From the NCBI RefSeq assembly GCF_900099835.1, contig NZ_FNKP01000003.1, positions 1,302,001-1,366,000 of the forward strand: a stretch of DNA of 64,000 nt, given 5' to 3'. Positions 1 to 64,000 of the stretch are shown here, piece after piece. The number at the start of each line of letters is the position of its first letter. Position 1 is the stretch's first letter. The notes beneath the pieces are model-generated. The model ran no database searches. It saw only the letters and a program-made list of their open reading frames with translations, and was not told the DNA's origin. The translations under genes and the position numbers were made by a program. The stretch comes from Paraburkholderia fungorum. GTDB taxonomy: Bacteria > Pseudomonadota > Gammaproteobacteria > Burkholderiales > Burkholderiaceae.

Positions 1-2356
1 AGATCACGATGTACTGGCGGCCGTTGACCTGATAGCTCATCGGCGTGCCCTGGCTGCCCACGGGCAGACGAGCCTTCCAGACTTCCTTGCCGGTCGAGCT
101 GTCGAACGCGCGCAGATAGTAGTCCTGGGTCGCGGCGAAAAACACGAGGCCGCCGCCGGTGCTGAGCGAGCCGCCGATTGTCGGCATCCCGATCGGGGCC
201 GGCATGTGCATCTGCACGCCGGCGAGGCGGGTGTCGCTCACCGTGCCGAGCGGCACCTGCCACGCGACGCTGCGCGTCTTCAGGTCGATTGCCGTCAGGC
301 TGCCGAACGGCGGCTTCTGGCAAGGAATGCCCAGCGGCGAGAAGAAGCGGTCCTTGGTCACCGAGTACGGCGTGCCGCCGAGCGGTACCGCGCCCATGCC
401 CGCGTTCACTGCTTCGTTGCCGTCCGACGTGCCGCTGCGAGTCGCTTCCTTGACGAGGCGCACCCACAGACCGAGGCGCATGTCGTTCACGAAGATCATG
501 CCCGCGTCCGGGTCGTACGACAGACCACCCCAGTTCATCCCGCCGAGCGAGCCGGGGAAGCTGAGCGACGTGTCGGTGTCCGGTGCAGTGAACTTACCGT
601 CATAACGCATGCCGTGGAAAATGATCCGGCACATCATCTGGTCGATGGGCGTCATGCCCCACATGTCCGAGCCCTTCAGCACTTCCGCGCCGATCTGCGG
701 CATGCCGACCGACACTGGCTGGGTCTTCGAGTACGGCTCGCCCGGGATCGTCGCGGTCTTCACCGGCTGTTCGACGACCTTCGTCAGCGGCTTGCCGGTC
801 AGACGGTCGAGCACGAACAGTTGGCCCATCTTCGTGCCGACCACCAGCGCCGGCACCGTCTTGCCGCCTTCGACCGGGAAGTCGATCAGCGTCGGCTGCA
901 TCGGCACGTCGTAGTCCCACAGATCGTGGTGGACGGTCTGGAAGTGCCACTTCTCGACGCCGGTCGTCGCATCGAGTGCGAGGATCGACGCACCGTACGA
1001 CTCGTCGAGCGAGGTGCGCTTCACGCCCCACAGGTCGATTGCCGCATTGCCGACCGGCATGTACACGGTGTTCGACGTCGCGTCGTACGACATCGGCGCC
1101 CACACGTTGGGCGTCGAGCGCGTGAATGTCTTGCCGGCTGCGGGCGCCTGCTTGTCCTGCGGATTGCCCGGGTCGAATGCCCATTTCATCGCGCCGGTGA
1201 TCACGTCGAAGCCGCGGATCACGCCGCCCGGCATGTCGAGCGACACGTTGTCCGCGACGCGGCCGCCGACCACGATGGTCGTGCCCGCGACGGTCGGCGC
1301 GGAGGTCAGTTCATAGAGCGGGTCGGTCGCACTGCCGAGACCTGCCTTCAGATCGATCATGCCGTTCTGACCGAAGTCCGGGCAGAGCTTGCCCGTGTCC
1401 GCGTCGAGCGCGACGAGACGGGCGTCGATCGTGTTCATGAAGATGCGGCGACGGCAGACGGCCTGGTCAGCCGGCAACGCAACCGGCGTGATCGGCGTCG
1501 AACCGCTGACACTCGGCTGTTGCACCGGCTTCGTCGTATCGAAGTACGCGAGGCCGCGGCAACGCACCCAGACGGTCGTCTTGCTCGGGAATGCATGACG
1601 CCACTTTTCGTGACCGCTCGCGGCGTCGAGCGCGATTACCGTGTTGTGCGGCGAGCACACGTAAAGCGTATCGCCAACCTGCAACGGCGTTTCCTGATCT
1701 TCCGCGCCGCCGCCGGTCGGGCTGAGCGGCACGTCGCCGGTGTGATAGGTCCACGCAACCTGCAGATCCTTCACGTTGTCGCGATTGATCTGCGGAATGC
1801 CGACGAAGCGGTCGCCGCCAGCCGAGTGGCCGTACGCGGACCAGTCGCCACCACCGGTGTGATTTCTCGCGAGCGGGATGCTCGACTCGGTGCCGAACGT
1901 GCCGTGCGGAATGAACATGCCATACACGAACAGTGCATTGCAGGCGAGCAGCACGACGCCGACCGTCCACGCAAAGCCCTTCGCAGAACTCTTGCCCTCG
2001 AAACGGCGCAGCGCCGGATAGACCGGCGCGAGCACCATTGCCAGCATCGTGAACATGAAGATGCGAGCTTGCAGCGGCCAGAAGTCGATACCGCTTTCCC
2101 AGAGAGCCCACAGCGCAGTTGCAATGACCGCGACGATGAAGATCAGGTAGGCGTTCGAGCGGCGGCGCGCGAACTGGATGCCGGCCGCGCAGACGGCGAG
2201 GCCCATCAGCAGGTAGTACCAGCTGCCGCCGCGGGCGATCAGCATGCCGCCGCCGATGGCGAAATACAGGCCGAGCAGGAGGCCCACTCCACCCACGACG
2301 GACAGGCCGACACGGGCCGCCGTAGATGGTGGCTTAGTTTGAGTTTGCTTGGACAT
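1..2356 (-). CDS. gcd: Membrane-bound PQQ-dependent glucose/quinate/shikimate-family dehydrogenase, 3' end missing
   Basis: Reading the minus strand from ATG at 2356 gives an open frame to the left edge, so the C-terminus lies outside the window. The first ~140 residues hold about five hydrophobic helices, including GGSWYYLLMGLAV and ALWESGIDFWPLQAR, as in membrane glucose dehydrogenases. A periplasmic beta-propeller follows, with the entry motif WSAYGHSAGGDRFVGIPQIN and tryptophan-docking repeats such as VIALDAASGHEKW. The family oxidises glucose or quinate/shikimate in the periplasm with PQQ and passes electrons to ubiquinone. The sugar-versus-quinate choice cannot be settled by eye. The gene appears to stand alone: 2357-3213 upstream is non-coding. 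Confidence 0.85.
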   Translation of the reverse strand, partial: MSKQTQTKPPSTAARVGLSVVGGVGLLLGLYFAIGGGMLIARGGSWYYLLMGLAVCAAGIQFARRRSNAYLIFIVAVIATALWALWESGIDFWPLQARIFMFTMLAMVLAPVYPALRRFEGKSSAKGFAWTVGVVLLACNALFVYGMFIPHGTFGTESSIPLARNHTGGGDWSAYGHSAGGDRFVGIPQINRDNVKDLQVAWTYHTGDVPLSPTGGGAEDQETPLQVGDTLYVCSPHNTVIALDAASGHEKWRHAFPSKTTVWVRCRGLAYFDTTKPVQQPSVSGSTPITPVALPADQAVCRRRIFMNTIDARLVALDADTGKLCPDFGQNGMIDLKAGLGSATDPLYELTSAPTVAGTTIVVGGRVADNVSLDMPGGVIRGFDVITGAMKWAFDPGNPQDKQAPAAGKTFTRSTPNVWAPMSYDATSNTVYMPVGNAAIDLWGVKRTSLDESYGASILALDATTGVEKWHFQTVHHDLWDYDVPMQPTLIDFPVEGGKTVPALVVGTKMGQLFVLDRLTGKPLTKVVEQPVKTATIPGEPYSKTQPVSVGMPQIGAEVLKGSDMWGMTPIDQMMCRIIFHGMRYDGKFTAPDTDTSLSFPGSLGGMNWGGLSYDPDAGMIFVNDMRLGLWVRLVKEATRSGTSDGNEAVNAGMGAVPLGGTPYSVTKDRFFSPLGIPCQKPPFGSLTAIDLKTRSVAWQVPLGTVSDTRLAGVQMHMPAPIGMPTIGGSLSTGGGLVFFAATQDYYLRAFDSSTGKEVWKARLPVGSQGTPMSYQVNGRQYIVI

Positions 2357-3213
2357 TACTTGTCTTCATTAATACGCAAAAAATAGCGCATGCAAGCGGT
2401 CGCCCGAATTGCGGCGGCGTGCATGGGCCAGGTCGTAAAGCCGGCGCGCACTGGCTCCGGCGGTGATGAATCGGCTCGTGCCGGAAGCCGGTCAGGGCTT
2501 CCGGGTGATGGCGCCAGGTCATCGCGTTCTGCTGCACATACTCTGGACGAGGATGAGTCCCGTCTGCGCCGTGACGCTGGCGGCATCGCGTGTATTGCGA
2601 TGCCGGCACCGGATCGAAGCTAACCATCGCCTCTGATTTCGCCGAGGCCCGGGCGGGCATTGCACCGCAGGCTGATCGGACGAACGGGTGGCTCGCGAAG
2701 GTTGGACGAAGCAGTGCGCACGTGCATCGGCCCAGTTTCCGCGGGCTGCGTGACGTTGACGCGGATGAGTCACAGCACTCACGTTTTGTGCTAGCAACTA
2801 ACTAGTTCGTACATTTTAATACAAAAAAGACGGCTTCGCCTTGTTGAGCGCAAAACTGATAATTTCGGCTAAAAGCAGGCAATTTGTGTGTTTTTAACGG
2901 CTAAGTTTCGTGCGCGGAGCTGTGATGATCGATCTCTTAATATGAACAGGTTGGTTAATAAGGCATGTTAATTAGCGAGCGTCGACGAGTGGGAGCGCTT
3001 TCACTAGTGCCGGCCCACACTTCTTACCGATTACAGCTTGCGTCATCTCGTCACTGCAACAAGACGCGCCAGAAGGCATGTCTAAACGCCCTGACGGGAT
3101 TTTGCGGAAGGGGAGTTGAAAGGTTTGGTGGGGACTTTTCTGGAAATTCGCGCTGTGTCTGAATGACCCGCATCATCTGATAGGAGACGGGCGAGCGACT
3201 CCGCGCTTATCGG
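2357..3213. other. Non-coding stretch upstream of the PQQ dehydrogenase gene
   Basis: Only short, low-quality open frames without recognisable motifs or good ribosome sites occur here. The 2800-3000 part is noticeably more AT-rich than the neighbouring genes and probably holds the promoter of the PQQ dehydrogenase gene. No RNA gene or clear terminator was recognised. Confidence 0.5.
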
Positions 3214-3513
3214 CTAAAGATGACTGCCGAGTCCCGCCGTAAAGGCACGAATGACTTCCTCGTTGCGCGTCAGAAATAGCCACTGACTGACGCGGGTGGA
3301 CACGAGCAGTCTCGCCTCGATCAATGCCGTGACATGCGCCGATACGGTAGATTGCGACAGGCAACTCAACGCGAGAATCGCGTTCAACGGTACTCCGCGC
3401 CCGACATCGACATACCCGCTCGTGAAGTATTGATCTGGTGTCTTCAGCCACTTCAGGATATCGCGGCGAAACGGATTCGCGAGTGCCTTGTAAATCAGAT
3501 TGTCATCGATCAT
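3214..3513 (-). CDS. ArsR-type winged-helix transcriptional regulator
   Basis: A 99-residue protein starting at ATG 3513 (MIDDNLIYKALANPFRRDIL). The opening matches the ArsR-family first helix (KALANPFRRDILKWL). The recognition helix is LSQSTVSAHVTALIEARLL, followed by a beta-wing ending TRVSQWLFLTRNEE. The frame stays open upstream, but that extension has no family similarity and lies antisense to a degraded gene, so the internal ATG was chosen. The Shine-Dalgarno match is weak. No metal-binding CxC-type motif is seen, so it is probably a non-metal ArsR member. Its target is unknown. Confidence 0.7.
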   Translation of the reverse strand: MIDDNLIYKALANPFRRDILKWLKTPDQYFTSGYVDVGRGVPLNAILALSCLSQSTVSAHVTALIEARLLVSTRVSQWLFLTRNEEVIRAFTAGLGSHL

Positions 3514-3578
3514 GGAATGAGGAAATTCGTCTGATGGTAGCCGGCCCTGTGGGCAGCGATTGCCAGATCCAGGCAGCG

Positions 3579-4091
3579 TCAAAGTCGCACCCAGTTGCAC
3601 TGGCGTGAGAGTGACTTCGCAACGCCTAACGCGGTCTCCTCTCCCAGATCCTGGCTGACCAGGCGTAGCGCCATTTCGATACTGTCGGTGGCGCCTCGCG
3701 ACAAGTAGAGCTGGCCATCTCGTCCGCAACGCGGATCGGTCAGGCCGGCGCGTGCGACCAGGCAGGCTCCGTTGGATACCGAGGCGAGCCTTCGGACGCC
3801 ACGTCCCGCATCGCTGAGCCAATCCACGAGTTCGTGATGCAGCCGCCCCGGGTCGGCCATTGGAGAACCCGGTACGACGACGATATCGAATGAAGGAAGT
3901 GCATCCCGCAAGCATTCCGTTGTATCTACCGAAATGCCGCTCGAACATTGAACGGGTCCCGGTGATGGACCTACGAGATGCTGTTCATACATCGTTTCTC
4001 CGCACAGGCGATTCGTCTCGTGGAAAACATCCATTGGCCCACTCACTTCGAGCAGCCGGAAGCCTGTGTACAGCATCATCGCAACATGCAT
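3579..4091 (-). pseudogene. Decayed GlxA-type (DJ-1/PfpI + AraC) regulator
   Basis: The N-terminus (FRLLEVSGPMDVFHETNRL, then SVSNGACLVARAGLTD) clearly belongs to the DJ-1/PfpI part of GlxA-family regulators and aligns with the intact gene at 4589-5599, including the Cys-containing elbow. After GLTD about 25 residues expected from the intact copy are missing. The frame resumes with DGQLYLSRGATDSIEMALRL and stops soon after VAKSL. The whole C-terminal AraC DNA-binding domain is absent. At 170 residues against about 320-340 for the family, this is a truncated, internally deleted copy. Confidence 0.75.
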
Positions 4092-4588
4092 ATGCCATTA
4101 CTCCGGGAATCTGTCGACGACGAACGGTCGCGCCTCGCTCGTGTGGCGGCAACTTATACGTCGCATTTTCAACATGATGAAAGCGTCTTCGCCAATGGTC
4201 GCGAAGCAACCTGCTCTGCAAATTCTGGTGCAGCGGATGTCGCCGTATTCGGGTGTTCCAGTCTAGTCAGCCAGCCCGGACGTGCAAACAGGCGGATGTC
4301 TCAGTACCCGGCCAAACGGGCTTGATTTTGTGCCAACGGACTCGCAGAGGCCACGCTGCATGCCGTTTCCGGCTAACGACGTCGGTCCGCGCGACGTTCC
4401 CCGAGGCCGTCTTTCATTACACAGACGCAAAAGTCAATTGCCGGCTAGTGAGTCACCGTTTTCAGGACATTGGGGTAATCTGGGCCATCGCTCTTCAATA
4501 GAGGCTAGTCGGCCCGACCAGCCCTTCGGCTCGGTGCTGATAAACCACCGGTATTGAACAGGCTCATTTAATCCAACAAGGTCACGGC
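4092..4588. other. Non-coding stretch between the decayed and intact GlxA-type genes
   Basis: No convincing gene is visible; the short open frames on both strands carry no recognisable motif. The right end must contain the promoter of the GlxA-type gene that starts at 4589. Confidence 0.5.
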
Positions 4589-5599
4589 ATGAAAGTCGCC
4601 ATTGTTATATTCGATGGTGTGCAGGCGCTCGATGTGGCGGGCCCTCTCGACGTATTTGCGGAAGCAAACACGTTCCTCTCCGGGCAGCAGAAATACGAGG
4701 TTTCTCTCGTGGGCCCGCGAGCTGGTCCGGTAATCTGCTCGAACGGGATGCAACTTTCGGTGCCGTTTGGCTATGCGGATATCGACACGCGTTGGGACCT
4801 GTTGCTGATCGCCGGCGGTCCACAGCTTCCGGACACCAGGCCGCCTGCTGAATTTCTCACGTGGCTGCTGAAGCAGGCCCACGACGCGACGCGTTTTGGC
4901 TCCGTCTGCAATGGAGCATTCGTGCTCGCGCACGCGGGACTGCTCGACGGCAAGGAGGTGACGACACATTGGGCTGACGCCGGCCGGCTTGCGCAGGAAT
5001 TCCCGCAGGTAAGCGTTCAGCCCGACAAGATTTTCGTTCGCGATGGGCGCCTCTTCACGTCTGCAGGTGTGACGGCTGGAATCGATCTGTGCCTGTCGCT
5101 GGTCGCGGAAGACTGGGGACACGAACTGGCCGTGCGGGTTGCAAAACGCCTGGTCGTCTACATCCAGCGCGAGGGCGGGCAGTCCCAATACAGTCCGTAT
5201 ATCGGAGCGGGCAGCGATGAAGATCCGATTATCGGCAAAATCCACCGCTACGTGACCAACCATATCACCGACGTGCTGTCGATCGAACAGCTCGCGGGCG
5301 CAGTTGCAGTAAGCCGTCGGACCTTCTCGCGATTATTCGAGAAGTACGCGAACGTCACGCCGTCGGTATTCGTCGAGCAGGTTCGGGTCGACACTGCGAG
5401 AAAGTTACTCGAGGAGTCGGATGCGCCGCTCAAGACCGTGGCATTCAAATGCGGCTTTCGCAGCGCCACGCATATGCGCACGACTTTCTCGCGGCGGCTG
5501 GAGGTCACACCGAAACAGTACCGGCAACGATTTCGCGGCGATGCTGGTAGCGAGTCGCGCGCCGGTAACGCTGTTGAGCAGCGGCTGACCGTTCAATGA
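4589..5599 (+). CDS. GlxA-family transcriptional regulator (DJ-1/PfpI + AraC HTH)
   Basis: A 336-residue protein. Residues 1-170 form a DJ-1/PfpI-like domain (VFDGVQALDVAGPLDVFAEA type start; nucleophile-elbow Cys at about 107 in FGSVCNGAF). Residues ~215-320 form the double helix-turn-helix AraC domain, with VSRRTFSRLFEKYANVTPS and FRSATHMRTTFSRRLEVTPK. Members sense small nitrogenous or amide metabolites and activate catabolic genes. ATG 4589 is preceded by AAGG at 4577-4580. The stop overlaps the start of mug by 4 bases (ATGA), so the two are translationally coupled. The ligand cannot be inferred. Confidence 0.85.
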   Translation: MKVAIVIFDGVQALDVAGPLDVFAEANTFLSGQQKYEVSLVGPRAGPVICSNGMQLSVPFGYADIDTRWDLLLIAGGPQLPDTRPPAEFLTWLLKQAHDATRFGSVCNGAFVLAHAGLLDGKEVTTHWADAGRLAQEFPQVSVQPDKIFVRDGRLFTSAGVTAGIDLCLSLVAEDWGHELAVRVAKRLVVYIQREGGQSQYSPYIGAGSDEDPIIGKIHRYVTNHITDVLSIEQLAGAVAVSRRTFSRLFEKYANVTPSVFVEQVRVDTARKLLEESDAPLKTVAFKCGFRSATHMRTTFSRRLEVTPKQYRQRFRGDAGSESRAGNAVEQRLTVQ

Positions 5600-6141
5600 G
5601 CGAAACTCTCGTCGCTTCCCGCGATGCCCCGCACTCTCTGCCGGATCTTCTTGCGCCTGGCCTGTCGGTTGTATTTTGCGGAATCAACCCGGGCGTGCGG
5701 GCCGCGTCGTCGGGGCATCACTTCGACGGCAGAGGGAATCGTTTCTGGCGCGTGCTTCATCTCGCAGGCTTTACGTCAGAACAAATTCGCCCCGAAAACG
5801 ATCGCACGATTCTTCGCTATGGGTACGGCCTCACCACGGTGGTTGCACGACCAACTGCGCAGGCCGCCGAGTTATCGCGCGAAGAGATCGAACTGGCGGG
5901 AGAGACTTTCCGGCGGAAGATAGAGCGATACGCGCCGCGTCACGTTGTTTTCCTCGGCAAGATGGCGATCTTGGCGATGTCGGGCTCGCGCAATATCCAG
6001 TGGGGACCACAGGCCGACCTGTTTGGCGGCGCACACGCGTGGGTCGTGCCGAACCCGAGCGGACTGAACCGCGCGTTCGACCTGGCTTCGCTAGTGACCG
6101 CCTACGGAGAGGTTCGTGCCGCGGTCGCAGCCACGCCCTGA
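5596..6141 (+). CDS. mug: G/U (T/U) mismatch-specific uracil/thymine DNA glycosylase
   Basis: A 181-residue protein of the Mug/TDG family, which removes uracil or thymine, and ethenocytosine, mispaired with G in double-stranded DNA. The active-site motif GINPG is at about 29-33, and the second motif NPSG, which wedges into the helix, is at about 153-156. Length matches bacterial Mug (about 165-180). The start overlaps the stop of the GlxA-type gene, an unusual partner. The 3' end overlaps the convergent LysR gene by about 40 bases. Confidence 0.9.
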   Translation: MSETLVASRDAPHSLPDLLAPGLSVVFCGINPGVRAASSGHHFDGRGNRFWRVLHLAGFTSEQIRPENDRTILRYGYGLTTVVARPTAQAAELSREEIELAGETFRRKIERYAPRHVVFLGKMAILAMSGSRNIQWGPQADLFGGAHAWVVPNPSGLNRAFDLASLVTAYGEVRAAVAATP

Positions 6142-7034
6142 AGATGCGCGTTATCGCGAAGCGCGTCGGTCACGAACTCGACGAAAGCCCGAATCTTGCC
6201 GCTGCTGCTTCGTCGCTCGACATGAAGCAGGTTCACCGGAATCGACTCGGGCTCGAATGATGACAGGATAGTCTGGAGCTTGCCCGTGAGCACTTCGGGA
6301 GCCGCCTGATAGGACAGCAACTGGATGACGCCCACACCGTCGACGGCGGCGAGAACCGCAGCGGTACCAAGGTCGACGATCATGCGCGGCTGAAGTCTGA
6401 TAGGCACTCTGATACCGCCTTCGTAGAACACCCATTCGAGCGGCGCCGAGACGCCGGTGAACGACACACAGTAGTGATTGTTCAGATCCCTCGGGTGAAG
6501 CGGCTCTCCGTGCGCAGCGAGATAGGAGGGCGCGGCATACGTCCGGCGTTGCACGAAGCCCAAAGGAATCGCGAATGTCGACGAATCTCCAAGATGGCCG
6601 ACGCGGATTGCGATGTCCACGCCTTCTTCAAGAAGTCGCGTGGTTCGATCGACGTACACGGCGTTGACGCGGACATCCGGGTAACGCAGCGCGAAAGCGT
6701 TGACCAGCGGCGCAACGTAGCGCTGGCCGAACAGGACCGGAGCGGAAATGGTCAACGTGCCGACTGGATTGAGCCGATCCGCTGCAATGCTGGCTTCGGC
6801 ATCCGTGATGGTGTCCAGCACCTTCCTGCACGCTTCGAGATAGGCGACACCGGCGTCCGTCGAACGGACCGACCGCGTCGTTCGCGCGAGCAGACGTGTC
6901 CCGAGACGGGTCTCCAGCGAATTGATCGCACGTGACACTGCACCCGCTGACATACCGACTTTTTCGGCCGCGCCGGTGAAGCTGCCTTGATCGATGATCG
7001 CGACGAAGATTTCCATTTCACGCAGTTTTTCCAT
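6102..7034 (-). CDS. LysR-family transcriptional regulator
   Basis: A 310-residue LysR protein. The N-terminal winged helix is MEIFVAIIDQGSFTGAAEKV followed by VSRAINSLETRLGTRLLART. The periplasmic-binding-like effector domain runs from about residue 90 (VGTLTISAPVLFGQRYVAPL), typical of the DsdA/AaeR-like LysR subgroup that pairs with efflux or small oxidoreductase genes. It is divergent from the ABM-domain/efflux block starting at 7461, separated by 426 bases, and probably regulates it. Its stop lies inside the 3' end of mug. Confidence 0.88.
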   Translation of the reverse strand: MEKLREMEIFVAIIDQGSFTGAAEKVGMSAGAVSRAINSLETRLGTRLLARTTRSVRSTDAGVAYLEACRKVLDTITDAEASIAADRLNPVGTLTISAPVLFGQRYVAPLVNAFALRYPDVRVNAVYVDRTTRLLEEGVDIAIRVGHLGDSSTFAIPLGFVQRRTYAAPSYLAAHGEPLHPRDLNNHYCVSFTGVSAPLEWVFYEGGIRVPIRLQPRMIVDLGTAAVLAAVDGVGVIQLLSYQAAPEVLTGKLQTILSSFEPESIPVNLLHVERRSSSGKIRAFVEFVTDALRDNAHLQGVAATAARTSP

Positions 7035-7460
7035 TGCCTTGCTCTCTGATGATCGCGTCTGTGTGACCCATTCTATGCGCTGTGATCTGCAGGGCGGCGA
7101 CTCGCCCGGTGGTCTGGCTCAAAGAAGCCACTTATTGGCTCGCGCGGATTCTTTTCCGTCGATCAGTCGGCGGTGCTCGCTATTTTCCCTCGTTTGACGT
7201 GATCTTTTTTGCCGCCGGAAAGACACTGTTTCCGGCCGTGAAGCTTATCGGCACATTCGTGGCCGGTTGGCAGAATTCATCCACTTATTGGCCGGAAAAC
7301 CAACTAGCGAGAACTCGAAGGAATCAGGGGTAACCCGCACAATGACTTCACGCGGCAGATGTCGGTAAGGCCTTAATGAACCGGCCCGCAGGGCGCGCGA
7401 TACGCGTCATCACGTTGCGTTCCGTCACGTCAGATAGTCAATCAAACGCAGGAGTTACCC
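7035..7460. promoter_or_regulatory. Divergent intergenic region between LysR and the ABM/efflux block
   Basis: No gene is visible. A 12-base direct repeat (CCACTTATTGGC) occurs at about 7126 and again at about 7280. A small hairpin (GCCGGAAA at 7214-7221 with TTTCCGGC at 7229-7236) lies between them. These could be regulator sites for the LysR protein, but nothing in the sequence proves that. A good ribosome site (GGAG, 7451-7454) precedes the ATG at 7461. Confidence 0.4.
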
Positions 7461-8135
7461 ATGTTTTCCGCCATGCTCGAAGTGAACCCCATCCCCGCAC
7501 AGTTCGATGCCTATCTCGGCATGGCCAGAATGTTGCGCCCGGAACTGGAGAAGATCGACGGCTTTATCGATAACACCCGTTACGCCAGTCTCACGCGCGA
7601 AGGGTGGCTTCTTTCGCTGTCCAGTTGGCGCGATGAAAAATCGCTCGTGCGTTGGCGGACCACGACAGCGCATCACAAGATACAGCAAGCGGCGCGGGAC
7701 CGCGTATTCGCGGACTATCGTCTGCGCATCGGTCAAATCGTCAGCGATAACCAGTTGCCTGCCGGAGAGATGTTGCGCGAGCAACGCCTCGATGTCACGG
7801 AAACGGGTCTTGGGACCGCCGTGATGCTGCTCGATGCGACATGCTCGCCGGAGTGGCTCAGGCAAACCGGAGCCGAAGCGGCGGTGAACGCCCTTGGAAT
7901 CGATACGGATGCACCCGGTCTCGTGTCGTGGGATGTGTTCGATGCGCTGCTCACGCCCGGCGATGTAATCGTGGTGGCGACGTGGCGCGACCAGCAGGCG
8001 ATGGAAGTGTTCGAGCGGGATCGGGTGACGGCCGACGGTTCGCGTCGCCGGAGTATCCGAATTATCCGCGAGTATGGAATGTTCGACCGTCGCGAAGCAC
8101 CGCAGTACTTCGAGGAGGTGCGGCCCACGGCGTGA
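7461..8135 (+). CDS. Tandem antibiotic-biosynthesis-monooxygenase (ABM) domain protein
   Basis: A 224-residue cytoplasmic protein with two dimeric alpha/beta-barrel ABM repeats. The first is about 1-95, with FIDNTRYASLTREGWLLSLS and WRDEKSLVRWRTTTAHHKIQ. The second is about 110-215, with VSWDVFDALLTPGDVIVVAT, WRDQQAMEVFERD and the terminal IREYGMFDRREAP. ABM proteins are cofactor-free oxygenases or stress proteins. GGAG at 7451-7454 supports ATG 7461. It lies 103 bases upstream of the tripartite efflux operon on the same strand and may act on the compound that is exported. The function is inferred from fold only. Confidence 0.75.
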   Translation: MFSAMLEVNPIPAQFDAYLGMARMLRPELEKIDGFIDNTRYASLTREGWLLSLSSWRDEKSLVRWRTTTAHHKIQQAARDRVFADYRLRIGQIVSDNQLPAGEMLREQRLDVTETGLGTAVMLLDATCSPEWLRQTGAEAAVNALGIDTDAPGLVSWDVFDALLTPGDVIVVATWRDQQAMEVFERDRVTADGSRRRSIRIIREYGMFDRREAPQYFEEVRPTA

Positions 8136-8238
8136 GCTGCGCGCATTACAGCATCGATGTGAACGGTCTTTATATTTCGGATATCTGATGAAAAGACCTT
8201 CATATGTTCAATCGAACACGACTGGAAACGGAGTCTCC

Positions 8239-9864
8239 ATGAACCCAGGCAATCTTCTAGCAACTGGAACGGCAACGCCTGTTGATGGGCAATCGGCGGC
8301 AGTCGATTCTGTGCCGGTCACGGAGGCTTCTGTGCAGCCGGTGACCAGATCGTCCGCGCTTTCACTGCGGCTGGCTACCGGTCTGCTCGGCATGCTGCTG
8401 GCGTCGCTGCTGGCCATTCTCAACGAACAGGTCACTGCGCTGGCGCTGCCCGACATCCAGGGGGCGCTGTCAATCGGACACGACGATGGAACGTGGCTGA
8501 CCGCTTTGTTCGAAGCAGCCAATGTGGCCACCATGGTATTTGCACCGTGGTTTGGAATCACGTTCACGCTCAAGCGATTTACGATCGGTGCCGTGCTCGC
8601 GACGATGCTCTTCGGGTTCCTGTGCCCATTGGCACCGAACCTGCCGACTCTTTATCTGTTGCGTGTGCTGCAAGGAATCGCGGGTGGGTGTCTGCCGCCC
8701 ATGCTGATCATCGTGGCGCTGCGTTATCTTCCGCCCAGGGTGAAGCTGTACGGGCTCGCGGGGTATGCGCTCACGGCCACCTTCGGACCCGCGCTCGGCA
8801 CGCCGCTGGCCGCGTTGTGGACCGAGTACGCGGGTTGGCAGATGGCGTTCTGGCAGATCGTGCCGTTGGGCATCATCAGTTGTGTGGCGATCCAGAAAGG
8901 GCTGCCTGCGGACCCGCTCAAACTCGAACGTTTCGGGTCATTCAACTGGAGCGGCTTTTTGACCGGATTCCCGGCTGTCGCCATGCTGGTGACCGGCTTG
9001 CTTCAAGGTGATCGTCTCGACGGGCTCGATTCCGGTTTGATTCGCGTGATGTTTGCGGGTGGCGGGATTCTGCTGGTGACATTCCTTACTAACGAGTGGT
9101 TTCACCCGCTGCCGTTTTTCAAGCTGCAGATGCTGTCGCGCCGCAACTTCGCTCACGGACTCACGACCCTTGCGGGCGCGGTCATCCTGCTGGTCGGCGT
9201 GGCCGCGATACCAGGCCAGTATCTCGCCAAGGTTCACGGCTACAGGCCGCTGCAAACCGCGCCTTTGTCGTTGCTGGTGGCCGTGCCGCTGCTCTTCGTG
9301 CTTCCCTTGACGGCGGCGGTTCTGAACCTGCGCCGCGTCGATCATCGTTGGGTCATGGCCGTTGGTCTGTGTCTGATGATCGCCACGTGCGCGATGGGTA
9401 GCTTCATCACGTCCGAGTGGATCCGCGACAACTTCTACTGGCTCCAGTCATTGCAGATCATCGCGCAACCCATGGTGATCCTGGCGGTCCTGATGGGCGT
9501 GACGACCGGTTTGCCGCCCACGGACGGCCCGTTTGCTTCGGCGATGTTCAACTCGCTCAAGACGTTTTCCGCCGCCGTGGCAACGGGTCTTATCGAAGGA
9601 CTGGGTACGGATCGCGAACGTCTCCATTCGAACATGCTCGTGGATCAGCTGGGCAATCACTCGCTCGTGACCAGTCAAAGTATCGACGCGGCGCATAGCC
9701 TCGCCGAACTCGCGCATCGGGTCCATGTGCAGGCGGTGGTGTTGACGTCGGCGGATCTCTATCGGGTGATGGCCGGGGTCGCCATTGCTCTTCTCTTTCT
9801 CGTGCCCGTGTTGCCCGTGCGTATTTATCCGCCGTGGTGCACCACGCCCCCTTCTTCTCGCTAA
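8239..9864 (+). CDS. DHA2-family MFS drug/organic-acid efflux pump (EmrB type)
   Basis: A 541-residue membrane protein with about 14 hydrophobic helices. The first is LATGLLGMLLASLLAILNEQ. The DHA2-type helix-1/2 region includes VTALALPDIQGALSIGHDDG and TWLTALFEAANVATM. The chosen ATG 8239 has a close Shine-Dalgarno (ACGGAG, 8228-8233); an in-frame ATG at 8188 is a weaker alternative. The next gene, for the adaptor, starts 11 bases after the stop. Together with the HlyD and NodT genes it makes a three-part pump across both membranes. The substrate is unknown. Confidence 0.87.
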   Translation: MNPGNLLATGTATPVDGQSAAVDSVPVTEASVQPVTRSSALSLRLATGLLGMLLASLLAILNEQVTALALPDIQGALSIGHDDGTWLTALFEAANVATMVFAPWFGITFTLKRFTIGAVLATMLFGFLCPLAPNLPTLYLLRVLQGIAGGCLPPMLIIVALRYLPPRVKLYGLAGYALTATFGPALGTPLAALWTEYAGWQMAFWQIVPLGIISCVAIQKGLPADPLKLERFGSFNWSGFLTGFPAVAMLVTGLLQGDRLDGLDSGLIRVMFAGGGILLVTFLTNEWFHPLPFFKLQMLSRRNFAHGLTTLAGAVILLVGVAAIPGQYLAKVHGYRPLQTAPLSLLVAVPLLFVLPLTAAVLNLRRVDHRWVMAVGLCLMIATCAMGSFITSEWIRDNFYWLQSLQIIAQPMVILAVLMGVTTGLPPTDGPFASAMFNSLKTFSAAVATGLIEGLGTDRERLHSNMLVDQLGNHSLVTSQSIDAAHSLAELAHRVHVQAVVLTSADLYRVMAGVAIALLFLVPVLPVRIYPPWCTTPPSSR

Positions 9865-9875
9865 GGACGGCAATC

Positions 9876-10952
9876 ATGTCATCCGTTACTCGATTTCCTC
9901 TCAGGATTATTTCCGTGGCTGCTGCCACTGTTGCGATCGGTGTCGGCGTGTGGGCTTGTTCCAGTCTGACAGATGGCTCGACGACCGAATCGACGAACGA
10001 CGCGTACGTCGAAGCCGATTTCACGCTCGTGGCGCCGCGCGTGGCGGGCCAGATTGCCGACGTGTTCGTCGAAGACAACGAGTCGGTCAAAGCCGGGCAA
10101 TTACTGGTGCGTATCGACGACCGCGATTTCAGGGCCGCGTTGTCGAGCGCGGAAGCGGACGTGGCCGCGGCGAAAGCATCCGTCGCGAACTACGACGCCG
10201 AGATTGCGCGGCAGCCTTCGCTCGTCGAGCAGGCGCGCGCCACGCTCAAATCCGACGATGCATCACTCGGCTTCGCGCGCGCCAATGCCGCGCGTTACCA
10301 GAACCTCTCGGACGCCGGCGCAGGCACAACTCAGGAACAGCAGCACGCGTCGAGCACGCTCGCCGGAGAGCTGGCGCAGCAGGCGCACGATGCCGCCGTG
10401 CTTGCATCGACCCAGCAGAACCTGAACGTGTTGAATACGCAGCGCGATAAGGCGGCGGGCGCGCAGGCGCGTGCCGAAGCGGCACTCGATCAGGCAAGGC
10501 TGAACCTGTCATACACGGAGATTCGCGCGGCGGTCGATGGCAAGGTCGGGCGGCGCTCGGCGCGGGTGGGCGCGTTCGTCACGCCCGGCACGCCGGTGCT
10601 GGCGATCGTGCCGCTTTCCAACGCCTATGTCGTCGCCAATTTTCAGGAGAACCAGATTACCCGCATACGGCCGGGAGAAAGTGTGAGCATCAAGGTCGAC
10701 AGTTTTCCCGGGGTGACGATCCACGGTCATGTCGACAGTCTCGCGCCCGCAACTGGCGTCGCCTTTGCACCCATCGCGCCGGATAACGCGACGGGCAACT
10801 TCACGAAGGTCGTTCAGCGCGTGCCTGTAAAGATCGCTATCAATCCAGGCCAGGAAGCGGCGTCGGGGTTGAGCGTGGGGCTGTCTGTCGAAACTGAAGT
10901 GGCGGTCGGGCGTAATAGCGACGCGCATACAAAGGGAGGTGCCGAAAAATGA
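9876..10952 (+). CDS. HlyD/EmrA-type membrane-fusion (periplasmic adaptor) protein
   Basis: A 358-residue protein with an N-terminal membrane anchor (FPLRIISVAAATVAIGVGVW). A biotinyl-lipoyl half follows (VAPRVAGQIADVFVEDNESV), then a long Ala-rich coiled-coil hairpin (about 90-210), the second lipoyl half (IRAAVDGKVGRRSARVGAFV) and a beta-barrel region. This is the order expected for EmrA-like adaptors linking an inner-membrane pump to an outer-membrane channel. AAGGACGG at 9863-9870 fixes ATG 9876. The stop overlaps the start of the outer-membrane gene by 4 bases (ATGA). Confidence 0.9.
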   Translation: MSSVTRFPLRIISVAAATVAIGVGVWACSSLTDGSTTESTNDAYVEADFTLVAPRVAGQIADVFVEDNESVKAGQLLVRIDDRDFRAALSSAEADVAAAKASVANYDAEIARQPSLVEQARATLKSDDASLGFARANAARYQNLSDAGAGTTQEQQHASSTLAGELAQQAHDAAVLASTQQNLNVLNTQRDKAAGAQARAEAALDQARLNLSYTEIRAAVDGKVGRRSARVGAFVTPGTPVLAIVPLSNAYVVANFQENQITRIRPGESVSIKVDSFPGVTIHGHVDSLAPATGVAFAPIAPDNATGNFTKVVQRVPVKIAINPGQEAASGLSVGLSVETEVAVGRNSDAHTKGGAEK

Positions 10953-12487
10953 ACCCGACCGACTATTCTTTCCGCGCAATCGCACTCGAATTGCTGGCCT
11001 GTCTCGTGATGGCGGGTTGCACCGTCGGCCCGGATTTCGAACGCCCGGTGTCGGCCACGCCGCAGGTTTTCGATCGGACCCAGGCGGCGCAGGCGGCCAG
11101 CAAGCCGGTCGAATCCGATTTCGACACGCAATGGTGGACACTGTTCGACGATCCCACGCTGAGCGCGCTGGAACAACAACTGGCCGATGCGAATCTCGAT
11201 GTGGCCGCGGCTTCGGCGCGACTGCGGCAAAGCCGCGCCGAGCAGCGCGTAGCGGGCGCGGCGGAATATCCCACGCTCGACGGCGCTGCGTCGTACAACC
11301 GCGAGCGCGGCAGCCCCAACGGGATTCTGGGCCTGCTCGGGGTTAGCCCGAACGGGAGTCAATCGCAATCCGCATCGGGGAGCACGCCGCTTGGCGTCGC
11401 GCCGCTGCCGGGGTCGTCGGGTTCGCCCGCTTACAACCTCCATCAGGCTGGCTTCGACGCATCGTGGGAACTCGATATCTGGGGCGGCGTCCGGCGTGGT
11501 GTAGAGGCCGCGTCGGCCTCAGCGGATGCTTCATACGAGGATCGGAACGCCGTTCTGCTCTCGGCTCGTGCCGAACTCGCGAGAGACTATATCGAGTTGC
11601 GCGAAACCCAGTCGCTTCTGCGGATCGCGAGAGAGAATCTCGACATTGCCCGCAATACGGCGAAGCTCACACAAATACGCGCGAAGGAGGGCGTGACCAC
11701 CGATCTGGATGTGGCGAATGCATCCGCGCAGGCAGCGTCGATCGAAAGTCTGATCCCGACACTGGAATCGCGATGCGAAACCACGATCAACGCGATTGGC
11801 GTGCTGCTCGCCAAAGAACCGGGAGCGCTCCAGCAAACCCTCGGCGACGCGCACGATGTGCCGGCACTCCCGGCGCAAGTGCCAATCGGATTTCCGTCGG
11901 AACTCGTGCAACGCCGACCCGATATCAGAAGGGCGGAAGCGCAGTTGCATGCGGCCACCGCTTCGATTGGCATGGCGAAAGCGGATTTCTATCCGCGTAT
12001 ATCGCTCAATGGCAGCGCGGGTTTTCAAAGCCTTCAGCTTTCGAGTCTTGCTAACTGGGCGTCGGGGCAGTTCGTAGTCGGGCCATCCATCACGATGCCG
12101 ATTTTCGAGGGCGGGCGTCTGAAGGGAACGCTGCAACTGCGTGAGGCGCAGCAGCAGGAGGCGGCCATTGTCTATCGGCACACGGTGCTGGACGCCTGGC
12201 GCCAGGTGGACGATTCGCTCGTCGTCTACGACGCGGAGCAGTTGCGTCAGGAGCGGCTGTCCGCTGTAGTCGCACTGAATCAGCGGGCACTCTCGATCGC
12301 GCAGCAGCGCTACAAGGGCGGCGCGCTCGACTATCTCGACGTGCTGAACGTGCAGAAGCAACTGCTCGACGCGCAGAGCAACCTAGAACAGAGCAAGGCG
12401 ACGGCCGACGCGAATCTGATCACGCTTTGCAAGGCGCTCGGCGGCGGCTGGCAATCGACTTACGCCGATCCCTATGTGTCGCGCTGA
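10949..12487 (+). CDS. NodT-family outer-membrane efflux lipoprotein (TolC-like)
   Basis: A 512-residue protein with a lipoprotein signal ending LVMAGC (lipidated Cys at about 24), then TVGPDFERP as in the OprM/NodT family. Two outer-membrane efflux-protein repeats follow (about 70-270 and 290-495). These include family signatures FDASWELDIWGGVRRGVEAA and QRRPDIRRAEAQLHAATASI. It supplies the outer-membrane duct for the pump encoded just upstream, with which it is translationally coupled. Length is normal for the family (about 470-510). Confidence 0.92.
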   Translation: MNPTDYSFRAIALELLACLVMAGCTVGPDFERPVSATPQVFDRTQAAQAASKPVESDFDTQWWTLFDDPTLSALEQQLADANLDVAAASARLRQSRAEQRVAGAAEYPTLDGAASYNRERGSPNGILGLLGVSPNGSQSQSASGSTPLGVAPLPGSSGSPAYNLHQAGFDASWELDIWGGVRRGVEAASASADASYEDRNAVLLSARAELARDYIELRETQSLLRIARENLDIARNTAKLTQIRAKEGVTTDLDVANASAQAASIESLIPTLESRCETTINAIGVLLAKEPGALQQTLGDAHDVPALPAQVPIGFPSELVQRRPDIRRAEAQLHAATASIGMAKADFYPRISLNGSAGFQSLQLSSLANWASGQFVVGPSITMPIFEGGRLKGTLQLREAQQQEAAIVYRHTVLDAWRQVDDSLVVYDAEQLRQERLSAVVALNQRALSIAQQRYKGGALDYLDVLNVQKQLLDAQSNLEQSKATADANLITLCKALGGGWQSTYADPYVSR

Positions 12488-13127
12488 GCGAGATCGGGAG
12501 ATGAGAGATTGCCGACGATGCGGGCGGCGGTTCTGGTGCAGCGGATATCGCAGAGCCGGTGAGGTTTAGTCGTCCCGCAGTCGCGCAATGGGTCGAAGAA
12601 TTCAGGCGTCTCGCTGCGAGGCAAACGGAAAGCGTGACTGTGATGTCGTCGGTGCTCTCCTGAGCGACGCTCAATAGTCTGGGCGATGTGGAGCGCAAGG
12701 ATTATCAGCGGTATAGCCGGCAATTCAGGCATCGGATATGAGACCCCGCTATCTTTCGAAGTATCAGACAACGCTCTATTCAATCTGCCCACTGATCATG
12801 AATAAAATTACATTGCGGCGTTTCAGGAACACTTTGCTTCTTGTAGTGATGCGCGAAATATTCTGTAATTCAATATTGCCGTCAGTATTCGAATATTCGG
12901 TAATCGAATTCTTGCGCCAATAAACCGTTATACATCGTGATTCGACGATTCATGGCCCGATCCGCTGCTATGATGGTTAAAGCTATTCAGCCACCTCAAT
13001 TTGACCACGGTTTCCGCACCTCTTTCGCTTCTGCGTTGAGTCGTCTTCGGCCTATGCATGACTGTGTTAAGCGTCTCGCGGCTCGAATCGCGTGGTGACT
13101 CGCATTAATGCACTACTAGGGCTTATC
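12488..13127. other. Intergenic stretch with a gene remnant and an AT-rich block
   Basis: Apart from the CHAD remnant at 12592-12675, no gene is supported. The part around 12780-12930 is strongly AT-rich compared with the rest of the window, as is common upstream of horizontally gained surface-glycan genes. One 61-codon frame at 12738-12923 has no recognisable motif and is probably spurious. Confidence 0.45.
12592..12675 (+). pseudogene. Short remnant of a CHAD-domain gene
   Basis: Positions 12592-12618 differ at one base of 27 from 38537-38563 inside the intact CHAD gene, both encoding VEEFRRLAA. Similarity continues through 12664 against 38564-38610, with about one base lost. The loss shifts the frame, so the second half reads RDCDVVGALLSDAQ in another phase and ends in a stop. 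The rest of the roughly 300-codon gene is missing. The match is by eye between two places in this window. Confidence 0.65.
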
Positions 13128-14114
13128 GTGACGGAAGTCTATTCGCATCCATATCCTCTTCTAGAAAATGACATTCTCGCGGTCAATCGTCCGCACACCG
13201 AATCCACGCTCATTGTTGTCTTAGGTATGCATCGAGGCGGAACTAGCGCCATTACTCGGGCAATGGAGACGATGGGTGCCGATTTCGGCGCCAATCTTGG
13301 TCAGCCGGTTGCAGGGGAGAACGACAAGGGCTTTTTCGAGGATCTCGATATTCACCGCATCAACGTCGAGCTTCTTCACGCAGCCGGGTCGAGTTGGGAC
13401 GCATTGGCCCCTGTCGACCTCGATCGGATTGCTCCAGCGATGCTCGATGTCTTTCGGGAGCGCGCGACTTCGGTGCTGATCGAGAAGTGTCGAACGAAGA
13501 TCTTCGCGCTCAAAGACCCTCGCATTTCGCGATTGCTGCCATTCTGGATGCCAGTGTTCGAACGTTCCGGTCTACGCATCTTCTATGTCATTGCAATCAG
13601 AAATCCGATCAGCGTGGCCCGGTCGCTGAAACGCCGGGACCGCTTCAGCCTTGAGAAATCGTGCCGGTTGTGGCTCGCTCACATGGCCCCCGCGATTCGC
13701 GCAACAGACGGGCGGCGGCGGGTGTTCGTCGATTACGACACGCTTATCGATGCGCCGGTCGCGGAACTCACGCGTGTCTCCAAGTGCCTGGGGCTTGCGT
13801 TGAACGCCCAGCGGGTCGCTGTCTATGCTCAAGAGTTCCTGGACAATCGCCTTCGGCATTGGCAATTTACCCCTGATGAACTCGACGCCGCGCACACCGC
13901 GCCGCAACTCGCCCAACGCCTGTTCCAGGCATTGTGCGCAACGCTTTCACACAAGGCGGAAGAATCCTGGCCTGCGCTGGTTTCGGCGCTCACAGACGCC
14001 GAGCATTACGTATTGTCAGCACAGGCACCGACGCGAACGCCAGCGGCGGTTCAGCCGATCTCGAAATTTATCTCGGCCGCAGTGCGCGCCGTACGGGCAG
14101 TTCGCTTGCCCTAG
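13128..14114 (+). CDS. Sulfotransferase-like protein
   Basis: About 328 residues from GTG 13128, which has AGGG at 13118-13121 before it; an upstream in-frame GTG at 13092 is possible. The phosphosulfate-binding-loop-like motif VVLGMHRGGTSAITRAME lies near the N-terminus. The second family motif region is FYVIAIRNPISVARSLKRRD, and FVDYDTLIDAP follows, as in bacterial PAPS-dependent sulfotransferases. The family moves a sulfuryl group from PAPS to sugars or lipids. The next gene looks like a glycosyltransferase, suggesting sulfated glycan decoration. Substrate and actual PAPS use are inferred. Confidence 0.75.
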   Translation: MTEVYSHPYPLLENDILAVNRPHTESTLIVVLGMHRGGTSAITRAMETMGADFGANLGQPVAGENDKGFFEDLDIHRINVELLHAAGSSWDALAPVDLDRIAPAMLDVFRERATSVLIEKCRTKIFALKDPRISRLLPFWMPVFERSGLRIFYVIAIRNPISVARSLKRRDRFSLEKSCRLWLAHMAPAIRATDGRRRVFVDYDTLIDAPVAELTRVSKCLGLALNAQRVAVYAQEFLDNRLRHWQFTPDELDAAHTAPQLAQRLFQALCATLSHKAEESWPALVSALTDAEHYVLSAQAPTRTPAAVQPISKFISAAVRAVRAVRLP

Positions 14115-14142
14115 CTGAAATTCGACGAGCCACGCATTCGCC

Positions 14143-15201
14143 ATGTCATCTTTAGCGCACCACTATCGCGAACCAAACATCGCCGGGAAGACGTTGTTTT
14201 CGTTCGTTGTCGATCGACACCCCAAGTTCGCCTCCATGGGGTACCAACTGGCGCTGTCTCTGCGCCAGCATAGCTGCGATGACCCAGCAGATATTCACGT
14301 CCAGTTCACGGAAAGCGTGCCGGACGAAGCCAGGCGCAGCTTCGAAGAGCTGGGCTGCACGACGCACCAGATCAAGCCATTCGGCGACGGTCGCTATTGC
14401 AACAAGCTGGCGCAGTTGAGCAATCTGAAGGACCTCGACTTTTCGATCATTGTCCTGCTCGATACCGACATGATCGCTCTGGATGATCTACGCCCTCATC
14501 TCAGCAACACGGAGTTGACGGCTAAGGTCGTCGACGGTCCGAACCCGCCGCTGCCGGTATTGCGAGAGGTGGCCCGGCTTGCCGGAATGCGTGAAGAGCC
14601 GCGCCTGATTGAAGTCGATGCGTCTGGCAGACTGGGGCTCGCAGGGAGTGGCAATGGCGGAACGCGTCTGGACATACACGCTGACCGCACGCCCAAGGGG
14701 CGAATAATCCGTCTGTTGCGAAAACCGGTACTCATGCTGCGAGACTTGGTAGGGTCCACCAGGAGACATGCCGAGCAGGATCTGACGTTCCTGGGGAATT
14801 GCAACGGCGGCATGTACGGCATCCCCAAACACCTTGTCGAGCAGGTAGACACGGCATGGCGGCATTGGGCGCTCTGGCTGTTGCAGAACATCGAACCGCT
14901 AAAAAGAGCAAAAAAACAAACGCACGTCGACCAGGTGGCCATGTGGCTGGCGATTCACGTAGCGCAGATTCCGTTCCGACACGCACCTTCTAACGCCAAC
15001 TATTACCTGCATTTTTCAGGACAGCATCGGTGGTTCGATGAACGTGCCGGTATCGCGTTGCTTCACTACCATGACTCGGCGGTGGACCCCACGACGGGGC
15101 GCCTCAAGGCACCACAGGGAGCAACGACCATGGAGCAAGCCGCTATATCCGCAGCCAATGCTCAAATCGATCAATCGGGAAGGTCTATTGCGTGGGTCTA
15201 A
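14143..15201 (+). CDS. Putative glycosyltransferase of the nucleotide-sugar (GT-A) fold
   Basis: A 352-residue protein. The N-terminal half has the alternating strand/helix pattern of GT-A enzymes, with a DxD-like LLDTDMIAL at about 105-113, expected to bind the metal and nucleotide sugar. An earlier Asn/Lys-containing helix (RYCNKLAQLSNL) resembles GT8-like enzymes. The C-terminal half has a conserved-looking FLGNCNGGMYGIP and a final HYHDS. It starts 28 bases after the sulfotransferase-like stop and is likely co-transcribed with it. No signal peptide is seen. Donor and acceptor are unknown. Confidence 0.65.
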   Translation: MSSLAHHYREPNIAGKTLFSFVVDRHPKFASMGYQLALSLRQHSCDDPADIHVQFTESVPDEARRSFEELGCTTHQIKPFGDGRYCNKLAQLSNLKDLDFSIIVLLDTDMIALDDLRPHLSNTELTAKVVDGPNPPLPVLREVARLAGMREEPRLIEVDASGRLGLAGSGNGGTRLDIHADRTPKGRIIRLLRKPVLMLRDLVGSTRRHAEQDLTFLGNCNGGMYGIPKHLVEQVDTAWRHWALWLLQNIEPLKRAKKQTHVDQVAMWLAIHVAQIPFRHAPSNANYYLHFSGQHRWFDERAGIALLHYHDSAVDPTTGRLKAPQGATTMEQAAISAANAQIDQSGRSIAWV

Positions 15202-15338
15202 CCGATTTTCGAGAGCGTCTCGCCGTGAGTACTTGAACGTATGGAGGGATTTCAGCTGCCGCGCTGTCGGCGGACGCTAGTCGGCTACGAGCCATCCAAT
15301 TGCGTCATAACGCACAACCGCTTCGTGCCGCTTTCCGT

Positions 15339-16265
15339 TCAATCACCCAGATCCGTCGTCGTTTCCGCACCGAAGTGTTCGACCACGAAATCGATGAAGC
15401 TGCGCAGTTTTGGCGACATGTGCCGCTCGCTCAAATAAAGCAGATTCAGTTGCCGCTCGGGCGCGGCATAGGCAGGCAGCACTTCCACCAGCCGTTTCGC
15501 GCGCAGATCGTCGTTCACCAGAATCGCCGGCAGCATCGCGATGCCCAGACCGCGCAACACGGCGCGCCGCAGCGCTTCGGAGTTGTCGATTTTCAGGCGC
15601 CCATCCACACGCACGGCCACGCGACCTTCCGCACCATGCAGCACCCACTCGGGCTGCGCCGCGTACCACTCGGAGCGCGGCGGATACGCGTAGGTCAGGC
15701 ACTGATGCGTGCGCAACGCGTCGGGCGTCGCGGGCGTGCCGTGCGCCTTCAGGTAGGCTCGGGAAGCGCATAGCACGAGCCGATACGGCTTGAGCGGCCG
15801 CGCGACCAGATCGGGATTACCCAGCGTGCCAATGCGGATCGCTGCCTCAAAGCCGTCGTCGACGAGATCCGAGACTGCGTCGGTTGCGACGATATCGAGC
15901 TTCACCTCGGGATAGCGCTCGCAGTATTCGGCAATAACCGGAATCAGACACTCGTTGTTGAACATGACGGGCGCCGTCACGCGCAAGCGGCCGCGCGGCG
16001 TCGCGAGATGATCGTGCGCGAGCCGCTCCGAATCGTCGATCAGGCCGAGTATCTCGACGCAGCGTTCGTAGTACGTCTGACCGAATGCGCTCACCTGCTG
16101 CTTGCGCGTGGTGCGATGGATGAGCCGCGTACCGAGCCGCGCTTCGAGCGCCTGAAGGTGAGTGCCGACCATCGTCGGCGACAGGTCGCACGCCACCGCC
16201 GCCGCCGTCAGGCTGCCGGTTTCGACCACACGCACAAACACCGTCATCGTCTTGAGAAGATCCAT
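15339..16265 (-). CDS. LysR-family transcriptional regulator
   Basis: A 308-residue LysR regulator. The helix-turn-helix is MTVFVRVVETGSLTAAAVAC with MVGTHLQALEARLGTRLIHR. The effector domain begins about residue 90 (GRLRVTAPVMFNNECLIPVI). It is divergent from the MFS exporter starting at 16398, with 132 bases between the start codons, the usual arrangement for a LysR protein controlling its neighbour. The 15202-15338 stretch downstream is non-coding. Confidence 0.9.
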   Translation of the reverse strand: MDLLKTMTVFVRVVETGSLTAAAVACDLSPTMVGTHLQALEARLGTRLIHRTTRKQQVSAFGQTYYERCVEILGLIDDSERLAHDHLATPRGRLRVTAPVMFNNECLIPVIAEYCERYPEVKLDIVATDAVSDLVDDGFEAAIRIGTLGNPDLVARPLKPYRLVLCASRAYLKAHGTPATPDALRTHQCLTYAYPPRSEWYAAQPEWVLHGAEGRVAVRVDGRLKIDNSEALRRAVLRGLGIAMLPAILVNDDLRAKRLVEVLPAYAAPERQLNLLYLSERHMSPKLRSFIDFVVEHFGAETTTDLGD

Positions 16266-16397
16266 TCCTCAATAATACCGGGTTCTGTGTCAAATACACC
16301 TGCGTTTATCAAGCGTAGGTTATGGAATACAGTTCGGGCTTCGCGACGACTTGCACGGTTCTGTCCGGCTCGCGCGCGTCATTTCCCGCAAGGACCT

Positions 16398-17792
16398 ATG
16401 CGTACACAACACCCCACGCCGCGACAGTCATCGCGGCTCGCCCTGCTGGCGACGAGCCTCGGTTTCGTCCTCATCTGTCTCGACGTGACGGTCGTGAACG
16501 TCGCACTCGACCGCATGCGCGCGAGCCTCGCGCTGGACGCAACCGCGCTCGAATGGGTCGTCAACGCATACACGCTCGCGTTCGCGTGCCTGCTGCTCAC
16601 GGCGGGCGCGCTCGCCGACCGCTTCGGCGCGCGTCGGGTGTTCGTCAGCGGCTTCGTGGTGTTCACCTGCGCGTCGATCGGCTGCGGTCTTTCGGGCGAC
16701 GCGGCGATGCTCGTTGCGTCGCGAGTACTGCAAGGCGTGGGCGCGGCGCTGTGCGTGCCCTCGTCGCTGGCGCTGCTCGGCGCGGCATTTCCGGACCCGC
16801 ATGCGCGCGCCAGGGCCGTCAGCATCTGGGCCGGCACTGCGGCGCTGGCGCTCGGCGCCGGTCCGCTGGTCGGCGGCGTGCTGGTCGATCGTTTCGGCTG
16901 GCCGTCGATCTTCCTGATCAACGTGCCGATCGGCATCGCCGGCATCTGGCTCACGCTCAGGCATGCGCCCGACACGGTGCGTCGCGCGGCGCGCCGCATC
17001 GATCTGGCCGGGCAACTTCTTGCAATCGTCACGCTGGCTGCGTTGACGTATGCCGTCATCGAAAGCGGCCGCCTCGGCTGGATGAGTGCCACGGTCATGA
17101 CGAGCCTCGCGGCGATGCTAGTGGCGGGCTCGTTGTTCATCGCCGTCGAGGCGCGTCACGCGCAGCCGCTGTTGCCGCTTGCGCTGTTCCGCAACGCCGT
17201 GCTGAACGTCAGTTCGATCACGGGCTTTACGCTGAACTTCGGCTATTACGGGTTGATGTTCGCGATGAGCCTGTTTTTCCAGAATGCCCGTCACGACACG
17301 CCGCTCGAAACCGGCATCGCGTTCCTGCCGATGACCGCTGTCGTGACCATCGCGAACGTCGTATCGGGCCGCCTCACCGCACGCTTCGGTCATCGCTTGC
17401 CGATGGTCGTCGGCCAGTTGCTGGCAGCGCTCGGCTATGTCTCGCTGGCATTCATTCACGCCGACAGCGGCACGCTCGCCATCGCATTACCCTTGCTGGC
17501 CGTCGGAACAGGTGTTGCGCTCGCGGTGCCGTCGATCAATACCGCCGTGCTCGCGCATGTCGAATCGTCGTCTATCGGCATCGCTTCGGGCGTGCTGAAC
17601 ACCGCGCGGCAGATCGGCGGGGTCGTAGGCGTGGGCGTGTTCGGTTCACTCGTGCGCCCCGAGTCCGGCGATCTTGCCGCGGGCCTGCATGTTGCCGCGA
17701 TGCTCGCCTTCGTCATGACACTTTTGAGCCTCGTGACAATATGGATCGGCCTTGCAAAATCGGGATCGTCGGTCAAGGCATGTGCGAGTTGA
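16398..17792 (+). CDS. MFS transporter, DHA2 (14-helix) drug-efflux type
   Basis: A 464-residue membrane protein. Helix 1 carries the DHA2 signature (LICLDVTVVNVALDRMRASL). Motif A-like LADRFGARRVFVSG follows helix 2, and motif C-like SIWAGTAALALGAGPLVGGV is in helix 5. ATG 16398 follows AAGG at 16390-16393. The frame is open far upstream, antisense to the LysR gene, but this ATG gives the normal family N-terminus. No adaptor or outer-membrane partner is adjacent, so it probably works alone in the inner membrane. The exported compound is unknown. Confidence 0.88.
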   Translation: MRTQHPTPRQSSRLALLATSLGFVLICLDVTVVNVALDRMRASLALDATALEWVVNAYTLAFACLLLTAGALADRFGARRVFVSGFVVFTCASIGCGLSGDAAMLVASRVLQGVGAALCVPSSLALLGAAFPDPHARARAVSIWAGTAALALGAGPLVGGVLVDRFGWPSIFLINVPIGIAGIWLTLRHAPDTVRRAARRIDLAGQLLAIVTLAALTYAVIESGRLGWMSATVMTSLAAMLVAGSLFIAVEARHAQPLLPLALFRNAVLNVSSITGFTLNFGYYGLMFAMSLFFQNARHDTPLETGIAFLPMTAVVTIANVVSGRLTARFGHRLPMVVGQLLAALGYVSLAFIHADSGTLAIALPLLAVGTGVALAVPSINTAVLAHVESSSIGIASGVLNTARQIGGVVGVGVFGSLVRPESGDLAAGLHVAAMLAFVMTLLSLVTIWIGLAKSGSSVKACAS

Positions 17793-18036
17793 AGCATTGT
17801 TACGTAGATGGATAAGCGGGGGAGCGTCGATTTTTGAAGTGTTTGTTTAACGGGAATGCCTGTGAAACTGGCCTGACGGAATCCGAATTAATTGTCCATG
17901 TCGATGTATAAGTGGCGTCGACAAAATGTTCTCCATTCGACCGGACGACCATCGCATCAATCTGCGCTTTGTCACATGCTCACGTGCTGAGGGTTCCGGT
18001 CTACATCCCTTCAGCCATTCTCAACAGAACCTTCCC

Positions 18037-18462
18037 ATGACTCGACTTCGTATTACATCCTGCGGCCTGACTTTTATTGCTGAAGCCAATCCCGACGCAC
18101 CGAAAACTGTTGCTGCTTTTATGAAGCTGCTTCCGTACACGCAAAAAATCATTCACGTACGCTGGAGCGGCGAGGGCTGCTGGGTGCCGCTCGGCGAATT
18201 CAAACTCGAAAATGACGGCGTAGAAGTAGGGTTCGAGAATCACACGAGTCACCCGTCGGTTGGCGACATTCTTTTTTACCCGGGCGGCTATAGCGAAACC
18301 GAAATCATCATGGCGTACGGATCGTGCCTGTTCGCAAGCAAGATGGGGCAGCTCGCAGGCAATCACTTCCTGACAATCGTCGAAGGTAAGGAAAATCTTC
18401 GCGAACTGGGCGTCAAGGTATTGTGGGAAGGTGCACAAGACATCACGTTCGAAGCGATCTGA
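18037..18462 (+). CDS. DUF3830-family protein (cyclophilin-like fold)
   Basis: A 141-residue protein recognised by FIAEANPDAPKTVAAFMKLL, the central VRWSGEGCWVPLGEF and the C-terminal HFLTIVEGKENLRELG. These match the DUF3830 family, a small cyclophilin-like domain often found beside amidase, hydantoinase or dihydropyrimidinase genes. ATG 18037 is taken because similarity begins there; a longer frame from 17926 has no family match. A strong terminator follows 15 bases after the stop. It is convergent with the FmdB/dihydropyrimidinase operon and probably belongs to the same pathway. Its biochemical role is unknown. Confidence 0.7.
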   Translation: MTRLRITSCGLTFIAEANPDAPKTVAAFMKLLPYTQKIIHVRWSGEGCWVPLGEFKLENDGVEVGFENHTSHPSVGDILFYPGGYSETEIIMAYGSCLFASKMGQLAGNHFLTIVEGKENLRELGVKVLWEGAQDITFEAI

Positions 18463-18477
18463 AGTTCCTGAAGATCC

Positions 18478-18510
18478 CGAAGGGCGCTGTTCACCGAACA
18501 GCGCCCTTCG
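18478..18510 (+). terminator. Rho-independent terminator after the DUF3830 gene
   Basis: A perfect 15-bp inverted repeat (CGAAGGGCGCTGTTC at 18478-18492, complement at 18496-18510) with a 3-base loop is followed by TCTATTTT. It lies 15 bases after the stop at 18462. The T-tract is on the plus strand only, so it mainly serves the DUF3830 transcript. Confidence 0.85.
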
Positions 18511-18614
18511 TCTATTTTCGTCTATTGCAAAGCCGTTCAGACTGACGATTGCACTGGCACCGCTGATAAAGCGGAAAAAGTGCGCCTACGCATTAGCGCG
18601 ACAGGCGCCGCGCG

Positions 18615-18836
18615 TTAAACGCAGCAGAGACAACTTTTCGCGTGCCGGCCTAAATAAGCGCCGTCATTCTCGACCGGGGTCTCGTCGCCGCGTGTGAGCA
18701 GCATGGGCAAGCCATTCTGCGAACGTGCCGATGACGCACCGCATTGCGGGCACGGCGCAGGTTCATCGCGCAACGCGACGCGGCGTATCTGGTCGAATAC
18801 GCCGCAGGTTTCGCAACGGTAGTTGTAGATCGGCAT
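18615..18836 (-). CDS. FmdB-type zinc-ribbon protein
   Basis: A 73-residue protein from ATG 18836 (MPIYNYRCETCGVFDQIRRV). It has the CxxC...CxxC pair of an FmdB zinc ribbon (RCETCG at about 7-12 and CPQCG near 28-32) and an extra terminal CLCC. FmdB-type proteins sit in formamidase/acetamidase operons, where a regulatory role has been proposed. It is the last gene of the six-gene operon, 13 bases after the dihydropyrimidinase stop. Upstream codons are in frame but belong to the end of the preceding gene. Confidence 0.75.
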   Translation of the reverse strand: MPIYNYRCETCGVFDQIRRVALRDEPAPCPQCGASSARSQNGLPMLLTRGDETPVENDGAYLGRHAKSCLCCV

Positions 18837-18849
18837 GGCGTGGCGAGCG

Positions 18850-20277
18850 TCAGAAATGAGCGCCGAGTTCGCCGCGCGCAACGAACTGACCACCGCCGCT
18901 GCGTCCCACCCACTGGCCGTCGTCGATCAGCAATTCGCCGCGCAACAGTACTTTCTTCACGCGGCCCGTAACCTCGTGACCTTCGAAGAGCGTGAAATCG
19001 CAATCGCTATGTTGCGTGTCTGCGCTGATGGTGTGAGCTTCGCGCGGATCGAACAGAACGATATCCGCGTCGCTGCCGATCGCGAGTGTGCCCTTCTTCG
19101 GAAACAGTCCGAACAGTTTGGCGGGCGCTGTCGACGTCAATTCGACGAAACGGTTCAGCGAAATGCGACCGGTACGAACACCGCCGTCATAGACCACCGT
19201 CATGCGCGTTTCGACTCCCGGCACGCCGTTCGGAATCTTGGAGAAATCGTCGGCACCGAGCGGCTTCTGATTCACGTTGCCACGATGGCCTTCCTTCATG
19301 CAATACGGGCAGTGGTCGGTGGAAATCAATTGCAGGTCGTCGGTCTTCAGCGCGGTCCACAACGCGTTTTGCGCTTCTTTCGAGCGCAGCGGCGGACTCA
19401 TCACATAGCGCGCCATGTCGAAGCTATCGTCGGCGTAAGCGGTCTCGTCGAAGAACAGATAATGCGGACAGGTTTCCGCAAACACCGGAATGCCGAGATC
19501 GCGCGCTTCGATCACATGTTTGAGCGCCTCTTTCGCGGACAGGTGGACGAAATAGACCGGCGCCTCCGCGAGTTCCGCTAGCTTGATGCCGCGATGCGTG
19601 GCTTCGCCTTCCATGATCGCGGGACGTGTCAGCGCATGATGGCGCGGCGATGTATGGCCTTGCGCGAGTGCTTCGCGAATCAGCAGGTCGATGACCGTGC
19701 CGTTTTCCGCGTGCAATGCGATCATGCCGCCGTGCTGACCGACCATCCGCATCGCCTGAAAAATCGATGCATCATCGGACATCACCGTGCCGGGATAGGC
19801 CATGAACATCTTGAAGCTCGATACGCCCTCGTGCCGGATCGCATGTTGCATGTCGGCGAGCACCTGATCGTCGACCCGGGTGACGATCACATGGAATCCG
19901 TAGTCGATATGCGAGACCGAGCCGGCCTTTTGCTGCGCACGCGCGATCGCGTCGAGCGGACCCGTGCCGGCGTCCTGCAACGCAAAGTCGATGATCGTCG
20001 TCGTGCCGCCGAATGCAGCAGAACGCGTGCCGGAATCGAAGTTATCGCACGTGACAGAAGGACCGAAAGTATTTTCCATGTGCGTGTGCGCATCGACGCC
20101 GCCGGGAAATACCAGCAATCCTGTTGCATCGATCACTTTGGTATCCGGGCCTGCTTCGATCTGATGACCGATGCAAACAATCCGTTCGCCTTCGATAACG
20201 ATGTCGGCGACATAGTCGTCAATGGCGGTAATCAGGCGGCCGCCGCGAATCAGCGTGCGGGTCGTGGTTTGCGTCAT
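18850..20277 (-). CDS. Dihydropyrimidinase/hydantoinase-family cyclic amidohydrolase
   Basis: A 475-residue amidohydrolase. The metal-binding HxH is at 64/66 in GVDAHTHME. The carbamylated bridging Lys is at about 156 (SSFKMFMAYPG). Further metal ligands are in ALHAEN and FVHLSAKEAL, and the late Asp in STDHCPY. The family opens cyclic ureides and imides such as dihydropyrimidines and hydantoins. Length matches dihydropyrimidinases (about 470-490). The start overlaps the DapA-like gene stop by 4 bases (20274-20277). No beta-ureidopropionase or carbamoylase gene lies nearby, so ordinary pyrimidine breakdown is unlikely; the natural substrate is open. Confidence 0.87.
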   Translation of the reverse strand: MTQTTTRTLIRGGRLITAIDDYVADIVIEGERIVCIGHQIEAGPDTKVIDATGLLVFPGGVDAHTHMENTFGPSVTCDNFDSGTRSAAFGGTTTIIDFALQDAGTGPLDAIARAQQKAGSVSHIDYGFHVIVTRVDDQVLADMQHAIRHEGVSSFKMFMAYPGTVMSDDASIFQAMRMVGQHGGMIALHAENGTVIDLLIREALAQGHTSPRHHALTRPAIMEGEATHRGIKLAELAEAPVYFVHLSAKEALKHVIEARDLGIPVFAETCPHYLFFDETAYADDSFDMARYVMSPPLRSKEAQNALWTALKTDDLQLISTDHCPYCMKEGHRGNVNQKPLGADDFSKIPNGVPGVETRMTVVYDGGVRTGRISLNRFVELTSTAPAKLFGLFPKKGTLAIGSDADIVLFDPREAHTISADTQHSDCDFTLFEGHEVTGRVKKVLLRGELLIDDGQWVGRSGGGQFVARGELGAHF

Positions 20278-21242
20278 GAGTCGCTCCGGTCGTGGTCAAT
20301 CGCAAGTTCAAATGAGAGGGCAAATGACAGCGCCTGGTCGAGCTGCGCAGTCTCTGCTGCCGTGAGGGTCGGAATCGGCGGACGTGCGCACGCATGCGGA
20401 AATTTGCCGAGTAAATGCAGGCAGGCCTTGAGCCGCGCGTTCGCATGCGAGCCCGGCGCGGTGCCGTAAATGGCCTTTGCCAGCGGATAAACGTGTTCGT
20501 TCAACCGCTGTGCTTCGGCAAGATTGCGCTCCTGCAACGCGCGGTATAGCGCCACGACCAGTTCGGGCACGACCGCCGCAAGACTGACGACGCTGCCTTC
20601 GGTGCCGATCGCGAAACACGTGAACAGATGCTCGTCGCCCGAGGCCATCACGGCGACGTGCGGTGCGGCAGCCTTCACGAGGCGGCGGTTCGCTTCGTAT
20701 CGGGCGGTTTCCCAACTGCCTTCCTTGATCGCGACGACCTCGGGAAGCTTGACCAGCGCCGACAGCATGTCAGCGGTATAAGCCATCGCACCGGTGCCGA
20801 CGCCGGCCTGATAGAGCATCATCGGCAAGTGTGCGTTCGCGTTGGCGATCTGATGATGATTGACGACGGTCGCGAGATCGGTCGACAGAGCCCACGAATA
20901 AGGCGGAAACAGCAGCGTCAGATCGGCGCCGGCGGCTTTGGCATCGTCGGTATGTGCTTGTGCTTCGAAACTGTCTTCCGAGTTCACGCCCGCAACGATG
21001 ATCGAACGATCGCCGCACACCTCATGCGCAATGTCGAGCACGCGTCGCTTGTCGTCGCGGGACAGCGCGAAGTTTTCGCCGGCATGACCGTTGATCAGCA
21101 GGCCCGCGATGCCGTCCACGGATGCAAGCGTATCCAGATGATTCGCCAATGCGGCTTCGTCGAGATGGCGGCCGTGTGCATCAAGCGGACACAGTGCGGC
21201 GGCATAAACGCCGTTAAGAGGAGCGTCGTGCGAGGGGATCAT
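20274..21242 (-). CDS. DapA-family (dihydrodipicolinate synthase-like) aldolase/deaminase
   Basis: A 322-residue class I aldolase-superfamily protein from ATG 21242. The Schiff-base Lys is at about 173 (VVAIKEGSW) and the proton-relay Tyr at about 144 (MMLYQAGVG). The loop GLLINGHAGENFALS replaces the GTTGE motif of true DapA. True DapA is unlikely given the operon. In L-hydroxyproline catabolism a DapA-family enzyme deaminates pyrroline-4-hydroxy-2-carboxylate after a heterotrimeric D-hydroxyproline dehydrogenase. The three oxidase-type genes upstream here make a comparable step plausible, but that is inference. It overlaps its neighbours by 4 bases on each side. Confidence 0.8.
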   Translation of the reverse strand: MIPSHDAPLNGVYAAALCPLDAHGRHLDEAALANHLDTLASVDGIAGLLINGHAGENFALSRDDKRRVLDIAHEVCGDRSIIVAGVNSEDSFEAQAHTDDAKAAGADLTLLFPPYSWALSTDLATVVNHHQIANANAHLPMMLYQAGVGTGAMAYTADMLSALVKLPEVVAIKEGSWETARYEANRRLVKAAAPHVAVMASGDEHLFTCFAIGTEGSVVSLAAVVPELVVALYRALQERNLAEAQRLNEHVYPLAKAIYGTAPGSHANARLKACLHLLGKFPHACARPPIPTLTAAETAQLDQALSFALSFELAIDHDRSDS

Positions 21243-22438
21243 TGCGTGTGTTCTCGAGGGGAAAGTGCTGGCGCATCGTGTGCGGACGTTGGCGCGATTA
21301 GCCGCGCGGGATCGAACAGGGGCAACTCGGGCGTCTCGCCAAGGATTGCCTGCGAGAGCAGCTTGCCCATGTAGGGGCCGCTCGTATAACCGGAATGGAC
21401 GCAGCCGATGACATAGGCGTGATCGAGGCCGGGCAGCGCGCCGATCATCGGCATGGCGTCGGCGGTTTCCGATTCGAGTCCGAGCCAGATCCGCGCGACG
21501 CGGGCTTTGGCGAGAGCAGGGATCACGTGCTGTGCGAGGCGCAGATTGCCAGTCAGGTTTTGCGGAATGGTCTCGACCGGACCACGTTCGCGATCTCCGA
21601 CACCTTGCCAGCCGCCGCCTATGACGACGCTGCCGTTCGCGAACTGCTTCATCGACAGAAGACCGTTGGCAATACTCAGCACGGTGCGCATGACGGGCGG
21701 CATCCGTTCGGTCACGATCAGCTGGTTGACCAGCGTTTTGACGGGAATGTGAATGTCGAGCATGTCGAGCAGCGGTTCGAGCCAGACGCCGCCTGCCATC
21801 ACGATGCGCGTCGAGTCGATGACGAGTGGTTGCTTGCCCGCCTGCGATCCATCTACGCGATAGCACCCGTTCAACTTTTCGATGCGTGTCACCGCGGTGT
21901 TTTCGATGATTTGCACACCGGCCGCGCTTAATGCGGCGCGATAGGCACGACCAGTGAGATACGCGCTTGCGAAGCCGTCGGTGGTGCAATGTGCGGCTTC
22001 CAGCATCGCCGGATTAAGACCAGGTTCGATCCGCAGCGCGGTTTCGGCATCGAGCAGATCGATCTCCGCGCCATATTCGCGGCGCGCGGCGGCACGCGCA
22101 CGCAGCAGGTCGCGTTCGTTTTCAGTGAATGCCAGCGACAGTCCGGGCGCAGCGGTCGCGAGCACGCCCTCGCCGAGCCACTGGTCGGTTTCCATCCACA
22201 TCTTCCATGCGTGGATGGCATAGGGCACGAGCGCAGCGCGCGTCATGTGCAGGGTCAGCGTGCCTGCGTTGACGCCCGAGGCAGCGCGGCACAGCGCATC
22301 GCGTTCGATCAGTGTGACCCGCATGCCGCCCCGGGCAAGAAACAACGCGGTGGTGCAGCCCATGACGCCGCCGCCGATGACGGTGACGTCGATCGGTTTG
22401 TGCAGCGTGTCGAGCGAGGACATGTTCCGGTCGTTCAT
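21239..22438 (-). CDS. FAD-dependent amino/imino-acid oxidoreductase (DAO family, beta-type subunit)
   Basis: A 399-residue flavoprotein from ATG 22438. It has a Rossmann dinucleotide-binding start (DVTVIGGGVMGCTTALFLAR, then ERD) and the DAO-family end VIGCVHSGYTSGPYMGKLLS. It matches the substrate-oxidising FAD subunit of three-part opine oxidases and D-hydroxyproline dehydrogenases (OoxB/HcnC type). The neighbouring 2Fe-2S and FAD/2Fe-2S proteins would be the other two subunits. These membrane-associated enzymes oxidise a C-N bond and pass electrons to the respiratory chain. It overlaps both neighbours by 4 bases. The substrate is not determinable from sequence. Confidence 0.82.
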   Translation of the reverse strand: MNDRNMSSLDTLHKPIDVTVIGGGVMGCTTALFLARGGMRVTLIERDALCRAASGVNAGTLTLHMTRAALVPYAIHAWKMWMETDQWLGEGVLATAAPGLSLAFTENERDLLRARAAARREYGAEIDLLDAETALRIEPGLNPAMLEAAHCTTDGFASAYLTGRAYRAALSAAGVQIIENTAVTRIEKLNGCYRVDGSQAGKQPLVIDSTRIVMAGGVWLEPLLDMLDIHIPVKTLVNQLIVTERMPPVMRTVLSIANGLLSMKQFANGSVVIGGGWQGVGDRERGPVETIPQNLTGNLRLAQHVIPALAKARVARIWLGLESETADAMPMIGALPGLDHAYVIGCVHSGYTSGPYMGKLLSQAILGETPELPLFDPARLIAPTSAHDAPALSPREHTQ

Positions 22439-23868
22439 AGCGGTGCCGCCTTCGGGATCGGAATGTCGTCGTATTTGAATGCTCCAGTCAGGGCTTCGAC
22501 CGTCACGGGACGCAGTGGCGTACGGGCAGAAAAGCAGCCGACGTCTTCGCGCGAGTTCGCACCCATGCGACGCATCAGAAGCTCGCCTGCGACGTCGCCG
22601 CACGTGCGCCCCTGGCACGGGCCCATCCCGCAGCGCGTCCATGCCTTGAGTTGATTGACATCGTGTGCGCCCGCATCGCAGGCCGCGTCGATCTCCGCGC
22701 GCGTGACGTCCTCGCACCGGCAGACGATGGTATCGGGCGCGATGCTGTCGACGTGACCAGCGCGCAACGCCATCAGGTTCGCCATCGCATGACCGAAACG
22801 GGAGGCATCCCGGTGCGCCTGGCGCAGATCGGCGACGCGTTTGGCGGCGATAGCTCCGCTCGCGCCGAGATCGCGCGCGCAGGCGAGTCCAGCGAGCATG
22901 CCGTGGGTTGCGGCCGCGGCGGCGCCGGCGATCCCCGCACCGTCGCCCGCGACATACAGCAGAGGACGGGAGGTGCGGCCGTCGGCGTCGGCTACGGCAA
23001 CCCAGCCACCGGCCGCACGTGAATAACGATGCTCGGCGCGCAACAGACGCGTGATTTCGCTGGAAGGCGTGAGACCGTGGCCGACCGCGATGCAGTCGCT
23101 CAACACGGTTTTGCGCTCGCCGTCGATCACCCGGCCAGCGGCGTCGCAAGGGGCAAGCGTGGCACGCAGGCGGTCGCCGGCCGGTTCGACGCGAACGATC
23201 GTATGGCGTGCGTAACGGGGCGTACCTGCGCGGCGAATCGCGTTCCACCATTTGAAACCCTGGCGAAGCAGATCGAGCCGCCCGAGCATCGCGGGCATCG
23301 CGCGCGCCCAGTCGCCGGTGCTGGCGAGATCGACGATCGCTTCGACCTTGCCGCCGCCTTCCAGCGTCTTGGCGGCGACCGCAGCCAGCAGCGGGCCGCA
23401 GCCGGCGACCAGCGTCGAACGCCCGGGCAGCATGTGCTGCGACTTCAGCAGGATCGTCGCCGCGGCGAGACCGATGACGCCGGGCGTCGTCCATCCTTCG
23501 AACGGTACGACACGCTCGGTCGTACCGGATGCGACGATCAGCGCGCGTGCGGTGCAGTGAAGCGGACCGTCGGGGCCGGTTGCATCGACGCGATAGTTGC
23601 CCGTCACCGCCCAAACCGGATGACGGAAGAAAGCGGTGACATTGCTCGCCGCCAGCTCGCTGCGCAATGCATCGCCTGCGGCCTGATCTGCGCCTGGCGT
23701 CGGTGCGACGCCGGCGATCGGCGCGCGATACACCTGGCCGCCCGCCGATACGTTTTCATCGAACAGCGCGACGCGCAATCCGGTAGAGGCCGCCGCCATA
23801 GCCGCCTGCGCGCCGGCGGGGCCGCCGCCCAGCACGATCACATCGAACGAGGACATCATGTCAGACAT
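22435..23868 (-). CDS. FAD/2Fe-2S oxidoreductase (opine oxidase / HcnB-type alpha subunit)
   Basis: A 477-residue protein. The N-terminal pyridine-nucleotide-disulfide-oxidoreductase fold starts SFDVIVLGGGPAGAQAAMAA, with a second nucleotide site near LVAGCGPLLAAVAAKTLEG. The C-terminal BFD-like 2Fe-2S domain has CRCEDVTRAEI and CGMGPCQGRTCG. This layout is that of the OoxA/HcnB subunit of heterotrimeric opine, nopaline or D-hydroxyproline dehydrogenases and of hydrogen cyanide synthase. Hydrogen cyanide synthase is unlikely because of the DapA and hydantoinase neighbours. The start overlaps the small 2Fe-2S gene by 8 bases and the stop overlaps the FAD gene by 4. Confidence 0.85.
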   Translation of the reverse strand: MSDMMSSFDVIVLGGGPAGAQAAMAAASTGLRVALFDENVSAGGQVYRAPIAGVAPTPGADQAAGDALRSELAASNVTAFFRHPVWAVTGNYRVDATGPDGPLHCTARALIVASGTTERVVPFEGWTTPGVIGLAAATILLKSQHMLPGRSTLVAGCGPLLAAVAAKTLEGGGKVEAIVDLASTGDWARAMPAMLGRLDLLRQGFKWWNAIRRAGTPRYARHTIVRVEPAGDRLRATLAPCDAAGRVIDGERKTVLSDCIAVGHGLTPSSEITRLLRAEHRYSRAAGGWVAVADADGRTSRPLLYVAGDGAGIAGAAAAATHGMLAGLACARDLGASGAIAAKRVADLRQAHRDASRFGHAMANLMALRAGHVDSIAPDTIVCRCEDVTRAEIDAACDAGAHDVNQLKAWTRCGMGPCQGRTCGDVAGELLMRRMGANSREDVGCFSARTPLRPVTVEALTGAFKYDDIPIPKAAPL

Positions 23869-24199
23869 CGATGCCTGTCTCCGGGACGGTTTCTATACGC
23901 ATGCCGTTTACAACCGACGTTTGACACGCCAGCACTCTGCTGCCGTTGACCATCACCAGACACTCCTGACAGGAACCCATCAAACAGTACATACCGCGCG
24001 GCTGATTCAAACGCGGGCTGACACGCAAGGTCTTGACGCCTGCGGCGAACAGGGCGGCTGCGACGCTCTCGCCTGGGTGTGCGCAATAGCGCCGGCCATC
24101 AAGAAACAGCTCGACCGCAGCCGTGCGGTGGGGATCGTGAATACGCATTGCGTCCTCTTGGGCTTCGTTGCCGGCAGTGTTGCCAGGCTCGCTTGACAA
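23861..24199 (-). CDS. Small 2Fe-2S protein (HcnA-type gamma subunit)
   Basis: A 112-residue ferredoxin-like protein with VELFLDGRRYCAHPGESVAA. The cluster Cys pattern is MYCLMGSCQEC plus a later ACQT, as in the gamma subunit of heterotrimeric D-hydroxyproline dehydrogenase or opine oxidase. It is the first gene of the six-gene minus-strand operon. A start at the internal ATG 24148 (MRIHDPHR) is possible, since similarity begins near there. The divergent promoter region with the candidate GntR operator lies directly upstream. Confidence 0.83.
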   Translation of the reverse strand: MSSEPGNTAGNEAQEDAMRIHDPHRTAAVELFLDGRRYCAHPGESVAAALFAAGVKTLRVSPRLNQPRGMYCLMGSCQECLVMVNGSRVLACQTSVVNGMRIETVPETGIDV

Positions 24200-24221
24200 C
24201 TAATTTAGGCGATGTTTTGAT
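24193..24221 (+). promoter_or_regulatory. Candidate sigma-70 promoter of the amino-acid ABC transporter operon
   Basis: TTGACA at 24193-24198 is a perfect -35 box. After 17 bases comes TTTGAT (24216-24221), a four-of-six match to the -10 box. Transcription would begin close to 24228, where the GTATAC repeat begins, so a bound regulator would block initiation. The -35 box falls within the first codons of the divergent 2Fe-2S gene if its start is 24199. Prediction only. Confidence 0.5.
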
Positions 24222-24227
24222 GCTAAC

Positions 24228-24244
24228 GTATACGATACGTATAC
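24228..24244. promoter_or_regulatory. Candidate GntR-family operator in the divergent promoter
   Basis: GTATAC (24228-24233), five bases, then GTATAC (24239-24244). Each half is itself a palindrome, and the element has the short symmetric shape bound by FCD-type GntR dimers. A closely similar element, GTATAC-N5-GTATGC, lies in front of the GntR gene at 28029-28045. Repetition at the two expected places supports autoregulation plus control of both divergent operons. Confidence 0.65.
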
Positions 24245-24328
24245 GCAAAATCGCCAAAAAAACGAGGCACTGCGAATACCTCGCCGGAGTAGTCACTTCA
24301 TCATCACGCCCTCTCACGGAGTCATAGT

Positions 24329-25156
24329 ATGAAACCCTCGATCATGTTGAGCCGCCTGCTCGCAGCCGGTCTCGCGGCATGTGCGCTGCTCGGCTCAATC
24401 GATGCCAGCGCGCGGACCCTGGACGAAATCATTGCGTCGAAGAAGATCGTGTTCGGTATCAACCCGAACCTGCCGCCGCTCGGCACCTACGATGCAAAGA
24501 ACAATATCGACGGGTTCGATGTCGCGATTGCACGCAAGATCGCCGATTCGCTCGGCGTAAAGCTCGAAATCGTGCCGGTCGGTTCGAACGACCGCGTGCC
24601 TTTCCTGATGGCCGACAAGATCGATGCGGTCATGGGCGGGATGACCCGTAACGCCGATCGTCTGAAAGTGATCGACTTCACCGATCCGGTGAATACGGAA
24701 GTGCTGGGCGTGCTGACCACGCAGGACAAACCGTATAAAGACTATATGGCGTTGAACGATGCATCGGTGCGTCTCGTGCAGGTGCGCGGCACGACGCCGA
24801 TCAAGCTGATTCAGGACAAGCTGCCGAAGGCGCAGCTGCTGTTGCTCGACAACTACCCGGACGCTGTGCGTGCCATTGCGCAGGGTCGCGCCGATGCGCT
24901 GATCGATGTGCTGGACTTCATGTTGAGCTACACGAAGAACTATCAGACGAAATGGCGGGTGGTCGATGCACCGATCGAAGTGGATTACGACTGCATCGGC
25001 ATCAAGAAGGGCAACACGGCGTTGACCGAGCGGTTGAATAAGGAAATCGGCACGCTGCAAAAAGACGGGTATGTGGCGGCGAGCTGGAAGAAGTGGTTCG
25101 GCAGCCCGATGCTTTACGACCCGACCGCTGCGCCGCCGACCGTCGCTGCACAATAA
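24329..25156 (+). CDS. Polar-amino-acid ABC transporter substrate-binding protein
   Basis: A 275-residue periplasmic protein of the family-3 solute-binding class. A signal peptide occupies about residues 1-27 (LLAAGLAACALLGSIDASA, cleavage near ASA-RTL). The mature start KIVFGINPNLPPLGTYDAKN and the hinge segment DGFDVAIARKIADSLG are typical. It would capture an amino acid or related compound for the two permeases and ATPase downstream. It is divergent from the catabolic operon starting at 24199, with the GTATAC element between, so the ligand is probably the substrate of that operon. Confidence 0.88.
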   Translation: MKPSIMLSRLLAAGLAACALLGSIDASARTLDEIIASKKIVFGINPNLPPLGTYDAKNNIDGFDVAIARKIADSLGVKLEIVPVGSNDRVPFLMADKIDAVMGGMTRNADRLKVIDFTDPVNTEVLGVLTTQDKPYKDYMALNDASVRLVQVRGTTPIKLIQDKLPKAQLLLLDNYPDAVRAIAQGRADALIDVLDFMLSYTKNYQTKWRVVDAPIEVDYDCIGIKKGNTALTERLNKEIGTLQKDGYVAASWKKWFGSPMLYDPTAAPPTVAAQ

Positions 25157-25235
25157 TTCAATCGAGCGTGGTGCGCTGCTGCTTCGGCGATAAAGCGGCG
25201 GCACCGCGCCATTCGTTTCAGGGAGTGCGGATTCG

Positions 25236-25904
25236 ATGACGCTTCAATTCGGGCCGATCCTCGAGCAGTGGCCTTATCTGCTCGGCGGTGCATGGCTCAG
25301 TCTTCAGATTGCGGTGCTCGCATTCATTTTCGGCATGCTCATCGGCCTCCTGTGCGCGTCGATCCTGCGCTATGGACCGACGTTCCTGCGTCGTCTGGTG
25401 ACTGCGTATGTGACCTTTGCAACCAATACGCCGCAGCTGGTACAGATCTTTTTTCTGTTTTTCGGTCTGCCTGAAATCGGCATTACATTGTCGCCGTTCA
25501 CGGCCGTTCTGATCGGTGCGACTTTCAATGCCGGCGCTTATCTGTGCGAGATTCAGCGCGCGGGCTTCGCCTCGGTACGCTGGGCGGAAATCGAGGCAGC
25601 CGAAGTGCTCGGCTTTTCGACACCTCAAATCGTGCGTCACGTGATCTTTCCGCACGTGATGAAAGTGATGTTTCCGCCGTTGTCCAACCAGTTCATCGTG
25701 ATGACGCTTGGCACGTCGATGGCATCGATTTTCGGCGTCGAGGAATTGACTGGGCGTACCAGCAATATTGCATCGCAGACGTATCTGTCTGTCGAGGCGT
25801 TCAGTGTGGCCGCCGTGATGTATATCGGCATCACGATACTGGCGACCTTCGCACTCGCGATGTTCGGCCGTCACGTGTGCCGCGCGAAGATAAAGGTGTT
25901 TTGA
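25236..25904 (+). CDS. Amino-acid ABC transporter permease (HisM/GlnP family), first subunit
   Basis: A 222-residue inner-membrane protein with about five helices. The N-terminus WPYLLGGAWLSLQIAVLAFI is typical of polar-amino-acid permeases. The EAA-type cytoplasmic loop interacting with the ATPase is around IEAAEVLGFSTPQIVRHVIF. GGGAG at 25221-25225 lies 10 bases before ATG 25236. The stop overlaps the next permease start (TGATG), indicating coupled translation. Confidence 0.88.
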   Translation: MTLQFGPILEQWPYLLGGAWLSLQIAVLAFIFGMLIGLLCASILRYGPTFLRRLVTAYVTFATNTPQLVQIFFLFFGLPEIGITLSPFTAVLIGATFNAGAYLCEIQRAGFASVRWAEIEAAEVLGFSTPQIVRHVIFPHVMKVMFPPLSNQFIVMTLGTSMASIFGVEELTGRTSNIASQTYLSVEAFSVAAVMYIGITILATFALAMFGRHVCRAKIKVF

Positions 25905-26593
25905 TGGCCGGTTCGATGATGACTCAACTGACGCATCTGTTTTCGTACTACAACCTGCTGTTGCTGCTGGAAGGACTCGTCGCCACTTTCGTACTGTCGG
26001 CAATCGGCTGCCTTGCAGGTTTCGTCTCGGGTTTCGTGGTCGCGATACTGCGGGTCACGCGTTCGCGCGCGATGGCGCCGGTGCGCGCCATCGTGTTCGC
26101 GTATTGCCTCGTGTTCCGCCGCATACCGTTCCTTGTCACGCTGATGCTGGTGTTCTTTGCCACCCAGTCGCTCAACGCCAATCTCTCTACGTTCAGCGTC
26201 GCGTTGATCAGCGTCTGCCTGATCGCGTCGGCGTATCTTGGCGAGATTATCCGCAGCGGGCTGGAGTCGGTGCATGTCAACCAGTGGGAGGCGGCGAGCA
26301 CGCTCAATTTCAGTTACCTCGAAACGCTGCGTTTTGTGATCGTGCCGCAAGCATGGCGTGTCATTGTGCCGCCCACCTTCGGGTTTTTTGTGATGTTCAT
26401 CAAGGACACCGCGCTCGCATCGCAAATTGGTGTGATGGAGCTGACGTCTGCCGGCAAGGTGTTAAGCAACAAGGGGTTTTCCGCGACACTCGTGTATGGC
26501 GCGATCCTGGTGTTGTATTTCCTGATGTCGTATCCGTTGTCGCGCTTGGGTAAGCGCATGGAGAAGAAACTTGCCGCAACTCGAAATCGTTGA
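25904..26593 (+). CDS. Amino-acid ABC transporter permease (HisQ/HisM family), second subunit
   Basis: A 229-residue membrane protein with about five helices and an EAA loop (WEAASTLNFSYLETLRFVIV). It pairs with the permease just upstream. ATG 25904 shares one base with the previous stop and has AAGG at about 25893 before it; the longer upstream frame is a shadow of the first permease gene. Its 3' end overlaps the start of the ATPase gene by about 23 bases. Confidence 0.86.
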   Translation: MAGSMMTQLTHLFSYYNLLLLLEGLVATFVLSAIGCLAGFVSGFVVAILRVTRSRAMAPVRAIVFAYCLVFRRIPFLVTLMLVFFATQSLNANLSTFSVALISVCLIASAYLGEIIRSGLESVHVNQWEAASTLNFSYLETLRFVIVPQAWRVIVPPTFGFFVMFIKDTALASQIGVMELTSAGKVLSNKGFSATLVYGAILVLYFLMSYPLSRLGKRMEKKLAATRNR

Positions 26594-27308
26594 CCTGAAA
26601 GCGTCCTATGGACCGCATACCGTCCTCGAACGGATCAACCTCTCGGTGGAGAAGGGCGAGATCGTCAGCCTGATTGGTCCGTCCGGATCGGGTAAGAGCA
26701 CGCTGCTGCGCGTGCTGATGGGGTTGCTGCCGCCGGAACATGGAAACGTACGTCTGAATGGCGAAGCCGTGAACTACGCGAACAAAGCTGCGCTTCGCGC
26801 ATTGCGCTCGGATATCGCGATCGTATTCCAGCAGTACAACCTTTTCCAGAACATGACGGTGCTCGACAACGTCATGATTACGCCGACGAAGATAAAGGGT
26901 TGGCCGCGTCAGGAAGTCGAGAAGAACGCCATTGATCTGCTGACGCGAGTCGGTCTTGCTCATCGCCTGCATGCGTACCCCGACGAATTGTCGGGCGGGC
27001 AGCAACAACGGGTGGCGATTGCCCGCGCGCTAGCGTTGAAACCGAAGGTGTTGTTCCTCGACGAGGTGACGGCCGCGCTCGACCCCGAACTCGTGAACGA
27101 AGTGCTGGATACGATCCGGCAACTCGCATCCGACGGCATCACGATGTTTATCGTGTCGCACGAAATGAGTTTTGTTCGGGAAGTCTCGTCAAAAGTCGTG
27201 TTTATGGCGGGCGGTCATGTGATTGAATCCGGCACGCCGCAGCAGATATTCGATGCGCCTCAGGAGGCGAGGACACGAGAGTTCGTCGGCAAGATATTGC
27301 GGCACTAA
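26571..27308 (+). CDS. Amino-acid ABC transporter ATP-binding protein (GlnQ/HisP type)
   Basis: A 245-residue ATPase with Walker A GPSGSGKST, Q-loop VFQQYNLF, signature LSGGQQQR, Walker B VLFLDEVTAALD and switch His in IVSHE. The start appears to be TTG 26571, preceded by GGAGAAG at about 26560-26566, inside the end of the second permease gene; no in-frame ATG fits. The common DEPTSALD Walker B wording reads DEVTAALD here, as in some amino-acid importers. It energises uptake by the two permeases. Confidence 0.88.
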   Translation: MPQLEIVDLKASYGPHTVLERINLSVEKGEIVSLIGPSGSGKSTLLRVLMGLLPPEHGNVRLNGEAVNYANKAALRALRSDIAIVFQQYNLFQNMTVLDNVMITPTKIKGWPRQEVEKNAIDLLTRVGLAHRLHAYPDELSGGQQQRVAIARALALKPKVLFLDEVTAALDPELVNEVLDTIRQLASDGITMFIVSHEMSFVREVSSKVVFMAGGHVIESGTPQQIFDAPQEARTREFVGKILRH

Positions 27309-27345
27309 CGAGTTCGATGAACGTGCCCGGATTACTGAAACTGCC

Positions 27346-28002
27346 CTAACTGTAGGTACCTTCTGCGAGGCGTTCGAGTACGAACCGGCGTAGATTCTGC
27401 AAGTGTTGACGGACGGCCGCGCGAGATGCTTCGGCGTCGTCCGCCAGATAGGCTTCGAGAATGGCCAGATGTTCGGCACGATCTTCTTCGATACGATTGA
27501 ACGGTGTCACCAGTTCGAACAGACGGCTATTGGTGCGCACCAGATCGATCATATGCGCCAGCACGTCATTGCCGCTCGCGCGCGCCATCATGCTATGCAC
27601 CTGGTCGTCCAGTTGCCAGTGGGTCTGTTCCTGCTGGCCGTTGCCCAGCGCCTTGATCTTCTTGATCAATTGCTGAACGACCTTTTTCTCGATCTTGCCG
27701 ATGGCGAGACCAATCGCTTCCGCCTCCAGTAACTCGCGAACTTTCATTGCCTGAAAGTACTCCTGCGCGCTGACAAAGCGCACGGAGTACGAGCGGGCAC
27801 CCGCACGGACTAGCAGCCCTTCGCCTTCGAGGCGCAGCAACGCTTCGCGCATTGGCGTGCGAGAGATGTTGAGTTCTTCGGCAAGACGCCCTTCGACGAC
27901 AGGACCGCCGCTGCGCAACGCTTTATCGAGAATCATGCGGCGCAATGCGTGATACGCCAGGTCGCCCAATTTCTCGGGGTTTGGGGAAGAGGAATTAGCC
28001 AC
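27346..28002 (-). CDS. GntR-family (FCD/FadR subgroup) transcriptional regulator
   Basis: A 218-residue regulator. The winged helix spans about 10-80, with GGPVVEGRLAEELNISRTPM and LRLEGEGLLVRAGARSYSV. The all-helical FCD ligand-binding domain follows, with its metal-binding His/Asp set in DQVHSMMARASGNDVLAHMI and a late AEHLAILEA. Such proteins repress catabolic genes until a carboxylate or amino-acid metabolite binds. It is convergent with the amino-acid transporter operon, 37 bases apart. Its own promoter carries a GTATAC-N5-GTATGC element matching that in the divergent promoter at 24228-24244, pointing to control of the whole 18-28 kb block. Confidence 0.9.
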   Translation of the reverse strand: MANSSSPNPEKLGDLAYHALRRMILDKALRSGGPVVEGRLAEELNISRTPMREALLRLEGEGLLVRAGARSYSVRFVSAQEYFQAMKVRELLEAEAIGLAIGKIEKKVVQQLIKKIKALGNGQQEQTHWQLDDQVHSMMARASGNDVLAHMIDLVRTNSRLFELVTPFNRIEEDRAEHLAILEAYLADDAEASRAAVRQHLQNLRRFVLERLAEGTYS

Positions 28003-28022
28003 GCTGCCTCGCGGAAGTTATA

Positions 28023-28047
28023 CCGCAAGTATACGTTTTGTATGCGG
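28023..28047. promoter_or_regulatory. Candidate GntR autoregulatory operator
   Basis: GTATAC (28029-28034), five bases, GTATGC (28040-28045), flanked by CCGCA (28023-28027) and its complement TGCGG (28043-28047). The element lies 21 bases upstream of the GntR start codon at 28002. It shares half-site sequence and spacing with the element at 24228-24244. Confidence 0.6.
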
Positions 28048-28291
28048 TTCCGCAAGAGAGATGGCACACGGTTGCTCTCTCACGTAGCGCAAGAGAGGCA
28101 ATTTACTGTGATGGGCTAATGCCCCCGTGGAGCATGCACGACAGTTGTGCGGCGGAAATCGAAAGCCAAATAGAAGAGAAGCGACACACCTCTCCTATCT
28201 CGGGTGATTGTCAGCGCCTGTTGTTCCATTTCGTGTGGAATCCCTACCCGACTGAAGCTCTCGTCGTGGCTCGACGGCAAGCTCCCGCGCT

Positions 28292-29257
28292 TCACGCGTA
28301 CCGGCCGCCGCGCTGTACGAAGCTCAGCGCGAGCACCGCGAAAATCAGCACGCCGGTGGCGACCTGTTGCCAATAAAAATTCCATCCGATCAGCAACAAG
28401 CCGTTGGCAACGAGGCTGATCAGCAGGACTCCCAGCAGCGTGCCGGTGACACCGGGTCGCCGCGTCGGAGAAAGCGTCGTGCCGATGAACGTCGCGCCAA
28501 TCGCGTTGAGCAGAAACCCGTTTCCCGCCTGAGGCACGTACGCCTTCACCGTCGACGACAACAGCACGCCGACTACCCCATAGATCAACGCACTGGCGAT
28601 AAAGGTCCACGAAATGATCGCGCCCACCGGGAGTCCCGAGTAACGCGCGACGCCCGGCTGCTCGCCGAGTGCGCTCGCGTGCCGCCCGAACACCGAGCGG
28701 GCCAACACCACGTGGACCCCGACCGCGAGCAGCGCGACGACGCATAACGGCACGGGTACTCCCCAAAGTGCGCCGTGAGCCAGTTCGCTGAAATAGGGCG
28801 ACAGCGGTACGTTCAACAGATAGACGGGTTGTCCGCCATCGGTGGCGAGTTGCTGGACCGTCTGTCCGATGAACAGCGTGCCGAGCGTCGCGAGGAACGG
28901 CGCAATCCCTAGGCTCGCAATCAGCACGCTGTTCAATGCGCCGACTGTGAGCGCAGCCGCGAGGCCGCCAACGAGGGCGAGGGGCAGACTCGTCTGATGT
29001 GCGCTCAGCAAGACGAACACGAGACTGGCAACGTCGATCGACGTGCCTAGTGACAGATCGATCGCACCAATCGATAAGGCCAGTGTCATCCCAAGCGAGG
29101 CAATCGCCAGTAGCGCGAAGTTGTTGAGCAGGACATCCGCGAGATTGGCGGCGCGTGCAAAACCCGGTGCGACCACCGCGAAGAAGGCGACTACGGCAAG
29201 CAACGCGATTATCAGCGCGTAGCGTTGCAGATGGGCAATCCGTTCAATCATTCGCAT
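28292..29257 (-). CDS. Sugar-type ABC transporter permease (RbsC family), second subunit
   Basis: A 321-residue inner-membrane protein with about 8-10 helices. Typical RbsC-family segments are ALSIGAIDLSLGTSIDVASL and the late NGFLLNAIGATFIGTTLSPT. It is the last gene of the four-gene operon and overlaps the preceding permease gene by 14 bases. The transported sugar cannot be told from the permease. Confidence 0.87.
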   Translation of the reverse strand: MRMIERIAHLQRYALIIALLAVVAFFAVVAPGFARAANLADVLLNNFALLAIASLGMTLALSIGAIDLSLGTSIDVASLVFVLLSAHQTSLPLALVGGLAAALTVGALNSVLIASLGIAPFLATLGTLFIGQTVQQLATDGGQPVYLLNVPLSPYFSELAHGALWGVPVPLCVVALLAVGVHVVLARSVFGRHASALGEQPGVARYSGLPVGAIISWTFIASALIYGVVGVLLSSTVKAYVPQAGNGFLLNAIGATFIGTTLSPTRRPGVTGTLLGVLLISLVANGLLLIGWNFYWQQVATGVLIFAVLALSFVQRGGRYA

Positions 29258-30272
29258 GGTTCCCGGTGTGGCTTCGACGGATCACAGCGGTGGTCGCGAC
29301 GACGAACAGAATCAGCGCGCCCTCGACGCCGTTGACCCAATAGCTCGACACATTGTCGAGTTGAAAGCCGTTGTTGATGATGCCGATAAACAGCACGGCG
29401 AGTAGGGTGCCCGGAATAGTGGGTACGAGCCGCCGCGAGAACACGACACCCAGCAGTGCGGCGGCAACGACCGCCAGCAGGTTCTCGCCAGCGCCCGGCG
29501 AACTACCGCTCAACAACGCCGACGATGCCAGCGCCGCGAGCGCGGCCGCCACTCCGCTGAGGACGTAGCTTGCCCCGACATAGCGTCGGGTCGCGATCCC
29601 CGCCGCCCGGGCCGCGTCGCGATGCGCACCGGTAGCGCGAAGTCGCAAGCCGAACGGCGTGTAGTGAATCAGCGTGGTAAAAAGCGCGGCGACGATGACC
29701 AGGGCGTAAGCGAGATGCGGCACGTTGAACCGGTCGCTGTCCAGCAGGAACGCCATCACCGGCGACGCAACAGGAACGGAGGTGTTCTGCGTGAGGACGA
29801 GTTCGAGCCCTGCGGCGATATTCATCGTGGTCAGCGTGGCGAGTAGCGGAAAGATGCCGAGCACGATGACGGCAAAAGCGTTCAGCACGCCGAGGGCCGC
29901 ACCGGCCGCGACGGTGAGCGCGAGCGCCGCGCTTTCGGGCAGACCGTGGCGCAGCGTCACCGCATAGACTGCGGCGCACCAGCCCATGTTCGCCGCGATA
30001 GACAGATCGAGCCCGCCCTTGATCGGGTCCGCACCGCCGCCAATCAGCACCGCTGTCAGCCCAAAGCCGAGAATGCCGACGACAACCGATTGCTGCATCA
30101 CGTTCGCCAGATTGCTCACGCTCAGAAACAGCGGCGAACTCGCGGCGAACGAAAAGAACACCACCGCAAAGGCCAGCACGGCACCTCCGCGTAGCCAGAA
30201 CTGCGCGCCGAACCATCCCGCCGGCAGTGCGAGACGGGGGCGTGGGGAGGCACTGTCGAGCGCGTTGCTCAT
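29244..30272 (-). CDS. Sugar-type ABC transporter permease (RbsC family), first subunit
   Basis: A 342-residue membrane protein of the branched-chain/ribose permease superfamily, with helices such as GILGFGLTAVLIGGGADPIK and the loop GATGAHRDAARAAGIATRRY type. It overlaps the ATPase gene by 4 bases upstream and the second permease by 14 downstream. Two different permease genes suggest a heterodimeric channel. Confidence 0.87.
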   Translation of the reverse strand: MSNALDSASPRPRLALPAGWFGAQFWLRGGAVLAFAVVFFSFAASSPLFLSVSNLANVMQQSVVVGILGFGLTAVLIGGGADPIKGGLDLSIAANMGWCAAVYAVTLRHGLPESAALALTVAAGAALGVLNAFAVIVLGIFPLLATLTTMNIAAGLELVLTQNTSVPVASPVMAFLLDSDRFNVPHLAYALVIVAALFTTLIHYTPFGLRLRATGAHRDAARAAGIATRRYVGASYVLSGVAAALAALASSALLSGSSPGAGENLLAVVAAALLGVVFSRRLVPTIPGTLLAVLFIGIINNGFQLDNVSSYWVNGVEGALILFVVATTAVIRRSHTGNHAND

Positions 30273-31897
30273 GCTGCGGTTTCCTTGGGCAAAGGTAGTC
30301 CGGTGGTTGGCGTTATGTCGGGGGGCGTGGCACTACGTGCGCCCGTGGCCCAGGCAAGCACGTCCTGACTGTCGGCCTCTCGCGAGATCAGTTCCTTGAC
30401 GATGCGTCCGCGCGTCATCACCAGAACCCGGTCGGTCACCTCGAGTAGCTCGATCAGGTCGCTCGAAAACAGCAGGACAGCCGCGCCCTCATTCGCAAGC
30501 CTGTCGAGCAGTCGATAAATCTCGGCCTTCGCACCGATGTCGACGCCCACGGTCGGCTCGTCGAGCAGATAAACCGGTGCCGCGTGACTCGATCCGCGTA
30601 TCAGCCATTTCGCCAACGCCACCTTCTGCTGGTTGCCGCCTGATAGATGACGCACGGGTGCTTCCGCGCCGGGCGTGCGTATATTGAGCGCGTCGATCAT
30701 CTGACGCACGGCGGCGCGCTCATTGCTTCTGCCGATCAGTCCGAAGCGGCTGAACCGCGCAAGATTCGGCAGCGTGATGTTTTCGCGCACACTCAGCGAC
30801 GGAGCGACGCCATGTGCGCGACGGTCCTCGGGAACAAAGGCGATACCGGCTCGCACTGCATCGGCAGGCCGTCGCAGGCGAAGCGGTTTGCGGTCGATGG
30901 CGATCTCGCCGCGTACATTTCGCTCCAGACCGAACAGGCTGCGCACGAGTTGCTTGCCGCCAGAGCCGAGCAGGCCCGTCACGCCCACGATTTCACCGCG
31001 CCGCAACTCGAACGACACCTGTTCGAAGCGGTTGTCCGCGCTGAGCCCCTGTACCGACAGCAACGGCCTGCCGACGGTTCGTGCGGGCCGTGCGGTGCGC
31101 CTGGCCAGTTCGACGCCGATCATGGCGTTGACCAGCGTTTCGGTCGATGTCGTGCGGGCGTCGACATGGGCGACATCCTTGCCGTCGCGCAACACCGTGA
31201 CGCGATCGCAGATCGCCGCGATCTCATTCAGGTGATGGGAGACGTAGAGAATCGTCAGGCCACGTTGACGCAGGTGGTCGATGGTCTGAAGTAATCGTCC
31301 GACTTCGCGATTGACGAGCGCCGCCGTGGGTTCATCGAAAACCAGAATGCGCGGTTCGCGCATCAGCGCACGGCAAATCTGCACGATCTGCTGCTCGGCG
31401 ACGCTCAACTCGGCGATCAACCGGTTGGGTGCAAGATCGATGTCGAAGTGCGTGGCGATCGCGGCGCGCGCCTCACGTTGCATCCGGCGCACATCGAGGA
31501 TGCCGGCAGCGGAGCGGTGCCGGCCGAAGCGGCTGCCACGCTTGCCGCCATTGCCGAGTGTCGGCTCGCTGCCGATCAGCAGCGCCTCGGCCACGGTGAA
31601 CGTGGCGGGCAGCAGGCGCTCCTGATGGATGAAGCCGATCTGCGAAAGTGCGTCGCGCGACGCGCCGCCGGTCAGACTCACGTCCACGCCGTCAACCGCG
31701 ATCGCGCCGCTATCGGCTGAGTGCAGCCCGGCGAGAATCTTGATCAGCGTCGATTTACCGGCACCGTTCTGCCCGATCAGACCGTGCACCGTGCCGCGTT
31801 CAACCGCCAGCGACGCGCCCCGAAGTGCGGGTACGCCGTTGAACTCCTTGACGATATCGCGCAGCGCGAGGGCAGGGGCGGCCACGTCCGCTGTCAT
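30269..31897 (-). CDS. Sugar-type ABC transporter ATP-binding protein (RbsA/MglA type, two ABC domains)
   Basis: A 542-residue ATPase with two fused nucleotide-binding domains. The first has Walker A GQNGAGKST, signature LSVAEQQIVQICRAL and Walker B ILVFDEPTAAL. The second has the degenerate loop GLLGSGGKQ usual for this family, signature LSGGNQQKVALAKWL and VYLLDEPTVGVD. It energises sugar uptake with the two permeases. It overlaps the binding-protein and first-permease genes by 4 bases each. Confidence 0.9.
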   Translation of the reverse strand: MTADVAAPALALRDIVKEFNGVPALRGASLAVERGTVHGLIGQNGAGKSTLIKILAGLHSADSGAIAVDGVDVSLTGGASRDALSQIGFIHQERLLPATFTVAEALLIGSEPTLGNGGKRGSRFGRHRSAAGILDVRRMQREARAAIATHFDIDLAPNRLIAELSVAEQQIVQICRALMREPRILVFDEPTAALVNREVGRLLQTIDHLRQRGLTILYVSHHLNEIAAICDRVTVLRDGKDVAHVDARTTSTETLVNAMIGVELARRTARPARTVGRPLLSVQGLSADNRFEQVSFELRRGEIVGVTGLLGSGGKQLVRSLFGLERNVRGEIAIDRKPLRLRRPADAVRAGIAFVPEDRRAHGVAPSLSVRENITLPNLARFSRFGLIGRSNERAAVRQMIDALNIRTPGAEAPVRHLSGGNQQKVALAKWLIRGSSHAAPVYLLDEPTVGVDIGAKAEIYRLLDRLANEGAAVLLFSSDLIELLEVTDRVLVMTRGRIVKELISREADSQDVLAWATGARSATPPDITPTTGLPLPKETAA

Positions 31898-32919
31898 TTC
31901 GCTGCGACAACGCCGTTCTGCGCGACTTGTCCGAGGGTCTGCTGAATGGAGCCGGCATTGTCTTTCGTGACGAGAATCGACGGCACGTACGTGTACGGCG
32001 GCAAATCTTTCTGACCCGCCAGATAACGCGCGACATTGTCGACGGCGGTCTTGCCGATCAATGCGGGCTGTTGCGCGACGACGGCCGCAGCGCTCGACTT
32101 CTGGTCCTTGACCAGGTTGACCACATCGGGACTGCCGTCCACCGCGTAGGTTTTGATTTCGGAGCGATGCGCGGCGTCTACCGCTTGCGTTGCGCCGACC
32201 TGTGGCACGTCCCAGGCCGCCCAGATCGCCGAAACCTGACCCTTCGGATACTTCGCGAGCAGCTGGCTGACCTGCGCATACGCGCTCTGCACCGTGTTTG
32301 GAATGACGTCGCGCAGTTCGGGTTCGATGATGTGAACCTTCGGGTAGTACTTCAATACCGCCTTCAGCTGGTCATAGCGGATCGCGCAAACGGGTACCCC
32401 GTAGAAGCCGTTGAAGACGAGGATGTTGCCTTCGCCGTGGATGTCGTTGACGAGCTTCAGCGCCAGCTGTTCGCCAATGAAGAAGTTGTCCGACGTGGTG
32501 TCGTTCAGGCTCGACGGCGACGCGGTATCGATCGTGAAGAGCGGTATGCCCGCCTGGCGGATTTTCTGCAACCACGGCTCCAGCACACTGGCCGTGCCGA
32601 GCTGTTCGACGATTGCGTCCGGCTTCTGCGCGATCAGCGTCTGGATCTGCGCAATCTGTCGGTTGTCGTTACGGCCGGCATCAAGCGCGATCGGCGTGCC
32701 GCCCAGGCGTTTGACTTCGTCGACCGCGCCTTGATAGGCCTTTAGGTCCCAGTAGTGATCGGTGCCCGCAGCCGTGATGCCGATCCGTTTGCCCTTGAGC
32801 GAGGGCACGTTTTTGTCCGCTGTGTCGTCCTGCGCGTGGGCAGAGACCTGGGCACCGAAGGCGGAAACAGCCAGCAGCGCGAGGAGGGTGTGTCTCAGTG
32901 TGTCGTGTAGGTTTTTCAT
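31894..32919 (-). CDS. Sugar-type ABC transporter periplasmic binding protein
   Basis: A 341-residue protein with a signal peptide (LLALLAVSAFGAQVSAHA, cleavage near residue 29). A type-1 periplasmic-binding fold follows (GKRIGITAAGTDHYWDLKAY; later VSAIWAAWDVPQVGATQAVD). It is the first gene of the transporter operon and overlaps the ATPase gene by 4 bases. No sugar kinase, isomerase or regulator lies in the operon, so the ligand remains unknown; ribose, xylose, erythritol or autoinducer-like sugars are possible. Confidence 0.87.
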   Translation of the reverse strand: MKNLHDTLRHTLLALLAVSAFGAQVSAHAQDDTADKNVPSLKGKRIGITAAGTDHYWDLKAYQGAVDEVKRLGGTPIALDAGRNDNRQIAQIQTLIAQKPDAIVEQLGTASVLEPWLQKIRQAGIPLFTIDTASPSSLNDTTSDNFFIGEQLALKLVNDIHGEGNILVFNGFYGVPVCAIRYDQLKAVLKYYPKVHIIEPELRDVIPNTVQSAYAQVSQLLAKYPKGQVSAIWAAWDVPQVGATQAVDAAHRSEIKTYAVDGSPDVVNLVKDQKSSAAAVVAQQPALIGKTAVDNVARYLAGQKDLPPYTYVPSILVTKDNAGSIQQTLGQVAQNGVVAAK

Positions 32920-33153
32920 GTCTTCATGTCGTGAATCAGGGAAGGCCGGGAGGCTTGCCCGACGACTCTAAACAACATGAGGGCGATGCTGAAACCAACT
33001 AATCCCGCTATCGATATGAACGGGTTGCTGAGGTGCTTAGCAATTTACGGAAGATAACGCGACTGGCATGCGGCGGTCCGCGTAAGCGGGCACGACCAAT
33101 CCTGCGTACCGGGCAGCTGGGAGGGATGTTGGGTTGACCGATTCGATTTTCAT

Positions 33154-33194
33154 AAAAAAAGCGCTGCAGGTTCGACACCTGCAGCGCTTTTTTT
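33154..33194. terminator. Bidirectional rho-independent terminator after acnB
   Basis: An 18-bp perfect stem (33154-33171 with 33177-33194, core AGCGCTGCAGGT) with a five-base loop has seven A's on the left and seven T's on the right, so it can stop transcription in either direction. It lies about 42 bases downstream of the acnB stop on the minus strand, and insulates the sugar transporter operon that begins at 32919. Confidence 0.92.
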
Positions 33195-33235
33195 CGTGAG
33201 CCATAACGCGCAGTGCGCCATGGCTCGCCATACAT

Positions 33236-35821
33236 TTACATGGCGACGGTATCTGCCACGTCCTTGAAGTCTTCGATCTGGTCGAAGTTCATGTATTGGT
33301 AGATTTGATCGCTACTCGCGGTCAGCACGCCCATGTCGGCCATGTATTCCTCTTTGGTCGGAATCTTGCCCAGACGCGAGCAGATGGCGGCCAGTTCGGC
33401 CGAGCCGAGATACACGTTCGTGTTCTTGCCCAGACGGTTCGGGAAGTTACGGGTCGACGTGGACATGACCGTCGCGCCTTCGCGCACCTGTGCCTGGTTG
33501 CCCATGCACAGCGAGCAGCCCGGCATTTCGGTGCGCGCACCGGCCGTGCCGAACACGCCGTAGTGGCCCTCTTCGGTCAGTTGCTTCTGATCCATCTTGG
33601 TCGGCGGCGCGACCCACAGCTTGACCGGAATGTCGCGCTTGCCTTCCAGCAGCTTCGACGCGGCGCGGAAGTGACCGATGTTGGTCATGCACGAACCGAT
33701 GAACACTTCGTCGATCTTGGCACCGGCGACGTCGGACAGCGTCTTCACGTCGTCCGGGTCGTTCGGGCAGGCAACGATCGGCTCGTGGATGTCGGCGAGG
33801 TCGATCTCGATGACGGCGGCGTACTCGGCGTCCGCGTCCGGCGACAGCAGTTGCGGGTCGGCGAGCCAAGCTTCCATTGCCTTGATGCGGCGCTGGAGGC
33901 TACGCGGGTCCTGATAACCCTGCGCGATCATCCACTTGAGCAGCGTGACGTTGCTGTTCAGGTACTCGATGATCGGTTCCTTGTTCAGGTGCACCGTGCA
34001 ACCCGCAGCCGAACGCTCGGCGGATGCATCGGACAGCTCGAATGCCTGCTCGACCTTCAGATCGGGCAGACCTTCGATTTCCAGAACGCGGCCCGAGAAA
34101 ATGTTCTTCTTGCCCTGCTTGGCGACCGTCAGCGTGCCTTGCTTGATCGCGTAGAGCGGGATCGCGTTGACGAGGTCGCGCAGCGTGACGCCCGGCTGCA
34201 TCTTGCCCTTGAAGCGAACCAGCACCGATTCCGGCATATCCAGCGGCATCGTGCCGGTGGCTGCGGCGAACGCGACCAGACCCGAACCCGCGGGGAAGCT
34301 GATGCCGATCGGGAAGCGCGTGTGCGAATCGCCGCCGGTGCCGACCGTGTCGGGCAGCAGCATGCGGTTCAGCCACGAGTGGATCACGCCGTCGCCCGGA
34401 CGCAGCGCGATGCCGCCACGATTGCTGATGAAGTTCGGCAGCGTCTGGTGCGTCTTGACGTCGACCGGCTTCGGATAAGCGGCGGTGTGGCAGAACGACT
34501 GCATGACGAGGTCGGCGGAGAAGCCGAGGCACGCCAGGTCTTTCAGTTCGTCGCGGGTCATCGGGCCGGTGGTGTCCTGCGAGCCGACCGAGGTCATCTT
34601 CGGTTCGCAGTAGGTGCCCGGGCGCACGCCCTGGCCTTCCGGCAGGCCGCATGCACGGCCGACCATCTTCTGCGCGAGCGAGAAGCCCTTGGCGCTGCTT
34701 GCCGGCTGTTGCGGCAGGCGGAACAGGGTGGACGGAGCCAGGCCGAGCGCTTCACGTGCCTTGGCAGTCAGGCCACGGCCGATGATGAGGGGAATCCGGC
34801 CGCCAGCGCGCACTTCGTCGAACAGCACGTCGGACTTGACCTGGAATTCGGCGATGACCGCGCCGTTTTTCAGTGCCTTGCCTTCGTAGGGACGCAGTTC
34901 GACCACGTCGCCCATTTCCATTTGCGACACGTCGAGTTCGATGGGCAGCGCGCCCGCGTCTTCCATGGTGTTGTAGAAGATCGGCGCGATCTTGCCGCCG
35001 AGGCACACACCGCCGAAGCGCTTGTTCGGGATGAAGGGGATGTCTTCGCCCGTGAACCACAGCACCGAGTTGGTGGCCGACTTGCGCGACGAGCCCGTGC
35101 CGACCACGTCGCCGACGTAGGCGACCAGATGGCCCTTTTCTTTCAGCGATTCGATGAACTTGACCGGTCCGCGCTTGCCGTCTTCTTCGGGCGTGATGCC
35201 CGGACGCGCGTTCTTCAGCATGGCCAGCGCGTGCAACGGGATATCCGGGCGGGTGGTCGCGTCCGGTGCCGGCGAGAGGTCGTCGGTGTTGGTTTCGCCC
35301 GTCACCTTGAACACGGTGATGGTCAGGCTTTGCGGCACTTCCGGGCGGCTCGTGAACCATTCGGCGTCGGCCCAGCTTTTCAACACGGCCTGTGCGTTGG
35401 CGTTGCCCTTGTCGGCGAGTTCCTTGACGTCGTGGAACGCGTCGAACATCAGCAAGGTTTTCTTCAGCGCTTCGGCGGCAACCGTGCCCACTTCCGCGTC
35501 AGACAGCAGTTCGATCAGCGGCTGGATGTTGTAACCGCCAAGCATGGTGCCGAGCAGTTCCGTGGCGCGAGCGCGCGAGATCAGTGTGCAGGGGGATTTG
35601 CCCTGCGCGACGGCAGCGAGGAAGCCGGCCTTCACGCGGGCGGCCTCGTCGACCCCGGCGGGCACGCGGTTGGTGATCAGGTCGAGCAGGGTCTGCTCTT
35701 CGCCTGCGGGCGGGTTGTTGAGGAGTTCCACCAGGTCGGCGGTTTGCTGTGCGGTCAGCGGCAGGGAAGGAATACCGAGCGCCGCCCGTGTGGCTACGTG
35801 AGCGCGAAAGTTTTCAAGCAT
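33236..35821 (-). CDS. acnB: Aconitate hydratase B (bifunctional with 2-methylisocitrate dehydratase)
   Basis: An 861-residue protein of standard AcnB length (about 860). It interconverts citrate and isocitrate in the TCA cycle and also acts in the methylcitrate cycle. It has the AcnB domain order with an N-terminal HEAT-like domain (residues 1-160), then the swivel domain ([18 protein letters not shown]) and the catalytic domains. 4Fe-4S cluster ligands are in [15 protein letters not shown] and [32 protein letters not shown] is a family hallmark. The gene stands alone with its own terminator and a palindrome in the promoter. Confidence 0.97.
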
Positions 35822-36311
35822 GAGGAACCGGCTGTGTTGGCGTTTTGGGGGAGGGCTTCCCGGCCCGCCGTGGCTGTGCCGGGGAGTGCTATCGGCTAAA
35901 TTTTAATGGGGATAGGTAGTATGTGTCAAACGTCTTATATCTTATATAAGAGTTGGGTGTCACGGGATGGGTTTTGAGAGGCCGGAAGTCGGTGGCTTTA
36001 CGACGTGTATGGTTTGAAAGTCGGTGAAATTCGGGCTTGGCGGGCTTGTTATTTACGCCTGCCACCGTGCCCGTGCTGTGTCTGGTCTGCCTGAATTGCA
36101 TGCCCCCTTCACGCAGGAGCTCCAGAGCAGACGCTGGCTCTTGCGAACCGTCACCGCTTTCGTCACAACGATTCATCATCCAGGCTGCAATCTCGGCATC
36201 GTTCAAGCCAGGCGAGCGCCTTGCCTCAAAACTGACGTTTTCGTCGCCTACTCTCGCGAGGTTGCCCTTTATCGGGCAGCCCGCCTCGCGCGCCTTCACA
36301 CGGAGAGAGAC
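35822..36311. other. Divergent intergenic region between acnB and the PLD-like gene
   Basis: A frame open on the plus strand from 36024 runs into the PLD-like gene, but its extra N-terminus has no motif and no good ribosome site. I see no separate gene. The left part contains the acnB promoter region with the palindrome at 35940-35951. Confidence 0.45.
35940..35951. promoter_or_regulatory. Palindrome upstream of acnB, candidate GntR-type operator
   Basis: TCTTATATAAGA is a perfect 12-base palindrome, with an extra TCTTATAT copy just to its left at 35933-35940. It lies about 119 bases upstream of the acnB start. AT-rich palindromes of this type are used by GntR-family regulators of TCA-cycle genes in beta-proteobacteria; no such regulator gene is in this window, so the link is inferred. 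Confidence 0.45.
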
Positions 36312-38111
36312 ATGTCGACGAAATGCATCGCGTTTTCGAATAATGATGTGATTCTGATTGCCTGGACGTTCGCGGATAAGCTCAAGGATTGCGTGGGTTG
36401 CGACGTTCGGCGCATTCCAGCCAGTTCAGCGAACACCGCCAACGACGAAGCGCAGGGCGAGTCGTTACCCGCCATGGCGAGTTTTCCAGGAGATCCTGCC
36501 GCAGGCAAGGGCGGCCGGACCACCGCGCAGGCGCCCATCCAGAAACTCTTCTGGAAAGACCTGTATGTGACGGATCTCGCGTCGCCGGGGCCGTACATCT
36601 ACCAGATCATTCCGCTGAAGGGAAGTTTCGACGCCAAGGGTGTTCCCACGCTCACTCCGTATCCGGACGTGCGGCCGCTCTTCTCAAATCCCGTGACGCT
36701 ATCCGAAGACCACGGCCCCACCGGCGCGGAATCTTCATTGAAGGCTTATTTCAACCGGGGAATTCTCGCCACCCAGGCACTCACTCACGAAGTGCCCGTT
36801 AGCAAACGTACGGGAGCGCCCGATAAAGGCGCGCTGTTAAAACGGATAGCCGACCCGAAAGACGCGCTGCGCAAATCTCTCGCGAGCGATCTCTTGACTG
36901 CGTTGCCCGCACTGCTAATCGAAGCGAATAAGGAAGGCGGGAATTGTTATGCCGCTCTCTACGAGTTGAATGACGAAGAACTGGAGTCGTACCTGATCGG
37001 CAACAAGCGGCTGCACCTCATCCTGTCGAACACTTTCGATAGCGACAGCGGTGACTCCGATAAAGAAAACAAGCCGGCGAGAAAGTCTCTGCATCAATCC
37101 GGCGTCGATATCCTTGATCGAATCCTGCCTGATGGCAGCCATATCGGTCATAACAAGTTCGTCCTTTACCTTGACGGCAAGGGCAAGCCCGCCGCCGTGC
37201 TGACCGGCTCGACCAACTGGACGTCCACTGGACTTTGCGCGCAAACGAATAACAGCCTGATCATCCGTTCGCCAAGCGTCGCACAGGCCTATTCGGATTA
37301 CTGGGACAGACTGAAGCAGGATACCGACGACGCCAATGGCGACGCACACGCGTTGCAGGGAAAAACCTTCCGCACCGACAATGAAACGCCGGTCAAAGTC
37401 GATGTCCCCGGAGCGGCGGAAGCGACCGTCTGGTATTCACCGAACACGTTGCAGAAAAACAAGCCCAAAAATCCCACTGCACCGGTCGATATGGCTGCCG
37501 TCGAGGAGCTGATCAAGGCGGCAAAACATGCCGTCCTGTTCCTGTGTTTTGATCCGGGTAAGCCGAGCGTTATCGAGGCGGCGGCCGAGGCTCTCGTCGC
37601 CAATCCCAATCTGTTTATACGCGGCGCGCTGACCAACGTCGAACGTGCGGGTAACTTCGTCATTGATCTGCACGACAACAACCGGAAGCCCGATGATCCT
37701 GCACAGGTCATCCCGGCCACCGCGATCGACGACACCTTTGGCATGTGGGAAAAGGAACTGCTTAATGCGGGTCACGCGGTCATTCACGACAAGATCGTGG
37801 TCATCGATCCGTTCGACCCGAAAAACTGCACGGTGGTGGTGGGCAGCCACAATCTCGGGTACAAGGCGTCGTTCACCAACGATGAGAATTTCCTTGTCAT
37901 CAAGGGAAATCAGAGCCTCGCGCGCGCTTACACCGTCCATGTTCTCGATGTGTACGACCACTATCGTTGGCGATATCTGCTTGCGCAGTACGGAACCAAA
38001 GATAGCTGGCAAGGGCTTCAGCCAAACGACAATTGGCAGAACAAGTACTTCCCTGCGTCAGGAAAAAAGCCGGACGCGGAATTGACCTTCTGGCTGTCTG
38101 CCTCTGATTAA
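36312..38111 (+). CDS. Phospholipase-D-like protein with two HxK motifs
   Basis: A 599-residue protein from ATG 36312 (ribosome site GGAGAGAG at 36302-36309). The first PLD half-site is HNKFVLYLDGKGKPAAVLTG ending STNWT (His about 279). The second is HDKIVVIDPFDPKNCTVVVG followed by SHNLG (His about 490). Both keep the HxK core with a downstream S/G-x-N element. PLD enzymes cleave phosphodiester bonds of phospholipids or nucleic acids through a phosphohistidine intermediate. No signal peptide is obvious and no VgrG or immunity gene is adjacent. The CHAD gene follows 83 bases downstream. The substrate is unknown. Confidence 0.8.
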   Translation: MSTKCIAFSNNDVILIAWTFADKLKDCVGCDVRRIPASSANTANDEAQGESLPAMASFPGDPAAGKGGRTTAQAPIQKLFWKDLYVTDLASPGPYIYQIIPLKGSFDAKGVPTLTPYPDVRPLFSNPVTLSEDHGPTGAESSLKAYFNRGILATQALTHEVPVSKRTGAPDKGALLKRIADPKDALRKSLASDLLTALPALLIEANKEGGNCYAALYELNDEELESYLIGNKRLHLILSNTFDSDSGDSDKENKPARKSLHQSGVDILDRILPDGSHIGHNKFVLYLDGKGKPAAVLTGSTNWTSTGLCAQTNNSLIIRSPSVAQAYSDYWDRLKQDTDDANGDAHALQGKTFRTDNETPVKVDVPGAAEATVWYSPNTLQKNKPKNPTAPVDMAAVEELIKAAKHAVLFLCFDPGKPSVIEAAAEALVANPNLFIRGALTNVERAGNFVIDLHDNNRKPDDPAQVIPATAIDDTFGMWEKELLNAGHAVIHDKIVVIDPFDPKNCTVVVGSHNLGYKASFTNDENFLVIKGNQSLARAYTVHVLDVYDHYRWRYLLAQYGTKDSWQGLQPNDNWQNKYFPASGKKPDAELTFWLSASD

Positions 38112-38194
38112 GCGCAGTCGCCGCGCCGGATCTTTAATGTTCGGCGCGGCCAGATATAACCGCATGCTTCATTAATTCGTCACAAAAGAGGCGG

Positions 38195-39169
38195 ATGGAA
38201 AAGGGCGGTGTGATAAGGTCTGAGCGAAACATGTTCTCGTCCGACCTTGGGGTTGAAATGGATCTGGATAGTGACTGGCGCCTGCCACGACCAAACACCC
38301 GACTGAAAGTATTGCGGCGACCGGCCGCTTCGTCACTTGCCGAAACGGAATCCGTTGCCGGCACCTTCTCGTTACTGGCGACGCCGGTGATTGCCGAGGC
38401 GGTGCAAAGCGCAAGAGCGTTATCCGCGAAAAGCGATGCCGAGGGTTTTCATCAACTTCGCGTCGCTTTCAGAAAGCTGCGTGCTCTGTACTGGGCCTAC
38501 TCCCCTTATCTTGGAGCAGAGGTGACTGCGGAGGCCGTCGAAGAATTCAGACGTCTCGCTGCGGTGGCAGGCGGCACGCGTGACTGGGACATCGTCGGCG
38601 ATCTCCTGAGTGCCGCGCAGGAGTCGGGAGCCTCGCTCGAACCGCTCATGGATGCGGTCAGGCAGAAGCGTGCGCAGGCGGTCGCGGATAGCCAGGCCTT
38701 GATCAAAAGTGCCGATATTGAGGCGTTTCTGCACGCTGTTCTGCTTGGCGCGCAAACCACGCTGCAGTCGTGTTGCAGTGATCTGCCCATTCGGGCATTC
38801 GCTAAAAAGCGCGTCCGACTGGCGCGACGCACGCTGCAAAAGCGCAGTAAGCGTGCGGCACGTGGCGAGCCTACTCACGAGGAAGATCTGCACGACGTCC
38901 GCAAGGCTGGCAAGAAGCTCAGGTATCTGCTCGAATTCTTTCAGCCCGTTCTCAACGATAGTCGCGGACGCGACATCAAGGCATTGACGTCCGTGCAAAA
39001 TAAGCTGGGCCAGTTCAATGACATTGCCGCGAGTGAATCCCTGATTCGCAGTTCGACATTCAACGAGGTTCCGGCTGGAGTTCTTCAGGAATCACTCCAA
39101 TGGTTGGCGAAGCAGAAATGCCGGCGTATGCGTGCCGCGTCCCGGCGGGTTCGGGCGATGGCTCGCTGA
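38195..39169 (+). CDS. CHAD-domain protein (polyphosphate-binding)
   Basis: A 324-residue all-helical, Arg/Lys-rich protein. CHAD signatures with conserved His and basic residues are FHQLRVAFRKLRALYWAYSP and, in the second half, EEDLHDVRKAGKKLRYLLEF. CHAD domains bind inorganic polyphosphate through these basic helices. AGAGGCGG before ATG 38195 supports the start. It has no CYTH (triphosphatase) domain, so it probably binds rather than hydrolyses. A small decayed fragment of a sister gene lies at 12592-12675. Confidence 0.87.
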   Translation: MEKGGVIRSERNMFSSDLGVEMDLDSDWRLPRPNTRLKVLRRPAASSLAETESVAGTFSLLATPVIAEAVQSARALSAKSDAEGFHQLRVAFRKLRALYWAYSPYLGAEVTAEAVEEFRRLAAVAGGTRDWDIVGDLLSAAQESGASLEPLMDAVRQKRAQAVADSQALIKSADIEAFLHAVLLGAQTTLQSCCSDLPIRAFAKKRVRLARRTLQKRSKRAARGEPTHEEDLHDVRKAGKKLRYLLEFFQPVLNDSRGRDIKALTSVQNKLGQFNDIAASESLIRSSTFNEVPAGVLQESLQWLAKQKCRRMRAASRRVRAMAR

Positions 39170-39507
39170 GGCTGTCGCGAGTCGGAACGCTACAATAAAA
39201 CTGCCGTAGTGCTCGACCGCGTTGCCCGCACGCAAGTCCTGCGTTATCGTCGATCCGCCTGCGCTGTCACGGGTTTGTCAAGAATCGACCTTGGACGTAA
39301 TGAGGCCATTGGCGTGGTTCGGCTTCACAAATGCGCTTGATAAGCGGCGTGAGAGCACGCTACTCGCTCGGATTTGCGAGTCGATGAGTCAATCAGCTTT
39401 CACGTGTGGCGAGCTTCCACCGGCGATCAACCAGCGGATTGCGATACCGCTAAAAGCGACTGAGCCATCTAGGTCACCTAACGAATCAAACGGGTCGGGG
39501 CGCCGCC
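39170..39507. other. Non-coding stretch between CHAD and NTF2-like genes
   Basis: The region lies between the end of the plus-strand CHAD gene and the end of the minus-strand NTF2-like gene. Open frames here lack motifs and ribosome sites; no terminator hairpin with a T-tract was found. Confidence 0.4.
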
Positions 39508-39978
39508 CTATACGACAGAAAGAACAGCAGGATCTCCGGAGCGCCAGACGTTGTCGACCGTATTCCGCGTGATGACCCAGATGTCTCCCTCTCTCGCCAA
39601 CTCGACGTCGTAGCGATTCTTCATCAGATAATGGCGCGTGTGATCGTTCCGTGGGACGTGCTGGGCTTCCACGAGCGCGTCCAGGTGTGCTTGATCGCCG
39701 TCGATAGTGACACGCGGGTTTGTCACAGAGTGCGTCGTATCCAGTGTCGCAAGGGAGGTGGTCAAAGCCGCGACGATAACGTCTCTGCCCTCGATGACCG
39801 GATAGTCGAACCCGGCTTTAGCAGCAGCCGGACGGAAGTCCGATATCGCGTTCTCTGCGAGAGAGGACGATAAAAGGCTTTCGTCACGAAGATCGATGCC
39901 GGCGGTAAAACGATAGAGGGCATCGATGACCGCAAGCTTGTCTGCGGTCTCGCTGATTAGTGATGTCGATAGGGTCAT
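39508..39978 (-). CDS. NTF2/SnoaL-like protein
   Basis: A 156-residue protein from ATG 39978, preceded by AAGGA. The SnoaL_4-type pattern is VIDALYRFTAGIDLRDESLL, THSVTNPRVTIDGDQAHLDA and the terminal GDIWVITRNTVDNVWRSGDP. The cone-shaped NTF2-like fold hosts ketosteroid isomerases, polyketide cyclases and many small dehydratases. It is the last gene of a minus-strand group with a second small NTF2-like gene, a saccharopine-dehydrogenase-like gene and a VOC gene. The reaction is unknown. Confidence 0.75.
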   Translation of the reverse strand: MTLSTSLISETADKLAVIDALYRFTAGIDLRDESLLSSSLAENAISDFRPAAAKAGFDYPVIEGRDVIVAALTTSLATLDTTHSVTNPRVTIDGDQAHLDALVEAQHVPRNDHTRHYLMKNRYDVELAREGDIWVITRNTVDNVWRSGDPAVLSVV

Positions 39979-40069
39979 GGGAGTTGTCCTTGCTGTTCCG
40001 GAGGCTTGCAAAGTGAAGCCGTCCCCGGCATCGGCGCGTTTGCATGCGCCAGGTGTTGCGCTGCGACGC

Positions 40070-40396
40070 TTAATCGAGATCGGCGTCGATGCGCTCGATG
40101 AGGCCTTTAGCGTCGGCAGTGATCTTGAGCGTCCCGATCTCGTGACCAAAGTCGCCGGTAAAATCGAGGCGAACGAGCGCGTTGGAGTTGTCCAGCCGCT
40201 CAAACGACAAAAGCTTGCTGGTGGTTTTATAACCAACGAAGAACTGTTCGAGGTAAAGGCGAATACCTTCAGTGCCGACAAAGGCATCGCCAACCGAAAC
40301 ATCGTCAATGACGGCGTCGGACGTGAAAAGGATCAGCGCGCTCTCGACGTCGAAAGCGTTAGCGGCCTGGATGAATGTATCGACGAGCTTCTGCAT
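40070..40396 (-). CDS. Small NTF2/SnoaL-like protein
   Basis: A 108-residue protein from ATG 40396 with AAGGAA upstream. The pattern FIQAANAFDVESALILFTSD followed by GIRLYLEQFFVGYKTTSKLL is typical of SnoaL-like domains of about 110-130 residues. It starts 10 bases after the stop of the saccharopine-dehydrogenase-like gene, so the two are probably co-transcribed. The frame is open upstream, but that part is a shadow of the neighbouring gene. Function is unknown. Confidence 0.72.
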   Translation of the reverse strand: MQKLVDTFIQAANAFDVESALILFTSDAVIDDVSVGDAFVGTEGIRLYLEQFFVGYKTTSKLLSFERLDNSNALVRLDFTGDFGHEIGTLKITADAKGLIERIDADLD

Positions 40397-40406
40397 GGGC
40401 GGTTCC

Positions 40407-41390
40407 TTACAGGTCGGTGATGGTGGTGTCGGCGATTGACCTCGCGAAGCCGTTGCCAAACAGCAGCGCGGGGGTCTGGAAACCCGGACGGACCTCGCCG
40501 GACAGCACGCGCCGGCCTGCCTCGGCGGCAGCGGTCGCCGTGAACGTGTAGCCATTGACCGTATCGAGAACCGATCGGACGACCGTGCCGTCGGAGTCAG
40601 TGACCTCGACCACGGCCTGATACCGATTGGCCAACCGTTCCTGCTCGCTCGGTCCGTCTGGAAGCGTCGAGAGATCTCCTTGCGGAAATCCGTCGCCCGT
40701 CACGTGGACGAAGGTCTCAATGTCCGGAACCTTTGTCGACCGCCAGAGGGTGATGAGATCGGGAAGCGTCACCTGAAAGCAGTCGACGGCACCCTTGCCG
40801 AAGTCGAGTTTGCAGATGGTTCCGGCTGACCGGACAACCAGCTTTCCGTCGGCACGCGCCAGAGTTTCGGCGGTGACGCTTTCCTGGGCGCTGACGGCCG
40901 AGCCTCGGGACAGACCACCTGAGACATGCAGGGCCACCTTGATACCCGAGGGATTCTTCGTTCTCGCAACCGCGTGTCCGGCAAGGCAGCCGAGCATCGC
41001 GACGCTGCCTCCGCTGCCCGGCAGGAGCATGACGCCAGCAATTACGGCCTCGACGTCGAGCACTTCCGCCTGACGATAGCCGTCAAGTTCCGCGGCGACG
41101 TCGAGATAATGGACACCATTGCGGATACCGGCTTTCATCATCACTTCGGCGGTCCGGATGAACGGACCCGCGCAGTTGAGGAGAACGCCGACGTCGTCCA
41201 GTGACCGATCAATCACCGTGGTGTCGTCGAGTGCGAAGACCCGGTACTCGACATCGAGCGTCGCCGCGAGCGCTGCAAGCGTGGTTTCGTTGCGTCCTGC
41301 AAGGATAAGCGGGGTGCCCGCTGTCGCGGCGTGTTCGGCCGCCATACGGCCGGTGTAGCCCGTCGCGCCGTAAATCATGAGCTTCTTCAT
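40407..41390 (-). CDS. Saccharopine-dehydrogenase-like NAD(P)-binding oxidoreductase
   Basis: A 327-residue protein from ATG 41390. The Rossmann start is MIYGATGYTGRMAAEHAATA, followed by VGVLLNCAGPFIRTAEVMMK and NGVHYLDVAAELDGYRQAEV, as in the trans-acting enoyl-reductase / saccharopine dehydrogenase-like family. These proteins reduce varied substrates and many have no known role. It starts one base after the VOC gene stop, indicating an operon. Confidence 0.8.
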   Translation of the reverse strand: MKKLMIYGATGYTGRMAAEHAATAGTPLILAGRNETTLAALAATLDVEYRVFALDDTTVIDRSLDDVGVLLNCAGPFIRTAEVMMKAGIRNGVHYLDVAAELDGYRQAEVLDVEAVIAGVMLLPGSGGSVAMLGCLAGHAVARTKNPSGIKVALHVSGGLSRGSAVSAQESVTAETLARADGKLVVRSAGTICKLDFGKGAVDCFQVTLPDLITLWRSTKVPDIETFVHVTGDGFPQGDLSTLPDGPSEQERLANRYQAVVEVTDSDGTVVRSVLDTVNGYTFTATAAAEAGRRVLSGEVRPGFQTPALLFGNGFARSIADTTITDL

Positions 41391-41391
41391 G

Positions 41392-41787
41392 TCAGTGCTG
41401 CCATTCCTTGTAGACGAATTCGAGGGTGTAGCCGTCGGGGTCGCGAACCTGAGCCGCGTAGTAGCGAGGGTCGTAGTGAAGCTGCGGACCGGGCGGATGG
41501 ACTTCGGTGGCGCCTGCCGAGATCGCTGCCGTGAAGGCCGCATCGACCTCGCGCTGGCCATTGGCGACGAAACCGACATGGGCTGCGCGGCCTTCGACCG
41601 TACCTTCACGCAGCCAGAAGAACACGCGGCCGTTCGCGCCGAAACCCTTGAGATCGGGATGACCGGCAGGGCCTTGACTGCCGTCGTAGTCGAGCGCATG
41701 GACGATGCCGAGCGGTGCAAGCGTCTTCTCGTAGAACGCAATCGAGCGGTCGATATCGCTCACAGATAGAAAGACGTGGTCGAGCAT
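41392..41787 (-). CDS. VOC-family (glyoxalase/dioxygenase-fold) protein
   Basis: A 131-residue protein from ATG 41787 with two beta-alpha-beta-beta-beta halves. The first metal-ligand His is in MLDHVFLSVSDIDRSIAFYE, the second in GRAAHVGFVA, and the Glu in DPDGYTLEFVYKE. Such proteins include glyoxalase I-like isomerases and small-molecule resistance proteins. AGGAGAAGG upstream supports the start. The next gene begins one base after its stop. It lies 16 bases downstream of the SDR pseudogene. Confidence 0.82.
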   Translation of the reverse strand: MLDHVFLSVSDIDRSIAFYEKTLAPLGIVHALDYDGSQGPAGHPDLKGFGANGRVFFWLREGTVEGRAAHVGFVANGQREVDAAFTAAISAGATEVHPPGPQLHYDPRYYAAQVRDPDGYTLEFVYKEWQH

Positions 41788-41803
41788 GATTCCTTCTCCT
41801 TTA

Positions 41804-42007
41804 TTAGATGATGTAGCCGCCGGCCACTTCGATGTTCTGGGCGTTGATCCAGCGGTTCTCTTAGGACAGCAGGCTGGCGATGACGCCGCCGACTTCGTCC
41901 GGGTTGGTGTTGTAAGTGACGACCACGCCCATCCCGCGTTTCGCGCATCCGAGTGCGGTGCTGGCCCCAATGCCGCGACTGCTTCCGGTCACGATGACGA
42001 TCTTCAT
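41804..42007 (-). pseudogene. SDR oxidoreductase pseudogene with internal deletion
   Basis: The minus strand from ATG 42007 reads MKIVIVTGSSRGIGASTALG, a normal SDR start. After VVTYNTNPD it jumps to EVGGVIASLLS, typical of the C-terminus. An in-frame TAA at 41861-41863 follows, then ENRWINAQNIEVAGGYII and a final stop. Only about 68 codons remain of about 250, and the central region with the YxxxK motif is gone. Both ends share one frame, so a single deletion plus a point mutation explains it. It would have been the first gene of the operon. Confidence 0.85.
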
Positions 42008-42142
42008 GCATCTCTCCTGCTATGTATGGTGTAACAGGAGACTACGGATATCGATCACCATGCACTCACCCGATCCTCCTCGAAACTTGCCTATTTCTGC
42101 TTTCTCCTTGCTTACCCAGGTGGCCCCTGTTAGGGTCGGACG

Positions 42143-43030
42143 ATGGACAAGCAACTGCAAGAACTGAGAGCACTGGCTTCCGGGGCCGAGAACAGGCGCA
42201 CGGAAACCGGCATTCCGCGTATCGCGATGGTCCAGGGTGAAATCCCCGAGCACCAGCTCGCCGCTGTCTACGATCCAATGGTCAACCTGATCCTGACGGG
42301 ATCCAAAACGATGACGGTCGGCGACCGGACCTTTCGCTATGACCCGGCGACCTACTTCGTCATGTCTGTCGATCTGCCGGCCGTCGGGTCCGTCCATCCG
42401 GCCGCGACTGGCGAACCGTATCTTGCGGTCAGCCTGACTCTCGACTCCGCTATCGTCGCGGCGCTTATCCGCGATTTGCCCGCGCAGGTCTGCAGCACGC
42501 TGTTCGGTTCGGGGTTCTCGGTTGCGCCGGTTAATGGCGAGCTTCTCGACGCCTGGATTCGCATGCTCCGGCTGATGGAGCGGCCGGACGAGATCGCAGT
42601 GCTCGCACCGGCTTACGAGCGGGAGATTCTGTTCCGGGTGCTTCAGGGGCCGCTCGGCTGGATGCTGCGAGACATCGCCTCGCCGGACACGGCGCTTGCG
42701 CGGATCGGTGTCGCAATCAACTGGATACGACGCAACTTTACCGAGCCGATCAGGGTGGATGCGCTGGCCGAAATGGCGGCATTGAGCGTGTCGGCGTTTC
42801 ATCGCCATTTCAAGGCAGTGACGGCGTTAAGTCCGTTGCAGTATCAGAAGCGAATCCGGTTGTTGCACGCGCGGTCGCAACTGATCTCAGGGCAGGGAAG
42901 CGCGACGTCGATCGCATTCGGGGTGGGCTACGAAAGCCCTAATCAGTTCAGCCGGGAATATGCCCGTCTGTTCGGCTTGCCGCCTTCCAGAGACCTTGCG
43001 AGAGCGACGCAAGAACTTCGGAACGTATGA
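42143..43030 (+). CDS. AraC-family transcriptional regulator (AraC_N type)
   Basis: A 295-residue regulator. The N-terminal AraC_N cupin-like domain includes LAAVYDPMVNLILTGSKTMT and FRYDPATYFVMSVDLPAVGS. The C-terminal double helix-turn-helix has MAALSVSAFHRHFKAVTALS and IAFGVGYESPNQFSREYARL. This subgroup usually lies next to, and activates, short-chain oxidoreductase genes. It is divergent from the SDR pseudogene and the operon at 39508-41787, with 135 bases between start codons, and is the likely controller. Confidence 0.88.
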   Translation: MDKQLQELRALASGAENRRTETGIPRIAMVQGEIPEHQLAAVYDPMVNLILTGSKTMTVGDRTFRYDPATYFVMSVDLPAVGSVHPAATGEPYLAVSLTLDSAIVAALIRDLPAQVCSTLFGSGFSVAPVNGELLDAWIRMLRLMERPDEIAVLAPAYEREILFRVLQGPLGWMLRDIASPDTALARIGVAINWIRRNFTEPIRVDALAEMAALSVSAFHRHFKAVTALSPLQYQKRIRLLHARSQLISGQGSATSIAFGVGYESPNQFSREYARLFGLPPSRDLARATQELRNV

Positions 43031-44483
43031 GAACCCTGCGAAAGATCTGGCTCGGGCGGTTTTGGCCCCGCGAATCGGACATCCCACGCGAACCTTCGTT
43101 GAAAGGTATGACGCGGTCATCCGTATTCGGCCGCTCGATCATCAGGTATCTGAATGGTTTGGTCGATAGAACCCGTTAGTTGGCGGAGTAGGGACATGAC
43201 GAAAAGGCTTGCCAGAAAAGGGTTTCAGGCGTTCGAGCAATGTCCGTGGAATAGGTCGATGATTCTGAGGTTGGCGGCGCCGGAACCTCGGCGAACTTTT
43301 CAGGGGACGATTCCCTATTCGGCCATTGCGGTCACTGGGGCGTGCCGCTTGTGCGTCAGCAATGTGGCGGAATGCTGACGCTGGCCACAGCGACCAATTC
43401 AACGGCAGCATCCTGCATTTGCGAACTCACCCTCCCGATCCACTTCGGTCAGATAGGTTTCTCCAAACCGGTCACCCAGCCAGATTCAGATTTTCGATCT
43501 GGAGCATCGATAAGCAGGCGCTGGGAACCTCATCCTATCGGCCAGTTTGAGACGTTCGTCACTGCGGCTTCAATGTTGACAATGACGGCCTGATTGCCTC
43601 TATCATCTCGATATCCTAGGGCCATCGCGGCTCAACAATCACGACTACACCTCGGTCGGGCCACCGCTATGCGGTTTTGATCCTTAACCGCGGCCTTAGT
43701 CCCGTCGACGATATTTAGAGATCACATGGCCGCCCCAACCGATAAGACCATAAATGAGCGTGGATGTCGTGATGAAAATCACGAACAATTTCTCTGATGT
43801 ATTAACAAAGAAGTGGATAGCCACTGCAGTGGCAACGAATACATAAAACCCCAGAAAAATGTTGCTTCGCGGGTGTCGCGTCGGGCAAGTCTTTGAGGAT
43901 TTCATCGGCCGTTTCATGTTGATGTTGTCTGTCAAACCGTGTTGGTGTGTACGTTCCTTCGAGTCCTATTCTCGCCGCAGCACCTTGGAATTTTTTTTCA
44001 AAGATAAATGCATTATTGCAATGGCTTACCAGACCGGGCGAGCGTTGCGGAAGCGCTCATTGCCGCCGGTCATGCCGCCCGGCAATCGCTCGGCATGTTC
44101 GGATATCCGCTGTAGTCTGTGAGCGCAATACCAACTATCGGGGAGTGCCAAGAACGACAGGTAGGCGCTTGTCTGGCTCCTATGATCTGATGACCGTTGT
44201 TGAGTAGCGTCAGCGTCCCTAAAGGGCCGTCAACACTCATTCACCTCCTTCCGAAACCCGACACTCGCCCGCATCGCATTCCGAACGACTGGAAAGCGGT
44301 GCGTCGCTGTCGCGCGGCAGCTGAACTACGAACATCGGCAGTCGCGCGAACTCTGCTCATGGTGAGTCCGTCAAGTTGCAGCGACGATGCGTCATTCCTG
44401 AGCCTTCCCGTTGGGACGGTCAAACTTCGGTTGTGCCGGGTAATCGGCCATTCGACCTGGCGGATATTCCCGGCAGCTGTTAT
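43031..44483. other. Long gene-poor stretch
   Basis: About 1.45 kb between the AraC gene and the end of the three-gene oxidoreductase operon. Apart from one possible small membrane protein (43696-43917) no frame has recognisable motifs. Base composition drops locally around 43700-44050. No transposase, tRNA or attachment site was recognised. It looks like decayed accessory DNA. Confidence 0.45.
43696..43917 (-). CDS. Possible small two-helix membrane protein
   Basis: A 73-residue frame from ATG 43917; a TTG start at 43935 is also possible. After a basic N-terminus, two hydrophobic helices are visible (NIFLGFYVFVATAVAIHFFV and LFVIFITTSTLIYGLIGWGG), ending with a basic tail SKYRRRD that fits the positive-inside rule. 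No clear ribosome site precedes it and no family was recognised. The composition is lower in G+C than its surroundings. Confidence 0.4.
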   Translation of the reverse strand: MKRPMKSSKTCPTRHPRSNIFLGFYVFVATAVAIHFFVNTSEKLFVIFITTSTLIYGLIGWGGHVISKYRRRD

Positions 44484-45083
44484 TCATCGGTCGAACTTGA
44501 TCAAGTCCTTGAAGATCAGTTGCCCCCAGCTAGTTCCGCGAGCATGAACGAGCAGCCCGCCTTCAGAAATCCCGCCAAGTTCGACTGGCGCGAAACCGAG
44601 TCTTGCCGCAAGCGCACCAACTTCCGTTGCGGCGCGGTTGTCGTCGCTCGAGAGAAACACGACTCTCCGGCCACCGTGTACGGCCGGGTCCTGGCCAAGG
44701 ACGGCCGCGACCAGATGGTTGAACCCTTTGACCAGATCGGCACCGGTGAACGCCTTCGCGACGACCGCCGAGGATGGATGCCCGTCCAGCTCCTCAAGCG
44801 GGGCTTGCGTGTTCATTGCGTCGATGATGATCTTCCCTTTCCAGTCGGTCAGCGTCTTTGCGACCTCCGGGTGCGACTCGAAACGGACAGCCAGAAAGAC
44901 GACTTCCGCTTTGACGGCTTCCGTCAGAGTTGTGGGAATGATCGTGGGCCCGATCGCGGCCGCATCGGATGCAAAGCTCGCCGGGTCACGCGTGGTTGCA
45001 ACGGATACTTCGATGCCGCTGCGGGCAAACGCCTTGGCCAGAGCCTGGCCGATCTTGCCGAAACCGATGATTGCGTAGCTCAT
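44484..45083 (-). CDS. NADPH-dependent F420-reductase-like NAD(P)-binding protein
   Basis: A 199-residue protein from ATG 45083, preceded by a strong AAGGAGAA. The Rossmann start is MSYAIIGFGKIGQALAKAFA, with later VFLAVRFESHPEVAKTLTDW, IIIDAMNTQAPLEELDG and AKAFTGADLVKGFNHL. This is the short coenzyme-F420 NADP-oxidoreductase-like (ProC-related) family found in bacteria lacking F420, where it acts as an NADPH-linked reductase. It is last in a three-gene operon with two SDR genes. The substrate is unknown. Confidence 0.8.
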   Translation of the reverse strand: MSYAIIGFGKIGQALAKAFARSGIEVSVATTRDPASFASDAAAIGPTIIPTTLTEAVKAEVVFLAVRFESHPEVAKTLTDWKGKIIIDAMNTQAPLEELDGHPSSAVVAKAFTGADLVKGFNHLVAAVLGQDPAVHGGRRVVFLSSDDNRAATEVGALAARLGFAPVELGGISEGGLLVHARGTSWGQLIFKDLIKFDR

Positions 45084-45111
45084 GAGATTCTCCTTTGGTT
45101 TTCCTGCGCGG

Positions 45112-45879
45112 TCAGAGCTTGTAGCCGCCGCTCGCTTCAATCGTCTGGCCGGTCACCCAGTGACCATCGTCGGAAGCCAGGAACGCCACGACGGCGGCGA
45201 TTTCTGAAGGTTCGCCGAAGCGTCCCAGCGCGATTTCGGCCTCGACTGCCTTCACGAGCTCGGGATTCTCCCGGAAGGCGGCGTTCGCGTCCGTCCGCGT
45301 GTAGCCCGGCGCGACAGCGTTCGCAGTAATTCCGCGCGGCCCCAGCTCGGCCGCGAGCGTGTGGGTCAGGTTGTTGATGGCCGCTTTGGCCATCGAGTAG
45401 ACGGGTGCTGCCGTGACGGGCTTCGTGGCGGCAGCAGAAGAGATGTTGATGATGCGTCCACCATCGGCGAGACGATCCAGAGCGGCCTGAACGATGAAGA
45501 AAGGTGCGCGGGCGTACACCGCCATCAGGGTGTCCCAACTGTCCGGTGTCGCGTCCCTGAAGCCGACCCAGCCAGAATTGCCGGCGTTGTTGACCAGAAT
45601 GTCGAGGGCTTTGCTTCCGTTGCGCCGGGTAAATTCGTCGTCGAGTTTCTCGAACAGGGCCGGGACGCTCGCCGGATCAACGAGATCTGCATGGATCGCG
45701 AACGCAGCGCCTCCGGCTTTCTCGATTGCCGCGACTGCCTCGTCTGCTGCCGATTGACTGGCGTTGTAGCTCAGTGCGACCGTCGCACCGTCCTTTGCAA
45801 GACGTTCGGCGATGGCGCGGCCGATGCCACGCGATGCTCCGGTAACGAGAGCGGTTTTGCCCTTTAGTGAGTGTGCCAT
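45112..45879 (-). CDS. Short-chain dehydrogenase/reductase (SDR family)
   Basis: A 255-residue classical SDR from ATG 45879. The cofactor motif is TGASRGIG, then NNAGNSG, catalytic Ser in IINISSAAA and YSMAK (YxxxK), with C-terminal GHWVTGQTIEASGGYKL. The family reduces carbonyls or oxidises alcohols with NAD(P)H. It starts 13 bases after the stop of the second SDR gene. The frame continues upstream through that gene's end, but the ATG gives the normal start. Confidence 0.9.
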   Translation of the reverse strand: MAHSLKGKTALVTGASRGIGRAIAERLAKDGATVALSYNASQSAADEAVAAIEKAGGAAFAIHADLVDPASVPALFEKLDDEFTRRNGSKALDILVNNAGNSGWVGFRDATPDSWDTLMAVYARAPFFIVQAALDRLADGGRIINISSAAATKPVTAAPVYSMAKAAINNLTHTLAAELGPRGITANAVAPGYTRTDANAAFRENPELVKAVEAEIALGRFGEPSEIAAVVAFLASDDGHWVTGQTIEASGGYKL

Positions 45880-45892
45880 TTGATTGCTCTCC

Positions 45893-46627
45893 TCAAAGTT
45901 GCGCCAGACCGCCGTCAACGGCAACCTCGCTGGCTGTCATGAAGCTGCTGTCCGACGATGCGAGAAAGGCCGCCACCGCCCCGATCTCCGCCGGGTCAGC
46001 CATGCGCAGGAGCGGAGTCATCGAGGCGAAGACCTTCTGGCCTTCCTCGCCTAGCGCCTCCTTCGCGAGTTCGGTCGCGGTCGCCCCGGGTGACAGCACG
46101 TTGACCCGGATGCCGCTGCCCTTCAGGTCTTCCGCCCAGCTCCGGGCGAGGTTGCGCACCGCCGCCTTGCTCGCGCTGTAGGCGCTCATTGCCGGGGCGC
46201 CGGTCGTGCCGGCGCTCGATCCGGTCAGGATGATCGAACCGCCCTGGCTCATCAGCGGCAGCGCTTTCTGGACCGTGAAAATGGTGCCCTTCACGTTGGT
46301 GTCGAAGGTTTCGTCGATGTGTTCAGCGGTAATCTTCCCGAGCGGAAGCATGCTTCCCGCCCCGGCATTGGCGAAGACGATGTCGAGGGTCCCACGTTCG
46401 GCCTTTACCGCCGCGTACAGTCGATCGAGATCCGCCAGATCGGAGACCGAGCCCTTCACCGCGCGGGCTTTCGGCCCGAGGTCGGCCACGGCCGCATCGA
46501 GCGCTGCTTGCCGGCGGCCGAAGATAAATACGAACGCGCCCTCGTCGATGAAGCGCTTTGCCGCCGCGCGGCCGATGCCGGTCGCGCCGCCGGTGATTAC
46601 GGCAGTCTTTCCATTTAACCTGTTCAT
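45893..46627 (-). CDS. Short-chain dehydrogenase/reductase (SDR family)
   Basis: A 244-residue classical SDR with TGGATGIG, a NAG motif (FANAGAGSM), catalytic Ser in IILTGSSAGT, YSASK, and the terminal SEVAVDGGLAQL. It is the first gene of the three-gene oxidoreductase operon and is divergent from a LysR gene. The arrangement with a LysR regulator and the F420-reductase-like gene is common for stress- or xenobiotic-inducible reductase sets. The substrate is unknown. Confidence 0.9.
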   Translation of the reverse strand: MNRLNGKTAVITGGATGIGRAAAKRFIDEGAFVFIFGRRQAALDAAVADLGPKARAVKGSVSDLADLDRLYAAVKAERGTLDIVFANAGAGSMLPLGKITAEHIDETFDTNVKGTIFTVQKALPLMSQGGSIILTGSSAGTTGAPAMSAYSASKAAVRNLARSWAEDLKGSGIRVNVLSPGATATELAKEALGEEGQKVFASMTPLLRMADPAEIGAVAAFLASSDSSFMTASEVAVDGGLAQL

Positions 46628-46713
46628 GTGATGCGTCCTTCAAAACAAAGTGAGAACCTCGATTCTGGAACGCTTGATTGATGAAGACAATTGACTGAAT
46701 ATCTATCAATCCC

Positions 46714-46728
46714 ATCTACTTTTTAGAT
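46714..46728. promoter_or_regulatory. Candidate LysR box (T-N11-A) in the divergent promoter
   Basis: ATCTA (46714-46718), five bases, TAGAT (46724-46728) is a dyad of the T-N11-A form used by LysR regulators. It ends four bases before the LysR start codon at 46733 and about 87 bases upstream of the SDR start at 46627, so binding could both activate the operon and repress the regulator. A partial ATCTATC copy lies at 46701. Confidence 0.55.
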
Positions 46729-46732
46729 AGCC

Positions 46733-47674
46733 ATGCTCGACAACGTTACGATCAATCAACTTCGGGCTTTTGTTGCCGTGTGCGACCAAGGCAGCTTTTC
46801 CGGGGCTGCGCGCGAATTGATGCGTGCGCAGTCGGCCATCAGTCACGCAGTCAACGCGCTCGAAACTGCCTTTGACGTCTTGCTGTTCGAGCGCAACACG
46901 CGCAAAGCGACGCTGACTCCTGCGGGCCGCAGCCTCCTGCCCGATGCGCGCGGCGTGATCTCCCGCACCGAGGAAATGAAGATGCGCGCGGTGTCGATTG
47001 CCGAAGCCGGTGTGCCGCAGGTCTCGATTGCCGTCGATACCTATTTCCCGCGTGCGCTTCTGATCGAATCTCTGCTTACGCTTCAGGCGGACTTTCCGAC
47101 GATCGCCATCAATCTGCGCATGACAACGATGCAGGGAGGCGAGCGTCTGCTTCTCGACGGCGCGTGCGCGTTGGCGGTGACGATCGCGGATGTGCCGGAA
47201 CTGGGCTCAGGTGCGATAGAAAGGCTGCATCTATGTGACGCGCAAATGGTGACGGTCTGTGCGCCATCGCATCCGCTAGCCGCCATTGCAGGGCCGGTCC
47301 CTCGCGAGGAATTCGGCCGGCACATTCAGCTTGTCGTCACCGACAATCAACCCGATGCGGAAAAGACACAACAGGGGGTCGCCAGTGAGCGCCAGTGGCT
47401 CGTGAACGACCTCGGCGCGAAGCACGATTTGCTGAAGGCAGGCCTGTGCTGGGGGCACATGCCGCATCATCTGGTCGCGGAAGACCTGGCGACGGGAACG
47501 CTGGTCGAACTCCGACGGCGCGCATGGCACATGCGCCCCCTCACGTTCATGATCTCGCAGCGACGCGGGTACTCGTTTTCCGAATGCGAGACACGGCTGG
47601 TCGAGCTCTTTGGCAAGCGTCGTCCCTCCACGAAGGGTGGGAAGACCATGGCCCGCGTCAAGCGTGGTCGATGA
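46733..47674 (+). CDS. LysR-family transcriptional regulator
   Basis: A 313-residue LysR protein: LRAFVAVCDQGSFSGAAREL and AISHAVNALETAFDVLLFER form the DNA-binding domain, and the effector domain follows from about residue 90. It is divergent from the SDR operon. Almost no Shine-Dalgarno precedes ATG 46733, perhaps because the operator-like dyad occupies that space. Confidence 0.88.
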   Translation: MLDNVTINQLRAFVAVCDQGSFSGAARELMRAQSAISHAVNALETAFDVLLFERNTRKATLTPAGRSLLPDARGVISRTEEMKMRAVSIAEAGVPQVSIAVDTYFPRALLIESLLTLQADFPTIAINLRMTTMQGGERLLLDGACALAVTIADVPELGSGAIERLHLCDAQMVTVCAPSHPLAAIAGPVPREEFGRHIQLVVTDNQPDAEKTQQGVASERQWLVNDLGAKHDLLKAGLCWGHMPHHLVAEDLATGTLVELRRRAWHMRPLTFMISQRRGYSFSECETRLVELFGKRRPSTKGGKTMARVKRGR

Positions 47675-47805
47675 TGGGTTGTTCCGCGAAGTGGCGGTTC
47701 AGGACGTGGTGTGGGTACTGGTCAGGTTCCGCCAACACCGGCCATTCCCTTTGTTCGCCCAAATCGGTGACAATCCCGCAAGTGCAAAATCACCAAGGAA
47801 TTGGG

Positions 47806-48354
47806 ATGACAGCAATTGTTCCTTTGACGGTCTCTGATTTCGAACGTCGGGCGGAGCATATGAACCGGCAGATCGCTGAATCAGGACGCGATGGTCGTCC
47901 GTTTTTCTCTGCAATCGAATCCGTTGACTTCAAATCACCCGAGCGACGCGCACGTTTTGAAAAGGGCTTGGCAAACCCTTTGGCTCAGCCGACATGGTTG
48001 CGAGCGTGGGCAGTGGAATGTCCCGACTCGCGCTTCATAGCACATCTCGATTTATCCGGATCGGGCATATCGACGGAGTTACATCGTGCAAGCCTTGGCA
48101 TTGGAGTCGAGGAGAGTTTTTACCGCAAGGGCTTAGGGCGGCGGTTGATGAAAGAGGCTATAGATTTCGCTATGCGCAATGGCATCGAATGGATAGACCT
48201 TTCCGTGTTCAGCGACAACTATGCCGCGATTGAACTTTACCGCTCTTTGAGTTTCGTCGAAGTCGGACGACGGATGGACAGGTTTCGGATATTCGGGCGC
48301 TCTGTTGACGACGTCACGATGACCCTGCGGATCGGAAGGTTAGTAACGGTCTAG
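47806..48354 (+). CDS. GNAT-family N-acetyltransferase
   Basis: A 182-residue protein from ATG 47806 with AAGGAA at 47795-47800. GNAT core: substrate strand ASLGIGVEESFYRKGLGRRL gives the acetyl-CoA-binding GxGxxL-type loop, followed by IEWIDLSVFSDNYAAIELYR and the late SLSFVEVGRRMDRF. GNAT enzymes acetylate amines of small molecules or proteins. The long frame upstream is antisense or shadow to the LysR gene. It stands alone and its substrate is unknown. Confidence 0.85.
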   Translation: MTAIVPLTVSDFERRAEHMNRQIAESGRDGRPFFSAIESVDFKSPERRARFEKGLANPLAQPTWLRAWAVECPDSRFIAHLDLSGSGISTELHRASLGIGVEESFYRKGLGRRLMKEAIDFAMRNGIEWIDLSVFSDNYAAIELYRSLSFVEVGRRMDRFRIFGRSVDDVTMTLRIGRLVTV

Positions 48355-48463
48355 CACCGGCCACATGCGGTCATCGGGTTGCGAACTCGAAAGCCGACGT
48401 TCGAGGCTTTGAGCACTGCACAGAATGCTTCTTTCTCACTTGGATACGGCAAAAAGCTGAGCA

Positions 48464-48991
48464 TTAGGACGAAGCTCGTTGAGTCGGATATTTCTCCCAT
48501 CCTGCATCTTTGATATTGAGCAACTGCGCAATAGAAGCGCGAAGTTCATTAACTCTCGACTCTTGTTCGCCACGCGCGAGTGCAAATTCCTGTGTCGACA
48601 TGTAAGTCGTCTGAACCTCGATTGTGTCCCAGGAGTTTTCAACTCCGAGTTCCAGCGTTAGACCCTGTATGGTCCAACGTGATCGAATCCAGCGTACCGC
48701 ATCGATATCGATCAGTTTTGCGTGTACCCGGGCATCTACGATCCATCGCTCGATGCGCATTGACCGTGGATGACTTGTGAACACACATACTTCACTTGAA
48801 AGCAGTCCCAGCAGCCAAACCACGCTACATACTGCGGCAGCAACAGTGGTCGCCGTGACGGAAAGAAAATGGCCTGCTCGGAGCGCGAAAATCACCAAAA
48901 AACAAACCATTAACACGACAAGCACAGACAACGCTTTTCCCGATGTGCGCGGGATCGTTAGCGTCTTGTTTTTAGTATCGGCATCGTCCAT
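48464..48991 (-). CDS. Uncharacterised membrane protein with two N-terminal helices
   Basis: A 175-residue protein. Two hydrophobic helices (ALSVLVVLMVCFLVIFALRA and TTVAAAVCSVVWLLGLLSSE) are followed by a soluble domain containing WIRSRWTIQGLTLELGVENS. The topology resembles small membrane proteins of the DUF2244/PH-like type, but I do not recognise a family. No neighbour suggests a role. Confidence 0.6.
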   Translation of the reverse strand: MDDADTKNKTLTIPRTSGKALSVLVVLMVCFLVIFALRAGHFLSVTATTVAAAVCSVVWLLGLLSSEVCVFTSHPRSMRIERWIVDARVHAKLIDIDAVRWIRSRWTIQGLTLELGVENSWDTIEVQTTYMSTQEFALARGEQESRVNELRASIAQLLNIKDAGWEKYPTQRASS

Positions 48992-49468
48992 GGTCGTCGC
49001 CCCCGTTGGTAATATTCACTGCTCTTTCGGCTTGATATCGGGACGATATTAACATTCTCTCTTTGGCTCTCTTGCATAGGCTTTCAAAGCGATGCCATGA
49101 CCTGCGTGGGGCCATCAATGGCAGCTAGCAAACGACGTGCGAGTCCGTTCCGGGTCCCCTAGGGGCGGTCGTCCGCAACAGCTCGCGGACGTGCCGATGC
49201 AAGATGCAGTGTGCGGCCACCAACCCGCCGTTCACATGCGTCGTCGGCTGGACGGTCAGGCGTTGGCTTCAGCCTGTAAGCGGCCGTCCGTTTGACAAAG
49301 ACACAATGCGCCTTCGTCGGCCCAAGCGGCCGCTTTGTTAGTGCCGTTGGAATGTGCCTCAAAAACCACGAAGCGGCCAACGCTGTTGTCACGGCCTCGC
49401 AGTGTTCGTAGTTGCTCCAGCGCAGAGTGCCGGCTTGGTATCAGACATAATCGCTTTTGTTATCGGCC
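48992..49468. other. Non-coding stretch before the MBL hydrolase gene
   Basis: The stretch lies between the start of the minus-strand membrane protein gene and the end of the MBL operon. Open frames here are short and motif-free. Repeated GCGGCCG-type words occur around 49280-49370, but no clear terminator was seen. Confidence 0.4.
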
Positions 49469-50314
49469 TCATGCTTCGGTCTCGTAATGCAGACCGTAGC
49501 TCCCGCTCGTTCGCTTGATTCGCGCGAAGCCTAGTTCCCCCAAATGCATACCGGCGATCAAAAGTCCCTCCGAGCTGACTAGGTCCAGAAGCCGTGATCG
49601 TGTATCTGCTGCCTGGGAAGGGTCTTGATCGAATGCAATCGATACGTCGGGCCGTTGAACCTGGATATGAGGAAAATGAACGATATCTCCCCATACAAGC
49701 ACGCCCTGATTATGGGATTCGAGAAGATATCCGGAGTGTCCATCTGTGTGCCCCCGCAGCGGCATCGCGCTAATACCGGGAAGGACTTCCCCCTCATCGA
49801 AAGTGCGAAGCTTGTCGCGGTAGCCGTCGAACACCTGACGCGCTATCGCAAAGTTACCGCGCGCACGCTCGCTGGCACGACTCAGATTTCCGTCATCCCG
49901 CCAGAATGCGACCTCTCGCTGATGAGTAACAAGCTCCGCATTCGGAAAGGCAATCTGTCCGGCTATGTCCACCAGTCCTCCGACATGGTCGGGATGGGCG
50001 TGTGTGAGCAGGATCGTGTCGATCTCGGCTGGTTCGACGCCGGCAAGCGATAAGTTGGTTTTCAGACGGCCGCCCCATTGCTTGATGCCTCCGGCCCCGC
50101 CGTCGATAAGAATTGTGCGGCCCGCTCCTCGTACCAGGTAGCAGTTGATATGCACAGCGGAGGGCTCCTTCTGCGCTGCATCGCTTTGCATTCTGGAGGC
50201 CTCGGACGGGTCGATATTCGACAGGAATTCCAGGCTCGCGGTGAGGTAGCCGTCGCTGATCGCGGTGATCGTGAAATCCCCGGCTTGCTGACTTGGAAAA
50301 GCAAAGGTGGACAT
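49469..50314 (-). CDS. Metallo-beta-lactamase-fold hydrolase
   Basis: A 281-residue protein with the MBL zinc motif THAHPDHVGG (residues about 104-113), then MPLRGHTDGHSGYLLESH and WGDIVHFPH, and a late His in LIAGMHLGELG. This is the lactonase/quorum-quenching-like MBL subgroup, although ordinary esterase or hydrolase roles are equally possible. A hydrophobic Tat/Sec-type signal is absent. It is last in a three-gene operon after a tautomerase-like and a dimeric-barrel protein, divergent from a LysR regulator. Confidence 0.83.
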   Translation of the reverse strand: MSTFAFPSQQAGDFTITAISDGYLTASLEFLSNIDPSEASRMQSDAAQKEPSAVHINCYLVRGAGRTILIDGGAGGIKQWGGRLKTNLSLAGVEPAEIDTILLTHAHPDHVGGLVDIAGQIAFPNAELVTHQREVAFWRDDGNLSRASERARGNFAIARQVFDGYRDKLRTFDEGEVLPGISAMPLRGHTDGHSGYLLESHNQGVLVWGDIVHFPHIQVQRPDVSIAFDQDPSQAADTRSRLLDLVSSEGLLIAGMHLGELGFARIKRTSGSYGLHYETEA

Positions 50315-50335
50315 GATGCGTCTCCGGAGGACTTT

Positions 50336-50662
50336 CTAATTTCGGGCGTGAATATTCGACGCGGGATAACCAAAACAACGGATGCGCGCCGTGACACCGG
50401 TGCAACGCGCGATGGCATCGTCCAACGCTTCCATGAACTGGTCCATGACTGCCGGCGTGCGAAACGTTTCGACGCGATATTGGATTTCCGCGAAGACGGG
50501 ATATCCGTGCCCATGCCGAACCTCGACATAGATGACATGAACGTTTTCGGGCGCCGCTTGAAGGACACCTGCGCAGAGTTCGACGCAGTCGCGGGACAGC
50601 TCAGCGAGCTTCTCATGAGGCGGCATGTGCTCCGCCGGGATATTTATCGTTACGTTGGGCAT
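50336..50662 (-). CDS. Tautomerase-superfamily protein
   Basis: A 108-residue protein that keeps the Pro-2 expected as the catalytic base of 4-oxalocrotonate-tautomerase/MIF-like enzymes (start MPNVTINIPAEHMPPHEKLA), with VIYVEVRHGHGYPVFAEIQY in the middle. At 108 residues it is longer than classical 60-residue tautomerases and fits the longer subgroup. The gene starts 7 bases after the stop of the upstream gene and ends 21 bases before the MBL gene. Confidence 0.75.
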   Translation of the reverse strand: MPNVTINIPAEHMPPHEKLAELSRDCVELCAGVLQAAPENVHVIYVEVRHGHGYPVFAEIQYRVETFRTPAVMDQFMEALDDAIARCTGVTARIRCFGYPASNIHARN

Positions 50663-50669
50663 CGCGGAT

Positions 50670-51215
50670 CTATTTCACCTGTTCTGCCGAAGCGCTTCGG
50701 GAGCTTGTCAGTTGCTCCGTCATCGGCGAATAGAGGTGGACGTCTTCAGACATTCTCCCGACAAGCTGGACGGCTTGCCGAGGCAATTTTGCGAGCCAGC
50801 GGCGTTTCGGAAACTTCTCCAGCGCAACGGCTTGCATCCCCAACGGGGTGAGGCCCATCTGGATCAGAGGTTCGGGGCCGTTTGCACAAAGCGCGAGGAG
50901 TTCGTCTGCGTTGACCGCCGGCGCAAGTCCGATATCGCTGTAGAGATTCCGGTGCCAGTCGATGATATGTTGCTGCCACTTCGCGAAATTGCCGCCGCCT
51001 TTCTGGCGATATTCGTCGCCTGTCAGAACATCGAGACCGTCGATCGTGTGAACGGCCAGGTAGACCGGGCAGCCGTCGCTGATCGACTTGAAGCGCTGCG
51101 ACGTATGAAAGCCGGTCACCGAAATGAGGGCGGGCAGCTTTTCAAGGCTGTAGAAGTCGTTCCATTCGGCTTCGCTGGTGGGATCGGCGAAGCTGCATTC
51201 TACGGTGTAGATCAT
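50670..51215 (-). CDS. Uncharacterised dimeric alpha/beta-barrel-like protein
   Basis: A 181-residue protein beginning MIYTVECSFADPTSEAEWND. The pattern with FYSLEKLPALISVTGFHTSQ and RFKSISDGCPVYLAVHTIDG resembles ABM/EthD-like dimeric barrels. The second half has no recognised motif. It is the first gene of the operon with the tautomerase and MBL genes; together these suggest a small-molecule degradation step. It is divergent from the LysR gene at 51381. Confidence 0.6.
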   Translation of the reverse strand: MIYTVECSFADPTSEAEWNDFYSLEKLPALISVTGFHTSQRFKSISDGCPVYLAVHTIDGLDVLTGDEYRQKGGGNFAKWQQHIIDWHRNLYSDIGLAPAVNADELLALCANGPEPLIQMGLTPLGMQAVALEKFPKRRWLAKLPRQAVQLVGRMSEDVHLYSPMTEQLTSSRSASAEQVK

Positions 51216-51380
51216 CAGATTGTCCTTCGTTGCGACTGGGCATATTGCTGCAATCGATTCATGTTCATTGCAGTAACGTAATGCTAATCTGATGTTTTTC
51301 CCGTATATAGCGATATAAAGTCAGCCTTCATTGACGTTTGCTCAAGCTGGCATCCAACGCATACCACCGGCAAGACTTCG

Positions 51381-52274
51381 ATGCGACGTAAGATTCCAAG
51401 CAATTCCGCGCTGTTGGCCTTTGAGGCCGCAGCTCGACACGGCAGCTTCGCCCGCGCGGCCGACGAACTAGCGCTGACCGAGGGTGCCATCAGTCGTCAG
51501 ATTGGACGCCTGGAGGAGTTTTTGGGTGTCGCGCTGTTCGAGCGCGTTGGAAACCGGGTTCGGCTTGCGCCCAACGGCACGCGATACGCGGTGCAGGTTC
51601 GCGAGATCCTGGATCGGCTGGAACGGGACAGCCTGTATCTGATGGGGCAACCCATTGAGGGCGCGAGCATTGATATTGCCGCCATTCCGACCTTCGCCAC
51701 CCGCTGGCTTATCCCTCGACTGAAAAGCTTTCAACATAAGCATCCGAACATCACCGTACACATTGCCGAATGCATGGAACCGTTCATTCTTGCTGGTAGC
51801 GGTTTCGACGCGGCAATCCATTTCGAGCATCCGGCCTGGGCGGGGATGCATCTGCATCGTCTGCTGGAGGAGGTGTTGGTGCCGGTCTGTAGTCCGGCGC
51901 TGCTCGCCGAGGCCGTTTCGAACATATCGCTGGATGAGTTGCCTCGCCTTCACCGGCGACAAAATCCGGACGCGTGGCAACTTTATGCCCAGGAGGCCGG
52001 CATCGTGCTGACCAACTCGGCGGTTGGCGCACGTTACGACCTCCATTCGATGCTGATCGAGGCGGCGCTGGCCGGCCTGGGTGTCGCATTGGTGCCGCGT
52101 CTTTACATCGAGGCAGAGCTTGAACAGGGTCGTTTGGTCGCGCCTTGGCCGGACGGCAAAGCGATCACCAAAAACTTCTGCCTTGTTCTTCCTGAGCCGC
52201 TCGAGTTGAGTGGAGAGCCATTACAGGCATTTGCGAAATGGATTCTTCACGAAGCCCGGGACATGGAAGCTTAA
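51381..52274 (+). CDS. LysR-family transcriptional regulator (GcvA-like)
   Basis: A 297-residue LysR protein of the GcvA subgroup: SALLAFEAAARHGSFARAAD, GAISRQIGRLEEFLGVALFE, then the effector domain starting ASIDIAAIPTFATRWLIPRL. The N-terminal RRKIPSNSALLAFEAAAR is characteristic. It is divergent from the MBL/tautomerase operon with about 165 bases between, and is the probable regulator. Confidence 0.88.
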   Translation: MRRKIPSNSALLAFEAAARHGSFARAADELALTEGAISRQIGRLEEFLGVALFERVGNRVRLAPNGTRYAVQVREILDRLERDSLYLMGQPIEGASIDIAAIPTFATRWLIPRLKSFQHKHPNITVHIAECMEPFILAGSGFDAAIHFEHPAWAGMHLHRLLEEVLVPVCSPALLAEAVSNISLDELPRLHRRQNPDAWQLYAQEAGIVLTNSAVGARYDLHSMLIEAALAGLGVALVPRLYIEAELEQGRLVAPWPDGKAITKNFCLVLPEPLELSGEPLQAFAKWILHEARDMEA

Positions 52275-52480
52275 AGCAGCGTCTCACGCACATCGCAAAA
52301 CAGCCGTGCTTCCGCAGTCTCCCTCGCTAGGCGGCCGCGTCGCTTCGAATTCACCGTCGCGAATCGATGAACTGCCGTTGTATCTGGAAAGCCGCCACAA
52401 ATGTCGCATCGAGTTGACAGACCGTAACGGGTCGAAAACCTCATTCGTCAGCGCGTCCAGACGGGTACGTCGAATCTACT

Positions 52481-52882
52481 TCAACGTGGTTCATTTCGTA
52501 TCACCAGTTCCATGAACCCTGAACTTAAGTCGTGCTCACGGGAGAAGCAATGTTCAGGAAGAAGCGCCAACAAAATCTCCGCTGTTGTACGGACGGTGCA
52601 ACCGTGTCCAACATGACCACCGCACACACGACCGTGTGGATCGGAAACCGACATGTGCAAATGCGCTCCATTAGTTGATATGGACCCCGCGAGCGTCAGG
52701 ATTTCCAGATCGTCGCACAGTTGAGTCAGATTCTGATCCCCGGCAAATCGAAGCTGGGCAACGCTGAGACTTCCGATGCCTTGGATAACGAAGGCCGCTT
52801 GCACCTTGAGGTGAGGCAGCACGCCTTCGAGGGCGACTCGGAGATCGTCGCCGGGATAGAGGCGCAGAGGATGTGCTTGCAT
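52481..52882 (-). CDS. PPC-domain (DUF296) DNA-binding-type protein
   Basis: A 133-residue protein from ATG 52882. The PPC fold shows RLYPGDDLRVALEGVLPHLK, AAFVIQGIGSLSVAQLRFAG and the His-rich GAHLHMSVSDPHGRVCGGHV, ending ELVIRNEPR. In plants PPC domains sit in AT-hook proteins; bacterial members are free-standing trimers of unclear role. The His cluster could bind a metal. It lacks operon partners. Confidence 0.8.
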   Translation of the reverse strand: MQAHPLRLYPGDDLRVALEGVLPHLKVQAAFVIQGIGSLSVAQLRFAGDQNLTQLCDDLEILTLAGSISTNGAHLHMSVSDPHGRVCGGHVGHGCTVRTTAEILLALLPEHCFSREHDLSSGFMELVIRNEPR

Positions 52883-53102
52883 CGTGCAGTTCCGGGTTTG
52901 AGAGTTGGGTGACAGGTTAAGGTGGAATGAGGCCGGCCGCAATTGAGAGCCAGTTCTCGTGCATAACAGCGGCCGTAAGAGCGACAATCCGGCAACCGGC
53001 GGGGATCGACCTCGGCAGCAGGCGAAGACGGCCAACTTGGGACATCCAGCAAACCTCGCAGGATCGGCGACAATCACGACGAGCTAAGCATATTGCGCGA
53101 CC

Positions 53103-53444
53103 ATGTCCAATGATCAAAGAAACGTTTGCCACCGATTCGGTGCAGAATACATGCCGCCCGAGGCGAGCCAGAAGGTAGGGATCGCGCTTGGATCTCTTGA
53201 GAACGTGCCGCTTCACGCGGTTCGGCTAACCCCGGAAAACGGTACGTCTGGTTGGTATATTTACGGTGGCGAGCACTCACCGGACGCTGACTTCTATCAG
53301 CCGCTTCATGTCGCCCACTTGATCGAGCGCTGTCCGAACATTGTCCCTTACTTGGCACTGCCGCCGGGATGGCGTGTATTGCTTGCGCCGGACTACGAGG
53401 ATGTCTGGTTCGATGGTGAGCTGCTGGTCTCTGAAAGCTCGTAA
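53103..53444 (+). CDS. Imm33-domain (DUF2185-like) protein
   Basis: A 113-residue protein. The N-terminal GWYIYGGEHSPDADFYQPLH and the C-terminal YLALPPGWRVLLAPDYEDVW match the immunity-protein Imm33 (DUF2185-type) pattern. Such domains are found as presumed immunity proteins of polymorphic toxins, but also as solitary genes. No recognisable toxin lies upstream. The next gene downstream, for a secreted protein, starts 138 bases later on the same strand. An immunity role is therefore only suggested by the family. Confidence 0.65.
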   Translation: MSNDQRNVCHRFGAEYMPPEASQKVGIALGSLENVPLHAVRLTPENGTSGWYIYGGEHSPDADFYQPLHVAHLIERCPNIVPYLALPPGWRVLLAPDYEDVWFDGELLVSESS

Positions 53445-53581
53445 CGGCCGAAGCGGTCTTTCGGCGGGCGCGCTCAAATCGTTGATCATCCGATAACCAT
53501 CTCAAGCGATTCAAAAATGTACCTGCCGTGCCGATAATGTCGTTAAGGACACTTGGCGGACCTCGTCAAATCGATTGAACT

Positions 53582-54148
53582 ATGAAGCGAATTCTTTTCT
53601 TCCCGTTTTCGTTACTCTTTATCCCCATCGCGCACGCTGGGCTAGACGTCACTGCATATAGCGAATTGACGGAAGTCAAATCACCAGTCGTGTCATCGGA
53701 GGGTAGGCCGCAAGGAGAGAATCAAGTCATTCTGTCTCCGGTGGATTTCCCTGAGCGTTTTCGCGGACTTGAGGCTGAAAAGGTCTACCAGTTCAAATCC
53801 TCTTTCGACTTCAGAGCGGGCTCGTATAGCGGCTACAACATCTGGCGCAATGAACTGGCAAAGCTGGCCGGATACGAGCCGACGCTTTCCAGGCGGGACA
53901 ACGCGGTCGAAGTGAGATACGACGAGACCGTATGGAAACTGGAAGGCGGCCCGTTTTGGGAGTTGATCGACTTCTCGGATGCAGAAGGCGTTATTGGTCC
54001 AGACGTGTGCCGAAAGGTCTACCGTGATTTCGTCCGGTACCGTAGTCAGGCTGAACAAGTGCCGGATGCCAATTTTTTAGAGTCCTATGGTAATTGGATG
54101 AAGGCCTTCAAGAAGTGTGCGGAGAACGGCGCGATCGTGTTTCACTAG
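53582..54148 (+). CDS. Uncharacterised exported protein
   Basis: A 188-residue protein with a Sec signal peptide (MKRILFFPFSLLFIPIAHAG, cleavage after AHA). The mature domain is rich in aromatic residues (YSGYNIWRNELAKLAGYEP, VYRDFVRYRSQAEQVPDANF), with two Cys near the end (VCRKVYRD and FKKCAENG) that could form a periplasmic disulfide. No family recognised. It follows the Imm33-like gene; whether they are linked is unknown. Confidence 0.65.
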   Translation: MKRILFFPFSLLFIPIAHAGLDVTAYSELTEVKSPVVSSEGRPQGENQVILSPVDFPERFRGLEAEKVYQFKSSFDFRAGSYSGYNIWRNELAKLAGYEPTLSRRDNAVEVRYDETVWKLEGGPFWELIDFSDAEGVIGPDVCRKVYRDFVRYRSQAEQVPDANFLESYGNWMKAFKKCAENGAIVFH

Positions 54149-54325
54149 CAGTTGCACCACCACGGTCTTTTGGTATGAGCAGCGAATCGATTCAATGAAA
54201 AATGCACGAGACCGAGTACGGCAAGGATCGGTCGGACGTTCGACATCGACCGTCAGTTTGATGACAATCGGAACGGGGACGGGCTCCGGTAGACTCCAAC
54301 ACTTGCCCAACCTCGTCGCGATAGC

Positions 54326-54853
54326 ATGGACAACCAGCTTTTCATCATCTGCGGACTTACATTCGTAATTCACGTCATCGCGACGCTGGCCTATGCGGTA
54401 CGGATCGCAGGCGTTCGCACGCGGCGTATCGCCGTGTCGTTCTCTTTGTTCGGGATCATCGCCCTTGTCTCCCGAACGGCGAACTCGTTTCAAGGGCCGT
54501 TCATCGCCAAACGGGTCGAGCTTGATATAGCTCAGCATCTGGAAGGCGGGTTGCTCAGTGACTTTCGTCTCTTTCTGGTTACAGCCACTGCGGCAAGCAT
54601 AGTCGGCGCGCTGCTGATACCAACGTTCCAGCGCTATTTCAGTCGCGCCGTCGAGCACTTTCAAGCCAATCGTTCATTGCCGCGTCTTTTGCTCCACATT
54701 TTCAGTCGCGGCGGCATCAACTATATGCGTGACGGTGTACGTATTCCGTCACGCCAAAACATCTCCAAAACGGTAGCGCAAGCATCAAAGTCCGCGAGGA
54801 GTTCAGCGAGGCGGAATTCAGATGATTCGAGCATCCACATCGCTCGTTCCTGA
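54326..54853 (+). pseudogene. Truncated Amj-type (DUF2837) lipid II flippase gene
   Basis: The first ~150 codons match the Amj/YdaH family of alternative lipid II flippases: IHVIATLAYAVRIAGVRTRR, VSRTANSFQGPFIAKRVELD and ASIVGALLIPTFQRYFSRAV. The family is about 260-270 residues. Here similarity stops after GINYMRDGVRIPSRQNISK and a Ser/Arg-rich tail without membrane helices follows. The last transmembrane segments are missing, so the gene looks 3'-truncated and probably inactive. Confidence 0.65.
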
Positions 54854-55153
54854 AAAAACGCTGTTCTAATAGTCCACTGCTACTTCCTCGAAATACTGAG
54901 TCACGAATTCGGAAAGGTCGGATTACTTCGGCCCCCCGGCACCGCTTGAGCGATAAGACTGCATAGACAACGTTGTGACCGGTGACCTTCGAGACAACAT
55001 CTGCAATCTGCTCGTGATCAAGATCGACAGGGCGCAAGTCACCTGCTTGGCGACCAAACGATCGAGAACTGACCAGGTGGGAATAGCTGGCGCGATCGTA
55101 TTCTACGGTCAGACGCGCGGATCCCTGGACGTGGCATTTCTGCGACGCTGAGG
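54854..55153. other. Junction DNA with a possible fragment of an NAD(P)-binding protein
   Basis: On the minus strand, 54917-55037 reads RPVDLDHEQIADVVSKVTGH, which resembles the C-terminal part of NmrA-like NAD(P)-binding proteins. Nothing on either side continues it. The similarity is short and uncertain. The segment looks like scrambled pieces between a truncated Amj gene and a broken response-regulator gene. Confidence 0.3.
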
Positions 55154-55157
55154 TTGC

Positions 55158-55196
55158 CGATATTGAGAGCGTCGGCAGATGACGCTCTCAATATCG
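55158..55196. repeat. Perfect 16-bp inverted repeat
   Basis: Left arm 55158-55173 (core GATATTGAGAGCGTC) and right arm 55181-55196 are exact complements with a 7-base spacer. There is no T-tract on either side, so it is not a standard terminator. It lies at the boundary where the response-regulator fragment begins. Confidence 0.6.
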
Positions 55197-55433
55197 CCGG
55201 GACCAGTCTGGTAACGACCACGGTGCGACTGTTACTCGTGGATGACAACCGTGATGCCCTTCAGGCACTGGCTGTGTTGCTTGAGCTCGAAGGTCACGGG
55301 GTCACTACAGCAGACAACGGGCGAGACGCGCTACCTTTGATGAAGGAGCTGCGTCCGGAGGTTGCGATTATCGATGTCGGTATGCGCGAAAAGCCCGCGC
55401 GAATCCGCGCCCGATCGAGAAGAGGCAAACGCC

Positions 55434-55467
55434 GTGCCGCCTCCGTCGATAGACGGGGAGGCGGCAC
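55434..55467. terminator. Hairpin downstream of tpsA, possible terminator
   Basis: GTGCCGCCTCC (55434-55444) pairs with GGAGGCGGCAC (55457-55467), with an inner GTC/GAC stem and a GATA loop. It lies about 25 bases past the minus-strand tpsA stop. The T-run on the minus strand lies before, not after, the hairpin, so it is not a textbook terminator; it may protect the mRNA end. Confidence 0.4.
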
Positions 55468-55491
55468 ATAAAAAATGCACGGCCGATGCAC

Positions 55492-57933
55492 TCACCGCGT
55501 GAGCTGCCACCTCAGAACCGGATGCGTGGCGCCCGCAGGCATGGCCCACACGCCCGCAGAACTGAAGTCGTACCCCTGGAACGAAGCCGGCGTGCTCATC
55601 TGTGCGCTGGTGAGCCCGTTCGCGGCGGGAATCGTCGTGCCGTACACCACACCGACCGTTGCACCAGTCGTATCCTGATTCCAATAGACATCATTGGCGA
55701 TGGTTCCGGTATTGGTTCTGGCCACACCTATCGGCTCATAGAACGGCTGCGTCACGAGACCGGTGGCGAACGACTGGCTGATGGTCCCGTTGTTGATCGC
55801 AACCAGCGCGGCGCCACCGCACGGCGTGCCGGCCGCACCACGACAGTAACCGGACAGCGTTGTGGGTCCGGTCGCATAAGATTGGCTGATCGAGCCGAAG
55901 TTGATGCCGACCAACCCGCCCGCGCCTTCGTTGATATAGCCCGACGACACCAGCGCGCCGGTGGCGAACGATTGCGAGATGCTCCCTTCGTTCGCGCCCG
56001 CGAGGCCACCCAGCGTGCCACCCGTCGTGGCCGCGACGCTGCTCGACGAGCGCAAGATCGTGCCGGTATTGTCGCCCGTCAGGCCGCCTGCCACGCCTTC
56101 GTCCACGATGCTGAAGTTGCCGCCGCTCAACGTGCCCGACACGTTGACACGAACGACCGTTCCAGCGTTCTCGCCGGCCAGCATGCCCATGTCAGCGTAC
56201 AAACCGCCGAACAGCGGATTGAGATCGTTGTTGGCTCCGGTGCCGTTCAGGTTCAGATTCCGCACGACCCCCTTGCCGCCGATGCTGCCGAACATGCCGA
56301 TCAGTTGCGGATCGTATGGTGTGGATGGCGTCCAGGCCTCCAGCGTCAGCGCATTGATGGTGTGGCCCTCGCCGTCGAACTGACCGGTAAATGGCGTCAC
56401 GGCGTTGCCGAGCGGCACGTAAGAACCGTTGCTGCTCGCACTCGCGTCGATGTCGGCACCGAGCGCATAGTTGCCGCCGAGATCCAGCGCAACGTTCTTC
56501 AGGTCGGTCAACGAATTGACCAGCTTGTAGGCGGTGATCTGGGTGACGAGCCCGCTGTACGCGCCGGGCACCCATGCTGCGTTGGCCAGTTGAGAACCCG
56601 CGCTGTACGTTCCGTTCATGTCGTAGAAAGCGCTCACGTTACCCGTGCTCGCCGACCAGTCGATAGTGCCGTTGTTCACCACGCTGCTGCCGTTGTCGAT
56701 GGCCGTCGCGTCCGCGCGCATATTCAGATTGCCGGTGCCCTGATTCGCGAGCGTCGTCCCGCTGGCGACCGAAACATCGTGATACGCAGCGAGCGTGAGC
56801 GATGCCGGCCCGTTCCACCGCAGGCTGGCTGCCACATCGAGGTCGCCTGTCGCACCGTTGGCGCCGCTGGCCGTTGCGGCGACGGACGTGCCCGCATTCA
56901 GGCTGCGTTGCAACGCGCCAGCTGCGGAAGGGTCGATCGTGAAAGCAGGCGTCGACAGGTTCCATTGGGCTGCCGTGACGACCGCACGATCGCCGAATGC
57001 GAGGCGCGCGGCTTGCGTATCGACGGTGCCCCCGCTGCCGTCCGCGTTGCTTGCCACGATCTTGCCGCGTTGGTCGACGAGACCGCCGTCCGCGACCAGC
57101 CAGACGTGGCCGTCGCGAGTGGCCGTACCGCTTGCGCGCAGGCGGGAGCCGCCCCCCGCGAGCGCATAGATGTTGCCGTCCGCGGCTTCGAGATTGATCT
57201 GGGCAGCGCGCACCGTGCCTGTATCGGCGATGCTGCCATTACTGCCTGTCTGCACGAACACCTGCCGGCTGCTCGACGAATCCTGCAGCAATACCTGCTG
57301 GCCAACCGCGAATTCAGCGGTGCCGTTCGGCGCGCTTACCGTGCCGGTGTTGACGACTGCGCGCCGTGCAACAAGGAACACATCGCCGCCGCTCGAACTG
57401 ATTTTGCCAAGGTTGATGACGGCCGCATTCGATTGACCGGACAGCGTGAGCGTATCGCCGTTCATGAACGCGCAGTTGCAGACGTCGAGCGTGGACGCGA
57501 CAAAACGTCCGCCTGTGCTGATCACACCGGACGGTCCCACGACGATGCCCTGCGGGTTGATCAGATACACGCTGCCGGTTGCGCTGAGCCGGCCGAGAAT
57601 GGCCGAAGGTGACATACCCGTGACACGGTTGAGCGTTGCGCCCGAGCCGTTGTCGAACGTGACGGTGTTGTTGCTGCCGATCGAGAAATTGCGCCAGTCG
57701 ATTACGCCGCGACTCGAACCGGGCTGCGTCACGATAACGTTATTGCCGCTGGCCGCGATCGAGCCCTGACCGCTGACATAATGACCGCCTTGAGGCAGAA
57801 CGCCGCTGGCAAAAGCAATGGATGCCGGCATCAGCCCGGCAAGTGACAAGCCGATAAACATCAGGCCCGGTGAGTTGCGGCGACGGTTGGCGGGATTATG
57901 GGGAAGGGATTGGAAGGACAACTGACAAGACAT
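55492..57933 (-). CDS. Two-partner secretion exoprotein (TpsA) with filamentous-haemagglutinin TPS domain and GLUG repeats
   Basis: An 813-residue secreted protein from ATG 57933, preceded by AGGAGG. After a long signal region (LMFIGLSLAGLMPASIAFAS, residues about 25-45), the TPS domain contains RGVIDWRNFSIGSNNTVTFD and YLINPQGIVVGPSGVI, recognised by the partner TpsB. The middle is beta-helix-like. The C-terminal third holds at least three GLUG-type repeats (GGLTGDNTGTI, GGLAGANEGSISQSFATG, GGLVGINFGSISQSYATG) and ends in DVYWNQDTTGAT. At about 810 residues it is a short TpsA. It is likely cell-surface or released; adhesion is the usual role. No toxin domain is seen at the C-terminus. Confidence 0.88.
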   Translation of the reverse strand: MSCQLSFQSLPHNPANRRRNSPGLMFIGLSLAGLMPASIAFASGVLPQGGHYVSGQGSIAASGNNVIVTQPGSSRGVIDWRNFSIGSNNTVTFDNGSGATLNRVTGMSPSAILGRLSATGSVYLINPQGIVVGPSGVISTGGRFVASTLDVCNCAFMNGDTLTLSGQSNAAVINLGKISSSGGDVFLVARRAVVNTGTVSAPNGTAEFAVGQQVLLQDSSSSRQVFVQTGSNGSIADTGTVRAAQINLEAADGNIYALAGGGSRLRASGTATRDGHVWLVADGGLVDQRGKIVASNADGSGGTVDTQAARLAFGDRAVVTAAQWNLSTPAFTIDPSAAGALQRSLNAGTSVAATASGANGATGDLDVAASLRWNGPASLTLAAYHDVSVASGTTLANQGTGNLNMRADATAIDNGSSVVNNGTIDWSASTGNVSAFYDMNGTYSAGSQLANAAWVPGAYSGLVTQITAYKLVNSLTDLKNVALDLGGNYALGADIDASASSNGSYVPLGNAVTPFTGQFDGEGHTINALTLEAWTPSTPYDPQLIGMFGSIGGKGVVRNLNLNGTGANNDLNPLFGGLYADMGMLAGENAGTVVRVNVSGTLSGGNFSIVDEGVAGGLTGDNTGTILRSSSSVAATTGGTLGGLAGANEGSISQSFATGALVSSGYINEGAGGLVGINFGSISQSYATGPTTLSGYCRGAAGTPCGGAALVAINNGTISQSFATGLVTQPFYEPIGVARTNTGTIANDVYWNQDTTGATVGVVYGTTIPAANGLTSAQMSTPASFQGYDFSSAGVWAMPAGATHPVLRWQLTR

Positions 57934-58137
57934 ACATGCCTCCTTGTCTTGACTGCGCCATCCTTGCCGGATGGCAAGCCACCGATTGCAGAAGATCCCG
58001 CTGGATCGATGGGTAGAGAGCATTTCAGCTTACCAGACGTGCAGGCCGGGCGAAGCCTTATAACCCCGTCTTTTTGCGCCAGGTTTTGGCGATTGCGGGG
58101 GGATGTGGCGCGTTTCGCTGTGTGCGCCGCAGTCCGG

Positions 58138-59922
58138 CTAGCTGCCGATCGACACGTACAGCAACACCATGGGCGCTTTCGATCCACCCGGTGTCGGCGC
58201 TCTCAACGGCACGCCATAGGTGCAGCGAAATTCGACGAAACGCGACCACTGGAAGCGTACGCCCGCGCCGACACTGACCAGCGAACCGTTGCTGATCTCA
58301 GTGGGTTGAGCGATACGATTCCAAACATGTCCCGCGTCGACGAACACGAAGGGCTGCGCCAATGCATTGCTCGTGCCGAACGGCCACGCCGGTGTGCGCA
58401 ACTCGGTCTGCAGATTCCAGCCGCGGTCGCCCAGCACCACATAGGGTGTGTAGCCGCGCACACTGGACTCGCCGCCCAGGCCCATTTCTTCGCTCGGCAA
58501 TAACGTGTCGGGCGTCCATTGAAACGCGCCGTGTGTGTTCAGCGTGAAGCCGCCGCCGAGCGCGAAGGCCCGCTGCGCCGCCAGTTGCAGATAGACATAG
58601 CGGGCGGCGGCTCCTGCTCGTGACGCAGCGAAGGCCTCGTCGTCGTTGGCGTCGCCGAGGCCGCCCGGGCTGGCGACGAGCGTGGCCGACGCGCTCTCCG
58701 GTCCTGCATCGACAGGCTTGCTGATTGTGTAGATCCACAGAAACTGGTGGATGTGGGTGTTCGAACCGAACACCTGCGAGCCGCCGAATTCCAGATCGTT
58801 GTTGCTGCGCTTGTAGTCGTAGCCGACCTGGATCATTTGCTGGGTGTCGGTTGTACCCGGAAGACGCCAGTCGTAGCGGACACTGAGTTGCGCGGAAATG
58901 CCCGTCTGTCCGTAACTGTCGGGCAGACGCGGCGTGCTTTGCGCGTATACCCCGAACAGTTCGATGCTGTCGCCCCATGGCAGCGGCGCGATGTAGTTGA
59001 GCGCGTGCGCGGTGAAGCGCGCATGGTCCGGACGGCCTTCGATTGCGGGATTGCCGCTGAAAAAATCGTTGCTGGCAGTGAATTGGTAAGCGATGTGCTG
59101 ATCGAGTCCGAACAGATTGCCGTAGTCGATTCCTGCGAAGAAGCGATCACGGCCGAGGTCGGGCACGCCTGCGTTGTCATAGCCCGCATTCACGCGTAGC
59201 GGCAGACGGTCCTGCGTTTGCAGAATCACGTCGGTCGAATCGGCGACATCGCCGGGAGCGAAAACGACGTCGATGTGCCGATAAGGGTTGGCGTTGAGCA
59301 CCGCCAATCCTGCCGATATCGCCGATTGCGGAATGGGCGCGCCGGACCGAAGCGGCATTTCGCCCGTGAGCAGCCGGTCCGAGAAATAACGGTTGCCGCT
59401 GGCGCGGACTTTGCCCAGGCGGAATTCGACGACGGCGATATGCACGACACCCGAGCTGACATCCTGCTCGGGCACGTACACATCGACGAGCGGTTTGCCC
59501 GCCTTGCGATAACGCTCGACCACCGCGCGCCGGATGTCGGCGAGCCGGCCGAAGGTGAGCGGCTTGTCCAGGTCCGGCTCGAACGTTTGCAGAAATGTTG
59601 CATCGAGCAGGGGTAAGCCTTCGGCGGCGATGCGGGGAGACGCGGGCGACGAAGTCGGCCTAGGCGTCGCGGGATTCTCGGCGTCGAACATCAGTCCGGC
59701 TAGCGAGGCGACGGCAATCTGCGTGGAACGATCCTGCGCTGCTGCGGGCGGATTGAGCGAGGAGGGCGGCGATGTTCGCGGCGTCGACGGCGGGGCGACG
59801 TCTCGCCACGCCTGCGCCCACGCAGAGTGAACGCACACGGTCCAGCACATGCAGGATGCGGCAATGGCAAGTCCGGCGTGGCCTTGTAGCGTTCGCGATG
59901 CCAGGGGGGAGCGGTTCGCCAC
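58138..59922 (-). CDS. TpsB outer-membrane transporter (ShlB/FhaC/HecB family)
   Basis: A 594-residue protein. After a Sec signal (AIAASCMCWTVCVHSAWAQA) comes a Pro-rich linker, then POTRA-type domains (about 110-270: FLQTFEPDLDKPLTFGRLAD and GSRYFSD-like ASGNRYFSDRLLTGEMPLRS). A C-terminal 16-strand barrel ends in GAGVRFQWSRFVEFRCTYGV and the final VLLYVSIGS. The FhaC-family conserved GGESSVRGY (here LGGESSVRGYTPY) is present. It exports the TpsA encoded 204 bases downstream. A TpsB-first order is common. Confidence 0.92.
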   Translation of the reverse strand: MANRSPLASRTLQGHAGLAIAASCMCWTVCVHSAWAQAWRDVAPPSTPRTSPPSSLNPPAAAQDRSTQIAVASLAGLMFDAENPATPRPTSSPASPRIAAEGLPLLDATFLQTFEPDLDKPLTFGRLADIRRAVVERYRKAGKPLVDVYVPEQDVSSGVVHIAVVEFRLGKVRASGNRYFSDRLLTGEMPLRSGAPIPQSAISAGLAVLNANPYRHIDVVFAPGDVADSTDVILQTQDRLPLRVNAGYDNAGVPDLGRDRFFAGIDYGNLFGLDQHIAYQFTASNDFFSGNPAIEGRPDHARFTAHALNYIAPLPWGDSIELFGVYAQSTPRLPDSYGQTGISAQLSVRYDWRLPGTTDTQQMIQVGYDYKRSNNDLEFGGSQVFGSNTHIHQFLWIYTISKPVDAGPESASATLVASPGGLGDANDDEAFAASRAGAAARYVYLQLAAQRAFALGGGFTLNTHGAFQWTPDTLLPSEEMGLGGESSVRGYTPYVVLGDRGWNLQTELRTPAWPFGTSNALAQPFVFVDAGHVWNRIAQPTEISNGSLVSVGAGVRFQWSRFVEFRCTYGVPLRAPTPGGSKAPMVLLYVSIGS

Positions 59923-60296
59923 GATCCGCTGCGTTCAATTTTCGAGCGACGGCCACGACCGGAAGACATGACGGTCGTAACGGCGTGTTGCGAAGAGTCG
60001 GATGGGTGACACTAGCGGCATACATCCTCCGTCACGGAGATTGCAGACGTTGCAATGCTAAAGAAGGCTTCGGTGTGAGAATAGCAGGTGACTCGGAAAA
60101 TCAATGACCATTTAGAGGCGGGACGCACCGGCTCCCCTGACTTACGGGAGACCATTTGTTTAGCGTTTCCTGAGGACTCCCACTACGTCACCGATGAGTC
60201 TTCGGGTCAAATTCAGGATGATCGGGCGAAAACTGTGCGCGCGTGCTGCACGTGACTAGATATCCGTCGTGTACGAGACGGACTGACACAGGCAGC
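59923..60296. other. Non-coding stretch upstream of tpsB
   Basis: It should contain the promoter of the tpsB-tpsA operon. No convincing gene, repeat or terminator was seen. Right of it the sequence becomes a series of gene fragments. Confidence 0.4.
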
Positions 60297-60521
60297 TCAG
60301 TCCAACTCGTGGTGATATCTCGATGACGTTAGGAGACACTTATGCCGTTCGATATCTTCACGCCTGCTCACGGTAATAGGCCGCTTCAGGCCAACCGCGC
60401 CGATGCTCTCCACTATCTCCTGGTGCTTTCGTCTGTTACGAGCCCTCGGATTCAAAATTCTGATACGTTCCAAAGGGATGCTTACTGCCCGGGATTGTTC
60501 AGTGTGCATTGAATGCCTCAA
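60297..60521 (-). pseudogene. N-terminal fragment of a ParB/RepB-like partition gene
   Basis: The minus-strand frame reads VSIPLERIRILNPRARNRRK followed by HQEIVESIGAVGLKRPITVS, the N-terminal box of ParB/RepB-type proteins. It then loses similarity after SRRED and ends at about 74 codons, while family members have 250 or more. No ParA-like gene is near. It is probably a remnant of a plasmid, phage or integrative element. Confidence 0.7.
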
Positions 60522-60779
60522 GTGGACTACGTTCGGCGAGCGCCAGCAGGATCTTTAGGTTCAGATGCCGAAACATGTTCAGTCTTGAGCGGCTTTCTTC
60601 AGTAAGGATGGTCAGCTTATGTGGACCGAGACTACCTTTGGGGAAAACAAGGAAATCGAGGACCTCCTTTGCTGTCCGATCAGCCCGCGCGACCACCAGT
60701 AGATCGATTGGATATAAGGTGGGCCATGAAATTTGCCGGCAAAGTGGTCCGTGAATTGTGGCGGCCGCTGCACGTGCAA

Positions 60780-61045
60780 TAACGCGTATCCGCAATGTAT
60801 GTCGGCGCCTCGTGGTGATATGCCGTGACCTGAAACTCTTCACGCAAGCAGTTGTGGCCATCGACGGCAGCAAGTTCAAAGCGGTCAACAGCCGCGATAA
60901 CAACTTCACACCTAACAAGGTCGCAAAGCGTCAGGAACAAATCGAGCAGAACATTCAGCGCTATCTGGAAGCACTGGAGACTGCCGACCGAACACAACCG
61001 GCCGAGGTAGAAGCAAAAACCGAACGGCTATCCAAAGCGTTATCT
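60780..61045 (+). mobile_element. IS1182-type transposase remnant
   Basis: The plus-strand frame contains LFTQAVVAIDGSKFKAVNSR, DNNFTPNKVAKRQEQIEQNI and QRYLEALETADRTQ, a well-known stretch of IS1182-family DDE transposases; AIDGSKFKAV carries the second catalytic Asp context. Only about 85 codons remain out of about 450-500, with no terminal inverted repeats recognised. The right edge adjoins a VOC gene fragment. Confidence 0.75.
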
Positions 61046-61307
61046 CATCGACCTGCTGGCGTGAGGCAGCAGAGAATGCAAGATGATTCAATCCGACGCG
61101 TCTACGATCGTGTCCGTCCACCGACAGCGACTCGCTGGTTTGAACAAAAACAATACATGTGTCATCGAGTTTGTAACTCCGGCCACTGTCCCAAGCCTGG
61201 TATTCGACATATGCAAATCGCTCGAGAAGTGGCTTCCAGAATTTTAGCGAGACTTTTAGTGAAGAGACGTTTAGCTCAATGTGGTGAAGCCTACCGGGTA
61301 AGGGCAT
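61038..61307 (-). pseudogene. VOC-family gene cut off at the transposase remnant
   Basis: From ATG 61307 the minus strand encodes MPLPGRLHHIELNVSSLKVS, then LERFAYVEYQAWDSGRSYKL and LNHLAFSAASRQQVDEI, a VOC-family protein with its first two metal-ligand His residues. At about 61040 the frame runs into the IS1182 remnant and reads unrelated residues. The final beta-strand with the Glu ligand is missing. The 3' part was removed by the element's insertion or a later deletion. Confidence 0.7.
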
Positions 61308-61703
61308 GAGTGGTGACTCCGATGACTCAATGAGCGCCTACGCTGCCGTAATTTTTTTTCGCAAGTGGGACAAAGGAAAAACTTCCTGCGCAAGCTTCAT
61401 ATGCTGTCCACACGCAGCTGACGACATCGCGAACGTTTGCTCTCTGCGGTCTTGACCGTCCCGTATGGGTCGATAGGGTGAGTTCGCTGATTGACAAAAC
61501 GGCAATCGGCCGCCATGCCAGACTTCCGATTGCAGTCAGCCACATTGCTGAAGTAGCAATCAGTCCGTCCCGATGTCAGCTAAGGCCGGCTGATTGAGCC
61601 GGTGGCCAGTATTGTGTCCAATATGGCCGATCCGCCGAAAGGTGCCTTCAAGGGTCCGTCATTCGCAACGTTGTCGGAACCGGCGATTGCCAGGCGATCG
61701 TCG
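61308..61703. other. Non-coding stretch between the remnants and the diguanylate cyclase gene
   Basis: No frame with recognisable motifs lies here. The region follows the 5' end of the VOC fragment and ends at the diguanylate cyclase stop; no hairpin with a T-tract was found. Confidence 0.4.
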
Positions 61704-62951
61704 CTAGGAAGACTGAATGCTCCAGGATTCCAGTCCCGGCAACGCGATCTCCACCCGGTTTCGTCCGGCATGTTTCGCGGCATACAGCGCCGTGTCTGCG
61801 GCTCCGATCAGCGCTTGCGGCGTGGTGAGGCCGGTTCGCCCGGCGATGCCAACGCTGATTGTCACGCTGGCGTGCTGGCCCTGTGCAGGAAAGCGCAGTC
61901 CGTGGACCGCTTCGCGTAGCCGTTCGGCGGTTCGTGTCGCATCGTCCATCGACACACCAGACAGCAACACGGCAAACTCCTCGCCGCCAAAGCGGGCGAG
62001 CAGGTCCTCGCTCTGCAACGCGGACGACAGACACCGCGCGACGTGACACAAACACGCATCGCCCGCGAGATGACCAAAGCGGTCGTTGAAAACCTTGAAC
62101 TTGTCGATATCGATCAGCAGCAACATGCCGCCTGAATCGGCCTTTGTCGTCATTTCGGATAGCGCCTCGTCGAGCCGGCGCCGGTTCGCGACGCCGGTGA
62201 GAGGATCAGTGTACGAAAGGCCGGTAAGCGCGGCGTTCTGCGATGCGAGACTGTCGTTGCGCATGTGTTCCATCAATCGATGCAAATAAATTCGACGTAA
62301 CGCGCGCTCGAAAGCATGAGCGCCTACGAGCGCCGGAAGTAGCAGTGTCGTCATGAAGCCCATCAGGAATGACGCGTCGCTGCGATTGATTTCCGGATGA
62401 GCGAGCAGGGAAAGCGCGTACACGCTGAGGTTGGCGACGAAAAAAATCGCTGCCTGGTGAAAGCGCAAACGGACGAAAATCAGCACGAAACTAGCCGGCG
62501 GGATGGCCAGCAGAAAATCGCGCAACGTGACGGGCGATGGCTTGGCTGCGACGACGACAATCGCAGCGAGGGTGCAGATCAGGCAGCAGGCGAGGAGAGC
62601 AAGTTCGCGCTGCGCTGCCGCGACCGAATCGCGCAGAAACAGTTGGATGATCGCGAGGCAGGCGACGCTTGCCCCCACCAACTGGATCGCTACACCCTTC
62701 CAGTCCGGGCTCTGAATGATGGTCAGATTCAGCAACACGCCGAGGACGAAGTAGCCGGAGATGCCCCAAAGGGCGATAAAGCGCAGTTCCTGAAGCCGCT
62801 CGTAAGCGATGTCGAGCCAATAGCGGCTTTCGAGAGCTATCGGAAATGTCAGTCGGAAACCGGTACGGTTGATTTCCGATTCGGCCAGTCTATCCAGACG
62901 GGTTGCCTGTCCGTCGTGCACGGCACCTGAGTGCTTCATTCTATTTTCCAT
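61704..62951 (-). CDS. Membrane-bound diguanylate cyclase (GGDEF domain)
   Basis: A 415-residue protein. The N-terminal half has about six hydrophobic helices (FIALWGISGYFVLGVLLNLT, VGASVACLAIIQLFLRD, ELALLACCLICTLAAIVVVA and others). The GGDEF domain covers about 245-405, with SYTDPLTGVANRRRLDEALS, LLLIDIDKFKVFNDRFGHLA and the active-site motif GGEEF at about 322-326. It makes cyclic di-GMP from GTP. The inhibitory-site RxxD upstream of the motif reads QSED, so product inhibition at that site is probably lost. No EAL domain is present. The signal it senses is unknown. Confidence 0.92.
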   Translation of the reverse strand: MENRMKHSGAVHDGQATRLDRLAESEINRTGFRLTFPIALESRYWLDIAYERLQELRFIALWGISGYFVLGVLLNLTIIQSPDWKGVAIQLVGASVACLAIIQLFLRDSVAAAQRELALLACCLICTLAAIVVVAAKPSPVTLRDFLLAIPPASFVLIFVRLRFHQAAIFFVANLSVYALSLLAHPEINRSDASFLMGFMTTLLLPALVGAHAFERALRRIYLHRLMEHMRNDSLASQNAALTGLSYTDPLTGVANRRRLDEALSEMTTKADSGGMLLLIDIDKFKVFNDRFGHLAGDACLCHVARCLSSALQSEDLLARFGGEEFAVLLSGVSMDDATRTAERLREAVHGLRFPAQGQHASVTISVGIAGRTGLTTPQALIGAADTALYAAKHAGRNRVEIALPGLESWSIQSS

Positions 62952-63530
62952 CTCGTCCGTCGGCGGCTGGATCTGTGCAGCGGATGCGTTGTGCGCGTCA
63001 TTATCGCGAAGTGTGGGCGGTAACCGTTTGTCCTACCTTTGCTCAACGATAAGCTCTACATGCTTAACGGGTTATCGGCAGCTTCGTGGGATTCTGTAGC
63101 TTTAGCATTGTGCCGACCGTGAGTTGCGACCGTGATCGCTCAATGACAAACGCGGTGTCGTAGGGTCGCCGTTGCCGCTTCCAGGACGATCCGGTTCCGG
63201 GTGTTGGCCAGGCAGATGGCATCGATTCTGGTGCTACCGCCGTCCGATGCATGTCCGCCGAACGCTCGTCAGGCGGCCAGACATAGCCGCCCGGGCCAGG
63301 TTCAGATCACTGCCCGACACGAACAAAGCCAGGCGACTCGCAGAAGGGGCACGGCTTCGCGTTGCGAGCGGGGCAGTCGAGCCGGATGTAGCGAGGTTTC
63401 GCCTCTGAACTGTCGTCGAGCAAACTGGCGTAAGAGCTAAGCGAAATCTGTCGACGAGCGCCGGAATGGCTTCCCGACAGTATTCGCTATGTTATGTATT
63501 GCGTGATGAAACGGAACCACTAAAATCCTG
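62952..63530. other. Non-coding stretch between diguanylate cyclase and D-lactate dehydrogenase genes
   Basis: It contains the promoter side of the diguanylate cyclase gene and the downstream side of the dehydrogenase gene. Short open frames on both strands have no recognisable motif and lack ribosome sites. Confidence 0.4.
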
Positions 63531-64000
63531 TTATTCACGGTAGTTCGCCCACGCGTATCTAAGTGAGGTCTTGCCGACTCCTGGATTGAACGAGTTCGTG
63601 GGATCCATCCTGCGGAAAAATTCTTCCTGCTCGCAAGACGCCGCGTAAATCTGTCCGACGTTATGCTCTGCAGGATATTTCGCACCCAGGCGGTCCAGTC
63701 GTTCGAGAATCTCTTTCTTAAGCGCCTCGCAATCTTCGCCCTTTTTCACCAGATACTCCTGGTGCAGAACGTGGCAGAAGAAGTGGCCGCAGTACATGGT
63801 GTACTCAATTTTCGAGGCGATGGTCGGCGGTAGCCGCTCGAACCAATCTTGTGTATTGCGGGGGAGGGCGATATCGAGCGCGAGAATATCTTCGACGGTA
63901 CGCGAGTGCACGGCCCGGTATCGGGTGACGCCGCCGCCAACAGCGAAACGATTGAGGAAGGCTGCGCCGCCCTCTTTATCGTTGCATTCGATATAGCTTC
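63531..64000 (-). CDS. dld: Quinone-dependent D-lactate dehydrogenase, C-terminal part
   Basis: The minus-strand frame is open from the right edge to a TAA at 63531-63533, giving the last ~155 residues. It reads RAVHSRTVEDILALDIALPR, NTQDWFERLP, YPAEHNVGQIY and DPTNSFNPGVGKTSLRY. These match the C-terminal membrane-binding/cap region of Dld, the FAD enzyme that oxidises D-lactate to pyruvate and feeds the quinone pool. The start lies outside the window; internal GTG or ATG codons are not the true start. Confidence 0.85.
   Translation of the reverse strand, partial: SYIECNDKEGGAAFLNRFAVGGGVTRYRAVHSRTVEDILALDIALPRNTQDWFERLPPTIASKIEYTMYCGHFFCHVLHQEYLVKKGEDCEALKKEILERLDRLGAKYPAEHNVGQIYAASCEQEEFFRRMDPTNSFNPGVGKTSLRYAWANYRE

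Follow-up and report, generated by a model that had tools for sequence, protein, structure and literature searches.

The six-gene operon and its facing importer

We analysed a window of 64,000 nt from the 8.58-Mb genome of Paraburkholderia fungorum, a soil bacterium related to Burkholderia. Its central feature is a chain of six minus-strand genes for a three-subunit flavin dehydrogenase, a DapA-family enzyme, a dihydropyrimidinase-type hydrolase and an FmdB-type zinc-ribbon protein (Table 1). The original prediction had reported this chain together with a complete, divergent polar-amino-acid importer and an adjoining GntR regulator, and all three are borne out: the chain by open frames, overlaps and family scores, the importer by four plus-strand frames spanning 24329-27308, and the regulator by a gene convergent with that of the ATPase. 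The DUF3830 gene, described as sitting at the far end, is located there, but it lies on the plus strand, converging on the six genes and outside their transcript. The six genes, the facing importer and their own GntR look like one unit, which supports the view of a single regulon. The permeases and the ATPase are named from sequence and position rather than from family-library scores. In the DAO subunit, an alternative ATG at 22423 would give an 11-base gap to the alpha gene in place of the 4-base overlap.

Table 1. Features of the P. fungorum locus (positions within the window; scores in bits)
Feature	Position	Strand	Evidence and context
DUF3830 (PF12903) protein, cyclophilin-like fold	18037..18462	+	convergent with six-gene operon
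FmdB-type zinc-ribbon protein	18615..18836	-	TIGR02605 50.5, cut-off 31.3; 13-base gap to hydrolase
Dihydropyrimidinase/D-hydantoinase-type hydrolase	18850..20277	-	TIGR02033 579.8, cut-off 393.25; 4-base overlap with DapA-like gene
DHDPS/DapA-family enzyme	20274..21242	-	PF00701 127.5, cut-off 22.1; 4-base overlap with DAO subunit
Beta (DAO, FAD) subunit	21239..22438	-	PF01266 185.6; GxGxxG; 4-base overlap with alpha
Alpha (FAD and BFD-type 2Fe-2S) subunit	22435..23868	-	Pyr_redox_2, Fer2_BFD, SO_alpha_A3; CxC...CxxxxC; 8-base overlap with gamma
Gamma (2Fe-2S) subunit	23861..24148	-	Fer2_4 87; Cx4Cx2C...C
Paired palindromic putative operator CGTATACG-N3-CGTATACG	24227..24245		divergent promoter
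Periplasmic substrate-binding protein (SBP), polar amino acid type	24329..25156	+	PF00497 (SBP_bac_3) 109.7
ABC permease 1	25236..25904	+	open frame; conserved in type I loci
ABC permease 2	25904..26593	+	open frame; conserved in type I loci
ABC ATPase, TTG start	26571..27308	+	open frame; conserved in type I loci
GntR-family regulator with FCD domain, GTG start	27346..28002	-	PF07729 67.2, PF00392 48.4
GTATAC half-site	28029..28034		upstream of gntR

Recurrence of the layout in other genomes

The layout (type I) recurs in Paraburkholderia, Caballeronia, Variovorax, Pusillimonas, Pseudomonas, Pantoea and Acidisoma. Since 20 of the 22 further type I loci compared keep the five-gene core (2Fe-2S, FAD, DAO, DapA and hydrolase) uninterrupted, the association of these genes is not a matter of chance; the two exceptions are L010, which is cut by a contig end, and the Acidisoma locus (L072), where the hydrolase gene lies across the importer. 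The importer is divergent in 20/22 as well. Presence was counted from a tblastn table with a limit of 1e-5, at which a small protein such as FmdB may be missed; DapA-profile searches at the level of family, order, class and phylum scored at most five or six candidates per genome, so that misses are possible, and some of the compared genomes possibly belong to the same species as the named loci. In Acidisoma the hydrolase is still present but belongs to a different subfamily (PRK13404, 789.2 bits, cut-off 647), so that the function has been retained although the gene was exchanged. Aureimonas, Azospirillum, A. vitis and Rhizobium combine a fused 967-aa flavoenzyme with a DapA of another subfamily and a PRK13404-type hydrolase; the rhizobial and Azospirillum loci share the functions of importer, GntR, three-part (here fused) flavoenzyme, DapA-type enzyme, dihydropyrimidinase and DUF3830. 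A candidate ureidoglycine aminotransferase in the Pantoea importer operon was rejected, its best score being to pyridoxamine-pyruvate transaminase and below the cut-off (160.1 versus 600).

That the oxidase is inseparable from the DapA and hydrolase genes did not hold: 8 of 24 DapA loci (L022-L029) have both genes without it, as judged within about 10 kb on each side and less at contig ends. There the DapA and hydrolase genes cluster next to a CoA-thioester module, the two being adjacent in 4/8, and ureidoglycolate lyase is present in the CoA-type clusters L022, L023, L025 and L071. This pattern is one that the original prediction had named as counting against it. The oxidase therefore looks like an exchangeable oxidation module, and a common pathway is not thereby disproved; with DapA and hydrolase found apart from it in these loci, the flavoenzyme and CoA-type routes of oxidation may serve different substrates. 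L067/L068, a CoA-type cluster with a DapA at 49% and a hydrolase at 40%, does not enter the counts.

Active-site features of the enzymes

The overlapping genes for gamma, alpha and beta lie in tandem, the layout of three-subunit flavin dehydrogenases of the D-HypDH/OpnDH/HCN synthase type. Motifs for [2Fe-2S] clusters are present in gamma and alpha and dinucleotide motifs in alpha and beta.

In the DapA-type enzyme the Schiff-base Lys173 and an NGHAGE loop, found where a GTTGE-type loop is usual, are invariant among 13 aligned sequences. A genuine 4-hydroxy-tetrahydrodipicolinate synthase is rejected, the TIGR00674 score of 105.6 bits being below the equivalog cut-off of 206.15. The enzyme shares 26% identity with the DapA next to the hydroxyproline (Hyp) operon of this genome, a protein whose function is assigned from its position and whose loop is GSLGE. 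The NGHAGE subfamily has a conserved active-site loop unlike those of the DHDPS-family enzymes compared with it.

The hydrolase, a putative ring-opening enzyme of the dihydropyrimidinase/D-hydantoinase family, retains H64, H66, K156, H189, H245, D321 and Y161; its HxH, K, H, H and D we take to be the family's binuclear-metal ligands. It is 42-43% identical to the hydrolase of the genome's separate pyrimidine operon. Two other assignments fail: the ergothioneine/hydantoin-5-propionate amidohydrolase ErtD (238.1 bits, cut-off 650) and allantoinase (280.8, cut-off 357.85).

The assignment to DUF3830 is supported by both the Pfam score and the cyclophilin-like fold. The gene adjoins the type I operon only here and in two of the 22 other loci (L006 and L069), the remaining 20 being without it, and this genome's other two copies (L004 and L005) have no ring hydrolase nearby. 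Ureide or cyclic-amide enzymes neighbour DUF3830 in 16 of the 19 plasmid loci read (weakly in 2 of the 16), a set that excludes the matches H2, H6, H7 and H8; elsewhere, DUF3830 accompanies carbamoylase genes and genes of the Asp/Glu/hydantoin racemase family. These recurring neighbourhoods support the predicted link of DUF3830 to ring-opening chemistry and the involvement of such chemistry here and, with the structure, provide a lead on its function. We found no mention of DUF3830 in the open-licence PMC papers searched.

Importer specificity and a putative operator

The SBP matches the nopaline-binding protein 5ot8 (E 3.2e-9). In a comparison of binding motifs that covered the loci other than L021, it keeps an arginine at what we take to be the carboxylate contact and has Val, with Asp as its flanking residue, at the presumed alpha-amino contact; its ligand may therefore be something other than an alpha-amino acid. 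A PDB comparison of the Azospirillum binding protein, DapA and hydrolase gave no ligand or substrate lead.

The pair CGTATACG-N3-CGTATACG is a single site in the genome, allowing up to two mismatches. It is conserved in most relatives, with GTATAC in the same promoter in 21/22 loci examined and upstream of gntR in 14/20. These sites are candidates for binding by GntR.

Separate hydroxyproline and pyrimidine operons

Both ordinary pathways that share enzyme families with the locus are encoded elsewhere in the same genome, which upholds the prediction that the locus is neither. A 4-hydroxyproline operon has an epimerase scoring 481.8 bits (cut-off 442), and Pro_racemase matches over the cut-off lie at C2:1279072 and C2:2070130. 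A reductive pyrimidine operon (L095) encodes PreA (749.6 bits, cut-off 335) and PreT, as well as its own dihydropyrimidinase, an NCS1 carrier and an M20 carbamoylase. Queried with tblastn at E <= 1e-4, the genome's own epimerase and an aldehyde dehydrogenase of the genome have no match in the window, in agreement with their reported absence, and neither do its PreA, PreT and NCS1.

A proposed pathway and its alternatives

We favour, as reasonably probable, an inducible regulon under GntR control that would import and degrade one small cyclic amide or ureide with a carboxylate group, presumably an imide, hydantoin or dihydropyrimidine, and distinct from both 4-hydroxyproline and uracil/thymine. 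The importer would bring the compound into the cell and the dihydropyrimidinase-type hydrolase would then open the cyclic amide bond. The flavin dehydrogenase would oxidise an amino or imino C-N bond and feed the electrons into the respiratory chain; its product, an imine or 2-oxo acid, would be deaminated or cleaved by the DapA-type enzyme, via Schiff-base Lys173, with a central 2-oxo acid as the result. GntR would occupy the CGTATACG sites and be released once an intermediate accumulates; DUF3830 and FmdB may be accessories of ring opening. There is no M20 match, of carbamoylase or deacylase type, in the window, and the M20 deacylase found in 6/22 relatives has no relative in this genome at E <= 1e-30, so that a later step is either missing or encoded elsewhere. 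This reading is supported by the gene set and its conservation, the recurrence of the same functions in other enzyme lineages, the intact active-site residues, the paired palindrome, the ureide-enzyme neighbours, the SBP arginine and the separate Hyp and pyrimidine operons. Against it stand, besides the M20 result, the loci that keep DapA and hydrolase but no oxidase, the two DUF3830 copies away from ring hydrolases, the 20 type I loci without an adjoining DUF3830 gene, and the Val of the SBP.

A narrower form of this explanation, overlapping with it, is catabolism of a 5-substituted hydantoin by way of a D-amino acid, which we think rather unlikely. The hydrolase would yield an N-carbamoyl-D-amino acid and a carbamoylase (M20 where present) the D-amino acid, on which the flavoenzyme would act as D-amino-acid dehydrogenase before the DapA-type enzyme cleaved the 2-oxo acid. 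TIGR02033 does include D-hydantoinases, the racemase-family and carbamoylase neighbours of DUF3830 elsewhere fit this scheme, and an M20 ArgE/DapE-type gene accompanies six of the 22 type I loci (in the importer operon in five, beside the hydrolase in one). However, the two M20 proteins scanned score as ArgE/DapE-type deacylases (228.4 and 230.9 bits against a cut-off of 217.6) and not as members of the hydantoinase/carbamoylase subfamily, the gene is absent from the other 16 loci and from this genome, and no racemase is seen in the operon.

We give still less credence to opine-type catabolism, whereby an opine dehydrogenase would act on an N-substituted amino acid after the hydrolase had opened its lactam or lactone form. 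The SBP family includes the nopaline-binding protein and the alpha subunit is 33% identical to OoxA, but in a 14-row tree of alpha subunits only, with OoxA the sole characterised member and the Hyp row a long branch, type I sequences group in a separate clade (100/99), from which OoxA and L040, an OoxA-like copy in this genome, stand apart (98/98). A dihydropyrimidinase, moreover, suits ureides and imides better than lactams, and the features listed around ooxA/ooxB in L084, a stretch that ends inside ooxB, include neither a DapA nor a dihydropyrimidinase. The C-A-B gene order is that described for the three-subunit opine dehydrogenases of Burkholderia thailandensis (PMC4575208), a paper without the word hydantoin. 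The idea of agropinic acid as a lactam opine was dropped, no paper on agropinic acid and hydantoinase being found among open-licence PMC papers.

It is highly improbable that an ordinary 4-hydroxyproline or reductive-pyrimidine pathway has been misread because of extra genes: a flavoenzyme is indeed paired with a DHDPS-family deaminase in Hyp degradation (PMC4113996) and the hydrolase scores as a dihydropyrimidinase, but both pathways have separate operons whose marker genes are without match in the window, and the DapA is distant from that of the Hyp operon and lacks its loop.

Beyond the cyclic amide or ureide regulon favoured above, we entertain, more tentatively, an undescribed pathway for degrading a natural cyclic ureide or amide of wide occurrence, one that bacteria put together on at least two occasions from different enzyme lineages: once from the three-part flavoenzyme, NGHAGE-type DapA and D-hydantoinase, and once from the fused flavoenzyme, other DapA, PRK13404 hydrolase and DUF3830. 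DUF3830 might then be a dedicated cyclophilin-like partner, perhaps catalytic, when bacteria and haloarchaea break down ureides and cyclic amides, and the NGHAGE DapA might have an activity not yet assigned. Scattered plant- and soil-associated bacteria apparently import and degrade a substrate named by no annotation seen, to which the operon offers a compact, testable route.

Comparison with known systems

With the trans-4-hydroxy-L-proline pathway (4HypE, D-HypDH, Pyr4H2C deaminase and KGSA dehydrogenase) the locus shares a three-subunit flavin dehydrogenase beside a DHDPS-family enzyme; it differs in having a dihydropyrimidinase, FmdB and its own GntR and operator, in a different DapA subfamily, and in being without epimerase and aldehyde dehydrogenase. 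The hydrolase belongs to the family used in reductive pyrimidine catabolism (PreAT, dihydropyrimidinase and carbamoylase) and retains every metal-ligand residue, whereas the window is without PreAT or a nucleobase carrier. Purine/allantoin and hydantoin ureide clusters have DUF3830 in common with the locus, and ureidoglycolate lyase with four of its CoA-type relatives, but those read are without the three-part flavoenzyme and DapA. The opine dehydrogenases OdhABC, OoxAB and NoxAB share with the locus the set of subunits, the cofactor motifs, the gene order C-A-B known from B. thailandensis and a neighbouring importer; the P. fungorum enzyme differs from them in its partners, a DapA and a dihydropyrimidinase, and apparently in its alpha-subunit clade.

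An operon for a predicted flavin dehydrogenase, a DapA-like enzyme and a ring hydrolase

The six operon genes encode, in order, a 2Fe-2S protein (gamma), a protein with FAD and BFD-type 2Fe-2S parts (alpha), a DAO-family protein (beta), a DHDPS/DapA-family enzyme, a dihydropyrimidinase-type hydrolase and an FmdB zinc ribbon protein; the first three are predicted to form one three-part flavin dehydrogenase. The open frames bear out the original prediction of a closely chained minus-strand operon (overlaps of 4-8 bases and a 13-base gap), and we also find the complete divergent polar-amino-acid ABC importer, with a GntR/FCD regulator beyond it. Since the gene for DUF3830, a cyclophilin-like family, is convergent on the operon, it cannot belong to the operon transcript. 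All cofactor and metal motifs searched for in the operon proteins were found, and we take them to serve their cofactor and metal roles. The hydrolase scores 579.8 bits against the dihydropyrimidinase model TIGR02033 (cut-off 393.25). The DapA-like enzyme reaches 105.6 bits with the dapA equivalog, far under the required 206.15, and is therefore not classed as a lysine-biosynthesis enzyme; that identity is rejected. Next to the regulon lies a seemingly unrelated ABC transporter of the sugar type, with two permeases and a double ATPase identified by eye.

Positions of the features in the window
Feature	Position	Strand	Remarks
Six-gene operon	24148-18615	-	successive overlaps of 8, 4, 4 and 4 bases, then a 13-base gap
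DUF3830 gene	18037-18462	+	convergent on the operon
Paired site CGTATACG-N3-CGTATACG	24227-24245		between the 2Fe-2S and binding-protein genes
Sugar-type ABC transporter	28292-31897		

Conservation of the layout

With the DapA protein as query, a scan of GTDB genomes yielded 24 loci, 16 of which (L006-L021, from Paraburkholderia, Caballeronia, Pseudomonas kuykendallii, Variovorax and Pusillimonas) share the layout of the window, here called type I. Three further genomes (L062-L064) and three plasmids (L069, P. aromaticivorans; L070, Pantoea; L072, Acidisoma) bring the comparison set to 22 loci besides the window. The gene order, which was to be sought in other genomes, recurs: the five-gene core is unbroken in 20 of the 22, the exceptions being L010, truncated by a contig end, and L072, where the hydrolase gene sits across the importer. 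The divergent importer is present in 20/22 (none seen in L007; L010 is cut) and FmdB follows the hydrolase in 16/22; DUF3830 adjoins the operon in just 2/22. The parts of the pathway proposed below and their conservation are directly observed. M20 genes occur in six of the 22, within the importer operon (L009, L015, L062, L063, L064) or beside the hydrolase (L021); the two proteins scanned score as ArgE/DapE deacylases, at 228.4 and 230.9 bits against a cut-off of 217.6, and the window's genome holds no relative at E ≤ 1e-30.

The DapA enzyme is patchily distributed across the sampled genomes: at E ≤ 1e-75 its profile matched in 13/398 genomes of the family and in 1/399, 1/369 and 2/398 of the order, class and phylum draws. 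The window's own genome is one of the matches in every draw, and the counts are lower bounds, as at most a few candidates per genome were scored. On the P. aromaticivorans plasmid pBN1, two acetamidase/formamidase-family genes follow the operon (L069:13777-17324); FmdB proteins are named after formamidase operons.

Probable exchange of oxidation and hydrolase modules

The other eight DapA loci (L022-L029) and plasmid locus L071, here type II, combine a DapA relative (44-62% identity) with a dihydropyrimidinase in one cluster, and no flavoenzyme was found within the fetched stretches of L071 and of L022-L029 (for the latter roughly 10 kb on each side, shorter at contig ends). The partners are one or two family III CoA-transferases, one acyl-CoA dehydrogenase and two MaoC dehydratases; a second DapA with the window-type active-site loop NGHAGE is present in L022-L029. 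The DapA and hydrolase genes are adjacent in L022, L023, L025, L026 and L071, where the transport genes encode another polar-amino-acid importer, and lie about 5-7 kb apart in L024 and L027-L029, which have a DctP/TRAP-like binding protein (named by reading). The hydrolase shares 74-76% identity with that of the window in L022, L023, L025 and L071, loci that also hold ureidoglycolate lyase, and 37-41% in L024 and L026-L029; the one tested of the latter group (L026) is of the PRK13404 subfamily (741.2 bits, cut-off 647). The original prediction, which named DapA or hydrolase clusters without the oxidase in related genomes as evidence against it, stands in part: such clusters make up 8 of the 24 loci, judged from the fetched stretches. 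In the window's family, L057, L058, L060 and L061 carry a related CoA-type cluster without the hydrolase or window-type DapA, comprising importer components, the second NGHAGE-type DapA, a CoA-transferase, an acyl-CoA dehydrogenase, two MaoC proteins and a small EthD-like protein.

In six type III loci (L073, L077, L087, L078, L088 and L089: Aureimonas, two Azospirillum, Agrobacterium vitis and two Rhizobium plasmids), the 2Fe-2S, FAD/BFD and DAO parts form one chain (967 aa in L073, the one scanned). Its neighbours are a different DapA subfamily (5/6), a PRK13404-type hydrolase (5/6), importer components (6/6), GntR (5/6) and, by choice of query, DUF3830 (6/6). The L073, L077 and L078 binding proteins have 43-48% identity with that of type II L025, and all four share an (N/H)TG(I/M)F...R stretch; type I proteins differ. 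Within type I, the hydrolase of L072 is of the PRK13404 subfamily (789.2 bits). Judged from these sequences, the combination of flavoenzyme, DapA and ring hydrolase is evidently assembled from different gene lineages, and the hydrolase of L072 has evidently been swapped for another subfamily, which together are good evidence that ring opening belongs to the pathway. We take the oxidase to be one of two exchangeable oxidation modules.

A candidate operator

GTATAC is found in the divergent promoter of 21 of 22 type I loci examined (19 of the first 20, then L007 and L063); L072 is the only locus examined that lacks it, and the region is absent from L010. The promoters of L015, L018-L021 and L070 have a single copy, not two, and GTATAC also lies upstream of gntR in 14/20 loci. 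It is a rare word, at 0.125 per kb over 17 of these loci. With up to two mismatches allowed, the 8.58 Mb genome holds a single paired site; the control, the pattern read backwards, gave five matches on each strand. We infer that GntR uses the pair as its operator and governs this locus alone.

Substrate and proposed course

In alignment, type I binding proteins retain the arginine at the family's ligand-carboxylate position, presumably a contact to that carboxylate, and 12 of 12 alignable rows (13 tried) read I-D-V-(L/M/V)-D, the valine aligning to a usual aspartate that we take to be the alpha-ammonium contact. These residues point to a carboxylate ligand whose alpha-amino group is unusual or missing. 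Given these residues, the ureide neighbours and the intact dihydropyrimidinase, the simplest fit would be some carboxylate-bearing cyclic ureide or imide. The importer would bring it into the cell and the hydrolase would open the ring; the flavoenzyme would then oxidise a C-N bond, passing electrons to the respiratory chain, and the DapA enzyme, via a Schiff base, would deaminate or cleave the product to a central 2-oxo acid, with induction mediated by GntR. We infer the order of steps, the products formed and the parts played by FmdB and DUF3830.

Elsewhere in the genome, a cluster at L004:2577-10528 holds a divergent DUF3830 copy (26% identity) together with subunits of a Rieske ring-hydroxylating dioxygenase, an enzyme of the DAO family and a protein resembling aspartoacylase. 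Another copy (L005:9677-10171), which shares 87% identity with that of the window, is isolated, with a LuxR-type regulator on one side and a histidine kinase on the other. On R. johnstonii pRL10 (L074), DUF3830 accompanies RidA, two amidohydrolases, a racemase-fold protein similar to EutA/Amdase and an importer for polar amino acids; this may be a further ureide pathway.

Comparison with known systems

The open-access literature searched yielded no description of a window-type cluster and no mention of DUF3830. For P. phymatum, PMC5979394 mentions a hydantoinase operon that has an RpoN site. Published accounts also cover three-subunit opine dehydrogenases, among them the C-A-B order in B. thailandensis (PMC4575208), and hydroxyproline-pathway gene neighbourhoods (PMC4113996). 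Two further three-part flavoenzymes of the genome lie at C3:402920, which groups with octopine oxidase subunit OoxA (98/98 support), and C3:610932. In the 14-row tree, the alpha subunits of type I loci fall into a clade of their own (100/99); OoxA is the sole characterised row of that tree and the hydroxyproline row a long branch.

The operon had been predicted to be neither an ordinary hydroxyproline nor a pyrimidine pathway, and the genome agrees. A uracil pathway is rejected, the reductive pyrimidine operon being on contig C1 (L095). There PreA scores 749.6 bits (cut-off 335), the NCS1 carrier 393.4 (cut-off 353.1) and the M20 hydantoinase/carbamoylase 418.1 (cut-off 204); the operon also encodes a PreT/GltD-like protein whose best match falls under its cut-off and a dihydropyrimidinase sharing 42-43% identity with the window hydrolase. 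The ordinary hydroxyproline pathway is likewise rejected, its operon lying on C2 (L038). That operon holds the epimerase for 4-hydroxyproline, at 481.8 bits (cut-off 442), genes of the DAO, gamma and alpha types, a DapA-family gene in divergent orientation and a gene resembling metabolite:H+ symporters, which at 280.4 bits stays under its cut-off of 443.45. At E ≤ 1e-4, the 64 kb window has no match to the epimerase, PreA, PreT, NCS1 or either M20 type, nor to one of the genome's aldehyde dehydrogenases or to ureidoglycolate lyase, acyl-CoA dehydrogenase and CoA-transferase queries. The DapA protein of the hydroxyproline operon is 26% identical to the window enzyme and carries GSLGE, in contrast to the window's NGHAGE.
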